Position numbers and translations under genes: made by a program. Positions 1-64,000 of a DNA stretch of 64,000 nucleotides are shown in pieces. The notes under the pieces are model-generated. The model was not told where the DNA came from and did not search any database. It was given only the letters and a program-made list of their open reading frames with translations. Positions within the stretch are counted from its first letter, which is position 1, and every line of letters starts with the position of its first letter. Source of the DNA: Selaginella tamariscina (taxonomy: Eukaryota; Streptophyta; Lycopodiopsida; Selaginellales; Selaginellaceae); contig PUQB01000386.1 in the NCBI GenBank assembly GCA_003024785.1, positions 1 to 64,000 on the forward strand, written 5' to 3'.

Positions 1-528
1 ATATATAGGCACTATAAATGCCATAATATTGGGGTATATATGTTATAGGAGGTATACATTATGTAAAAAATGTTATATATATATCAACTAACTTATTATT
101 AGAAACTTCAATGGTAGTATTATATTGATAGTGTTACTTAAAATTTGTTATGTAAAATAAGAGAAAAGAAAAAATAGTGGCTTTTCACTTTCTAAGTAAA
201 AAAGACTCATTGTCAACTATAATATGTTTTTACAATTTTAAATATAAATATAAATATTTTCAAAATGAAACACTATATTCTATTTTTCAATTTTGAAAAT
301 GTAAGAAAACATGGTTTTATTGTAAAATTATTAACATCATTAGTCAAAAACTTGATTTTATTTTTAAACACATAAGAAAAAGAATAATTATAGGTTTTAC
401 TTTAAAATAAAAAAGATTGAGTGTCAAAAAAAAATTTACTATGTGGTTTTTCACTTTAAATTAAAAAGAAATATAAAAAGAACTAAGTGTTGGTGAAAGA
501 TTGCTCCTTGCCATAGGAGTAAAGGCTA
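1..528 (+). repeat. Left part of segmental copy A (non-coding)
   Basis: AT-rich DNA without a supported gene. It lines up with 49014-49425 (shared phrases such as 'aggcactataaatgcca' and 'ttgatagtgtt') and with part of 48211-48540. Its right end 'aaaggctaa' is the left half of a target whose uninterrupted version can be read at about 47605-47620 ('ggagctaagtcacatg'). Confidence 0.75.
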
Positions 529-529
529 A

Positions 530-776
530 GGGTTGTTTTCGCACCACACTTAGCAATCAAACCCTTAAGTATGGCCTTAATTAATGCAACCGGAAATATG
601 CAATAAATAATGCCGGATGGTAAGTTAAGGGACGCTAAATGACCCCTCCCCCCTCACTTAGTGTCCCTTAACTTTATTTATTACATATTTCTGGCATATT
701 AATTGCATATTTTCTGGTTGCATTAATGAAGGTTATGCTTAAGGGTTTGATTGCTAAGTGTGGTGCGAAACGACCC
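530..776. mobile_element. 247-bp foldback MITE sharing the large element's termini
   Basis: The two halves are imperfect reverse complements. The left arm runs from GGGTTGTTTTCGCACCACAC; the right arm ends GTGGTGCGAAACGACCC at 776. Inner arm sequences also pair ('aatgcaaccggaaatatgca' against 'tgcatattttctggttgcat'). TAA flanks both ends. It has no coding capacity. It shares only about 42 terminal bases with the end of the large element at 15259, as expected for a non-autonomous relative. Confidence 0.7.
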
Positions 777-885
777 TAAGTCACCTATATATTATCTCTG
801 GCTTTTAACCAATGACCATAGACATTAAATTGCTCTAATATTTAACTTTGAACCAATGACCATAAACATTAAATTGCTCTAATAT
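735..885 (+). repeat. 151-bp direct repeat, left copy (TIR end plus target flank)
   Basis: By eye this matches 15218-15368 over its whole length with three substitutions. It consists of the 42-bp terminal repeat, TAA, and about 108 bp of target-side sequence with a tandem 'accaatgaccatagacatt' motif. Both copies therefore contain an element end and the same flank, so 14.3 kb lies between direct repeats. Confidence 0.85.
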
Positions 886-1172
886 GCACGTTGTAACTAA
901 AGTGGGCATGATACGTGAAAATGGGAATATAAAATAAATTACTAATTAATACTTAAGTTTTAATTATTAATTAATCATTTAATTAATATGTAATTAAGCC
1001 TTAAATATTAATTAATTAATTAATTAATCCTTCAATAACCTTACTTAGTAAGGAATATTCCTAAAATATCTTAGAATATTCATATTATTCTAAAAATAGT
1101 TTACAATAATGAAGAAATACTATCAAACATAATTACAAATGAAATCATTTTCTTATCAACATGTTAATTTTT
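886..1172. other. AT-rich spacer without gene
   Basis: No supported gene. At 893-945 the phrase 'gtaactaaagtgggcatgat' followed by 'gaaaatgggaatataaa' resembles the end of the MITE at 43365, so a related end may lie here. The rest is dominated by TTAAT repeats. Confidence 0.4.
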
Positions 1173-2499
1173 TTATAAATACTTTCTTTCTATCATACAA
1201 AGAAATCTTTTCATTTTGTCTAAATCATCACTCTCCGGATTAATCAAATCATTTTGGTCAATATCTTGATGTTGTTGCCACCACTTAACACTCTCACGAA
1301 TGCAATTGGGAGTTGCCATCCTTGTTAATACATAAGATGTGATAAGAGAAGGTCTGCATAAAGGCTCATCTAAAAACTGACGTTCCTTAAGAATAATATT
1401 ATAAAGCGCCCGGTTGCTATCCTTCATTTTATAAAATTCAATATCACGAGAAAGAAAAGCTTCAGGAAATGTATGATACGGTGGATACTGCTCACAAAAA
1501 TTTTCGAGATTCTTCTTTCTGAGGCACGTATCCAAGTAGTTCACTAGCTCATCCATGATATCGGTATCAGAATATGGATCGAAAGTGATTGGATGAATAC
1601 AAGCAATGTTTTGGTTGAGCATAGCCTTCTGAGGAGAGTCGTCTACTACTAACATCTGTGCGTTCTTCATTATCCTTAAGCGACTGATCTCCCCATGAGT
1701 CCCAATTATTCTTTCATTCTTGAAGAAGTATGGCTTGCTTTCCTTTCTTATATTGTGAAATTCGAGAGGTTTATGACACATTCGCTGGTCAAAAATCCAA
1801 TCTTTACGAATCACCTCTTCTGCAACACTACAATGTTTCTTAAGTAAATTCAACAGCGGTGTTAAGTTATGAATCTGCATGCATGACCAAATCCCCACAA
1901 GCGCACCCATCTCCTTAAGCTTTTGAAAGAGACGATCCAACCCTGGACGAAAAATAATATCATATCGAAATTTACCATGACAAGGAATGAAATCTCCTTG
2001 TTTGATTTCTTTTTTCTATCCTGGGGCCTTTGTCGATGAAGCAGAACACCATTGACATCCAACAACACAATATGGCCATGAGTAACATGAGATAGCGTTG
2101 CCTCTTGAATACTTTGCAAATCACTTGTTTGCTCCCTTTCACATTTATCCGTTGCCACTATCTCGTTGCCTATCCCTTCATCATTTAATTGTACATCATC
2201 CTTACAAGATTCAGATATTGCATGCGCTGAAGAAATTGATTTCGGAATTGAAGCCAATAAAAATGATGATGAAGTGGCCCCCATGGTAACGATGTTTTGA
2301 GCTGCATTATTATCCATTTCCTGCATGAACTCTGTCATTCTGACATGTGGCACAAGAAATTGTCGCCAAACCCCTCTCTTACCTCATGGCAATGCTGAAA
2401 ATCCATGTTCTCAATTATTTCATTACATCTGCAAAATGATAATTAGCTGACCTTAAAATTATCAAGGTATATTATTTACCTTGTTAATGTGTGACCCAT
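1173..2499 (-). pseudogene. HAD-superfamily FCP1/NLI-like phosphatase gene with frameshifts
   Basis: The reading frame holds the HAD signature LLDVNGVLL near 2055-2080 and, about 130 residues later, MLVVDDSPQKAML near 1640. The order and spacing, with a GIWSC strand between, fit the FCP1/NLI-interacting-factor domain, which dephosphorylates Ser/Thr on protein tails. The catalytic DxDx motif reads DxN; plant relatives with DVNG also exist, so activity cannot be inferred. An ATG at 2497-2499 followed by a 51-nt GT-AG intron (2429-2479) joins a short first exon to the main exon; an ATG at 2338 is the alternative start. The frame breaks near 2342 and in the T6 run at 2010-2015, where one extra base would restore it. 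It lies downstream of and in the same direction as the ParB/methyltransferase-like gene. C-terminal to the domain is a tail with WWQQHQD of unknown role. Confidence 0.7.
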
Positions 2500-2610
2500 G
2501 TTTGAACTAAAAGCTTCATTAATCCTTGAGAATTTATTTTCTGTACAAATATAAAAGAAATATACAAAAATGCCTTATGTTACACTCATTTACAACTATT
2601 CGTCACTCTA

Positions 2611-5600
2611 TCAATTCATTATCAATTCTTCTTCGCTATTACCTTCTGAGTGAGGCGAAGAAGGTCTAAGCCGCTTGTGAGATGGTTCAAGATCTTCTGC
2701 ATCTTCTATTGATGTTTCCATGGGTCCTGGAGTGTGCGAATGTTCTGTACTCCTCGAGATAACTTCCGGTCTAATATCTGATTGAAGTTCGTTCTCAGAC
2801 TCCGAGATTGAACCAGATTCACCTTCAGAGCTATCGCACTTATCTGGAGGGAACTTTCTCAAATACGCCTTTATGGAATCGTTGGGGTACTCAGTTGAGA
2901 CCCAATCTATCCACTTGTTCAGGTCCTCAACCATGGTCTTATCCTTTTCAACGGCAAACACACATGTATGCCGAAGGTAACACTCCTTCAAGACGGACCC
3001 CCTAGTGCAGTAGTCAAAAACCCACGCATCACTGTGAGGACCCCTAATCAAGTTGACGATGCTCCGTGCCGCTTGACTTGTAATGTTTGGATAACGTACA
3101 TTGTCGAATACGTCACTCATACCTATCGGTGTATCGGATGGAGGTTCAGGGCCGTTGGAGTGCAAACAGATGCCTGGCCAGTCATTTGGAAGCTTGAAAT
3201 TTTTGGCGCATTCCTAACAACCAAGTGAACAACGGTATCAATGCACTTGGGATTAGCATCGTTCATATAAAATCCTGTCCAACGATGTCTATTCTTCTTG
3301 GCGAAGGCGAAGGCAAAAGTATCGGTGACATGAGCAAGAATCAAGAAATAAATACCTGAAAAAGTAGGTATCAGTGAAGAGCGCAAGCATGAATTCAATA
3401 ATAAATACCTTCTATGTATATGCTTGCACGGCTAAGTTTCTCCACCAGATCCTCTAGTGCCCTATCTGTCGAAAGATTTTTTGACACCCGCCGATCCATC
3501 ACGAACAATTGAAACGGTTTCCTACAAGCAGTGATGTTACCCCATAAAGTCTCCGAATCTAACAACAAACATCTGTAGGGCTTGTCGTGATTTGTAGCAT
3601 CCTCCTTTATAAGGTTCAATTCGGTTCTCCGCTGCTGAAGGACTGCCATAAGAGAAGGCGTCATCCCAATGTTCTCCTTTTTGGCGTTGGCGTGCAATAG
3701 ATTCTTGCCCAGATCTTCCGATTGGTTCACCCATTCGACAAGCATATCATCGTTCGTCACATGCAAATATTTGCTGACCTCTTCATATGTTGAAGTCGAG
3801 GTCCAACCCAGTTTGTGGCAGTGTATTCCCAACCACTCCTTGAAATGCCTGACCGTCTTCAACTCCATTGCCTTGAGATGAAAAGGAGAGGTTGGGCTGC
3901 TGTTATTAATTTGTAGTTTGCCATCGATCACCAAATCAGCCAAGACTTCCATCTCCTCCATCGTTGTTCCATTTAAAGGCTTCAACCATGTGAGCTTGAA
4001 ATCGTTGTCTACATCCTTTGTAGATTGAACAGACTTAGCCTTCGGCGTCTTACTGGGTTTCTTTGCAGACTTTTCTGAGGGCTCCCCTTCACTTGTCTGC
4101 TTCTTCTTCAGTGTTCCTTTTGAAAAGGATTCCATAATCCCCAACCATTTGGCAAAGATCTATCTTCGGGGCAAGAAATCAACATCATCAGAAAGGATGT
4201 TTCCTTCCCGCCCACCTGGGCAAAATCAACTGCTGCAATTTCTTCAACTCTCTGAGGAAAAAGACAGATTAATATACCGGCGAGATAAATCCCGCCCAAA
4301 CAATTTGCTTACCCGGTATTCCGCAGATTGTGTATTCCCTGCGGTAGCTCTTTGTGGTCGCTGAAGAGATTCCCACACGGCTCGCGTGTGTTTAAACTTC
4401 TCCCATATTTTGCTGTTGTAGTGGTTGGTGTCGGCAGCGTCCCATTCCGCCGATAACTTATGGTACTGCTCGATTGTGAGATTCGGCTTAGCTAAAAACG
4501 CCGATCTTTTTGTCAGCTTCTCACGGGTATGCTCGGAAAGTTTTGTTGCCATCGTTCCTTTGTTGTGTTCCTCGAGAAGTCGTTGGGCTGCCGTTATTGT
4601 GTGCTGGCCACTAATGATGTAGTACTTGATAGATTTTTTATTCTCCGTCTGAATCTTCATGAGTTGTTCTGGTGTTGTGATCCAGACTTTGTCAGCGCCC
4701 TTCCTTCTTTCATAGTATGGACACAAAACAGCATTATGTGGAACGGTATAAGAATTGTCGTCCTTCATCTTCTCCATGAGCTCAGCTACACGTTCCTGGT
4801 TGAGTGGCCTGTAATTGAAGTTTGGGTTGACGCTGCAATATTTAACCCTACAAGGATAAATCTTATCATCCAACATCATTTCCTTGTGACTTATTGCAGC
4901 ATGAGATGCCACAGGTGCAGCTGACAAAACGATTGATGATTTTCTTTTGCGATCCGAATCAACATGTGTGATCCCCGACTGCAGCTGTTCTAGTGTTCTC
5001 GGTACACTCTTCCAGCTCCCAAAGCTCCCTAAGCAAATTGAACGTGATCTGTAGAGAACCTGAGACCGAGCCACCCTCTCAATCTCCATTATGATGTCGC
5101 TGTGTTCTTCTTCAATGTGAAGAGGGAAGATTGCTTCACTTGCTGATTTTCTGTATTGTGAAGCAATATCTCCTGACAATACACCTACTCGATGAGTCTG
5201 AAGATTTTCGAAGTAGACATCCAGATGGATCCCCTCCATAGATGGGCTTTCGTTGAGTTGAAGAAGAACTCCAAGGTCAACATCATTAGTGAACACGTGA
5301 ACGTCATTATCCACAAGTCGACAAAACCACCCGAAATTAATGTTGTAACTGACGACCTCTGGATCCGAGAACGTGACATTGGATGGAACAAGGCATATGT
5401 GTCGAGCATCGTCCAATCTGGGTTCGCAGCCTGCTTTCGGGTGCTTGACTAGCGAATCTACTTTCCATTGTTTTGCTTGTCCATGAGATGTGACAGAGGT
5501 TAATTTGACAGCAGCCATGGTTGCTCCAATGCGCTTCCCATTTATCTTAAAATATGGCCAAGTTGATTCCAGAATCCCCCTGCCCATCTCTTCTCCTGCT

Positions 5601-5753
5601 CTTGTCTTTAATGTCACCTCAATTCCACATCTGAATACAAAAATGATTAGTTCAAGTATCCGAGTATAACAGATTTTATTTTAATTCTTACCCAGAATTT
5701 GACGACGACTCCATACTAATGACTCGATCTCCTTGTTTGATCAAATCGTCCTT
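2611..5753 (-). CDS. ParB-like domain fused to degenerate DNA-methyltransferase-like domain
   Basis: Inferred exons are 5692-5753 (ATG at 5712-5714), 4313-5630, 4216-4251, 3409-4159 and 2611-3355, separated by GT-AG introns of 61, 61, 56 and 53 nt that keep one frame; the product is about 955 residues. The middle carries NQERVAELMEKM and then YYIISGQHTITAAQRLL (near 4575-4625), the look of a ParB/sulfiredoxin-fold domain with its G-x-H motif. Next is a lysine-rich stretch (KKKQTS...KKPSKTPKAK), possibly a nuclear signal or DNA contact. The C-terminal third resembles bacterial N4/N6 DNA methyltransferases: CLLLDSETLWGN at the place of the DPPW motif, and WVFDYCTRGSVLKEC...VFAVEKD as the SAM-binding strand. 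Both motifs are eroded, so catalysis is doubtful. The tail is Ser/Glu-rich. One frame break lies at the T5 run 3200-3204. ParB-like is the firmer call; methyltransferase-like is an inference from motif order. Confidence 0.55.
4279..4296. repeat. Copy of the 18-bp dyad inside an intron of the ParB-like gene
   Basis: GGCGAGATAAATCCCGCC sits in the inferred intron 4252-4312. It is identical to the array member at 7393-7410, so the element's repeated dyad also lies within its own ParB-like gene. Confidence 0.85.
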
Positions 5754-5855
5754 CTGCAAAATAATACACTATAAATAAAATTATATAAAAACGCACACAC
5801 ACTTGTATAAACCCGAATATACAAAAATAATACACAGAGAGAAGTAGACGTAATT

Positions 5856-5942
5856 AACTGTCCGAAGCTCACATTTGTGTTAGTGCAAAAGAAAGATAAC
5901 ATTTCGTTTTAGAACCACCACAAATGTGAGCTCTGGACAGTT
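5856..5942. other. 24-bp stem / 39-nt loop hairpin upstream of the ParB-like gene
   Basis: The arms 5856-5879 (AACTGTCCGAAGCTCACATT...) and 5919-5942 pair at 22 of 24 positions. It lies between the first inferred exon of the minus-strand gene and the first dyad array. It could be a regulatory hairpin, a small-RNA precursor or a MITE footprint; the sequence alone does not decide. The rest of 5754-6050 shows no gene. Confidence 0.6.
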
Positions 5943-6055
5943 TTACATAGATTCCTAGCTTTTACTCGAAATATTATGATAAGATGATAAAAGTAAATAA
6001 AATGAGATATGCAACTTATATATACTAATACACATATATATTCACATGGAAGGTG

Positions 6056-7578
6056 CGGCGGGATTAATCTCGCCACCCCTTCAATGCCTCCTGAAAGAGT
6101 GGGCGGGATTAATCTCGCCACCTTTCTGGAGGCCTTGAACGGGAGTGCGGAATTAATCTTGCCACCCTTCTCGGTCTCAGAGAGAACTGGGCAGGATTTA
6201 TTTCTCACACCCCTTCAGTGACTCCAGAAAGGGGCGGGATTAATCTCGCCCACCATGTAAGTGATGGTTAAATGAATTTCCCCACCCTTCCCAATTCTCT
6301 CCATTGGTATGTTGAAAACCTTCTACGTCTCAGACAGAAACGTTTGGGATTGGTCCGACTCACCAATGGAGAAAAAAGGAAGGGTGGCGGGATTCATTCC
6401 TCCAACAGGCATTGAAGACTCGGCGGGATTAATCCCGCCGCCCAGGGCCTTCACTCGTCCCTATGCGGCGGGATTAATCCCGCCGGACGCCAATTCCCTG
6501 CGCGGAATCGGGCGGGATTAATCCCGCCGCCTAGGCACTTCAGGCAGGCCAATGGCGGCGGGATAAATCCCGCCCGATTGCGCAGGGAATTGGCGTCCGG
6601 CGGGATTAATCCCGCCTCCCAGGCCCTTCACTCGGGCCTTAGTCGGCGGGATTAATCCCGCCGAACGCCAATGCCCTGTGCGAAATCTTGCGGGATTAAT
6701 CCCGCCGCCTAGGCCCTTCAGGCAGGCCAATGGCGGCGGGATAAATCCCGCCCGATTCCGCGCAGGGCATGCGTACGCGGCGGGATTAATCCCGCCCACC
6801 ATGTAAGGGATGGTGAAATTAATCCCACCACCCTTCTCAGTTCCCTCCATTGGTATTTTGTAAACCTTCTCCGTCTCAGACAGAGTTAGTCGGGATTGAT
6901 TCAACATACCAATGGAGGAAAAAAAGAAGGGTGGCGGGATTAATCCCGCCACCGGGTAATGAAGGTTCGGAGAGACTAATCCCGCCGCCCTCTCGTAAAT
7001 CATGCGCTCACACATATATATTGGCTGCGGCATTTTGAACAGGGATGGGTGGGGGCGGGATTAATCCCGCCGCTTATATCCTGCGGAAGTGCCTGAGCGG
7101 CGGGATTAATCCCGCCGCCCTCCGCGAAGGGCATGAGCGTGGGGCCGGATTAATCCCGCCGTTCATGTCCTGCGTGAATTCCCTGGGCGGCGGGATTAAT
7201 CCCGCCGCCTTACGCGCAGGACATGTCATGCAGGCTCTTCGGTTAGCCTTCCGTGCAGGATCTTTCATGCAGGCTCTTCGGTTAGCCTCATGAGCGGCGG
7301 GATTAATCCCGCCGCCCATCCCCTGTAAATGCCCTGCGCGGAATCCGGCGGGATTAATCCCGCCCATTAGGGCCTTCACACAGGCCATTGCCGGCGAGAT
7401 AAATCCCGCCGCATTCCGCGCAGGGCATGGGTGAGCGGCGGGATTAATCCCGCCGCCGAGGCCCCTCACGCAGGCCATGGGCGGCGGGATTAATCCCGCC
7501 GCTCTTCGGTTTGTCTAGAGCGGCGGGATTAATCCCGCCGCGAGGCCATAAACCTATAGCGGCGGGATTAATCCCGCC
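6056..7578. repeat. Dyad array 1: about 28 copies of GGCGGGATTAATCCCGCC
   Basis: About 28 copies, 16 of them perfect 18-bp palindromes. Many extend to the 20-bp palindrome CGGCGGGATTAATCCCGCCG (for example 6421-6440). Starts at 6422, 6467, 6511, 6557, 6599, 6645, 6689, 6735 and 6779 give a 42-46 bp spacing; 7054, 7099, 7143, 7189 and 7347, 7393, 7437, 7483 keep it. Spacers differ but are drawn from a few forms that also pair with each other; 6467-6616 is a large inverted repeat. A block at 6233-6400 recurs at 6781-6950 with its own inverted repeat (CCTCCATTGGTAT / ATACCAATGGAGG). The leftmost copies are the most degenerate. Confidence 0.95.
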
Positions 7579-7584
7579 GCTCGA

Positions 7585-7669
7585 GGGGCTTAGCGTGTGT
7601 GCGAGAGATAAAATTAATAAATAAAAAAATTATACAGAAAAACACACACATATATTGTGTGTGTGTGTG

Positions 7670-7716
<47 letters not shown>

Positions 7717-8340
7717 TAGGAGTGTACGTGTGTGTGCAAGAGATAGATAAATAAATAAAATTATACAGTACTGGTACACATAATATATGTGTGTACATAG
7801 GTATATATATGTGTGTATATGTATATCGTGTGTATGCGTGTGAGCGAAACAAATAAAATCATACAGATAAACAAACACACACACACATATATATACACAG
7901 GAGTGTGCGTGTGTGTGCGAAAGATAAAACTAATAAATAAATAAAATTATACAGATAAACACACACATATATATGTGTGTATATAGATATATAATCCATA
8001 GAGAAAGAGAGAGAGTCTGTGAATATATAAGCATATATATAAACTAGTGTTGTATGTATGTATATATGTATATAGGTATATATATATGTGTATATGTATA
8101 TTGTGTGTATGCGTGTGTGAGCGAAACAAATAAAATCATACAGATAAACACACACACACACACACATATACATACACAGGAGTGTGCGTGTGTGTGCGAG
8201 AGATAAAACTAATAAATAAATAAAATTATACAGATAAACACACACATATATATATGTGTGTATATAGATATATAACCCATATGAATATATAAGCATATAT
8301 ATAAACTAGTGTTGTATACTATTTGTTAATATGCATTGAT

Positions 8341-8404
<64 letters not shown>

Positions 8405-8695
8405 GCAGTGTGCGTGTGTGTGGGAGAGATAGATCAAAAAAAAAAATTTACAGATACTGGTACACATAATATATGTATGTATATATGTATATAGGTATAT
8501 ATATATGTGTATATGTATATCGTGTGTATGCGTGTGTGAGCGAAACAAATAAAATCATACAGATAAACAAACACACACCCACACACACATATACATACAC
8601 AGGAGTGTGCGTGTGTGTGCGAGAGATAAAACTAATAAATAAATTTATACGCACACTCCTATACATATATACATACATACACACACACACACAGA
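7585..8695. repeat. Compound TG/TA microsatellite and minisatellite
   Basis: Higher-order units mix (TG)n, (TA)n and phrases such as 'gagagataaaactaataa' (7919, 8198, 8620) and 'gagcgaaacaaataaaatc' (7842, 8119, 8539), repeating at about 280 bp. A long (TG)n run lies at 8360-8400. No gene is supported; the open frames across it are Thr/His/Ile/Tyr-rich translations of repeats. Confidence 0.9.
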
Positions 8696-8739
8696 TCTCA
8701 CCTGTGTGCACAGCCGCCGCCGCCGATTTCACAGCCGCC

Positions 8740-9640
8740 GCCTCTTGAAACCCTAAGAATATACCTAAACCCTAAAGGAATTAAATATATATATTAACCC
8801 TAATAGAATATTCCTTCTGAGAATATACTTAAACCCTAAAAAGAATAAAATATAGATTCGCCCTAAACGAATATTCTTTCATTATATTATTAGCGCGTGC
8901 GTGTGCGTGGGTGTATCACATACACCCCAAAAATATAAATCATGCAGGGATTTAACATGTGTGTGTCCATGAGAGTGTTAAAGTTTCATGTGTATCAATA
9001 CATACATACACATTGCATATATTAATACACATATATATACATACACATATACATACATATTACATGGGTTTAGGGTTTAGGGTTTTGGATTTAGGATGGA
9101 TCATGCATGGTGTGTATGTATGAGAGAAGAGAGAGTGTTGAAAAATTATTTTTGTACACATTGCATATATTAGTACACATATATACTTACACATATTATA
9201 CACAGATTATACATACATTAGTATTATGAGAGAAGAGAGACAGTACATATTATGGATCATGCATGGTGTGTATTATACACACAGACATACATACATATTA
9301 GTACATAATATTAGAGAGACCGAGTACATATTATAGATCATGCATGGTGTGTATGTTTGAGAAGAAGAGAGACGTACATATTAACATGGATCATGCATGG
9401 TGTGTATGTATGAGAGAAGACAGAAAGTACACATATATACATACAGAGTACACATATATACACACACGTGTATACACACAGACATACATACATATTACAT
9501 GAGTAAATTCATTGTGTTACATATTAGGGTTTAGGGTTTAGGATGGATCATGCATGGTGTGAAGAGAGAGTGTTGAAAAATTATTTTTGTACACACATGT
9601 ATACACAGGGTTTAGGGTTTAGGGTTTAGGGTTTGCTCCC
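8740..9640. repeat. Telobox / interstitial telomere-like repeats and 'ggatcatgcatggtgtg' repeats
   Basis: AAACCCTAA-type motifs occur at about 8747-8845. The opposite orientation TTTAGGG occurs at 9066-9082, 9526-9541 and as about four tandem units at 9607-9632. Between them 'ggatcatgcatggtgtg' plus 'agagaagagaga' recurs near 9097, 9244, 9336, 9388 and 9545. No gene was seen here or in 9641-9880. Confidence 0.85.
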
Positions 9641-9883
9641 AACAAGCTTAATATAAATATTACACATGTAAATTCAATGTGTTACATACACACAGATTGA
9701 GTACATATATCATACATGCGTTGAACATGATGTTTTCAATAAAGAAGCAACATATTTCTTCAGTTTGGTTTAGGGTTGTGCATGTGTGTGCATATGTGTT
9801 TTTGTAAGTTCTTGTAATGCGTGTGTAAATTTATGATTGTGTTTATATATGTGTGCAAAACAAACATCGAATAATTAAGAAAA

Positions 9884-10620
9884 TAATATTAATAAACACA
9901 CTATGAACATATTTTAAATTATACATAATAATATATGATTTTATCTAATATATAGCCATATATAGTTTTAATAATATATATTAATTTAATATTGATAAAA
10001 AGGTTTAACATTGAAATATTCTTGAAATAATAAGAAATTAATTGAGAAAATCCCATTAATATATACAAATGTAAATTAAGTACTCAAATAATTAACTAAA
10101 TTAATTATCATAATCATGTTTAATATTGGAATATTCTTGGAATAATAAGAAAATAATAAAGAATATCCCATTAATATAAAGAAGATTAATTACTCAAGTA
10201 ATTAAGGAAATGATATTAAATATATATTATTAAAACTATATATGACTATATATTAGATAAAATGATGTATTATTATGTATAATTTAAAATATGTTCATAG
10301 TGTGTATTAATTTAATATTGATAATAAGGTTTAACACATGAATATTCTTGAAATAATAACAAATTAATTGAGAAAATCCCATTAATATATACAAATGTAG
10401 AATAATTACTGCAATAATTAAGAACAAGACTAATTTAATTATGATAATCAGGTTTAATATTAGAATATTCTTCAAATATTAATAAAATATTAAAGAATAT
10501 CCCATTGATACTAGGAAATGAAAACTAAATACTCGAGTAATTAAGAAAATAATAATAATAAACAGACTATGAATATATTTTAAATGATACATAATAATAT
10601 ATCAATTTATTTATTGTATA
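9884..10620. repeat. AT-rich inverted and tandem repeats in the element centre
   Basis: About 92 bp at 9890-9981 reappears as reverse complement at about 10215-10310 with few differences, and again in direct orientation near 10555-10600. Between and beyond them a unit of about 120 bp with 'gaaaatcccattaatatat' or 'aaagaatatcccatt' recurs at about 9984, 10114, 10306 and 10440. No gene is supported. Confidence 0.85.
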
Positions 10621-10799
10621 AGTATATATTTATATATATATATAATATAAATATACTTGAATACTAAGAATGTAGAATATAGTCTAAAATTTCGTAATAT
10701 TAAACAGCTTGAATCACTTGAATAACATTAAATGCAATTTTAAAATACTCAGAGTGTCGGATATTTGTGTCAACTCATCTTAAATTTTATTTTCTGTTC

Positions 10800-12208
10800 T
10801 TTTTAAAAATTTGAATTTCTGACATATGTATTGTCGGTCTGACATGTAAATTTGAAAATGCATTTAATTTCCCACTCAAATTCAGATCTGGTTCTTTCTC
10901 CGGCAAGGGTTTCTTCATTTCTGTATTTTTCACTCTTTAGATCTTCTTTTTTCTTCATAGTGATCATCTCAGGAGCGAGATTAAATTGGGTGCTATTCTT
11001 TATAGGAAAGCACGGCGCCTTCAGTGCTGTTTACAAGTAAGTATTATAAACAAATTTAAAAATACTTATAAAGATTCACTCTCTTACATTCTCTCTTAAA
11101 ATTACAATTTAGGGGTTTAGGAATGCATTAGGATTATAATATATTCCGTTAGGGATTTATCCCGTTTAAATATCCTTTTAACTTAATATTCTAGGTTAAC
11201 CGGGGCGGCGGGATTAATCCGGCCATTTCTTTTTGCCTCTTCGAAGAGGTGGCGGGATTAATCCCGCCACCATCTCTCGGGCAATGCTTCTCCGCCACTG
11301 AAAAAGAGTGGCGGGATTAATCCCGCCGATAACCTTCTCAACTGATGAAGAGTTACCAGAATTTATTAGAAAGAGTTGTTGGCGGATTAATCCCGCCAAC
11401 CATTTTAGGAGGCAGGGAAGGGGTGGCGGGATTAATCTCGCCACCACATCCCTGTTTTAAGGATTTGGGGACAGGATTTATCCCGAGATCTCTTTGAAAT
11501 CATAGTTTTGGAGAGAGTTATGTGCGGGTTTAATCCCGCCACCCATTCCCCGTCGTAAGAATTGTGGGCGGGATTAATCCCGCCTTGGACTCCCTCCGAC
11601 AAGGAAGAGCCGGCGGGATTAATCCCGCCGCCTCTTCCTCCTCGGGGGAGTCCGGCGGGATTAATCCCGCCGACTCTCTCCGACGAGAGAGTCCGGCGGG
11701 ATTAATCCCGCCGACTCCCTCCCGAGAGAGGTCGGCGGGATTAATCCCGCCGGCTCTTCCTTGTCGGAGGGAGTCCAAGGCGGGATTAATCCCGCCGACT
11801 CTCTCCGAAGGGGTTGAGTCGGCGGCGGATTAATCCCGCCGGACTCCTTCCTCGTCGAGAGAGTCGGCGGGATTAATCCCGCCGGACTCCCCCGAGGAGG
11901 AAGAGGCAGCGGGATTAATCCCGCCGGCTCTTCCTTGTCGGAGGGAGTCCAAGGCGGGATTAATCCCGCCGACTCTCTCCGAAGGGGTTGAGTCGGCGGC
12001 GGGATTAATCCCGCCGACCGTTCCTCGTCAGAGGGATTCGTGGGCGGGATTAATCCCGCCCATCAGTTGTATTAATCAAACATGAGATATTATCTCTAAA
12101 CATAATTATGTATTATTGCATATGCATATTATTAAGTAACCGTAATTCAGATTTCTTAGAAATATTGCATAAACAGATATCATAAATAATACAATTATTT
12201 ATGTGCAG
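10800..12208 (+). promoter_or_regulatory. Probable 5' leader exon and long leader intron of the transposase gene
   Basis: A less AT-rich stretch ends at the donor 'tttacaa|gtaagtatt' (intron from 11037), and 'ttatgtgcag|gacaatatg' at 12199-12208 is a good acceptor just before the transposase ATG. The 62-codon open frame ending at 11040 is out of phase with the transposase after this splice and has no family look, so the exon is taken as untranslated. The inferred 1.2-kb intron would contain dyad array 2. This is inference from splice motifs only. Confidence 0.35.
11207..12060. repeat. Dyad array 2: about 18 copies of GGCGGGATTAATCCCGCC
   Basis: Eighteen copies, 12 perfect. From 11567 the starts are 11567, 11612, 11654, 11695, 11734, 11779, 11824, 11866, 11909, 11953, 11998 and 12043, so spacing is 39-45 bp. 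Spacers here carry 'gactctctccgacgagagagtc'-like text that is itself palindromic, and the spacer set is shuffled and inverted within the array. The spacers differ from those of array 1 while the 18-bp core is the same, pointing to selection or conversion on the core. Confidence 0.95.
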
Positions 12209-12214
12209 GACAAT

Positions 12215-15200
12215 ATGTTTAATACTGGAGATAAAGTATGTCTTCTTCGGAACAACGAGATAGTTGGCACTGGAACTGTGGAAGTTCGAGATAATAATGC
12301 ATCATGTCACAATATTGCCCAAGGATCTTGTGTGTACGTATGGGTGAACACCATTTACAAGCATGTTGAGGTTCTGGGAATGGAATTTGAGGAGGGTTCT
12401 CCTGTATTGTGGAATTTGGATGAAGTCAAGGCTGACACAGAATATGCAGAGTCACAAACAAATAGTAGCACGAGTTTACCAGATGATGGCTTGCCTGCTG
12501 TGATGGATGAGGTGATTCTCTTTCTTCATGAGATTGAAGTCGGAAGAGGCATCATCACAGCTATAAATCCAATGGAAGCAGTGTCAGAAGAGAAACTAGG
12601 GTCCGACTTCGTGGGTGTAGTTGTGACAGAGGTTTCACCTAATGGCACATTGTATCCTGGATCCCTCGTGAGGTGGCGAACATCTGAATTAAGACGGCAA
12701 GATGGTTCAACATATTCTGGGTTGGATTTCAATAATAACAACCCGGAAGAACAACTCATATTTGAAGAGGTTCCTTGCATTGGTCCTATTGTAAGAAAAA
12801 GGCGATTCATGGGTTGTAGATCTTCCCCTGCAAGTTTCAGCAAGAGGGTAAAGATGGATCCTACATCTTCCGAAAGTGTTACGACATTTCCACGATTGAC
12901 TGTTGCAAGAAGAAGTGTTGTCAGATGGCAGACCGGAATGAAATTACCCAATGTAGACATGTCTTTCGTATGCTCACCCAAAAGCAAAGGCATGAGTTTG
13001 TATATGCTGCACTAACTGGGTGTATTGATGGAATGGCCTCAGACACAGGTTATCAGAGTACATCCATGGTATTTAATAAGGTGGCCATCTGCTTCAAAGC
13101 TTGGTACAGTATATACGGGATCCCAAAGACCACGTTCTACCGTCGGAGGGATGAGTGGCTAGACGGAGCGCGAACCTTAATTCATGGGAACACTCGCTTG
13201 GTCAAAACCCGCTCTCACATCATGGCAGCCATAGAGATACTCAAGGCTTTTGTGGAAGCAAATGCAGACAGGATGCCTCACAAATGCCGAACCACAAATG
13301 CAGGGGTCAGGGAAAATCTCAAGGTTTTGCCTTCAATCTACACTAATTGAAACTGTGTGAACATGTGAACAAGTGCCTCAGTTTGATGGGGCTCCAAGCA
13401 ATCTGCACTGGTACCTTCAACAACATATGGAATACTCATTTTAAGGATGTGGAGATTGCAAAACACTCTAGCTTTTCTAAGTGTGACACTTGTACATCAT
13501 TGAAGGCTGCAGAGGCTTGTGCAAAAACCTTGGTGGAGATCACTACCATTCAAAGGAAGATGGAGGCCCACATGATTGCACAACAAACTTGCCGGTCTCA
13601 GTACTATGCACACCGCATGCTTTCTGTGTCACGCCCATCAGAGTACCTGTGCTTAATCCATGACAAGATGGATCATTCAAAGACCAGCTTCCAAAGCTCT
13701 TTGCAACACCAAAGTGCCTTGGAAATGTCATGAAACTTCCGATTTCATTGACAGGTTGCTAACACATGGACACGGTTGTGAGTCATATGGACACTTTTCA
13801 CTTCCACATTGGTCTAGCGACTCCAATTTCACTATTGGGTCGTTAGCCATGTGTTTCAGAAACCTTGAAGCCCACTCACAGACAAGTCCTATCAGTGATC
13901 TCAAAGTGAAGAAACAACACCTTCAACCTTTACATAATGCTCTCATGAACACATCTCACTTGAGGCTACTTGGGAATATGAGAGGCATTGTCAACAGCCT
14001 GCACAGAAATAGATGGCCCTGTTGAGAGTTCTGGTTCAGTGGAGGGATCTAGCTCAAATAGTGTACATGTGTCCTCAACATCAAATAAGCTTCCTTGTCA
14101 TTTGCTTTTACAGATGGATAATTGTGCAGGCGAGAACAAAAATAGGTAAATCATTTTACTTAAGGGTTCTCAAGCTCATACTTACTTTATTTTCTAGATA
14201 TGTGCTAGCATACTTGTCAATGCTTGTTGCCAAAGGTGTGTTTGAAACAATCACGCTCAGTTTCCTTATGGTTGGTCACACTCATGAAGATATTGATGCG
14301 TTCTTCAGCAAGGTCTCCAACTCTACAAAAGGACAAGTGCACTTACCTTACCGCATATGATGAATCTTTTTGAAAATTGCATCTCCAAAAAAAGTTGTGC
14401 TTTGCTTGTGACTGAGGTGCCAGACTTCAAAAAATTTCTCAAGGAGTATATAAAAGAAGGGAGTGATTCTTTAGTTGGTCACCTTGTGCCGCTACAATTC
14501 TTTTTCTCCATACGAGATGATATACCTATTATGCAGTACAAGTTATGGCCATCAGAGCATGAGTGGTTACCGAAAGAGGGCTTAATGCTCTTCAAAAGTG
14601 GAGAGGATGGAAAGCCACTTCTCCCAGAAGGACAACCAGACCCTATCCATTGAGTGCCCAGCTCAAGGAACAAGAGGTTATTATTGATGGCATCAAAAAA
14701 TATGTGGCATGGGTTCAAAAATCGATGCCAAAGAATTTTGATAAGGCAACTGGTTACTCAGAACTATATAAGCATGTGGTCAACTATTGGGAGACTGTTG
14801 TTCGAGAGTTGGAAGGGCCTACTGTCACAAGTACAGAATTGCAACACCCTTTCTGGCCTAAAACAAGGTGGCGAGAGGAGATTGAAATGACATCACTGAG
14901 CATAGATGACATAGAAGCCAGTAGTGATGTGGAAGTGCAAACCCCACACTTTGTTGGACAAAGGAACCAAAAACCTAAAGCATACTTTGATTGCTGCAAG
15001 GATCTTCAAAAACTAATGATGGTTCTCATTACTCCAGATGCATCATATAATCAGCCTATTTGGATGGGTCAAATTATCGAACACCTGAAGTAATCACAAA
15101 AAATAGTATTGTTAAGGTTGCATGGTTCAAACCACAAAAAAGGCGACACGAGAAGGAGAGCGAAAGATATAATGGATGCCTAGAGAAAACATGGTCTCCC

Positions 15201-15233
15201 AATCAAAAAGACCCAGCATGCTTAAGGGTTTGA
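12215..15233 (+). pseudogene. DDE-like (DUF7869-type) transposase gene, frameshifted
   Basis: Exons 12215-12790, 12841-14145 and 14198-15233 are joined by GT-AG introns of 50 and 52 nt; intact length would be about 970 residues. The N-terminus has two small beta-rich modules (FNTGDKVCLLRNNEIVGTG and VILFLHEIEVGRGIITAI) like those of plant transposase-associated proteins. A Cys cluster (CCKKKCC) and CDTC follow. The core has LCLIHDKMDHSK, then LLQMDNCAGENKN across the second intron, then VGHTHEDIDAFFSKV. These three acidic motifs match the pattern of DUF7869-type proteins and suggest an RNase-H-fold DDE nuclease; the family name is from memory, not a search. Frame breaks lie near 13350, 13684, 13755, 13983, 14331, 14650 and 15085, most explained by one lost base. 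The stop codon 15231-15233 is inside the right TIR, tying the gene to that terminus. Confidence 0.65.
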
Positions 15234-15368
15234 CTGCTAAGTGTGGTGCGAAATGACCCTAAGTCACCTATATATTATCTCTGGCTTTTAATCAATGACC
15301 ATAGACATTAAATTGCTCTAATATTTAACTTTGAACCAATGACCATAAACATTAAATTGCTCTAATAT
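15218..15368 (+). repeat. Right copy of the 151-bp direct repeat (right TIR 15218-15259 plus flank)
   Basis: The first 42 bp are the right terminal inverted repeat, then TAA, then about 106 bp of copy-A flank. The flank continues to 15387, where the Ty3 element enters a third repeat of the 'accaatga' motif. Confidence 0.85.
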
Positions 15369-15387
15369 ATGGTCGTAAACCAATGAT

Positions 15388-15759
15388 TGTCAAGCCACGA
15401 TTCAAGAGCATAATAAGAACAAGGAGGCTTGACTTCAAAAGCAAGGCAAGAGCAAAGAACAAGACAAGAACAAGGAACAGAACAAGAATGATCGTAGAAT
15501 GACTGGTATTGAGAGTAACTAATTGTATAACAATTAGGTCGAAGCTTTTATATTCACGACTTCAAGAGCTAATCTAGGCATAAGCTAAAAATAATACTCT
15601 AGGAGCTAATCTAGGCATGAGCTAAAAATAATGTCCCTTATCCTATAGGTATATCTTGTAAGCATATCATGTAGGCATATCTTATTGATATATCCTGTAG
15701 GTGTATCTTATAGGCATATCATGTATCTTGTATTATGTATTCTGTATCGGGTCGTGACA
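15388..15759 (-). repeat. 3' LTR of Ty3 element 1
   Basis: 372 bp, starting TGTCAAGCCACG and ending TCGGGTCGTGACA on the plus strand; it matches 19052-19413. Confidence 0.92.
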
Positions 15760-15872
15760 ACACCTCCTCCCTAAGGATGAGTTTTATGAGTCTTGGGACC
15801 TGGTTTAGCAGGATAACATTGATGGAAGGAAGCAACCTTGGAAGAAGTATGGAGTAAATTGGATGCAGGTTT

Positions 15873-17000
15873 TCAAGTGCGATTGGTAAGCAAATAACCT
15901 TTCCAATTCACCAAGTATTGAAGTTGGCAGTGATGAAGACGAGAATCAAGGATGGCTGCAACTTCGTACTTAGGTTCATCGTCAATAACCACAGGAGGGG
16001 GAGGAGAAAAAGCACGACTAGGAAGGGAAGAAGGATGATACGGTTCCAACAAAGAGGTGTGAAACACAGGATAAAGTTTCACAGTAGATGGTAGTTCTAG
16101 TTGAAAAGCTACAGGATTGACCTCAGCCACAATCCTGTAAGGGCCCAATCATTGAAAATCCAACTTAGAAGAAGGCCTGTTGGTGTGAATATGCCAACAA
16201 AGAAGCCATATGAGATCACCAATCTTTTATGCATGTGCCAGCTGACGATGAGCATCAGTATGACGCTTGTACTGTTCCTAATAGATGAACTCGGAGATCA
16301 TCTTGTACATTACGAAGATGCTAAAGATGATCCTATACTGCATGAGCGGAAGAAGGAAAAGTATAAGGAGCAAAGTCAAAATGTGGATGGTAGCCAGTAA
16401 GAGCAAAGAAAGGTAGATGCGTGAATGGAGTTGTTGTAAGCAAACTCTACCATAGGAAGAAGGTCCAACCAATTGTCATGTTGGTAACTGATGAAGCAGC
16501 GAAGATAATGCTCTAAGGTCTAAATCGTGCGTTCTGACTGTTCATCAGTTTGCGGATGATATATTGAAGAAAGATCCGCTTTAACTTGTAAATTCCGGAG
16601 AAGCTCTCGCCAAAATCTGGACATGAATTGTGGGTCTCGATCAGAAACAATGCTCTCAAGAAGACTATGATGTCGGAACACTTTGCGGATCACCAACTCA
16701 GCAATTGTCTGGCTTGTAGCCGTTTTGTTACAGGGTAAAAAATGAGCATGTTTGGTGAAATGGTCAACCACTACAAGAACTGCATCAAATCCATGAGAAG
16801 GAGAAAGATCTCTGAAGAAATCCATAAATGGATCTCCAAGAAGCAGAGGGAACATGAAGAGAACGAAGAAGACCAGAGGGTGCGTGATGAAGCATCTTTG
16901 ACCTGTTGCAGGTGTCACAACTCCGTAAAAACTTTTTCACAAAACCTCGCAACCTAGGCCACCAATAGTTGCGAGTCACCAACTCAACTGTCTTGGCCAC
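15873..17000 (-). pseudogene. Integrase plus chromodomain region of Ty3 element 1
   Basis: The zinc-binding part shows NYWWPRLRGFVKKF and CDTCNRSK. The catalytic core shows VVVDHFTKHAHFLP, SIVSDRDPQF and HPQTDEQSERTI, the D, D and E positions of retroviral-type integrases. Farther on is FHTSLLEPY and then YEVAAILDSRLHH...YLVNWKGY, a chromodomain-like end typical of chromoviruses, which direct integration into chromatin. Frameshifts and stops break the region, so no active protein is expected. Confidence 0.88.
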
Positions 17001-17170
17001 ACCAAAATGTCATGTAGTCAGGGTATCATGACAATCCTGTACCACACGAATCCTGTAAACACCAACAGGAATGTACATAAGACCTTCTTAGTACATGAGT
17101 CCGTCTTGTATGGCAAACAACTTGTAGTCTGTATGGGAACTAGAGGAAGAGGAGTTTGTGATGTTAGGAC

Positions 17171-18330
17171 TTATGTGTGAGAACACATTCTTTGCCAAAT
17201 CGGTTGTAGCCAATTGCAAACGGATGCCCTATAGAAGTGTTGAATATGCTGGAGCCTGATGAACCTGTAGTGCCACAAACCAAAATTGATCAGGACCCAA
17301 CAACATTTGCTTTTGACAGTCATATGCAGGATTGCCTGGGGTTGGTGCAAGGTAAGAACGCCTAAACAATGCATCCGCTTTGCCATTTCAAAAACCAAGC
17401 ATGTATATGATGACAAAATCAAAACGTGATAAGAATTCAGCCCACCTAGCTTGTCACCGACTGAGAACTCGAGCCGTTTTAAAAAACTTTAAGTTCTTGT
17501 GATCCATAAGAACTTGTACAGGATGCACAACACCTTTCAGGAAGTGCCGCCACTCCTCAAACGAATCCACAATGGCCTTGAGTTCCTTGTCATAAATCTC
17601 ATAATTGACCTCCATCAAAAGGAACTTATGAGACTTGTCTTCTCCAACTTGTGATAGGATAGAACCTACTGAAAAGTCCGAAGCATCTGCTTCAACAAAG
17701 AAAGGACGAGAAAGATCAGGATGTGCTAAAATCGGAGCTGTTGTGAAGGCGTCCTTGAGTGCTATGAATGCATGTTCCACCTTGTCGGACCAAGAGAAAT
17801 CCCTTGTGCACTTGGTGAGTTTCGTGAGTGGAAGTACGTGTTTGGAGAAGTCATGTATGAATCGCCTGTAGAAATTTGCGAAACCAACGAAACATTATAT
17901 GTCTCGTACAGACTTAGGCCTCTCCCAGTCCATAACAGTCTTCACCTTGTGCATGTCTATTGAGACATTGGCAGGAGAGATGATGTGCCTAAGAATTCCA
18001 CAGTATCCCTGTCGAAAAACACTTCTCCAACTTCGCATATAGGCCATGCTCGTGAAGCTTCTATAGAACTAATTGTACATGCTTGTCATATGCTGCTTGG
18101 TCCTTGGAGAAAATCGGGATGTCATCGAGGTAGATCACCACAAATTGATCCAAGAAGTCGTGAAAGATGTTGTTCACCATATGTTGGAACACAGCTGGGT
18201 ATTTATAAGTCCGAAAGGCATTACCATGTACTCGAAGTGTCCATACCTTGTATGAAAGGCAGTCTTCCACTCATCGCCTGGACGAATCTGTACAAGATTG
18301 TAGGCCCCTTGTAAGTTGATTTTCGTGAAC
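17171..18330 (-). pseudogene. Reverse transcriptase / RNase H remnant of Ty3 element 1
   Basis: RNase H shows FFVEADASDFSVGSIL and LMDHKNLKFF, RT shows VVIYLDDIPIFSKD and, upstream, [16 protein letters not shown]. The N-terminal RT and protease are absent: just upstream of the RT text the frame runs into gag text near 18328-18350, so an internal deletion has joined gag to RT. Several frame breaks follow. Confidence 0.85.
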
Positions 18331-18339
18331 ACCTTTGCT

Positions 18340-18951
18340 CCTCAAGGTCATCCACGTCATCCCTCAACCCAAAACGGAAGTGTTCGATTAATGCAGTCTC
18401 ATCGCATGGAATGTTCATGCAAAATTGTTGAAATTTGGATGCATAGACGGAAACTAGTCAAGATCCTTGTGCGAATTTCCTTAACTTTGCGCATGCAGAA
18501 CGGTACTTATTAAGATTTCCAAAGTAGGCTTCAAAGGCAGCTACAAATCCTTCAAAGTCTTCCATCAATGGGTCGTCACGCTCCAGCAAAAGGGCAACCC
18601 AAGCCCGTGGGAATCCAATAGTAAGGATGCCAAAAGCCAACTTTTTTGCATCAATCAAGTAGCGGCGTGGTTGCATGTGGATCAAAAGCCTGATCTAATT
18701 CAGGAAACCTTGGAAATCGGTGCGATTGCCACTGGACTTCTCTGGTATGTTAATCTTTGGCTCTGAAGAATCAATGGAGAAGGAACCACGGATGCTTGAG
18801 AGAGAGCTTGCGCAACAGCCTTGGAGGATGCATCAGTAGCTGCATGCGCCGCGCTGGTGGAACTTTGTAGATTTTGTGACCACTTGGCGCAAAGTGGCCA
18901 ACTCATGAAGCAACATTTGGTGCTCGCGTTGAAATTGCTCAAAATTGCCAT
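18340..18951 (-). pseudogene. gag remnant of Ty3 element 1
   Basis: Minus-strand frames read LLERDDPLMEDFEGFVAAF, ACAKLRKFAQGS and LIEHFRFGLRDDV, matching the usual Ty3 capsid pattern. There is an out-of-frame junction between the N-terminal segment and the rest near 18690, and the C-terminal part including any zinc knuckle is deleted. Confidence 0.75.
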
Positions 18952-19051
18952 GATCTGTGAAAGAAAAGAAAGGAGGAAAACAAGGAAGAAGAACCAAGAA
19001 AAAAAAAAGTAATTGGAAATCGAAAAGTTATGAAAGTAGTTTTTATCAAAC

Positions 19052-19413
19052 TGTCAATCCACGACCCAAGAGCATGATAAGAACAAGGAGGCTTGACTTC
19101 AAAAATAAGGCAAGAGCAAGGAACAAGACAAAAATGATCGTAGAATGATTAGTGTTGATAATAATTAATTATACAACAATTAGGTCGGAGCTTTTATACT
19201 CACAACTCCAAGAGCTAATCTATGCATAAGCTAAAAATAGTACTCTAGGAGCTAATTTAGGCATGAGCTAAAAATAATGTTCATTATCCTGTAAGCATAT
19301 TTTGTAAGCATATCCTGTTGATATATCCTATAGGTATGTCTTATAGGCATATCCTGTATCCCATATCTTGTATCCTATAGGTCGTATCCTATATTTTATA
19401 TCGGGTCGTGACA
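19052..19413 (-). repeat. 5' LTR of Ty3 element 1
   Basis: 362 bp, TGTCAATCCACG...GGGTCGTGACA on the plus strand. It differs from the other LTR by many substitutions and small indels, so the insertion is not recent. Confidence 0.92.
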
Positions 19414-21499
19414 ATGACTATAGACATTAAATTGCTCTATTATTCACAATGTTTCCCAAACACTCCATACAAGCCATTGAGTAAACATGTTGCTTTTATT
19501 ACATACGATATGTCTCAAATATTAAATCATTTTAAATAATTAATGACATTGATATTTTATGTTTGTCTTATTCCTAAACAATTAATTATGTGCATGCGTG
19601 CCTATGTGCACACATGGATGTGCCACGTGCACATGTACATGTTGTGCATAAGTGCATAATATTTTGTGCAAAACGTTTTCAACAACAAAATTAATTAATC
19701 AATTAATTAAAATTTAATTATATTTAAACAAGGACCTATTAACCATGTTTTTTATATATGATGTATTTTAAAACTTTAAATCAAACAAACCTTTAAAGTT
19801 AATGCATTTCATTTATACATATGATATAGATGTGCATATCATTATCTTTGCTATATAATTAATCCTTTGGCATTTCGTCGAATGTGTGCATAATTGACTT
19901 AAAAAGTTTAAATCAATTGTAAGCACACTTATGATATATGATAATTTTTTATACTATTTGCAAACTACTGTTAGGTTCTTTTATTAAGGATGAGTCAACA
20001 GCATTCTCCACAAATATTATGCTAAAAACATTGATATGAACTCATACTCAATATCTTGCATTGAACTTTTATCTTTTTATTGTTTCTTGTTAGTGGCATT
20101 ATTCAAATATGGGGAAATGAACTTGACCAAAAGATAAGATGGATATGATAGGATGGGATATGTAGATGTTCTATGAATTTAAGTTGGTTTGACAAAGTGA
20201 TTGTGTTAACATGGCATGTTGTTTATTTTTTATTGTTATTTTAAGTTTCAATTGGTGTGGCTTAAACACTTTGTAATGTTGTTGTAGCCTTTCTTTGTGA
20301 TGTGTTATGTTTGTATGATTCATCCATTAGCTCAGCATATGGGCTTTTGTACATCACACCGTCAATGGCCATAGGAGTTTTTTTTTCAGTGCCTTTATGG
20401 AAGATAAATTTGTTTGTGTTTTAGGGTGTTGGATTGTGTGGGTTAAGCACTTTCCATTGCATTTGTGTTCTAGTTTCATCTTTCTTAGTGATGTTTTGGA
20501 TATGTTTATCTTTTGTTACTGAAGAATATTCAATAGGGATATTCTTGAGAATATGCAATAGAAAACATGCTATTTGTATTTGGAATATATTTCCACAGCA
20601 TATATGGGTTCTCCACTTGTGATTGCTTTTATGCTAGGCTTTCATGGAATTGTTTCATTTTATTTTGTCTTACATTTGTTTAATCTTGGTTGGTTTGGTT
20701 TGTCTGGCTCATGCAATAGTATTTTAATATACAATAAAATCATATGCATCTCAAGCTTTTAAATAAGAAACTTTTAGGTATTTAAATATTCTTTTGAATA
20801 TTTTTAAATATTGTGGAGGTAACATATGGTTAACATATAATATTTCTTATTACATGTATCTTATATTGTGATTATATACACTTTTTTATGTCCATGTTGG
20901 GTCACATCCAAAGCTTCTTTTCGAAGCACCAGCACATGGTCAATTTCATAGGTAATGATGGGTTTAATCTTAATATCATCCTTATATAAAACAAAGGAAT
21001 TGTACAGAAGACTATGTATATATGTAGATACACCAACACATCTAGGAATCTATTAACCTAAGGGACTTATTTGTTATTCCAAAAACCCTAAATCACATGC
21101 TACATATTGAAATCTCCTCACTTGAAAAGATGTATTTATATGTTTTAATTTTATATTTTATTCTAAGTATACATGATGTTAAAATGTTATTTTATATATA
21201 CCAAAATAGATATTACTTGAACTCTAATGGTAATACTATATTGATAGTGTTACTTAAAATTTGTTATGTAAAATAAGAGAAAAGAAAAAAGGCAAGTGGC
21301 TTTTTCCACAAAAGCCACTAAAAAGAATATGTGGCTATGAATGGGAAAAATCATTTTGAAAAACCACTAATGGCATAAGATTTATGTTAATGCTAACATT
21401 TTGTGGCTTTGTAAGGCACTATTAATAGTGCTAATGTATGTGCTTTGATGATGATTTTTTGTGTAGTGCTTTTTATAAAGGGTGCTATTATAGTGGTTC

Positions 21500-21670
21500 T
21501 GTCATAGTTCTAACCTGGTGGGTTGACTACCTGGGTAAAGATTGTGGGATATGTGGGATATATGGGCAAAAGACCCAAGCAGACCTGGGTAATCACGACC
21601 AGGGGCCTCTCATAAATACTAATTGGCCCTTTGCCTAATTGACATAAGGGGAAAGGGAAAAGTTGTGACA
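21500..21670 (+). mobile_element. Solo LTR of a small LTR element (TRIM family)
   Basis: 171 bp, TGTCATAGTTCTAACC...AAAGTTGTGACA, flanked by GGTTC and AGTTC. At the matching place in copy B the whole TRIM element (51422-52157) is still present, so this solo LTR arose in A by recombination between LTRs after the duplication. Confidence 0.85.
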
Positions 21671-23924
21671 AGTTCTAAGTGGCTTATTTCATGTATGGTG
21701 AAGTTTGATATATAACTAGTTATTTTGCTTAAGTGGGTTTTTAATGAACTTTATTATATTACAAAAAGCCACATTAAAAAAGATGTTCGCCTTTATTACA
21801 AAGGAATCGAAGCAACAAAACTATCATCGAGCTGTATCAATATTGGCAAAGAGTCTTGACTAGCCACACCAGGTTGCCCATACTTCATTTGCTGACCAAT
21901 AAGAGAGTAACCAAAATTTCATTAAAACCAAGCATTTTCAATTCGATTTCTTAGATAAGTATATTAAGACCACTTTCTCAATCTATAACAATAATTTCCA
22001 CTCTTATGGCTTCATCGAAGATGCCTTATGGCATTGCCTAGTATAGGCAAACATAGAAAATACTAAAGATAAATAGAAACATCACATAGTTGGCTCCCAA
22101 GGTCTACCATTCATAAGCATCGAGCCTCAACCATCTTGTAGATGTTTATAAGAAGCTATAGTTGACCATACTGCTACTCAATTGCATACATACACACAAA
22201 ACAAGAATATTCACTTTCCCCATATTCCACTTGCCCTGCACGCAACAGAACATAGCAAATCTTGCAAATCTCACATTCTTGCAACTCCCATACTTTACAA
22301 GACACCTTTAAAGGTGTTTACTAATTGGATTTACAACTACAAAAAAGGACTTATATGGTCAACATATTTCAATTTATTGTTCAACATTTATAAAGTGAGA
22401 CCTTAGGCCCTCAACATATTCCGGTCCCTCACTCCCATTTTCTTTTTTCATTACACTTGAAGTCATCCCTCTCACCCTATGGTAGCTAGGGTTTCAATCT
22501 ATACCATTGATTTGATTTTTATAAAACAAAATTAAAAAAACCCACCAAATTCACAATTCAATTCTCTTCAATTACTACTTATAACTTTTTGTAACTTTGA
22601 AATTACATTATATATATATTATATAAATATATAATACTTTACAATTAATAAAATAATTATTTATTAAATGTGAAGAACAATAAAACATTAAAATAAATTA
22701 TTTGAGACAACACATGTCTATGAGAATATGAAAATGCTCAAACATGTTACACCTTACTTTTGGGTTAGCTGAAACCCTTTTCTATTTACATATAAAATGA
22801 ATAAGTTCGTTTGGTGGTTTTCGATTGTCTCTCACACATTTCACATTAAATAAGTTCTTTCAGAGGTTAAGAATGCTTTGTGGTGTAACACTTTGACATT
22901 TTGTTACCACAAATTTTCACCACCTTATTCTTTTTATTAAAAGGACTAAACATAAACATGACTATATCATAAGTCATTAAAAACATCATACTCTAAACTT
23001 TCATCAAGATCATATAATAAATGTGATAAAACAACATTGACAAAGCCACTTTAAACACACTGTTCAATTAAAAAGACACATTATTAACATGTTATGGAAA
23101 AAATCGTGAAAGAAATCATATTTATAAGCCACTCAACAAATTAAAAAGCCACCTTCAATTTAGAACACACACTAAAAGTCATTATTTTTTTAAACACTCT
23201 TTAAGGTGTCAAAGGTAACTAGTTTAAAATGTGGCTTCACTTAAAAAACTACTGAATCAAGAAAAGCCACATGCCCGAGTTCTTTGTGAGAGAAATGAAA
23301 GGGAAAGTTTTTCACTTTTAAAGTAAAAAGAAAAACATAATCAATTTTATATATATATATTCAAAATGAAACATTATACTATGTTTTCCAATTCTAAAAA
23401 TATAAGGGAAAAAATGCTTTTATTGTAAAATTATTGACATCAACATTTTTAAATACAACTTAATTTTTCAGTTTAAAAAAAAGGAAAAGAAAAAATCATA
23501 GGTTTTTATTTTAGAATAAAAACAACTAAGTGTCAGCGAAAACTAGTTGAACTAACCCTTGGTAAAAGGTGGGTTTTCACTTTTAAATTAAATTAAAAAA
23601 AAAGAGAAAAGGGAAGAAATGGTTTTATTTTGAAATTATTGATATGGCCATTTTTACTGAAACTTAAATTTTCATTTTAAAATTTTTAAAAACTCAATTT
23701 TAAAAAATAAGAATAAAAGGATTAAAAAGGTTTGACTGTTCGTAAGTGCTGGTGAAATCTTGTTATGTGAATCAAGCCCTTGCCCTACATTTTTTCAATT
23801 CTATAATAAAAATGATAAGTGTCAATTACAATATGTTCTTACAAAAGATATAATTTGAAATATAACTTTATAATTTTTTTAAAATAAAAGAAAAGTGGAA
23901 AAAATGGTTTTTATCGTAAGTAAA

Positions 23925-24250
23925 ACTCAATTGACATCAACATCGTAAGTAAAATTCAATTTTAAAATATAAAAAAAGGACTGAGTGTTGGTGAAAGCTT
24001 GTTAGGCAACATCGTAAATAAAACTCAATTTTAAAATATAAAGCTTGTTAGGCAACATCGTAAGTAAAACTCAATTTAAAATATAAAAAAATGACTGAGT
24101 GCTGGTGAAAGCTTGTTAGGCAACATCATATTAAGTAAAACTCAATTTTAAAATATAAGAAAATATAAGAAAAATGACTGAGTGATGGAAAACTCAATTT
24201 AAAATATAAGAAAAAGGACTGAGTGTTGGTGAAAGCTTATTAGATGGACT
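23925..24250 (+). repeat. Minisatellite, about 4 copies (copy A)
   Basis: The unit of about 70 bp contains 'gtaagtaaaactcaatttt', 'ctgagtg' and 'gtgaaagcttgttaggcaac'. The same family is expanded at 54530-56040 in copy B. Confidence 0.9.
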
Positions 24251-25404
24251 AAGCCCTTTTTCCCTTAAGGGAAGGGCTAGGTCATCTATACAGCTATTTC
24301 TGGCTTTGAACTCATGACCATGAACTTTAGATTGCTCTAATATCCACGGTGTTAACCAAACACTCCATACAAGCCATTAAGTAAATATTTTGCTTTTGTT
24401 ATTTATGAAATGTCTTAGTTATTAAATCATTTTAAACCATCATGAATATTTTATTTCCTTTTTCTTTCTAGACATTAATTTGTGTAATTATGTCCCATGC
24501 ATGTTTGTGTGTGCCTATGTGCACACATGCATGTGCCCGTGTACATATGTATATGTTGTGCATAAGTGCATACTATTTTGTGCACATGTCTTTACAAAAC
24601 GTCTTCGACAACTAAATTAATAAATAATTAAATAATTTAAAATCTGATTATATTTACAAAAGAAACCTATTAGGCAACCCGTTTTATATATATGGACACC
24701 CAAACATGTATTTTATATGGAATTAAAATTTAAAATTAAATAAACCTTTAACATTAATGCATGTCATTTATATGTATATTCATTATCCATTGCTATAATT
24801 AATTTAATTAATTCATTAAAAAACATTAAAATCCAAGAATAATATATTTAAAAAAAAAGTTATATATAGGAAATCGTGTGTATAGATGAAATGTATTTAA
24901 ATCCTCAAAATATATAAAATAAGGGTGAGTGTTCATATAAGAAGTCCACTTATATGTCGGTAGAGACAAAGCAATGGTGTTCAATATATATATGTGTGTA
25001 TGTATTTATATTACAATGTATTTAAATTTGCATACTTGTTTGTGCTCTTTACTTCATTTTATAATTAATTTTATTTATACCATTTTATTTTTAAATTTTT
25101 ATTTTTCCATTGATAAAAATTTATATACACTTTAAATATGTAATTACTATGATTATAATTGTTTCCCTTCTTTTTTTTTTCTAATACATTTTAAATATTT
25201 TTTCTCTATCACGCATACACACATACACAAATGTTAAACATTATATTAATTTCATTACCAAAACTCTCTTAGGTTTATGGTTTATATATAAGTACTATAT
25301 ATGTATAATGACATAGTGCATGTACATTACTAATTTGGTTATACAAATTGCTTTATATATACATACACATCACATACCTATATAAGTATTAATTAGAGAG
25401 ATTT

Positions 25405-28400
25405 TCTATGGAGCCACTAAGTTGCAAAGTGTTTATTATGGGTGGCCTTAACGATGTTGAGCAAAGTGTTCATTCTTTTTGTTTATTATTTTATTTTATT
25501 TATTTTATATTTTATATTTTTATTTATTATTATATATTCATTTATTTATTTTTCTTTATCTTTTAAAAGAACAATGAGACAACACTTAGAACTTTGAATC
25601 ACTCCCTTAAAAAGTACGTTAAAATAGTTAATAATAAATTTTATTCTCCCTTTCATGTACATGAACGTTGAACACAAATCAAAGAATTCATTAATATATA
25701 ATGTACATTTAGTTTGTAATTACTTTAATTAGGACAAACTTTTACTAAAGAAACTCAAAAGTGAGGTATATATTCTTTTATAATTTATAATACACACATA
25801 TTGTAATACATATAATATGTGTATGTATATATACGTATGTATGTATGTATACTTAACTATAATTCAAAATTTTAATAAAAAATGGTTCATCTCAGTGATG
25901 TTCAGAATGACGTGCATGTGATGTATTAAATATATAAATACCATTTAGAGAGAGAGAGGACATTTACCTAATGATGATTTTCACACACATGAATGTCATT
26001 GCAGAGTTTATTTAACATGAATTAATGAGGTTGAACATAATTTGAATTTGAGTTTTAATTCATATACTTAATATTTTACACATACGTACATCATTGCTAA
26101 GTTTATTTAACATGAACTAATGAAGTTTACATTGAAACAAATTTTGCTGAATATATTTAATAAAATCAAATTAAATCTTTAATATAACATTTCACTTATT
26201 GTTCAAGAGAGCTTTTAAGTACTGATTAATGATTCTAAATATTCAATTTGTGTAGATTAGACATTTGTTATTTGCACATGCAACAACAATACTTTTTTTT
26301 GTTAGAATTAAACATATGGTGAATATACATAATAGGATTCACAATGCTTAGAAGAATACTCCTTCTAGTTCTTATACTCAAGTAAAGGGATGCACTTATG
26401 ACTTATGAAATGTTATTGTCATAAGTTTGAAAGTAATTTATGCTACAATATCATACACAACCTTTCAAATGACAATAATAGTGTGATAAGTTTACATTCG
26501 TTAAAACATATATATTATCTTTATGTACATGTATGTTACATATTTCTCTCATCACATTGTCGAAAGATATGCATTTGTTAATCATTTAATATGTAAAATT
26601 ACATGTGCATTATGGGGGCGGGGGAAATTTCCTAAATAATCTTTAAATGTTTGTTTTTTTCTTTTTTAAATCTACAACTAACCCATTGTTTCTTATTATT
26701 TAAAAGCATTATTTAAATAACATATCTTATTTATATGTAAATAACATATTCATTTAAACTCATCTAATTCTTTTAAATTTTATTAATTTAATTTAACATA
26801 ACAAACAAAATTTCGGATGTTCGGAATGACGTACATGTGATGTATTAAATATATAAATACCATTTAAATAAAGAGAGGGCATTTATCTAATGATGCTTTT
26901 CACACACACATGCATGTCATTGCGAAGTTTATTTAACATGAACTAATAAAATTGAACATAATTTAAATTTGAGTTTAAGTTTCTATACTTATTGTTTTAC
27001 ACACACACATAATTGTTAAGTTTATTTAACATGAACTAATGAAGTTTACATTGAAATTTTTTTGCTAAATATTTAATAAAATCAAATTAAATCTTTAATA
27101 TAACATTTCACTTAGTAAGAGAGCTTTTAAGTACTAATTAATAATTTTAAATATTTAATTTGTATAAATTGAACATCTGTTATCTGCACGAGCAACAACA
27201 ATACTTTCTTTGTCGAAATTAAACATGTAATAATAAATACACAATAGGAGTTGCATTGCCCTAGGAAAAAACTCTTTATAGTTCTTGTACTCAAGTCAAA
27301 GATGCACTTATGACTGTTTTAAACATCGAAGATATAAAATAATGTTAATGTTATTGTCATAAGTTATGAAAGTAATTTATGTTATAATATTATACACAAC
27401 TTTTCATATGATAATAATAAAGTGTGATAAGTTTATATCTGTTAAAACATACATGTTATCTTTATTTATATGTATATATACACATGTATATTACATCTTT
27501 CTTATCACATTGTCAAAAGAGATGCATTTGTTAATCTTTTAGTATATAAAACATTTTGTGGGGAAAATTTCTAAATAACCTTTTTAAAAAAATTAATCTA
27601 TATTAACCCATTGTTTCTTGTTATTTAAAAACATTATTTAAATAATATATCTTATTTATATATAAATGGAGTATTCATTTAAATTCATTTAATGTATGAT
27701 TCTTTTAAACTTATTAATTTAATTTCACATAACGAGCTAAACTTCCATTTAAATGATAACTTAATTATTCATTTATTAATTTTAATTTAAAGAATACATT
27801 TTATACATGCACTTTTCAGTGCCTTTAAACATGTTTGTGTTTTAGGGTGTTGGGTTATGTGGGTTAAGCACTTTTTAGTGTTTTTGTGTTCTAAATATAT
27901 ATTGTTTCATTTTTTTTAGTGATGTTTTAGACATGTTTATCTTTTGTTACAAAATTCCTTAAAAGAACATTTTATAAGGATATTCTTGGAATATATAATA
28001 GAAAATATGTTAGTGGAATATGTTACATTTTGCAATATATTTTATGTGCTCTTTATGGGATTCGACTCGTGGCTGCCTTTGTGCATGTAATGTTTTAAGT
28101 TTTTTAAAATTGTTTCTTCTTGATTTGTTTTGCATTTTTTTCATCTTGTTTGTTTGGCTCATGCACTAGCATGCGATAGTATTTGCATATGTAAAATCAG
28201 ATATCTTCGCGTGCTTAACCTTTTAAGTACAAGTTTTTTAAGTATATAAAATATCTTTTGAATATTTTAAATACCATGAAGATAACATATAGTTAACAAA
28301 TAATATTTCTTGCTACATGTATCTTGATTTCTTTAATATAATTATCATTCCAATGACCATGAACATTAAATTCCTTACAATCCATTATGTTACTTTTATT

Positions 28401-29032
28401 ACATAATTTAAAAGTCTTAATTATTATACCAATACTGGATACTTGTGTCATGCATGTGTGTGAGTGCCTATGCGTTTGCATGGTTGTGCTCATGTGTGAT
28501 GTGTGTACCCATTTGAGGATCCAACGCGATAAGATTCTATCTGTGGTAGTATGTGTTTGTGTCCAAAACATCTTCAACAACTAAATAGATATAATTAATT
28601 AGATAGTTTAAACTAAGTATATTTAAGAAAAAGCAATCAACTTTTAAGGACATTGTCGATTATAAATTAAGCTGAATGATTTAACTAGCTATATTAATTT
28701 AGCTAATTATTTAAAATCTGGAAATATATATAGAGTGTATGTATTTTAAAGTTTTAAACTGTTTGTGCTCTTTTACTTATTTTTTTAATTCATTTTTTAT
28801 TCATTTTTACCATTTCATTTTCATTTCCCATTGCAAAAGTTTCTTTACACTTTTAAATATATAATTAAATGGTTGCAGGTAATAAAAACATACATAAAAT
28901 TCTTTTTAACTCAATACAATGAGTTAATTATTTATTAATGATAAATTAATAATATATAAGTTATTATTTAATTTTATATAAGTTATATAAAAACAAATTA
29001 ACTGGAATATTTGTAAGAAAATATAAGTCTTT

Positions 29033-29084
<52 letters not shown>

Positions 29085-29490
29085 GACACATTTAAATATT
29101 CTCTCTCTTTCACACACACACACTGAAACTGTGTTTGTTGCATATTAATAATATCTTTACATTTGTAATTATAAAATGTTCTTTTCTTATTCTTTTATAT
29201 AGGTCTACTAAGGTCCTAATTAAATTTATTATAAAAAGATTTAACGCTTGCTTTTTAAATAAAACTATATTATGTTAAAATACATACTATATATTTTTAC
29301 ATAATATATTAATGACTCTTTAATTTGTGCTTATGCGTACGAGGGATAAAACAAGTTTAACACTCTAATTGTTTTACCATATTTTCTCAATAGAAATAAA
29401 GGAAAATAATGAATAAAAGTATAAATAAAATTAATTTGTTTAGCATTATTGAGGCCACCCATAATGAGCACTTTGCAACTTAGCTACCGC
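25405..29490. repeat. Inverted ends around a 4.1-kb AT-rich block
   Basis: 'ctaagttgcaaagtg..tattatgggtggcc' at 25413-25446 reappears reversed at 29452-29484 ('ggccacccataatgagcac', 'ctttgcaacttag'), also in copy B at about 57085 and 61033. It could be the ends of an old TIR element; no transposase remnant or target duplication was recognised. A (TA)n run is at 29036-29082. Confidence 0.5.
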
Positions 29491-29689
29491 GTGCCCACTC
29501 ATATGTATATACATATTTGAGATGAGCCCTTGCGTAGTGCAAACATAAGCTGCCGAGAAGAACTTCACTCATATGTATATACATATTTGAGATGAACCAG
29601 TTTTTATGTTATTACCATCACATCCAGAAGTGACAACAATCTTAGTTCGATGTACATCGCGCATGAGATTCACCTAGTTCTAGTACAAC

Positions 29690-30920
29690 TCATAAGACTG
29701 CGGGTACAACTTGATAGTAAGAATTTGCAAGCAAGGCATATGCAGTAGCATCTTCTGGATCCAACCCAATCATCTCAGTAGCAGCACTCTTTCTATAACA
29801 AGCGTCCCTGTAACTCTTGCATGCCCCAAGCAAGCACTTGGGCTCAAAAGGCATGTGGATGACCAAGTCTTCCGCCTCCTTGAGCCTCTCCGTCCTCCCA
29901 AACATATCCACCATACAACAGTAGTGTTTCCTCTCTGGTTCAATCCCGTAATCGGCTCTCATAGAGACAAAACATGCCCTACCTTCCTCAGCCTTTCCTG
30001 AATGTGTGAATGCAACAAGAACCAACAAGAAGCTTGCCCCATCCGGTTCCTCAACCATCCTCATGGTATTGAAAATCTCAGTAGCCTGGGAGGGGTCCTT
30101 CTGATGCGCATATGCAGCGAGCATCGCAGTATACGAAACCACGTCTCTCTCAGGCATCCTATAAAAGATCCTCTTAGCACATTCCCTCCTTCCACACGTC
30201 ACCAACGCGTCGATCATTGGAAGTGTCTGATGCAAGTCATGCTCAGGCATCTGCTCATACACTTCCATGGCTTCGTTTACTTGCCCAAGCTGGGCATATG
30301 CAGATATCATTACAAGTGACGAGTTTAAGTCGTGTTTTGGTATACCATCGAGTACTCTCCTTGCCTCCTTCATATACCCGTTCTGGGCATATGCTGCAAG
30401 CAGCAACGTTGCAGAAGTCAAGTCACGCTCTACCATATGAGAACTGATCAAACTGATGTATAGCAAAAGCATCAGTGCTCTCTCTCACTCTCTATCTCTC
30501 ATATGCATACCTTGCTTCCTCCAGATGCCGCGAATGGGTATATGCAGCTAACATGACAGTTGAGGAAACTAAGTCCCACTCTGGCATTTGATCAAACACC
30601 CTCCTGGCATCTTCGACATGAACACAAGCTCCCACCATCACTGTCCATGAAACAATGTTCTTCTGTTTCGTAGACTTAACCACTTCCCGCACCCCTTCCA
30701 GCCTGTAGATGAAACACTAATTGTATGTTAATCACTTAATAAGTGTTTACTCTTAACCTGTGAAAACGTCCATAGCATCATTGTTGAAGAAAACAAACTC
30801 CATTCCGGCATCCTGTTGTAGAGTTCAATGTTCAATGGCCTCCTCCATATGCCCAGTGCGGGCATATGTTAACAACATGCATGTCCATGCAATCACGTCT
30901 CGCTCAGGCATACTATCATC
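29690..30920 (-). pseudogene. PPR gene relic, copy A (5'-truncated, PLS class)
   Basis: Pentatricopeptide repeat proteins bind organelle RNA, each ~35-residue repeat reading one base. Repeats are recognisable by their ends, such as MPERDVVSYTAMLAAYA and MPEHDL; the C-terminal part has PERKHYCCMVDMFGR and LDPEDATAYALLANSYY, the usual E-type end, with no DYW domain. The first part of the gene, present in copy B, is missing: sequence jumps from 'ggcatactatca' to 'tctacgttttcac' near 30920. Further upstream repeats (MPEWDLVSSTVMLAAYTH) are separated by a possible 58-nt GT-AG intron (about 30437-30510) that, if spliced, restores the frame. Compensating indels changed the residues after MPEHDL relative to B. 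Confidence 0.85.
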
Positions 30921-31088
30921 TACGTTTTCACATTATTAAAATGGAACTTATAATGTATATTTAAGCACATATGAGTTTATTGTCCCGGTAAGCATATTTC
31001 AACAAAATATAAATATATTTGGTATATTTTATAGAAAGAATCCACTATGGAAGAAAAAAATAAAAATTTAAGAAATAAAATGACAAAA
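30921..31088. other. Non-coding remainder of copy A before Ty3 element 2
   Basis: 'cacatatgagtttattgtcc' and following text match 63213-63330 in copy B. No gene. Confidence 0.7.
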
Positions 31089-31247
31089 GGAGAACTCGGA
31101 ATATAGAAATGTGTATCTCCATTAATTCAATAACCCTAACTTATATACAAGAGCGAATGGTCTAGGTTGAAATTAATATGTTGGTTATCAAAACCCACTA
31201 CGTTAATAATAATATGTGCACATGCAGCCGTACACATGGATCTTACA
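31089..31247 (-). repeat. 3' LTR of Ty3 element 2
   Basis: About 159 bp. It shares 'atatagaaatgtgtatctcc' and 'atgtgcacatgcagccg' with 35796-35955. Its outer edge has lost the expected TG. Confidence 0.88.
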
Positions 31248-31659
31248 TCATCTCCTCCTCTCAGAAGGATGTAAATTGGTTAGAGTTTTCTCGTATATAG
31301 GCCTGGATCTGGAGGAACATCAAGAGGAGGCACTAATGGATTTGTAGCTTGTTCCTGTTGCACAAAACGCTTCAACCATTGCACGTGTACAATTTCCAGA
31401 GGATCAGGTTGAATGTCGTGCCGAACCTCATAAACTTGCGGCCCTACTTATCGTAACACTCGATACGGTCCTTTTCACTGAGGAAGGAGACTCTTAGCTA
31501 AACCACGTATCATAAGCTTGAGAAAATGAACCAACACCAATTCATCAACCTTGTACTCCACAAAAGGACGATGGTGCGAGTTGCAGCATTGTTGTTGTCC
31601 TACTTGTACGCGGCCCAAGTGTTCTGCTAACTCCGCACAAACCAATGGAAAAATGCTTA

Positions 31660-32516
31660 TTAGATATCAATCTCACAACCTAGCATTAACAGCTCGTGGT
31701 AATCGAGAAGGCAAACCCAACTCGTTGGCAACACCAGGTCATGACCATATAAGAGCTTATATAGGGAAGTACCAATGGAACTTTGTACTCTAGTGACATA
31801 AGCATATTGGAGAGACGGCAGATAACCATCCCAATCCAAATGTTGAAAGTTTACATACTTCGCAATCATCCCCTTGAAGGTTCTGACGAGCCGTTCTACC
31901 AAACCATCTATTTGAGGATGATAAGCACTTGTGAAAGTGTGGCCTATCCCTAGTCGAGACGTCAAAACATGAAATGCCTCAACCATAAATGCCGGACCAT
32001 TGTCCGAGAGAATTCGTTCCGGACAAGAATGCTGAAACACGACCCGATTAAGGAGAAACTGACCAACAGCAGAAGCAGTTGCACTATCAAGAGCACCAAC
32101 TTCTACCCAACGAGTTAAGTAGTCAAAAGCAATAATAACATACTCGTTGCCAGTAGTTGACCGCGAAAAAGGTCCCATCAAATCAAATGCCACCAACTCA
32201 AACAGACGAGAAATTGTAATCATCCTTCTGAAGCACATGGGGGAGTATTGTGAGTTTGGCACCACACACAGCTACACACATACTGAATCACATCTCCTCA
32301 CAACTCTGGCTAATAGAAAGATTTGCGTAGCTTCTCCATCACACGATGATGTCCCATGTGCTCGCCAAGAATAGGAGAGTCATGGTAAGCATGGAGGAAG
32401 CGTGGAATGAAGACCGAAGGCACTACCAACAGCAAATGATCATCTGGATCAGTCCCCACAAAATAAAGAAGGTTGTCTTGAATGCGATATTGCGAATGTA
32501 AATGCCTGAAAGGCAA
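31660..32516 (-). pseudogene. Integrase region of Ty3 element 2
   Basis: The zinc-binding part shows FLHAYHDSPILGEHMGHHR. The core shows VAFDLMGPF, IIAFDYLTRWVEV, ILSDNGPAF and LVERLVRTFKG, with the D, D, E spacing of Ty3 integrases. The part between 32266 and 32310 is out of frame. Confidence 0.88.
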
Positions 32517-32710
32517 GTCATCAGCAAGTGATGCAGGATTCTCAAACTCATCACGAAGCCTTCGAATCCACGGCTCAACCTTTTGAGCTTCTCAAACCTC
32601 ATCCAAAGACGGCAAATCTAACTCTGCATTTTATGGACACTGAACATCAAGCATAGCAACTACTGATGGTACAGAATCTTCGTTCAAAAAGTCCACTAAC
32701 GTTGGAACAA

Positions 32711-33417
32711 CTAGCTCCTTAGGGGTAGAAGAACAATCCCTCCGTGGTCACCATGTGTTAACATACAAAACTTTCCTGTGTGTAGAAAACACTGTTCATA
32801 GCGCAGGAAAAGAGAAGATGGAAGAGGAGCTCGAGAAAGAGCATTAGCATCAGCATCAACCATGGAATTCCCTGGGTAATGAACAACCTCAAAATCGTAA
32901 ATTTGAAGCTTCAAGGCCCACCGAGCAGTACGCCTAATCAAATTCTTCCACTTGAACAACGAAGTGACTGCTGCATGGTCACCTTCCAACAACATTCGAG
33001 GACCATGCAAGTAGGCATGGAGCTTCTCAAAACCCCAAACTGCTGCTAGACACTCATTTTCACCTATGCTGGTTGCAACGTACGGCTGATGTACGCAATA
33101 GGATGTCGTTGACTAGGGACACTCATACTCTCCTGCATCAATACACCCCGACTGATATCAGAAGCATCTACGCATAAGATGAAAGGATGAGTGTAATCTG
33201 GGTACGCTAAAACTGAAGGAGTTGTTAACAGCTCTTTGAGATCTGTAAATGCATGCTTGCAATCCTTAGACCAAATAAAAGAAGTCATTGATGACTTTAG
33301 CAACGCCCGCAACGGTGCAATACGATCCAAAAGATGATCCATAAAACGACCCAGATATTGTACCTTGCCAAGAAAGTGTTGCACATTATTCACACACTTT
33401 GGCGTAGGGAACTTCAA
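32711..33417 (-). pseudogene. RNase H region of Ty3 element 2
   Basis: FLGKVQYLGRFM, PFILCVDASDISRGVLM and ARWALKLQIYDFEVVHYPG are the standard RT-connection and RNase H phrases. Frame breaks separate the parts near 33040. 32517-32710 continues the spacer toward integrase with no intact frame. Confidence 0.85.
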
Positions 33418-33429
33418 AACTGCAACTAA

Positions 33430-34560
33430 TTTGTTAGGATTGACTTACAAACCTTTACGTAAAATGCGATAACCCAGATAAGTGGTGTCCTTGAATCTAA
33501 ACACACACTTAGATGGCTTCAACTTTAAACCAACTTCCGCAGCCAATCCAAAACCTTGCATACATCACCGACATGCTCCTCCCACGTTCCATCTGAGTGA
33601 ATTAAAACATCATTAATGAAGTCAGCAGTCACTTCTGGCATATCGTAGAGAACTTCGTCCATCATATGTTGGAAAGTCGCTGGAGCATTGCTCAAATCGA
33701 AAGGCATCACCAAGAACTCGTATAGGCCAAATGGTGTTCAAAAAGCAGTCTTGGGAATGTCCATGTCAGCCATCGAAACTTGCTAATATCCAGAGGTGAG
33801 ATTTAATTTAGTGAACCAACGGTTCCGCCCCAGTCAATCCAAAAGGTGTGCAATATGAGAAAGTGGGTACACATCTGAAATAGTTACATCATTTAATGGT
33901 CGATAATCAATGCAAAATCGAATGCTCCCATCCGGCTTTGTCACAAGATGAGGTTCGCACACCCAAGGATTTTGAGATTTTCGGATAACACCTTTCTCCA
34001 ACATCTCCTTAACATTCGCTCGTAAGATCTTGAGCTCCTTTGGTGACCGGCACCGAATAGGTACCTTGATCGGCCTAGCATCCCCAGTTGGAATAAGGTG
34101 GCATGTCGCAATCTTTGCCCCAGATGACAAGTCGAAGTTGAAAATATCAGCATACTCCTTGAGTTGATCAATGACTGCAGCACGATGATCATCTGATGGA
34201 TCCAGAGAGGGAAATGAGGAACATGAAGGGAAAATGGTGAGAAGTAAAGGTGAAACAAAAGTGATGCAAGCAGACGGACGAAGTGGAATAAAAGTAAGAG
34301 GAATGGAAGAAAAATGAGGAAGAGTCAAACATGGTGGAGACTTTTCGAAGTCACACTTGGTATGATTGCGAGTCAACCAATCCATACAAAAAATAAGGTG
34401 AAAAGCTTGACTTGGCACCACCCGCAGAGATTGAAGCTCAAGCTCACGATCATCTACACGAACAATAATGTCAACGTCATCTCGCGAACAAGCCTGAGTG
34501 TGTTCATTACCGTACAAAATGAAGACTGGTTCTACCGCACGACGCAAATGAAGGCTGCAA
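33430..34560 (-). pseudogene. Protease / reverse transcriptase region of Ty3 element 2
   Basis: It shows RVVPSQAFHLIFCMDWL (late protease) and then VIRKSQNPWVCEPHLVTKPD, SIRFCIDYRPLN and MVMPFDLSNAPATFQHMM of RT. The catalytic YxDD site is altered to F-I-N-D near 33605, so polymerase activity is lost as the sequence stands. Frame breaks lie near 33720-33830. Confidence 0.88.
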
Positions 34561-34839
34561 CATGTAGCAACAGACTAAGAAATAAAGAACAAACTTGAAC
34601 CTGTATCCACCAACATTGAAAGGAAAACATGACGTGGCACGTGATTAAATCGAGCTTGAAAAGTGAAGATCGATGAACTGGTGCCGAGTGAACCCCTTGA
34701 TGATACTCCCGAAAGAAAGATGGAGGGATCACTAATTTATTCGCACAAGGACCCCCTCTACTCGTGCGATTTGTCGTCCATCGCATTAGGACCTTCTACT
34801 GCAGCGGTGCCAATCGGACGTTGTTGACACTAAGACCTC

Positions 34840-35540
34840 CACCCTGGAAATGGGGGACGCCAATTGGGAACCCGTTAATAGCGCCGATACATGTGTCCAA
34901 CCTCATCGCACACCCAACAACGAATTGTATGTCCATGGGCCCAACCTTGTGCTGGTACAACGCATCAACGGCATCAACTTCCATCGAAGCAGGTCCATCC
35001 CCAACATGAAGTGGAATGAGAGAACGTGAAAGTGCAAGTGGGAGAGGTGACGACTCATATTGCCAGCTCTCAAAGCAGTCATTGGAGCTAGTGCATGCGC
35101 AAGCCACATAAGGTCTTGACAAAGTGCTGGCCACAACATACCTAACTTGATGCGTTCCGACATGTTAGGTTTTGCACGCAGCAAAAGGCTCCGAAAGCAA
35201 ACACCAAATTGCATCACCAACTTAGATGGCTCTTGACGAATATGATGCAATTGCTGAAAAGCATTGTCACAATCATCCGCATGCCCAAATGCACGTTTGA
35301 AGATTTTTGGAAGAATATTCCAATATCCACGAGTTGCAACTTCCAGACCATTGTACCATTGCAATGCCATCTCTTAAAGACAAGTAGGAAACTCACACAA
35401 ATACTAAGCATCGTCCTATGAATGATATGTGGCAACCACGGTGAAATGGTCAAACCAATGGTACACATCATCTCCAGGATTTTTGCAAAAGAAATCCGGC
35501 CGGACACAAGGGTTTGTAATAGGAGCAGGAGGAGTACCAT
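34840..35540 (-). pseudogene. gag region of Ty3 element 2
   Basis: Capsid text shows MALQWYNGLEVATRGYW and FGHADDCDNAFQQLHHIRQ. Near 34880-34920 is a zinc-knuckle-like CWVCDEVGHMYRRY whose last Cys is replaced by Tyr. Frames overlap and shift. 35541-35795 runs to the right LTR without a clear frame. Confidence 0.75.
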
Positions 35541-35795
35541 GGCTTATGAATATTGCCATCAGTTAAGAGTGATTGTTCAGTTGCATCTGTATGACATTAA
35601 CAATTGCATGAGTAGTTCCCATACAAAGGATTTGCATGTTATGGATTCATGGACGAAGAAAGGACAAAATTTATAAGAAAGGAACAGATCTAAACAATGG
35701 AAAAGCTAGATCTAAGAAGACAAAGAAAATCGATAAAAAAGACACAATCCAAGCACTCCGTAAGGACAATTAGAGGTGCCCCTCACCTCCACCAA

Positions 35796-35955
35796 TGTGA
35801 GAACTCGAAATATAGAAATGTGTATCTCCATTAGTTCAAGAACTCTAACTTATATACAAGAGTGAGTGGTCCATATTGAAACCAATCGACGCTTATCAAA
35901 ACCCACTATGCTAATAATAGTATGTGCACATGCAGCCGTACACATAGATCTTACA
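35796..35955 (-). repeat. 5' LTR of Ty3 element 2
   Basis: About 160 bp, TGTGAGAACTCG...GATCTTACA on the plus strand, pairing with 31089-31247. The bases next to it (minus strand TTGGTGGAGGTGAGG) would be the primer site, but I do not recognise the tRNA. Confidence 0.88.
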
Positions 35956-36540
35956 TTTAAAATTTTTAAAGTATTAGTGAATATCCCATAATATCAAAAA
36001 CCAATCAAAAAATGTTTGCATGGTTATAAACCTAATTTATGCACAACAAAAGGAACTAGCAAATTTATATCACATAAGATGATTTAAAATAAATGTATTT
36101 ACTTACATTACATGCGATAATATGGCATTTTTTATTCTACCATAGATAATGTCACACAATGCTCTTTCAATAAACAATTTTTCTATATATCTTAAAAAAC
36201 CATTTAGTCTTTAGGAAGTTATTGTCGCGATAATTAGCAAAATCAACATCAATAAAACTTATAGGAGTGACGACTTTTTTTTTGCCATGTACATAATTAT
36301 TAAATTTTTTATTCTTGCACTATAGCAAACCAATTACATGTAGCATATCAATTGTCTAGTAAGTTCATGAAACATCTAAATTGAAATATATCACTTCTAG
36401 AGTAATGTCATATTTGTTTTTAATTATAAAATACATGAAATAACCAATTGAATTTTGATATAGAAATTTTGTGTCAACATTTAAAAAAAAATCAAGTTGT
36501 TCAAAGTAGACATGCTTGCTTGAGTGGGGTTTCTTAAAAC
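35956..36540 (+). repeat. Right part of segmental copy A
   Basis: 'gaatatcccataatatcaaa' and later phrases match 63370 onward; 'cttgagtggggtttcttaa' at 36520-36538 matches the last bases of the window. The duplication continues past the window on the B side. No gene. Confidence 0.85.
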
Positions 36541-37149
36541 AATGTATAGATGATTCATATAAATGTTAATGTATTTTTATTAATGAAGTTATATATGCCA
36601 TATGAATGAGTAAGACAATGAGTTAATTACCTTAGATTAGTTTTATGAAAAGCCTTTATAAGTTCATTTATACTAGTTCTTGTATTGTGATAATGATGAA
36701 ATCATCTACTCACACCCTCCACAGTTAATAAGTTTACCATGATTATTATTATTATTATATTATTATATATATATCTTAACTTTATATACCCATGAGATGT
36801 GAAGTGTTTATTAATGGTTTCATACCAAACACATAAACTTAATTTAAAACCATAAATAGCTTATATACAATAGTAAAGAGTTATGATGTGTTTGAAAATG
36901 GGAAAGTGTATGTCTTGGTTAATATTTACATAAAGAAAATGCATTTTGACATATTTTTAGTGTACTTAAAAAGGCAAGTTCTATAACTATAACTTAAAAA
37001 ACATACACAAAAAACTTAACAACAAAGAAAATATATTTATGTAATTAGTGCTTCTGTTTGGTTATAATCTTTAGTAATTAGTCTAACTTTAAATCTCACA
37101 ATCTCTTTATTATAATCATATTTAACTTTAAAAATCCATTTAAATAGAA
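36541..37149. other. AT-rich stretch, nothing recognised
   Basis: I see no gene, clear repeat or RNA here apart from a short (TTA)n run near 36740. Confidence 0.5.
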
Positions 37150-38400
37150 TTACTCACACACAAACTCTCACTCAATATAAATAGAATGTTTGTGAGTCAT
37201 TAACTACACGTGCATTGATTTCCTCCCTCATTGTTTGGAGTCGAAGAATTCTTAGTATTCTTTTTAAGTTCATCTGTAACATAAGCATTATTAGCTTCAA
37301 TATATTGAAGGTGCATTTTTTTTCAATTTATAAGATTAGTTGATATAAGAAGAGCGTAATATTATGACTAAAATGTCAATGTTGATGGAGAGAGAAGTTG
37401 TTAATGGTGTAAACTAATATTTAAAAGTTAAATGTGCTGGTTTAGTACATAATTCATTGATTGTTCTACCATGGAATGAGTAAGAACATGTGGCTATTTG
37501 CCGTATGACACCTAGTAGTCATTTTTTGTCCAATAATCACATCCCATCACGATGCACCAGAAAGCATGAACACCTTCTTTAAAGCCCTATTACTTCTCTT
37601 ATTGGTGCACATATGAACGACTACCAAACACCTTAAGGTGTTTAATACATGGGTTAAGCTTAATCCACACACAACCTTCATATGATACACAACCTTAGTA
37701 TGGGCAAGCCTATAACAAGATGCTCTGCAACAAGCTTTATTGAGACTTTTTTGTATATGTAGTACAAAGTTAGAAATTAATCCTCCTACTTGAACATATA
37801 TATGATTTAGCTCAATGATGAGATGGAACTTCGAAACCCAAGTGATTTTAATAGCAACCTATTCACTGTTAGTAACAAACTATTTTTATTTCTCATCGAG
37901 CCTTTTGAGTATAATGTTTATCTAGCTTTTATATCTTCATGTTCTTCTATGCTAGTATATGAACCCTCAGTGACTTCTCAAAAGTGCTGTTTATAACTAA
38001 GTTTACACCTCATTTCACCAAACCATGTGTGCGTCGTCCTTTCTAAGCTTGTCTGGTTGAGGCTGATACGGATGTGTGAGTGATCCAACAGTAAGCTCCA
38101 CGCTCGCCAGCATTGCTTCCGCCATTATCTGTTTGTGTATTGAGAAAAGGTTTTAATTAAAAGAAATTCAAAATAAAAAGAAGTAAGATGAATGAATCAC
38201 TATATAAAGATTTTACTATGCTCTAATACCATGTTGAAATTTGGAATCAATCGTACGTATATCGAAAACACAAATGAAATACAGTGACCCAATCTTCCCT
38301 TTTGTCCATCTATCTTTATATACAACGTCCATCGAATACCAGTACATTATAGCTATGTGATCTTCAAAAGTACATTATTATAACTCAAACTAATGGACTC
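37150..38400 (-). mobile_element. Ty1/copia retrotransposon relic
   Basis: The minus-strand text TGGTATTAGAGCA at about 38218-38231 is a good primer-binding site for initiator tRNA-Met. It adjoins an LTR-like start TGTTGAAATTTGG at 38232 whose outer end I cannot place. A gag-like start (ATG at 38123-38125, MAEAMLASVEL) follows. Farther down, out-of-frame text such as GSRSYVH near 37600 and ETVREE-like text near 37240 recalls copia integrase and RT. Large parts are missing and many stops are present. Confidence 0.55.
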
Positions 38401-38427
38401 AAAATTGTGTCGTTCACCATATCGGCT

Positions 38428-38482
38428 TGCTGTGTGTGTGTGTGTGTGTGTGTGTGTGGGAGTGAGAGAGAGAGAGAGAGTT
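38428..38482. repeat. (TG)n and (GA)n microsatellites before a gene start
   Basis: A (TG)n run at 38430-38457 is followed by (GA)n at 38462-38480, 80 bp ahead of the ATG at 38563. The longer open frame that starts at 38407 is created by these repeats and is not used here. Confidence 0.9.
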
Positions 38483-38562
38483 TTTGTAAGGGATTAGTTG
38501 TTTTTTTACATTTAAATCCAAAAAGGGTTAGGGCTGGAAGGTCAGGGTTAGGTTTTACGAAG

Positions 38563-39228
38563 ATGAAGCGCAAGGCGGAGCTTCAAGAGGAAGAAGCGAG
38601 CCCACAGTGGGATTTCGTTGCGGCCGCATCTTGGATTCACAAGAAAAGGAAACGCATGAGGTATTGTGATTCGACATCTACATTGTTGCCGCCCCAATCC
38701 GAAGGACAGAGAGGTAAGGCCACTCTTGTCCTAGACATGGACAGGACATTGATCTTCTCCTGCACGGATAATGTTATCTTGAAGTTCGGTGGCAAGAGTG
38801 CGAGTATCCCCGTCTCAAGAGTTGCTAAGAGGCCGGGAGTGGACGAATTTCTCCAGCAGATGGCGAGGGTTTACGAAATTGTGGTGTTTACCTGCGGGAT
38901 CAAGCAATATGCGGATTCCATCTTGGATAAACTGGACCCAGAGGGCAAGTTAATTTCGCACAGGCTCTATAGAGACTCCTGCACGCTCTTAGAAGGCAAG
39001 AGAACGAAAGACTTATCGAGACTGGGACGGGATATGAAGAAAGTGGTGATCTTGGATGATAAGCGGAAGTCTTTTTGCTTGAATCCAGGTAATGGTATTA
39101 AAATTAGAGCGTTTAAGCATGGAGTGATCATACATATGACGAGCTTAAGAAGCTAACTAGTTACTTGTTGCATCTTGCAAATGTTGAAGATGTAAGAATA
39201 GTGTTACAGGAACAACCGCCTCAGCTAT
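38563..39228 (+). CDS. SCP/FCP1-like CTD phosphatase (HAD family), intronless, C-terminal frame break
   Basis: The ATG at 38563 opens MKRKAELQEEEASPQWDF. The HAD nucleophile motif LVLDMDRTLIFS fits DxDxT exactly; FTCGIKQYADSILDKLDP is the usual second region and KKVVILDDKRKSFCLNPGNG the third. Enzymes of this kind remove phosphate from Ser/Thr of protein tails such as that of RNA polymerase II. As written the frame stops at 39156 (197 residues). One added base near 39116-39122 would extend it through YDELKKLTSYLLHLANVEDV to a stop at 39226-39228, which is the normal family end, so a frameshift is likely. It is a single exon, GC-richer than its surroundings, in repeat DNA; a retrocopy is possible, though no poly(A) tail or target duplication was seen. 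Confidence 0.75.
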
Positions 39229-40565
39229 AGACTGGGACCGACAAAGGTCAAACAGGTTTCTTATTCATTGTATTCATTGTAGAGTTTAAACATAGAATTT
39301 CAGTATTCTGTATGTAAGCTACGGAAAGCTATGCTTTACATGTTTCATGCAGGCATAAGACCAGATGCGACAACAAGTTCGTATCGAGGTACTATGTTGC
39401 TTTTGTGTGCGTGTGTGTGTATGGGTTGGATGTCCTTGTGTATGTATGTAGATGTAGATATATACATGCTTTATATATACAAAGGTCTATGTACAGTAAT
39501 ATATGGAATTACCAACTCTCCTGTAAGCACCTCGGCATCAGGTCCACGCTCAATCTCAAAGTCCTCAGGCTCCCCAACATACTGTACGCTTATAAGTGAT
39601 TTATGTTTGGCACTTTTCATGTGTATACATTGAATTTCTTATATATATTTTTTATTATAATATTATTATATATCTGATAATGTCATTAATGAAACCACGT
39701 TTAGTCTAACAGTAATGTGCTTCCTTTTACTTCCAGGCGTGTCATTTATAGTGTATTTAAATATAAACATGCGATTAAGTGTTTTTTATATATAAACAAA
39801 TGTATATGTCAAATATTTGTTTCCTATGCATGTGTATTTACACAAAGAAAGTTAAAAGAATTAAGAGTACTAGTCTCAATATATAACATTAGTATTAATA
39901 AATTACATAATATAAATAATCTTTGATATATATTCGTTATTAATAATAGCTATTTAATATTTTTATTAATCACTAGTTGTATTCAAATGGCCATTTAACT
40001 ATATTTCAACTGGTCACTTATTATTATGGCATGTTGGTATATTTAAATATACTTAAATTTTTAAAAATTTATTTTTAATTTTTAACTAGTAATGTTTATT
40101 AGAATATTTAAGTATATTCCTATGGTTAGTATGTGTTGATATTAATAAATATAAACTGAAGTCATATTTTTCAATTAGTAACACTTCTAATTATTATTTA
40201 ATGGAACTATAAACAAATATAGAAGTAATTATTATTTTTCTTAATTAATTAAATAAAGTTTACATTTTTAATTATTTATTTAGTAGTAAATAAATAACAT
40301 ATTTATTGAAGATGTAATCAGGATCTTTTATTGTATAAGTACCTTATGAAGTTTGTTAATTGAATAGAATATCCATTAGGTGTACACTTGAATAAACATG
40401 AATATATACCTGTACGCGTAATGCTTCAAGATATATTATTGAAATGGTGTATATGGTGTTCATTAAAAACAGTGTAATTTCTTTCTGCTCAGATTCCTCG
40501 GAGTATCTTGACACCAATGACTATAAGACCTCTGGAACCACAGAACTTCTGCAACAAGGTAGCAA

Positions 40566-40604
<39 letters not shown>

Positions 40605-41605
40605 TTTATATACAGATATATGTGTGTCTGAGTTCATATTTGTTTGTATACATACCTATGTTTAATTGAATTATGTCTAATTGTAATGTTTCACATACAG
40701 TAGAACCACCTGTCTACTTTATATTTAATAATCTGGATAATTTAGTATTATTTCCTCGTCCCGTCTGATTATATTGATGAACTCATGTACTCTAATAACC
40801 TCTAGAATCTATATGATCCCATGGGTACCAAATTACAAAGGTTCTATTGTGTTAAGAGTAAATTCATGTAGGACATGAATTTGCAGGTATATATCTTCAT
40901 ATGTTATGTACTTGTGCATGTGTATGTTTTTTTTTTTTGGTGTGTGTGTGTGCTATGTTCATGTTAGCAGATGTGAAAGAAAGGAAGAATGCATATCTAA
41001 GGCACTCCAATGCTATGCTCCCATTTATACCATAGCAATTTGATATTATAATTGTTTTTATCGAATTTTTTTTTTGTTTTAAATAAAATTACAGTGATTG
41101 TGGAAGAAGTAAAATATAATGCAATTAAAAATTAATTCTAAGTTAATATATAATATTGCACTGTAACAAAGTTAAATGTTCCTCTTCCTTTTTTCCTTCT
41201 TGTTTTCATATACAAATATAGACGAGATTAATAGTTAAATGTAATTTAATTAAAAATTGTTCAGTTTATTAATTAAACTAAATGAAAATATAATCTATTT
41301 TACTTGGTCTTATTAATTAAATAGATAATTTAAAAAGTAAATTATGCTCAAATATGGATGAATAAAGATTAAGCAATTTTGAATATATTGGTAACTTGTA
41401 TGTGGACATGTTCCTCTCCCTGTCTCTCTCTCTCTTTCACACACACACACACACACCGGATTATAATATCTGTAAACAACATGGTGGATATAGAATTCAA
41501 CCAACATAAAGTTATCGACTAAATATACATAATAAATTTCATAACAAAAGTCCGTCTTACAAAGCTCTCTACTGTCAATTAACTTACTTTAAAAGTTAAA
41601 ATTCC
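39229..41605. other. Intergenic, AT-rich, with microsatellites and two exon-like islands
   Basis: No gene could be supported. Islands with acceptor/donor-like edges lie at 39352-39389 and 40493-40559 (frames such as SSEYLDTNDYKTSGTTELLQQ), but I do not recognise them. (CA)n runs occur at 40568-40602 and 41438-41456, and a GA-rich (CTCT) run near 41415-41436. Confidence 0.4.
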
Positions 41606-42343
41606 TTATGTGCTTAAATGATCTCGCACGTAGTCTGGATTCTCACGGAGTATGACAAATCCCTCCAACACAGACGAGAGAGGTGTATACCTGTTTGAAA
41701 ACAATCCCAGTTATTACTTAACAGACACACACACACACACACACGTGTGTATGTGTACAGGCAAAACTATATATGAGAGAGAGAGAGAGAGACATGGCGA
41801 GAACAAGGAAGTACACTTTCCCAGCACAATGGACTTCATGAGCGCAAGACAGCCATTATTCCCGAAAATTGCGGCACTGAGATAAAGGGGTCAGACACAA
41901 CCGAGTGTGCTGTGAATATTTAATTATAGTACTTACTTTGAAAGAAGAAAGCGGTCGGAATGGTAAGGGTTAAGCGTCAGCAATCCCTTACCCATGTGAA
42001 CTAGACCTTGAGCAATTCGAACCTGCAAAACAACTCATTAGTTACTAAACAAACTCATTAGTTAATTATGTCAAGTAAATGTGAGTGTCTAATACGTTTA
42101 AAAGCTAATTAGTTAGCTATATATAAATATACGTTTCCTGAGAGAGAGAGAGCAAATCCTGGCTATTTTATACGTGCATTATTTGTACCAGCACCAATAA
42201 GCCCAAGTGAGACGGTTACAGCCTATAATAATATAATACATAAATAAATATATGTGTGTGTGTTTGCTTTTAAATGAACATACCATGGCTACTTCCGAGT
42301 CGCTATCGTGGCTCAATCTGCTCAACGTATCCATAATAGTGAT
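41606..42343 (-). pseudogene. RPN1: 26S proteasome subunit RPN1 (PSMD2) 3'-end pseudogene
   Basis: RPN1 is the scaffold of the proteasome base that docks ubiquitin shuttles. Five exon pieces occur in the right order: 42284-42343 (IMDTLSRLSHDSDSEVAM), about 42160-42222 (AVTVSLGLIGAGTNNARI), 41937-42022 ([17 protein letters not shown]...YHSDRFLLS), about 41793-41876 (LMKSIVLGK, VYFLVLAM) and 41606-41690 (YTPLSSVLEGFVILRENPDY with stop). Introns of 61 nt (42223-42283) and 60 nt (41877-41936) are still GT-AG. Missing are the text between GAGTNNARI and VRIAQG, the region between FLVLAM and YTPLS that carries the PRMLLTVDE and PKTITGFQTH motifs, and all upstream exons; (CA)n and (GA)n repeats fill the last gap. 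The call rests on several strongly conserved phrases. Confidence 0.85.
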
Positions 42344-42438
42344 CTAATAAAATATGTTAATATAATCATGGTTCTATTCTCTAATAAAATAGCTTTGTTT
42401 TAATATTTTATTATATTATATACATGTATATATGTCTA

Positions 42439-42473
<35 letters not shown>

Positions 42474-43309
42474 TAAGAACCACATGTAAATACACTTCTG
42501 CTCAAACCTCTACGTATATATCATGCATGCATATATAATTGAAGTATACCTCAGTTCGAAATTGGAAAATATGGACATTAACATCGACTTAAAAATGAAA
42601 TCTTACTTACAAAATTGTTATAAATTAATGAGTAAATTTACCAACCTAGGTTGTACTTTGTTATAACATATTTTCTTAATAAAAGAATGTAATTCTTCAG
42701 ACCATATTCTTAACCAGCCTAACCAAAAATTTTGTATCTTTTAAAGATTTTATTATATAAAAAAGACTTATTTTAAAAATAAATCTAGTGTAATTATCTC
42801 ATCTAATATTTAATTATATGTTTTTTGCTTAAATTTTGGTTATAATGAGATTTAATCACATAGACACATATAAATATATTAACCAATAAGTAATATTTTA
42901 GAATTTTAAAATAAAACTTACAAAATTAAATGTTGTTTTAAGTGAGCACCATCTTTTCAAGAGTAATAATTAATATAATCAATAAATAACTTCTATTGTG
43001 ATATTTTACATTTTTTGAAGACAACGTTTACTAAGATCCATGCCAGAATATCACATCCTTGGTTCCATGCCAGGATTATTTGCTTCCGTACATGTGTAGA
43101 GTGTGTGTAGGAGGGCGCCTTGAAAATAATGTCTCATCTTTTAATTGAGGGTCTTAATTTAAGTTAAATACCGTATTGCGTGTGCATACCTATGTTACTA
43201 ACATAATCATTTAATTATTTAAATACATACTGTGATATCTCTATTCGAGTGTTTATACATATGGACAAACGTATATCAAAAATTAAATTCATCAATTTAA
43301 TAATCATAA
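42344..43309. other. AT-rich intergenic DNA
   Basis: No gene recognised. A (TA)n/(AAAT)n run lies at 42438-42475. A short less AT-rich patch at 43020-43140 has no readable frame. Confidence 0.5.
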
Positions 43310-46300
43310 TCTCACAACCACTGTGAAAAGATTACTTAAAAAATTGAGACATATATAAACATTATAATTAAAATGGGAATGATATATGAAAATAAGAATA
43401 TAAAAAAACTTATATAATTATTAATATTTTAAACATATATTTAAAGAATATTCTTTTTTAAATATATATTATTTTAAAAATTATTTCTTTATATTAAAAA
43501 ATACTAAATAAATAATTAAAATTATTCTTTATATTAAAAATACTAAATAAATAATTAAAATTATTAATTATTAAGAAAATAAAATTATAAACATTCCCAT
43601 TTTAGTTATAATATTCATATATCATGTATATGATATGTAATGTGTGTGTGTATATATACATACGTACAAATTAAGATATACATATGTATGAATATATATA
43701 TCTTGATCTATATCTAACTTTTATACATTTTAACTCCCTTAGTCCCACATAATAAACTTATTAAAATAAAGAACACTTATATATAATACATTTACATGTA
43801 TCGTATATACACTATCAAACTTGAATAAATAAATATAATATATAATATATTATAATATTTTTTTATGCTTATGTGACTCCCCGTGGGTAACATCTTGGAA
43901 ACAATACTTTTCCATATGTTATGTTAGTTTTAACACTCTCTTACAACTATAATATGGAACTTTTAAATATATATGTTGTATCATCCTCCATCTTCCATGT
44001 TTAATCTATTAATTCACATGTGTAAAAAACCATAAGAGAAGCATTCAAGTGACCATGTCAAAAAAATATATATACTGTTTATTTACGTATGCTATATGTA
44101 CAAAGAATTTAATTATTTTAAATATACATGTCATGTGTAATATATCAATTTTACACAATTAATTTACACAAGGTAAAACTAAAACAATAAATTAACTTAA
44201 GTAAATTAGCATTTAAATACTACACATCACATATATAAAAACTTGTAATGATATAATACAAACAATGATAATTATATAAATTTAATGTGTCAGTGTAATA
44301 TGTAAAGCTTACAAGGTTAATTTATAAAAAATAAAACCAAACAAGAATTTAGGCATTTATTATTCATTTATTATATCATTATATGTTTTCATGTATGTAC
44401 TATGCATAATTATGATATATAATGAAAAAATTATAAAAACAATCATTATTTTCAAAATGCACAAAATTATAATGTTTAATATGTTTTATGTGCTAATTTA
44501 AAAATACTTTCCAAATGTATAAATTTTCTCATATAAGAGAAATTTTTCAAAATAACAATTTCCATTTCTTTGATATGTGTTAAAAATATTTGAAGCATGA
44601 TTGGTTTTTAAATTTTTTTAAAAAAAATTTAAAAATGATATGCACATTTCAATATACATATGTACAAACATACTTATATACTTTTACATAAGCAATGTAT
44701 GTTTTATAAATGAGAAAACATTGAATATTATTTGTTATGATTTTACACACTATTTAATGTTTTGTTATTGAAATAAATATAATAATAAAACATTTTATAT
44801 AATATAGGCATTAAAAAAGCATAAATACTTTATTAAATTATTATATTTAAATAATTACCATAGAAGAATTATTATTGAAAAGACAATACATGTCTTATAG
44901 AACGGATATTATTAATTTTAAAAAATGCAATAATAAGTTTTTATAATAACATATGTTGAAATATGAATTACTATATAACATAAGATAAATAAAATACATA
45001 CAGTAATAAGTGAAATCTTTTAGGGATTTATACAAAATTTATATAATACTTTAAAGAGAAAGAAAAAGAATATACATTAGTGAATCAATGTAGAAAAAAA
45101 ATGAATGTATGTTTCATAACTAAGAAGAATAAATATTATATTAATGTATATAAATATACACCTTATCATTACATATGTATTACAATACTAAAGCATAATG
45201 CATATATATAATAAAGAATAAAATTATATTGTATAAATCAAGATACCTTGAAATGTATTAATACTATTAATAAATAATATCACTAAATAAGGATCAATTT
45301 AGTAACTATTAACTTTATATTAAATTTTTTTGTTTTGTTAAATGTAAAATACAGTTCTTAATTTATTTCTTTTAAATAAAGATAAATATTTAGTAGTAAA
45401 TAATAAAACTTTAGTTCCTTTTTGTATCATTTAAATAAAATTCATTTTATATGGTTTTTTAATCTTTAAAAAAGAAAAAAACCATGAAATTGTTATTTGG
45501 TTCTTAGTAAAATAAAATATTAAGTAAATTTAAAGGCATAATTAAATTTGAAATTTTAATTATATGTTCTCCATTTATTTGTTATTATTACTAATCCTAG
45601 AATTTACTTTTAAATTATATAATAAAGCATGTTATTAATAAGTTTAAGTTTTAAAATTTTACTAATGCACACAAAAAATTGGTTAGCGATTGTTTTAATC
45701 GATAGCTTTATAAATTGTGCTTCAGTGAACATTGACAAGCATGGATTGTGTACCATTAACAATTAGCAGGTCCGGATGCACACACACACAATATTTAAAT
45801 TTTAATCTAGTTAATTATACATTTGCATGCACATATAAATCTTGATTTATTTAGTTCATGCACATGCATATACACACACAACATAAATCATTTATATTTA
45901 AATTTGAATGATACACAAGACAAACCATTTTATATTTTAGATTTTGATTTAGACCAGTGCACATACACACATACCACATATCACTTATATTTAAATTTTG
46001 ATTATTCAAAAATGAAATCATTTAATTCAACAAAGAATACATTATGGACCTCAAATACATTAATTGTGTAAATGGTTTAAACAAAAATGTTTTTTTACAT
46101 TATTAATACATTTTAAAGAAATTTTGGTATGTTTAATATGTATGTATTATGTAATTCTTTAATTTCACTTATTGTTTATATATATGTATATTAAGATGTT
46201 TATAAAATGTTTGTACATATGTATAATTAAATATGTGTATTATCTTATTTTTTTAATTTGTTTTTAAAAATCAATTATGCTTCAAATAACATTAATGCAT

Positions 46301-47215
46301 ATAAGAGAATGGGAAATATTATTTTGGACAATTTATATTATGTGAAAGAATTTACACATTTAACAAATGTTTCCATATTAACATATAAAATTAATCCATT
46401 ACACATTTTATTGAAGTAAATACAACATTTCAAATGGTACATTTAACCATTGGATAAATACTTTATATGTGTGTATAAGAAAAGAAGAAACATATTAAAC
46501 ATTATAATTTTATGCATTTTAAAAATAATTAATGTTTTTATAATTCTATTTTATTATATATCATAATTATGTACAATACATTTTGTAAATTAATTATATA
46601 AAATTTATATAGTACAACATGACATATATATTTGTAAAATAACTAATATGATATATTTTATTAATAGGGCTAAGGTTCATAAAATAAGTTTGGAGAACAA
46701 AAAGGTTTCTTTTAACTGATAATTTGACACGCATGAATATTATCAAGTTTGCATGTTCACATTTAATATGAAAATATCATTAAAAAACTGAGACATATCA
46801 TGTATATATGATTTGCATGTGTATTATACATATATATGTTTATAAATATACATACATATATATATATATATATATGTATATCCTATATATATATAATTAT
46901 TATATGTTTCAACTTATCAAAACTACACTTTTTTCTTTTTAATTATTAGCCAATTACCATTTACAATTTTTGATTAAAATGTTTTAGTAATCTCACATAA
47001 TAAACCTATTAAAAGATAAGAACACTTATATAATTATTTATAATATAAATACATTTACATGTATAGTATCGTGACTCCTCGGAATAAATTTTATAAAAAC
47101 ACCACTTACATTCGTACCTAACACTATTTTACAACTGTAACATAGAAATTTTTATATATCTGATTTACCATATTCTTTCACGATTCCCGACTCTTTCATC
47201 GTTAATTCTAACTAT
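43310..47215. repeat. Direct repeats (about 43310-44020 and 46740-47215) around a foldback interior
   Basis: Shared text in the same direction includes 'cacataataaac' followed by 'tttacatgta' (43747-43800 / 46994-47060) and 'aacact..ttacaact' (43931 / 47125). Inside, 44428-44484 and 46490-46544 are inverted copies ('cacaaaattataatgtttaa' against 'ttaaacattataattttatg'). No coding remnant was recognised in 44020-46740; tandem CACACA-containing units lie at 45776-46000. It could be an old non-autonomous LTR or foldback element. Confidence 0.45.
43365..43612. mobile_element. About 248-bp AT-rich MITE
   Basis: It begins ATTATAATTAAAATGGGAAT and ends ATTCCCATTTTAGTTATAAT, an inverted repeat with one mismatch. 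The other direct-repeat copy reads 'gagacatatcatgtatat' at about 46791 with no insert, which supports an insertion. The inside holds a 40-bp tandem duplication ('aaatactaaataaataatta'). Confidence 0.65.
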
Positions 47216-49013
47216 ATTTACTGAATATACCAATGGTTTTATTGTAAAATTATTGGTATCAACATTCTTAAATGAAACTTGAATATTCAATATAAAGTAA
47301 GAAAAGAAAAATCATAAGTTTTTTACTTTAAAGTAAAAAAGATTGAGTGTGATTAAAAACTTGTTGAATGAACCAACCCTTGGTAAAAGGTGGGTTTTCA
47401 CATTTAAGTTAAAAAGATAACTCTATTTTTCAATTTTGAAGAGAAAAGAGAAAATTAATTTTTCATAAAATTTAATTTTTCTTTTAAGAAAGGAGAAAGA
47501 AAAGAATTAAAAAAGATTACTCAATTTTAAAAAATAAGAGAAAAAGTTTGAAAGGACAAAGTGTTTGGTGTGAAAACTTGCTATGTGAACAAACCCTTGC
47601 CCTAAGGTGGAGCTAAGTCACATGTATAACTATCTTTGACTTTTAACAATAACCATGGACATTATTGCTATAATGTCCACGTGTTAACCAAACACTCCAT
47701 ATAAATCATTAAGTAAACATATTGTTTTTGTTATATATCAAATATATAAATTATTAAATCCTTTTTAAATGATCATTAATTTTTTATTTTTTTGTTATTC
47801 CTAAACATTAATTTGTGTAATTATGTGCCATGCATGTGTGTGTGTGCCTATGTGCATACATAAGTTTGCCCACATGCACATGTATCTGTTGAGCATATTT
47901 TGTGCACGTGTGTGCAAAACTACTTCTTGAGCAACTAAGTAAATAATTAATTAAATCATTTAAAAGTTAATTATATTGAAAACGGAACGTATTAGGCAAC
48001 TCCCCTTGTTTATTATACCCCTATAGTTTATATGGATTTTAACAGTTTAAATTAAACAAACCTTTAAAGTTAATGCATTCCATTTATATATATGATATAT
48101 ATTGCAATCCATTACTATAATTAATTAATTAATTAACAAACACTAAAAGCTCTCTCGCTATATATATACACACACACATATATATACACTTTAATTTTAT
48201 AATATAAATACAAATATCTAGGCACTATAAATGCCATAATATTGGGGTATATATATAGGAGGCATACATTATGTAAAAAATATTATTATTATATATATCA
48301 ACTAACTTATTATTAAAAACTCAATGGTAGTACTATATTGATAGTGTTGCTTAAAATTTGTTATGTAAAATAAGAGAAAAGAAAAATTAGTGGTTTTTCA
48401 CTTTTTAAGTAAAAAGACTCAATGTCTACTATAATATTTTCTTACAATTTTAAATATAAATATAAATGTTTTTAAAACTAAACATTGTATTTTATTTTTC
48501 AATTTTGAAAATGTAAGAAAAACATAGTTTTATTGTACATATTGCTTTTGTTACATATTGAATGGATAAATTATTAAATCCTTTTTAAATGATCAATAAT
48601 TTTTTATCTTTTTCTTATTCCTAAACATTAATTTGTGTAATTATGTGCCATGCATGTGTGTGCCTATGTGCATGCATATGTTTGCCCACATGCACATGTA
48701 TATGAAGCATAAGTGCATAATATTTTGTGCACGTGTGTGCAAAATTACTTGAACAACTAAGTAAATAATTAATTAAATCATTTAAAATTTAATTATATTG
48801 AAAAAGGAACCTATACCTCTATAGTTTATATGGATTTAATGGTTTAAATTAAACAAACCTTTAAAGTTAATGCATTTCATTTATACATATGATACATATC
48901 GCAATCCATTACTATAATTAATTAAATTAATTTATTAATTAACAAGCACTAAAAGATCTCTCTCTCTACACACACACACACACTTTAATTTTATAATATA
49001 AATATAAAAATCT
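47216..49013 (+). repeat. Partial segmental copy C, with an internal tandem duplication
   Basis: 47220-48210 matches copy A around 23400-24900; the part at about 47605-47620 is the unfilled form of the target used by the 530-15259 element. About 815 bp are tandemly repeated (47725-48538 and 48540-49345). No gene. Confidence 0.8.
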
Positions 49014-51421
49014 AGGCACTATAAATGCCATAATATTGGGGTATCAATATTATAGGAGGTATACATTATGTAAAAATGTTATTATATATATACCAACTAA
49101 CTTATTATTAAAACTTCAATGCTAGTACTATATTGATAGTGTTGCTTAAAATTTGTTATGTAAAATAAGAAAAAAAGAAAAAATGATGGTTTTTCACTTT
49201 CTAAATAAAAAGATTCATTGTCAACTACAATATGTTCTTACAAATATAAATATAAATATAAATGTTTACAATGTAACTTTACACTATACTCTATTTTTTT
49301 AATTTTCAAAATGTAAGAAAAACATGGTTTTATTATAAAATTATTAACATCATTAGTCTTAAATAAAACTTGATTTTGTTTTTTAAACACATAAGAAAAA
49401 GAACAATTATAGGTTTTTACTTTAAATATGTCTCAAGTATTAAATCATTTTAAATAATGACATTGATATTTTATGTTAGTCTTATTCCTAAACATTAATT
49501 ATGTGCATGCATGCCTATGTGCACACATGGATGTGCCCCGTGCACATGTACATGTTGTGCATAAGTGCATAATATTTTGTGCAAAACGTTTTTAACAACA
49601 AAATTAATTAATTAATTAATTAAAATTTAATTATATTTAAATGAGGGACCTATTAGGCAACCATGTTTTTTATATATGAACACCCACCATATATTTAAAT
49701 CGAACAAACCTTTAACGTTAATGCATTTCATTTATACATATGATATAGATGTGTATATCATTATTTATTGTTATAATTAATCCTTTGGCATTCATCGAAT
49801 GTGTGCATATTGATTTAAAAAGTTTAAATCATTGTAAGCACACTTATATAATAATTTTTATACTATTTGCAAACTACTATTAGGTTCTTTTTATTAAGGA
49901 TGAGTCAACGGCATTCTCCACAAATATTATGCTAAAAACATGATATTAACTCATACTACACTATCTTGCATTAAGCTTTTATCTTTTTATTGTTTCTTGT
50001 TAATGGCATTATTCAAATATGGGGAGATGAACTTGAGTGAAAGATAAGATGGATATGATAGGATGAGATATGTAGATGTTTTATGAATTTAAGTTGGTTT
50101 GACAAAGTGATTGTGTTAACATGGCATGTTGTTTATTTTTTATTGTTATTTTAAGTTTCAATTGGTGTGGCTTAAACACTTTATAATGCTGTTATAGCCT
50201 TTCTTTGTGGTGTGTTATGTTTGTATGATTCATTCATTAGCTCAACATATGGGCTTTTGTACATCACATTGTCAATAGCCATAGGAGTTCTTTTTTCCAG
50301 TGCCTTTATGGAAGATAAATTTGTTTGTGTTTTAGGGTGTTGGGTTGTGTAGGTTAAGCACTTTCCATTTGCATTTGTGTTTTAGATGTCTGTTGTTTCA
50401 TCTTTCTTAGTGATGTTTTAGATATGTTTATCTTTTGTTACTGAAAAATATTCAATAGGGATATTCTTGAGAAGATGCAATAGAAAACATGCTATTTGTA
50501 TTTGGAGTATATTTTCACAGCATATATGAGTTCTCCACTTGTGATTGCCTTTAATGTTAGGCTTTCATGAAATTGTTTCATCTTATTTTGTTTTACATTT
50601 GTTTAATCTTGGTTGGTTTGTTTGTCTGGCTCATGCAATAATATTTCAATATACGATAAACCATATGCGTCCTCGAGCTTTTAAGTAAAGAATTTTTAGG
50701 TATATTAAATATTCTTTTGAATATTTTTAAATATTGTGGAGGTAACATATGGTTAGTATATAATATTTCTTGTTACATGTATCTTATATTGTGATTATAT
50801 ACACTTTTTTATGTCCATGTTGGGTCACATCCAAAGCTTCTTTTAGAAGCACCAGCACATGGTCAATTTCATAGGTAATGATGGGTTTAATCTTAATATC
50901 ATCCTTATATAAAAAAAGGAATTGTACATATAGAATTGAAGACTATGTATATATGTAGATACACCACACATTTAAGAAATCTATTAACCTAAGGGACTTA
51001 TTTGTAATTCCAAAAACCCTAAACCACATGTTACATATTGAAATCTTCTCACTTGAAAAGATGTATTTATATGTATTAATTTTAATTTTATTCTAAGTAT
51101 ACATGATGTTATTTTATATATACAAAATAGTCATTACTTGAACTCTAATGGTAATACTATATTGATAGTGTTACTTAAAATTTGTTATGTAAAATAAGAG
51201 AAAAGAAAAAAGGCAAGTGGCATTTTCCACAAAAGCCACTAAAAAGAATATGTTGCTGTGAATGAGAAAAATCATTTTGAAAAATCACTAATGGCATAAG
51301 ATTTATGGTAATGCTAACATTTGTGGCTTTGTAGGGCACTATTAATAGTGCTAATGTATGTGCTTTGATGATGATTTTGTTGTGTAGTGCTTTTTTATAA
51401 AGAGGACTATTATAGTGGTTT

Positions 51422-52157
51422 TGTCATAGTTCTAACCTAGTGGGTTGACTACCAAGGTAAAGATTGTGGGATATGTGGGTAAAAGACCCAAACAGACCTA
51501 GGTCATCACGACCAGGGGCCCTCTCATAAACACCAATTGACCCTTTACCTAATTGACATAAGGGAGAGGGAAAGGTTGTGGTATCGATTTCATTAGAGGA
51601 TGAACTTTGAGTAAAGCTCGCGCCACTAAGGTTGGTGCATTTGTCTTTGCCTAACTAAACCCCTCGATCACATATGTACAGCCAAGCGGCTTTGTGATTA
51701 CCTCTGGCCCAATTGACATGTGATGTAAGTACATCTAGCGAGCTAGGTGTGAGTCAAGTGTAAGTAGAGCCAAGTGGCTCTATGATTGCCTTTAGCCCAA
51801 TTGACATGTGATGCAAGCTCGCTGGCGTACAGCCAGCGAGCTGGGTGTGAGTCAAGGTAAGTAGAGCCAAGCGTGAGTAGAAATGCCTCTGGTTGCACCT
51901 TCTACGAGGAAGGGCATGAGTAGGAACGCCTTTAGCTGCACCTTCTGAAGGAAGGCATAGTAGCAAACCCTTGAGTTTGTGGATGAGGGCATCCACTTTC
52001 TCAAATGGGTGGACTACTTGGGTAAAGATTGTGGGATATGTGAGATATATAAGCAAAACACCAAGCAGACCTAGGTCATCACGACTAGGGGCCTTTTCAT
52101 AAACACCAATTGGCCCTTTGCCTAATTGGTATAAGGGGAGAGAAAAAGGTTGTGACA
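51422..52157 (+). mobile_element. TRIM-like miniature LTR retrotransposon
   Basis: 736 bp starting TGTCATAGTTCTAACC and ending AAAGGTTGTGACA, flanked by GGTTT and GGTTC. The left LTR runs to about 51580 and is followed by TGGTATCGATTTCA (51579-51592), like an initiator-Met primer site. The right LTR (from about 51990) is eroded at its start. The 0.4-kb interior is non-coding, with a repeated 'cccaattgacatgtgatg' unit and an 11-bp-stem hairpin (AGCTCGCTGGC / GCCAGCGAGCT) near 51815-51842. Confidence 0.8.
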
Positions 52158-53466
52158 GGTTCTAAGTTGGTAAAGTTTGATATATAACTAGTTATTTTGC
52201 TTAAGTGGGTTTTTAATGAACTTTATTATATTACAAAAAGCCACATTAAAAAAGATGTTCGCCTTTATCACAAAGGAATCGAAGCAATAAAACCATCATT
52301 GAGCTGTATCAATATTGGCAAAGAGTCTTGACTAGCCACACCAGGTTGCCCATACTTCACCTGCCTGACCAACAAGAGAGTTACCAAAATTTCATTAAAA
52401 CCAAGCATTTTCAATTCGATTTCTTAGATAAATATATTAAGACCACTTTCTCAATCTGTAACAGTAATTTCCACTCTTATGGCCTCATCGAAGATGCTTC
52501 ATGGCATTGCCTAGTCTAGGCAAACATAAAAACTAAAGATAAATAGAAAATCACACAATTGGCTCCCAAGCTCTACCATTCATAAGCATTGAGCCTCAAC
52601 CATTTTGTAGATGTTTATAAGAAGCTATAGTTGACCATACTGCTACTCATTGCATACATACACACAAAACAAGAATGTTCATTTTCCCCATATTCCACTT
52701 GCCCTGCACGCAACAAAAAATAGCAAATCTTGCAAATCTCACATTCTTGCAACTCCCATACTTTATAAGACACCTTTAAAGGTGTTTACCAATTAGATTT
52801 ACAACTACAAAAAAGGACTTACATGGTCAACATATCTCAATTTGTTATTCAACATTTATAAAGTGAGACCCTAGCCTCAACATATTCTGGTCCCTCACTC
52901 CCATTTTCTTTCTTCATTACACTTGAAGTCATCCCTTTCACCCTATGGAAGCTAGGGTTTCAATCTATACCATTGATTTGATTTTTTATAAAACAAAATA
53001 AAAAAAACCCACCAAATTCACAATTCAATTCTCTTCAATTACTACTTATAACTTTTTGTAACTTTGAAATTACATTATTTATATTTATATAATATCAATA
53101 CTACAATAATAAAAATTATTATTAAATGTGAAGAACAATAAAACTTAAAATAAATTATTTGAGACAACACTGTCTATGAGAATATGAAATGCTCAAACTG
53201 TTACACTTGCTTTTGGATTATTTGAGACCTTGTTCATATTCTACATATAAAATAAATAGGTTCATTTGGTTGGTTTTCGATTGTCTCTCACACATTTCAC
53301 ATTAAATAAGTTCTTTCAGAGGATAAGAATGCTTTGTGGTGTAACACTTTGACATTTTATTACCATAAATTTTCACCACCTCATTCTTTTTATTAAAAGG
53401 ACTAAACATAAACATGACTATATCATAAGTCATTAAAAACATCATACTTTAAACTTTCATCAAGAT

Positions 53467-53626
53467 TGTCATAGTTCTAACTTGGTGGGTTGACTACATG
53501 GGTAAAGATTGTGGGATATGTTAGATATATAGGCAAAACACCCAAGCAGACTTGGGTTATCACGACCAGGGGTCCTCTCATAAATACTAATTGGCCCTCT
53601 GCCTAGTTGGCATAAGGGGTGTGACA
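53467..53626 (+). mobile_element. Solo LTR of the same TRIM family, with perfect TSD
   Basis: 160 bp, TGTCATAGTTCTAACT...GGGGTGTGACA, between two AAGAT copies (53462-53466, 53627-53631). Copy A has the empty site 'catcaagatcatataat' near 22998, so this insertion is younger than the duplication. Confidence 0.92.
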
Positions 53627-54529
53627 AAGATCATATAATAAATGTGATAAAACAACATTGATAAAGCCACTTTAAACACTATTCAATTAAAAAGACACAT
53701 TATTAACATGTTATGGAAAAAATCGTGAAAGAAATCATATTTATAAGCCACTCAACAAATTAAAAAGCCACCTTCAATTTAGAACACACGCCAAAAGTCA
53801 TTATTTTTTAAAACACTCTTTAAGGTGTCAAAGGTAACTAGTTTAAAATGTGGTTTCACTTAAAAAACTATTGAATCAAGAAAAGCCACATGCCCGAGTT
53901 CTTTGTGAGAGAAATGAAAGGGGAAGTTTTTCACTTTTAAAGTAAAAAGAAAAACATAATCAATTTTATATATATATTCAAAATGAAATATTATACTATG
54001 TTTTCCAATTCTAAAAATATAAGGAAAAAAATGCTTTTATTGTAAATTATTGACAACAACATTTTTAAATACAACTTAATTTTCAATTTAAAAAAACAGG
54101 AAAAGAAAAAATCATAGGTTTTTATTTTAGAATAAAACAACTAAGTGTCAATGAAAACTAGTTGAACTAACCCTTGGTAAAGGTGGGTTTTCACTTTTAA
54201 ATTAAAAAAAACTTTCAATATTAAAAAAAATAAGAGAAAAGGGAAGAAATGGTTTTATTTTGAAATTAATGATATGACCATTTTTACTCAATTTTAAAAA
54301 ATAAGAATAAAAAGGTTTGACTGTTCCTACATTTTTCACTTTTATAATAAGATTAAGTGTTGGTGAAATCTTGTTATGTGAATTAAGCCCTTGCCCTACA
54401 TTTTTTCAATTCTATAATAAAATGATAAGTGTCAATTACAATATGTTCTTACCAAAGATATAAATGTTTGAAATATAGCTTTATAATTTTTTTTAAAAAT
54501 AAAAGAAAAGTGGAAAAATGGTTTTTATC

Positions 54530-56040
54530 GTAAGTAAAACTCAATTGACATCAACATTGTAAGTAAAACTCAATTAACATCAACATCGTAAGTAAATTCA
54601 ATTTTAAAATATAAAAAAAAGGATTAAGTGTTGGTGAAAGCTTGTTAGGTAACATCGTAAATAAAACTCAATTTTAAAATATAAGAAAAAAAATTGAGTG
54701 TTGGTGAAAGCTTGTTAGGTGGACTAAGCCCTTTCTCTTAAGGCAAACTCAATTGACAAACATCATAAGTAAAATTCAATTTTAAAATATAAGAAAAAGG
54801 ACTGAGCGTTGGTGACAGCTCGTTAGCAACATCGTAAGTAAAACTTAATTTTAAGATATAAAGAAAATGACTGAGTGCTGGTGAAAGCTTGTTAGGCAAC
54901 ATCGTAAGTAAAACTCAATTTTAAGATATAAGAAAAATGACTGAGTGCAGAAAAATGACTGAGTGTTGGTGAAAGCTTGTTAGGCACATCGTACATCGTA
55001 AGTAAAACTTAATTTTAAGATATAAGAAAAATGACTGAGTAAGAAAAATGACTGAGTGCTGATGAAAGCTTGTTAGGCAACCTCGTATTAAGTAAAACTC
55101 AATTTATGAAAAAGGACTATAAGAAAAAGGATTGAGTGTTGGTGAAAGCTCGTTAGGCAACATCGTAAGTAAAACTTAATTTTAAGATATAAGAAAATGA
55201 CTGAGTGCTGGTGAAGCTTGTTAGGCAACATTGTAGGCAACATCGTAAGTAAAACTCAATTTTAAGATATAAGAAAAATGATTGAGTGCTTGTGAAAGCT
55301 TGTTAGGCAACATCGTAAGTAAAACTCAATTTTAAATATAAGAAAAATAACTGAGTGCAGAAAAATGACTGAGTGCTGATGAAAGCTTGTTAGGCAACCT
55401 CGTATTAAGTAAAACTCAATTTTAAAAAAGGACTATAAGAAAAAGGATTGAGTGTTGGTGAAAGCTTGTTAGGCAACATCGTAAGTAAAACTTAATTTTA
55501 AGATATAAGAAAAATGACTGAGTGCTGGTGAAGCTTGTTAGGCAACATCGTAAGTAAAACTCAATTTTAAGATATAAGAAAAATGACTGAGTGCAGAAAA
55601 ATGATTGAGTGCTGGTGAAAGCTTGTTAGACAACATCGTAGGCAACATCGTAAGTAAAACTCAATTTTAAGATATAAGAAAAATGACTGAGTGCAAAAAA
55701 ATGACTGAGTGCTAATGAAAGCTTGTTAGGCAACCTCGTATTAAGTAAAACTCAATTTTGAAAAAGGACTGAGTGTTGGTGCTGGTGAAGCTTGTTAGGC
55801 AACATCGTAAGTAAAACTCAATTTTAAGATATAAGAAAAATGATTGAGTGCAGAAAAATGATTGAGTGTTGGTGAAAGCTTGTTAGGCAACATCGTAAGT
55901 AAAACTCAATTTTAAGATATAAAAAATGACTGAGTGCAAAAAAATGACTGAGTGCTAATGAAAGCTTGTTAGGCAACCTCGTATTAAGTAAAACTCAATT
56001 TTGAAAAAGGACTGAGTGTTGGTGAAAGTTTGTTAGATGG
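54530..56040 (+). repeat. Expanded minisatellite, about 18 copies (copy B)
   Basis: The units are about 65-95 bp around 'aagtaaaactcaatttta', 'aaaaatgactgagtgc' and 'gaaagcttgttaggcaac'. Unit length varies by partial units. The same locus in copy A has about four copies. Confidence 0.92.
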
Positions 56041-59000
56041 ACTAAACCCTTTCACTATGTTGGCTTTGAACTCATGACCATGAACTTAGAATTGCTCTAA
56101 AGTTCATAGTGTTAACCAAACACTCCATACAAGCCATTAAGTAAATATTTTGCTTTTGTTATTTATAAAATGTTTTAGTTATTAAATCATTTTAAACCAA
56201 CACATGCATGTGCCCATGTATATGTTGTGCATAAGTGCATTGTCTTTGCAAAACGTCTTTGACAACTAAATAAATAAATAATTAAATAATTTAAAATCTG
56301 ATTATATTTACAAAAGAAACCTATTAGGCAACCCCATTTTATATATATGGACACCCAAACATGTATTTTATATGGAATTTAAAATTTTAAATTAAATAAA
56401 CCTTTAACATTAATGCATTTCATTTATATGTATATTTCATGATCCATTGCTATAACTAATTTTAATTAATTCATTAAAAAACATTAAATCCAAGAATAAC
56501 ATATATTTTTAAAAAAAAGTTATATATAGGAAATCGTGTGTATAGATGAAATGTATTTAAATTCTCAAAATGCATATAAAATAAGGGTGAGTGTTCATAT
56601 AAGAAGTCCACTCTTATATATCGGTAGAAACAAAGCAATGATGTTCAATATATATATGTGTGTGTGTATTTATATTACAATGTATTTAAATTTGCATACT
56701 TGTTTGTGCTCTTTACTTCATTTTATAATTAATTTTTATTTATACCATTTCATTTTTAAAATTTTTATTTTTTCATTAATAAAATTTTATATACACTTTA
56801 AATATGTAATTATTATGATTGTAATTGTTCCCTTCTCTCTCTTTTTTGTTTTCTTGATACATTTAAATATTTTTTCTCTATCACGCGCGCACACACACAA
56901 ATGTTAAACATTATATTAATTTCATTACCAAAACTCTCTTAGGGTTTATGGTTTATATATAAGTACTATATATGTATAATGACATATTGCATGTACATTA
57001 CTAATGTTGGTTATACGAATTGCTTATATATATATATACACATCACATACCTATATAAGTATTAATTAGGAGATTTTCTATGGAGCCCCTAAGTTGCAAA
57101 GTGTTTATTATGGGTGGCCTTAATGATATCGAGCAAAGTTTCATTCCTTTTGTTTATTATTTTAATTTATGTTTATTTTATATTTATATTTTTATTTTTA
57201 TTATATATTCATTTATTTATTTTTCTTTATCTTTTAAAAGAACGATGAGACGACACTTAGAACTTGAATCACTCCCTTAAAAAGTACGTTAAAATAGTTA
57301 AATAGTAAATTTTTCCCTTTCATGTACATGAACATTGAGCACAAATCAAAGAATTCATTAATATATAATGTACATTTAATTTGATAATTAACTTTAATTA
57401 GGACAAACTTTTACTAAAGAAACTCAAGAGCTAGGTATATATTCTTTTATAATTTATAATACACACATATTGTAATACATATAATATGTGTATGTATATA
57501 TACGTATGTATGTATGTATACTTAACCATAATTTAAAATTTTAAATAAACAAATGGTTCATCTCAGTATAATGATGTTCAGAATGACGTGCATGTGATGT
57601 ATTAAATATATAAATACCATTTAAAGAGAGAGAGGACATTTACCTAATGATGATTTTCACACACACATGCATGTCATTGCAGAGTTTATTTAACATGAAT
57701 TAATGAGGTTGAACATAATTTAAATTTGAGTTTTAGTTCATATACTTAATATTTTACACATACGTATATCATTGCTAAGTTTATTTAACATGAACTAATG
57801 AAGTTTACATTGAAACAAATTTTGTTGAATATATTTAATAAAATCAAATTAAATCTTTAATATAACATTTCACTTAGTGATTAATGTGTTCAAGAGAGCT
57901 TTTAAGTACTGATTAATGATTCTAAATATTCAATTTGTGTAGATTGGACATCTGTTATTTGCACATGCAACAACAATACTTTTTTTTTGTTAGAATTAAA
58001 CATGTGGTGAGGTATACATAATAGGATTCGCAATGCTTAGAAGAATACTCTTCCTAGTTCTTATACTCAGTAAAGGGATGCACTTATGACTTATGAAAAG
58101 TAATTCATGCTACAATATCATACACAACCTTTTAAATGACAATAATAAAGTGTGATAAGTTTACATTCGTTAAAACATATATATATCTTTATCTACATGT
58201 ATATACACATGTATGTTACATATTTCTCTCATCACATTGTCGAAAGATATGCATTTGTTAATCATTTAATATGTAAAATTACATGTGTATTATGGGGCGG
58301 GGGAAATTTCCTAAATAACCTTTTAAATGTTTGTTTTTTTCTTTTTTAAATCTACAACTAACCCATTGTTTCTTATTATTTAAAAGTATTATTTAAATAA
58401 CATATCTTATTTATATGTAAATAACATATTCATTTAAACTCATTTAATTCTTTTAAATTTTATTAATTTAATTTAACATAATAAGCAAAATTTTGGATGT
58501 TCAGAATGACGTACATGTGATGTATTAAATATGTAAATACCATTTAAATAGAGAGAGGGCATTTATTAATGATGCTTTTCACACACACATGCATGTCATT
58601 GCAGTTTATTTAATATGAATTAATAAAATTGAACATAATTTAAGTTTGAGTTTGAATTTCTATACTTATTGTTTTACACACACGTACATAATTGTTAAGT
58701 TTATTTAACATGAACTAATGAAGTTTACATTGAAATGAATTTTGCTGAATATATTTAATAAAATCAAATTAAATTTTTAATATAACATTTCACTTAGTAA
58801 GAGAGCTTTTAAGTACTAATTAATAGTTTTAAATATTTAATTTGTGTAAATTAAAAATCTGTTATTTGCATGAGCAACAACAATACTTTCTTTATCGAAA
58901 TTAAACATGTAATAATGAATACACAATAGGAGTTGCATTGCCTTAGGAGAAAACTCTTTATAATTTTTGTCAAAGGATGTACTTATGACTATTTAAAATC

Positions 59001-60651
59001 GAAGACATAAAATAATGTCAATGTTATTGTCATAAGTTATGAAAGTAATTTATGCTATAATATCATACACAACTTTTTATATGATAATAATAAAGTGTGA
59101 TAAGCTTATATCTGTTAAAACATACATGTTAGCTCACATGTATATTACATCTTTCTCATCACATTGTCAAAAGAGATGCATTTGTTAATCTTTTAGTATA
59201 TAAAACATTTTATGGGGAAAATTTCTAACCTTTAAAAAAAAATATTTATATTAACCCATTGTTTCTTGTTATTTAAAAACATTATTTAAATAATATATCT
59301 TATTTATATATAAATGGCGTATTCATTTAAATTCATTTAATGTATGGTATTCATTTAATTCTTTTAAACGTATTAATTTAATTTCACATAACAAGCTAAA
59401 CTTTATTTAAATGATAACTTAATTATTCATTTATTAATTTTAATTTAAATAATACATTTTATACATGCACTTTGCAGTGCCTTTAAACATGTTTGTGTTT
59501 TAGGGTGTTGGGTTGTGTGGGTTAAGCACTTTTTATTTTTAGCGTTCTAAATATATTGTTTCATCTTTTGAACGATGTTTTAGACATGTTTATCTTCTGT
59601 TACAAAATTCTTACAAAGAACATTTTATAGGGATATTCTTGAATATACAATAGAAAATATGTTAGTGAATATGTTTACATTTTGCAACATATTTTATGTG
59701 CTCTCCATAGGATTCGACTTGTGGCTGCCTTTGTGCATGTAATGTTTTAAGTTTTTTAAAATTATTTCTTCTTGATTTGTTTTGCATTTTTTTCATCTTG
59801 GTTTGTTTGGCTCGTGCACAGCATGCGATAGTATTTGCATATGTAAAATCAGATATCTTCGCGTGCTTGACCTTTCAAGTACAAGTTTTTTAAGTATATA
59901 AAATATCTTTTGAATATTTTAAATACCATGAGATAACATATAGTTAGCAAACAATATTTCTTGCTACATGTATCTTGATTTCTTTAATATAATTATCATT
60001 CCAACAACCATGAACATTAAATTCCTTACAATCCATTATGTTACTTTTATTATATAATCTAAAAGTCTTAATTATTATACCAATACTGGCATAGTGTGAG
60101 TGCCTATGCGTGTGCATGGTTGTGCTCATGTATGTGTGTACCCATTGAGGATCCAACGTGATAAGATTCTATCTGTGGTAATATGTGTTTGTGTCCAAAA
60201 CATCTTCAACGACTAAATAGATATAATTGATTAAATAGTTTAAACTAAGTATATTTAAGAAAAAGTAATCAACTTTTAAGGACATTGTCAACTATAAATT
60301 AAGCTGAATGATTTAACTAGCTATATTAATTTAGCTAATTATTCAAAATCTGGAAATATATATAGAGTGTATGTATTTTAAAGTTTTAAACTGTTTGTGC
60401 TCTTTTACTTATTTTTTTAATTCATTTTTACCATTTCATTTTCATTTCCCATTGCAAAAGTTTCATTTACACTTTTAAAATATAATATGGTTGCAGGTAA
60501 TAAAAACATACCTAAAATTCTTTTAACTCAATACAATGAGTTAATTATTTATTAATGATAAATTAATAATATATAAGTTATTATTTAAATTTATATAAGT
60601 TATATAAAAATAAATTAACTGGAATATTTGTAAGAAAATATAAGTCTTTTA

Positions 60652-60685
<34 letters not shown>

Positions 60686-61290
60686 GACACATTTAAATAT
60701 TCTCTCTCTTTCACACAAACACACTGAAACTGTGTTTGTTGCATATTAATAATATCTTTACATTTGTAATTATAAAATGTTCTTTTCTTATTCTTTTATA
60801 TAGGTCTACTAAGGTCCTAATTAAATTTATTATAAAAAGATTTAACGCTTGCTTTTTAAATAAAACTATATTATGTTAGAATACATACTATATATTTTTA
60901 CATAATATATTAATGACTCTTTAATTTGCGTACGAGGGATAAAACAAGTTTAACACTCTAATTGTTTACCATATTTTCTCAATAGAAATAAAGGAAAATA
61001 ATGAATAAAAGTATAAATAAAATAGCATTATGAGGCCACCCATAATGAGCACTTTGCAACTTAGCTACCGCGTGCCCACTCATATGTATATACATATTTG
61101 AGATGAGCCCTTGCGTAGTGCAAAAATAAGCTGCCGAGAAGAACTTCACTCATATGTATATACATATTTGAGATGAACCAGTTTTTTATGTTATTACCAT
61201 CACATTGACAACAATCTTAGTTCGATATACATCGCGCATGAGATTCACCTAGTTCCTAGTACAACTCATAAGACTGCAGTAAGGTACAAC

Positions 61291-62589
61291 TTAATAGTAA
61301 GAATTTGCAAGCAAGGCATATGCAGTAGCATCTTCTGGATCCAACCCAATCATCTCAGTAGCAGCACTCTTTCTATAACAAGCGTCCCTGTAACTCTCGC
61401 ATGCCCCAAGCAAGCACTTAAACTCCAGAACACTGGGCTCAAAAAGGCATGTGGATGACCAAGTCTTCCGCCTCCTTGAGCCTCCCCGTCCTCCCAAACA
61501 TATCCACCATACAACAGTAGTGTTTCCTCTCTGGTTCAATCCCGTAATCGGTTCTCATAGAGACAAAACATGCCCTACCTTCCTCAGCCTTTCCTGAATG
61601 TGTGAATGCAACAAGAACCAACAAGAAGCTTGCCCCATCCGGTTCCTCAACCATCCTCATGGTATTGAAAATCTCAGTAGCCTCGGGGGGGTCCTTCTGA
61701 TGCGCATATGCAGCGAGCATCGCAGTATACGAAACCACGTCTCTCTCAGGCATCCTATAAAAGATCCTCTTAGCACATTCCCTCCTTCCACACGTCACCA
61801 ACGCGTCGATCATTGAAGTGTCTGATGCAAGGTCATGCTCAGGCATCTGCTCATACACTTCCATGGCTTCGTTTACTTCCCAAGCTGGGCATATGCAGAT
61901 ATCATTACAAGTGACGAGTTTAAGTCGTGTTTTGGTATACCATCGAGTACTCTCCTTGCCTCCTTCATATACCCGTTCTGGGCATATGCTGCAAGCAGCA
62001 ACGTTGCAGAAGTCAAGTCACGCTCTACCATATGAGAACTGATCAAACTGATGTATAGCAAAAGCATCAGTGCTCTCTCTCACTCTCTATCTCTCATATG
62101 CATACCTTGCTTCCTCCAGATGCCGGAATGGGTATATGCAGCTAACATGACAGTTGAGGAAACTAAGTCCCACTCTGGCATTTGATCAAACACCCTCCTG
62201 GCATCTCGACATGAACACAAGCTCCCACCATCACTGTCCATGAAACAATGTTCTTCTGTTTCATAGACTTAAACACTTCCCGCACCCCTTCCGACTTACC
62301 AGCCTGTACTAATTGTATGTTAATCACTTAATAAGTGTTTACTCTTAACCTGTGAAAACGTCCATAGCATCATTGTTGAAGAAAACAAACTCCATTCCGG
62401 CATCCTGTTGTAGAGTTCAATGTTCAATGGCCTCCTCCATATGCCCAGTGCGGGCATATGTTAACAACATGCATGTCCATGCAATCACGTCTCGCTCAGG
62501 CATACTATCAAGAGCTCCTTGGCTTCAGTCTAGAGTCGTGTTGTTTAATAAGTGTTCGTTCGTGCGTGCATGCGTGTGTGTATGGTACT

Positions 62590-62623
<34 letters not shown>

Positions 62624-63143
62624 TATACACCTGAAAACCGGTTTCAGAGTATGCAGAGAGATCGCACTGCAAGAAACGTTGTCACAATCAGGTAACTTGG
62701 TAAAGATCTCTATAGCCTGTTGCATATGCCCAGTGCGGGTGTATGCAGAAAACATGGTATTCCAACATACCAAGTCTCTCTGCGGCATTCTACCAAAGAT
62801 TTCTCTAGCTTCCTCTACACATCCTGCCTCCCCATAACCAACTAAAAGACTTGTCCAGGAAATGAGGTCCCGTGTTGGCATGCCATCGAAGAGCTTCTTG
62901 GCTTCCTGCAAATGCCCATTACGTGCATATGCAGTAAGCATCATGTTTCCATGAGAAGTCATTCTTGTAAGTGTCAAGTCGAAAACTTGCTTTGCCCCTC
63001 TTGAGCATCCCGCACATCTCAACCAGCTTGTTATGGAGAAATATATCATGACCAATCATGTGCTTGATTTGAGCATGAAGCTTTGTAGTTGATGACAGTG
63101 TTCTACATGACTCTATGAGCCTGATGCACTCTTTTCTATCCAT
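61291..63143 (-). pseudogene. PPR gene relic, copy B (start retained)
   Basis: The ATG at 63141-63143 opens MDRKECIRLIESCRTLSSTT and LHAQIKHMIGHDIFLHNKLV, the normal N-terminus of PLS-type PPR proteins. Repeats then follow: LQEAKKLFDGMPTRDLISWT, EEAREIFGRMPQRDLVCWN, MPERDVVSYTAMLAAYA, to LLANSYY and a stop at 61291-61293. No DYW domain follows. Frame breaks occur near 61810-61840, 61880 and around 61440; a segment of about 115 bp with (CATA)n at 62520-62635 interrupts the middle but has GT and AG edges, so it may be an intron that gained a microsatellite. Organelle targeting is typical of the family but no transit peptide is evident here. Confidence 0.85.
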
Positions 63144-64000
63144 TCTGAGTATTGTATATAATCGTTTGCATGTTGACAAGATACTAGTTACATATCTACG
63201 TTTACATTTAAGCACATATGAGTTTATTGTCCCGGTAAACAAAATATAAATATATTTGGTATATTTTATAGAAAGAACATTATCAACGCAAAAAAAATAA
63301 AAATGTAAGAAATAAAATGACAAAAGGTGTTTAAAATTTATTTTCAATAGTGATATTTACATTTTTTTTTTAAGTGTTAATGAATATCCCATAATATCAA
63401 AAACCAATCGAAAAATGTTTTGCATAGTGATTTATGTGTCTTTTGAAGTTGTTACAATCGCAAAAAAGAACTGGCAAATTTATATCACATAACCTCTTAT
63501 GCTTAATTTAAAAAATATATATTTTAAAATTTTTTAATTTGTCATCAGAAAAGCTATGAATAACTTTTGCATTGACTTACATTACATGCAATAATATGGC
63601 ATTTGATTTTACTATAGATAATGTTACTTTTGACACTTTCAATAAATAATTTTTCTATATATCTTAAAGAAACAATTAATCTTTAGAAAGCTATTGTCGT
63701 GATATTAACAAAATTAATATCAAACCTATAGGAGTGAAGACTTTTTTTTGTTATATACATAATTGTTAAGTTTTTTATTCTTGCAATATAATAAACTAAT
63801 TATATACAGCATACTAATTGTCTAATAGGTTCGTAAAACATTTAAATTGAGATATAGCACTTCTAGAATAATGTCATATTACTTTGATCATAAATACATG
63901 AAATAACTAATTAAATTTTGATATAAAAATTTTATGTTAACATTATAAATAAATAATAAGTCGTCCAAATAAATATGCTTGCTCGAGTGGGGTTTCTTAA

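Follow-up and report, generated by a model that had tools for sequence, protein, structure and literature searches.

The transposon described here is a high-copy DUF7869-type DNA element of Selaginella tamariscina, about 14 kb long and bounded by inverted terminal repeats, and we propose, with moderate confidence, that it carries a built-in cis-regulatory system in which one of its own proteins, likeliest a ParB-like protein, binds an 18-bp dyad and keeps both of the element's promoters active. The window (the first 64,000 nucleotides of contig PUQB01000386.1, analysed as one stretch) holds a copy in which a phosphatase-like gene, the ParB-like gene, dyad array 1, about 3.6 kb of intervening DNA, dyad array 2 and a DUF7869 transposase gene follow one another (Table 1). 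The ParB-like and transposase genes are divergent and point away from the central region. The left inverted repeat is the same or nearly so at the left end of the other loci A, B, C, D and F and is altered at its tip at E; other copies carry its inverted form at their right end, and both ends were seen in A–F. The window copy begins at about 885 and lacks the right inverted repeat. Frameshifts interrupt its transposase and its third ParB-like exon, which read open in copies L027 and L028, respectively. The left end, the right truncation, the transposase on the right and the frameshifts had all escaped a preliminary description of this DNA. Two inverted repeats, at 527–776 and 15218–15262, were considered as element ends and dropped after alignment of other copies. 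The flanks are A/T-rich, and no target-site duplication is common to the aligned copies.

Table 1. Features of the transposon copy in the window (positions count from the first nucleotide of the stretch).
Feature	Position	Strand	Basis or remark
Left terminal inverted repeat TGCACGTTGTAACTAAAGTGGGCATG	885–910	+	Alignment of copies
NIF/FCP1-type phosphatase-like gene	1173–2383	-	Pfam NIF 3e-9 for 1173–2015; same place in A–F
Last open stretch, ParB-like gene region	2611–3213	-	ORF; collinear pieces in A–H
ParB-like third exon	3395–4251	-	Frameshift in window copy, open in L028; putative limits from splice signals
Intron dyad of ParB-like gene	4279–4296	.	Unchanged in 8 of the 9 copies aligned, altered in old copy J
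ParB-like second exon	4313–5630	-	SGQHTITAAQRLL motif; N-terminal stretch resembling that of the transposase
Proposed ParB-like first exon (MESSSNSG)	5692–5714	-	Putative, from splice signals
Array 1, upstream of ParB-like gene; 28 dyads at up to 4 mismatches	6057–7578	.
Dyad-free inter-array stretch, mostly A+T-rich, simple repeats	7579–11206	.
Array 2, upstream of transposase gene; 18 dyads at up to 4 mismatches	11207–12060	.
DUF7869 transposase gene	12215–15217 (end approximate)	+	Broken in window copy
Right truncation (at 15223)	15218–15262	+	End of a foreign small element in place of the transposon's last ~600 bp

We call the DUF7869 protein a putative transposase on the basis of the inverted repeats, the copy number and its motifs. 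Pfam gives no function for this family, and no paper containing the word DUF7869 was found in the open-access literature searched. The L027 protein matches DUF7869 at 1e-26 and 2.6e-12, above the curated cut-off, and the broken piece in the window scores 13.8 bits, below it.

The dyad is the palindrome GGCGGGATTAATCCCGCC. When up to 4 mismatches are allowed, the window contains 47 copies, including 28 perfect ones. The ParB-like side has 28 of the 47, the transposase side 18, and the ParB-like intron 1, which reads GGCGGGATTTATCTCGCC in the direction of the gene, with 2 mismatches. At up to 2 mismatches the window has 41 dyads, including the 28 exact ones, and 100 shuffles have 0; at up to 5 mismatches there are 48 matches in the 64 kb, none outside 4279–12060. 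The counts at the two looser thresholds bear out the preliminary description, which had reported about 46 dyads forming two arrays, a single further dyad within the intron and no others in the window. Genome-wide (300.7 Mb), 27,128 exact dyads were found, against 0 for a reversed control, and 28,856 when any four central bases were allowed, so that 94% carry a TTAA centre. The spacing of dyads peaks at 44–45 bp.

The dyad is kept while the spacers around it change. Among 340 dyads from the window and loci A–J, selected for likeness to the consensus in a way that favours inside positions over flanks, each of the 18 positions holds 1.19–1.97 bits and the 40 bp on either side at most 0.48 bits; the half-sites are nearly mirror-like. 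The likeness of dyads in young copies is partly due to the youth of those copies. The two arrays have CpG observed/expected ratios of 1.0 and 1.08, against 0.61 for the array spacers and 0.61 and 0.47 for host DNA of the window; because the spacers are no higher than host DNA, nothing points to low methylation outside the dyads.

Genes and dyads are linked across the family. All seven copies with both genes (the window copy and A–F) have dyads at all three places at up to 4 mismatches, and the positions are fixed: the dyads upstream of the second ParB-like exon begin 416–435 bp from it, those upstream of the transposase begin 129–172 bp from its start, and the intron holds exactly one dyad per copy. 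Only three dyads lie outside these places: D has two of them, and the third is in the flank of E. Among the matches listed, 10 of 17 ParB-like places on shared contigs have a divergent DUF7869 place 8.2–8.7 kb away, and of the 95 genomic places scored for the second ParB-like exon, 75 are stop-free with at least 97% identity, giving at least 75 copies in which this exon is open. Its dN/dS is below 1 (0.19–0.65) in the six comparisons that yielded a value. The pairing of gene and arrays that the preliminary description saw once is strongly supported, as it recurs at fixed positions in a high-copy family and a ParB-like relative has dyads of its own. That description held that arrays commonly occurring apart from the gene would speak against it, and the sample does not show this: of the 11 dyad clusters listed from the initial 2.08 Mb of contig C1, 10 lie beside element coding pieces, one of the ten (cluster I) having only the transposase in the stretch taken.

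The ParB-like relative, at locus C488, has 47% identity over residues 3–257. Eleven dyads lie at this gene, every one with a TAAA or TTTA centre, and the spacers are different. No transposase piece was found in the 21 kb examined there, and the relative may be a remnant. The change of centre is a single contrast between two families only. In one stretch where a palindrome scan returned nothing, the decayed dyads were read by eye.

We propose that the dyads are bound along both arrays, perhaps cooperatively, by a protein that the element itself encodes. The likeliest candidate is a dimer of the ParB-like protein. This binding would keep the two divergent promoters active, with the dyad in the ParB-like intron as a further putative site. 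The effect would probably come about by opposing host silencing, as for VANC and TnpA with their unrelated parts, or the protein could be a plain activator or autoregulator. We infer the identity of the binding protein, its dimerization, its cooperativity and the direction of its effect from the sequences. Among the roles suggested in the preliminary description, transcription control, acting at the promoters, is the best fit to the dyad positions.

The motif that gave the ParB-like protein its name, YYIISGQHTITAAQRLL, is present as described, on the minus strand with its first codon starting at 4624, and on sequence grounds a homology to ParB would have this motif behind it. No ParB model from Pfam, PHROGs or NCBIfam matched the protein at E values up to 10, sequence searches of the PDB returned either no match or a single chain (E 0.13) that is unrelated, and homologue searches with the protein sequence returned nothing. 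Comparing the protein with three bacterial ParBs by HH methods gave nothing significant; the NP-helix region aligned at the expected place, at a probability of 0.2%. The GERRxR motif of bacterial ParB is not kept, and SGQHTITAA stands there instead. In collections that are viral or prokaryotic by their description, a dyad-pair query had no match among viral contigs or species genomes, and a query with the protein gave one pattern match among viral contigs, which is no relative. Sub-threshold Pfam matches of the gene to the unrelated families BUD3 PH and IL31, a PHROGs match of unknown function (E 0.16), and HTH_psq, GATase_2 and rhabdovirus matches among window ORFs were taken as chance; NCBIfam gave no match of any kind. 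Apparent gene fusions at C798 and C479 (open frames of 1127 and 1797 aa) proved to be runs of N.

The same features were weighed for a true counterpart of the ParB/parS system, in which the protein would load at the palindromes, slide or condense, and cluster element copies. As in bacteria, clustered palindromes adjoin the gene, whose GQHT motif stands in a ParB-like order, and the NP-helix region falls where it should, albeit at that probability of 0.2%. The protein, however, matches no profile and lacks the motif arginines, the scans of element ORFs listed nothing ParA-like, and an integrated eukaryotic element has no need of partition. We consider such a system very unlikely: of the parS-like system first suggested, the gene-array pairing stands and the identification as ParB does not go beyond the motif, partition-like clustering found no positive evidence, and a partition role for the dyads and the protein is unlikely. 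A bolder version of our own proposal keeps the ParB mechanism for a different end, with a ParB-type clamp that would load at parS-like palindromes heading both promoters, spread, and exclude host silencing from every copy in trans; it would be unrelated to VANC and TnpA, and its site recognition would have changed together with the protein between the two families. This we hold to be improbable.

Other binders, or none, could also be considered. Arrays at promoters can serve host factors, and a host protein, whether an exploited activator or a silencer, might occupy the arrays while the ParB-like protein does something else; yet sites away from the element would then be expected, and the C1 clusters lie almost throughout beside its coding pieces, and the site centre differs between the two ParB-like families. 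We rate a host binder as unlikely, and still less likely a role for the N-terminal part of the transposase in autorepression or in bringing the element together. This part resembles the N-terminal stretch of the ParB-like protein (score 58, reached in 0 of 1000 shuffles), so that the transposase, or both proteins, could bind dyads; a repeat of the stretch inside the transposase is unsupported (266 of 1000 shuffles as high). TnpA-type sites known in CACTA elements are a precedent, but here the dyads are central, kilobases away from both inverted repeats, and C488, perhaps a remnant, keeps the ParB-like gene and its dyads with no transposase piece. The least probable reading, to which we give hardly any weight, is a structural one, in which hairpins or cruciforms would act in small-RNA production, replication or recombination with no sequence-specific protein. 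The palindromes are perfect, and in 7 stretches similar spacers form 41 pairs of like orientation and 21 inverted pairs. Paired positions show 57 double changes, 38 of which are complementary, and pair 4/15 is doubly changed in 27 cases where 15 would be expected. Over 494 dyads, however, the double changes are about as frequent as expected (57 vs 51.9), the centre pair is never changed on both sides (0 vs 2.8 expected), the complementary cells are probably for the most part CpG-type transitions from decay on both sides, and the sequence itself is kept, beyond its symmetry.

Among the known systems closest to the promoter system proposed here is VANDAL/VANC of Arabidopsis. VANC21 motifs form arrays in VANC21 and VANB21 introns and upstream of VANA21 (PMC5735166), and such arrays are quick to gain and lose units (PMC5735166, PMC10398659). 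Both systems combine a candidate non-transposase element protein with dense non-coding arrays of a short motif upstream of the transposase and in introns. VANC, however, is a DUF1985/DUF287 protein and the VANC21 motif a directional 9-mer (PMC5735166), whereas the Selaginella element pairs its DUF7869 transposase with a ParB-like protein unrelated to VANC, and its motif is a palindrome of 18 bp; the Pfam scans of element ORFs gave no DUF1985/DUF287 and no Mutator transposase. En/Spm (CACTA) with TnpA invites comparison through a sub-threshold TNP1/EN/SPM match (PF03017, Transposase_23, E 0.1). TnpA sites are located near the ends of En/Spm, whereas here the dyads are central and the element ends in TGCA, and no CACTA transposase family was listed for the element ORFs scanned. 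In the open-access literature searched we found no description of the present system, though one may exist elsewhere.

For three transposon proteins, VANC, TnpA and MURA, a link has been described to the loss of DNA methylation from the elements that encode them (PMC10398659). If our proposal is true, the Selaginella family would be a further independent case beside them, in another transposase class. The family offers a very clear 18-bp target, with some 27,000 exact sites in one genome, and a clean test case in which a single protein would meet a single palindrome at two promoters and within an intron. If the binding is true, it would also provide a DNA-addressing module and a natural experiment in which protein and site have changed together, with TTAA centres in one family and TAAA or TTTA centres in the other.

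The ParB-like gene (minus strand) and the two adjoining arrays of the 18-bp dyad reported in the preliminary description are both present in the window, where 41 dyads match at ≤2 mismatches (28 of them exactly) and none was found in 100 shuffles. At ≤4 mismatches there are 47 dyads, of which 28 precede the ParB-like gene, 18 precede the right-hand transposase gene and one lies in the ParB-like intron. Every one of the 48 dyads recovered from the 64-kb window at ≤5 mismatches falls within 4279–12060, which bears out the earlier observation that the dyad is not seen elsewhere in the window. These positions are fixed across copies. In all seven two-gene copies (the window and loci A–F, elements around dyad clusters on contig C1), exactly one dyad lies in the intron, and the nearest dyad at ≤4 mismatches is separated by 416–435 bp from where the second ParB-like exon starts and by 129–172 bp from the transposase start, these starts being partly extrapolated from alignments. 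Three dyads in these loci lie elsewhere: one in the flank of E, and two in D whose places match the intron and the upstream part of D's second, older ParB-like copy.

Conservation stops abruptly at the dyad. Among 340 dyads from the window and loci A–J, every one of the 18 positions carries 1.19–1.97 bits of information, and no position in the flanking 40 bp to left and right exceeds 0.48 bits; selection by consensus likeness favors the inside but does not create the sharp edge. The half-site profiles are nearly mirror images, and dyad spacing peaks at 44–45 bp. Because spacers differ between array 1 and array 2 and are found in either orientation (among similar pairs in seven stretches, 41 share an orientation and 21 are inverted), the arrays turn over while the dyad stays. 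A palindrome could also act as a hairpin, and 38 of 57 double changes at paired positions among 494 dyads are complementary, with pair 4/15 contributing 27 where 15 are expected. Both features may reflect CpG-type decay on the two sides, and since the 57 double changes show no clear overall excess over the 51.9 expected, a hairpin role is unlikely. CpG observed/expected is 1.0–1.08 in the arrays and 0.61 in the spacers, which resemble host DNA; CpG content gives no help on mechanism.

The two arrays stand in front of divergently transcribed genes, with a further dyad in an intron, and do not lie at the transposon ends. Of the roles proposed in the preliminary description, promoter-type regulation fits these places best; a partition or end-pairing factor would not be expected to bind there. 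The closest working model is VANC of the Arabidopsis VANDAL transposons, along with TnpA of Spm. The target motifs of VANC form arrays in the VANC21 and VANB21 introns and upstream of VANA21 (PMC5735166); TnpA is described as activating Spm in correlation with demethylation (PMC10398659). Both systems differ from the window element in transposase, protein and site, and it belongs to neither. We lean slightly toward cis-regulation in which one of the element's own proteins, most likely the ParB-like one, is the binder. Such a protein would bind the dyads at both gene fronts and in the intron, and the outcome may be activation, anti-silencing or autorepression.

The name ParB-like is used here as a label only. 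One motif and its surroundings speak for the ParB identity first suggested; ParB models, PDB ParB chains and an HH comparison (a small yardstick of three ParBs) lend it no support. Near its N-terminus the protein is similar to part of the transposase (score 58, reached in 0 of 1000 shuffles), a part that itself matches Transposase_23 below threshold (E 0.1). Six comparisons of the ParB-like exon with the window copy gave dN/dS of 0.19–0.65, values that decayed copies generally inflate, with that for L028 (a further element copy) raised by a locally shifted stretch and that for E based on seven changes; a seventh, against a relative on contig C488, is saturated and gives no value.

This C488 relative, traced via the older copy in D, is 47% identical to the window protein over residues 3–257 and 32–44% over later pieces. 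Eleven dyads are recognizable in it, ten of them upstream of the gene and the other in the intron region, about 45 bp apart with spacers unlike those of the window family. All 11 have a TAAA or TTTA center, a change that is a single contrast between two families; by eye, the decayed dyads ahead of the older D copy read similarly. A weak dyad-like stretch in the C488 intron aligns with the window intron dyad, a better copy lying ~27 bp further, and the remaining intron does not align. No transposase or phosphatase piece occurs in the surrounding 21 kb (C488:162000–183000; L029, L039, L040), and the relative may be a remnant or a separate unit.

Across the genome to which the window belongs (300.7 Mb in 1391 contigs) there are 27,128 exact dyads and no match to the reversed control. 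Freeing the four central bases gives only 28,856, so 94% have a TTAA center; the others, among the matches listed, have TAAA or TTTA. These counts may be too low, because N runs occupy the expected place of array 1 upstream of ParB-like genes on two contigs (L037 on C798; L038 on C479) and the assembly may break within arrays. The first 100 dyad places, all in the first 2.08 Mb of C1, were grouped into 11 clusters and the surroundings of each were fetched. Ten clusters have coding pieces of the same family, and the eleventh is a single exact dyad ~1.3 kb outside an element. Loci A–F have the complete gene set; G has pieces from both sides without the main ParB-like exon, and J fragments from both sides. 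H has ParB-like and phosphatase pieces only and I the transposase only, the fetched stretch possibly having cut off the other side in each.

In A–F (~13.6–14.8 kb end to end), phosphatase-like and ParB-like genes on one strand are followed by array 1, a ~3–4-kb stretch almost or wholly free of dyads, and array 2; the transposase comes last, on the opposite strand. The phosphatase-like gene matches Pfam NIF (3e-9, window copy); its FCP1-type motif Asp is presumably changed, judging from the two reading frames in the table. PPR-like reading frames and CCCTAAA-type repeats, also noticed by eye, point to a plant host.

Features of the window (positions on the forward strand)
Feature	Position	Strand	Observation
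Element, window copy	885–15223		~600 bp short of other copies' right end
Phosphatase-like gene	1173–2383	−	LLDVNGV
Array 1	6057–7578
Array 2	11207–12060
Small element	527–776		long inverted repeats (by eye)
Its right end plus ~110 bp flank	735–885; 15218–15368		98% identical
Gypsy-looking element (by eye)	15388–19414		in transposon's right flank; end repeats 15388–15760 / 19052–19414, 79.5% identical
Gypsy-looking element (by eye)	31660–35373
Second FCP1-looking frame (by eye)	38353–39156	+	LVLDMDRT
Large duplication	19508–30918; 49426–62510		main pieces 91–93% identical, one 82%
Left flank piece of duplication	3–406; 49010–49426		88% identical
Stretch with transposon	406–19508		missing at 49426 in the second duplication copy, which there resembles an empty site
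Tandem array	54527–56024		units up to 257 bp in overlapping rows

Inverted repeats, TGCA[ACT]GTTGTAACTAAAnTGGGCATG with slight variation, bound the element; no clean target-site duplication was found at the ends examined. The window copy is truncated at the right, where the small element's end sits, and carries frameshifts that interrupt both the transposase and the ParB-like gene's third exon, at places where L027 and L028, two further copies, are open. The L027 transposase matches DUF7869 (1e-26 and 2.6e-12) over two open stretches that we read as exons; the genome search with this domain gave 4250 first-look candidates, 150 of them scored. For the main ParB-like exon, 95 of 6594 first-look candidates were scored; 75 are at least 97% identical without a stop (a few of them partial), and ten copies, the window's included, reach the full score. 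With so many near-identical copies of this exon, we conclude that the element family was recently active.
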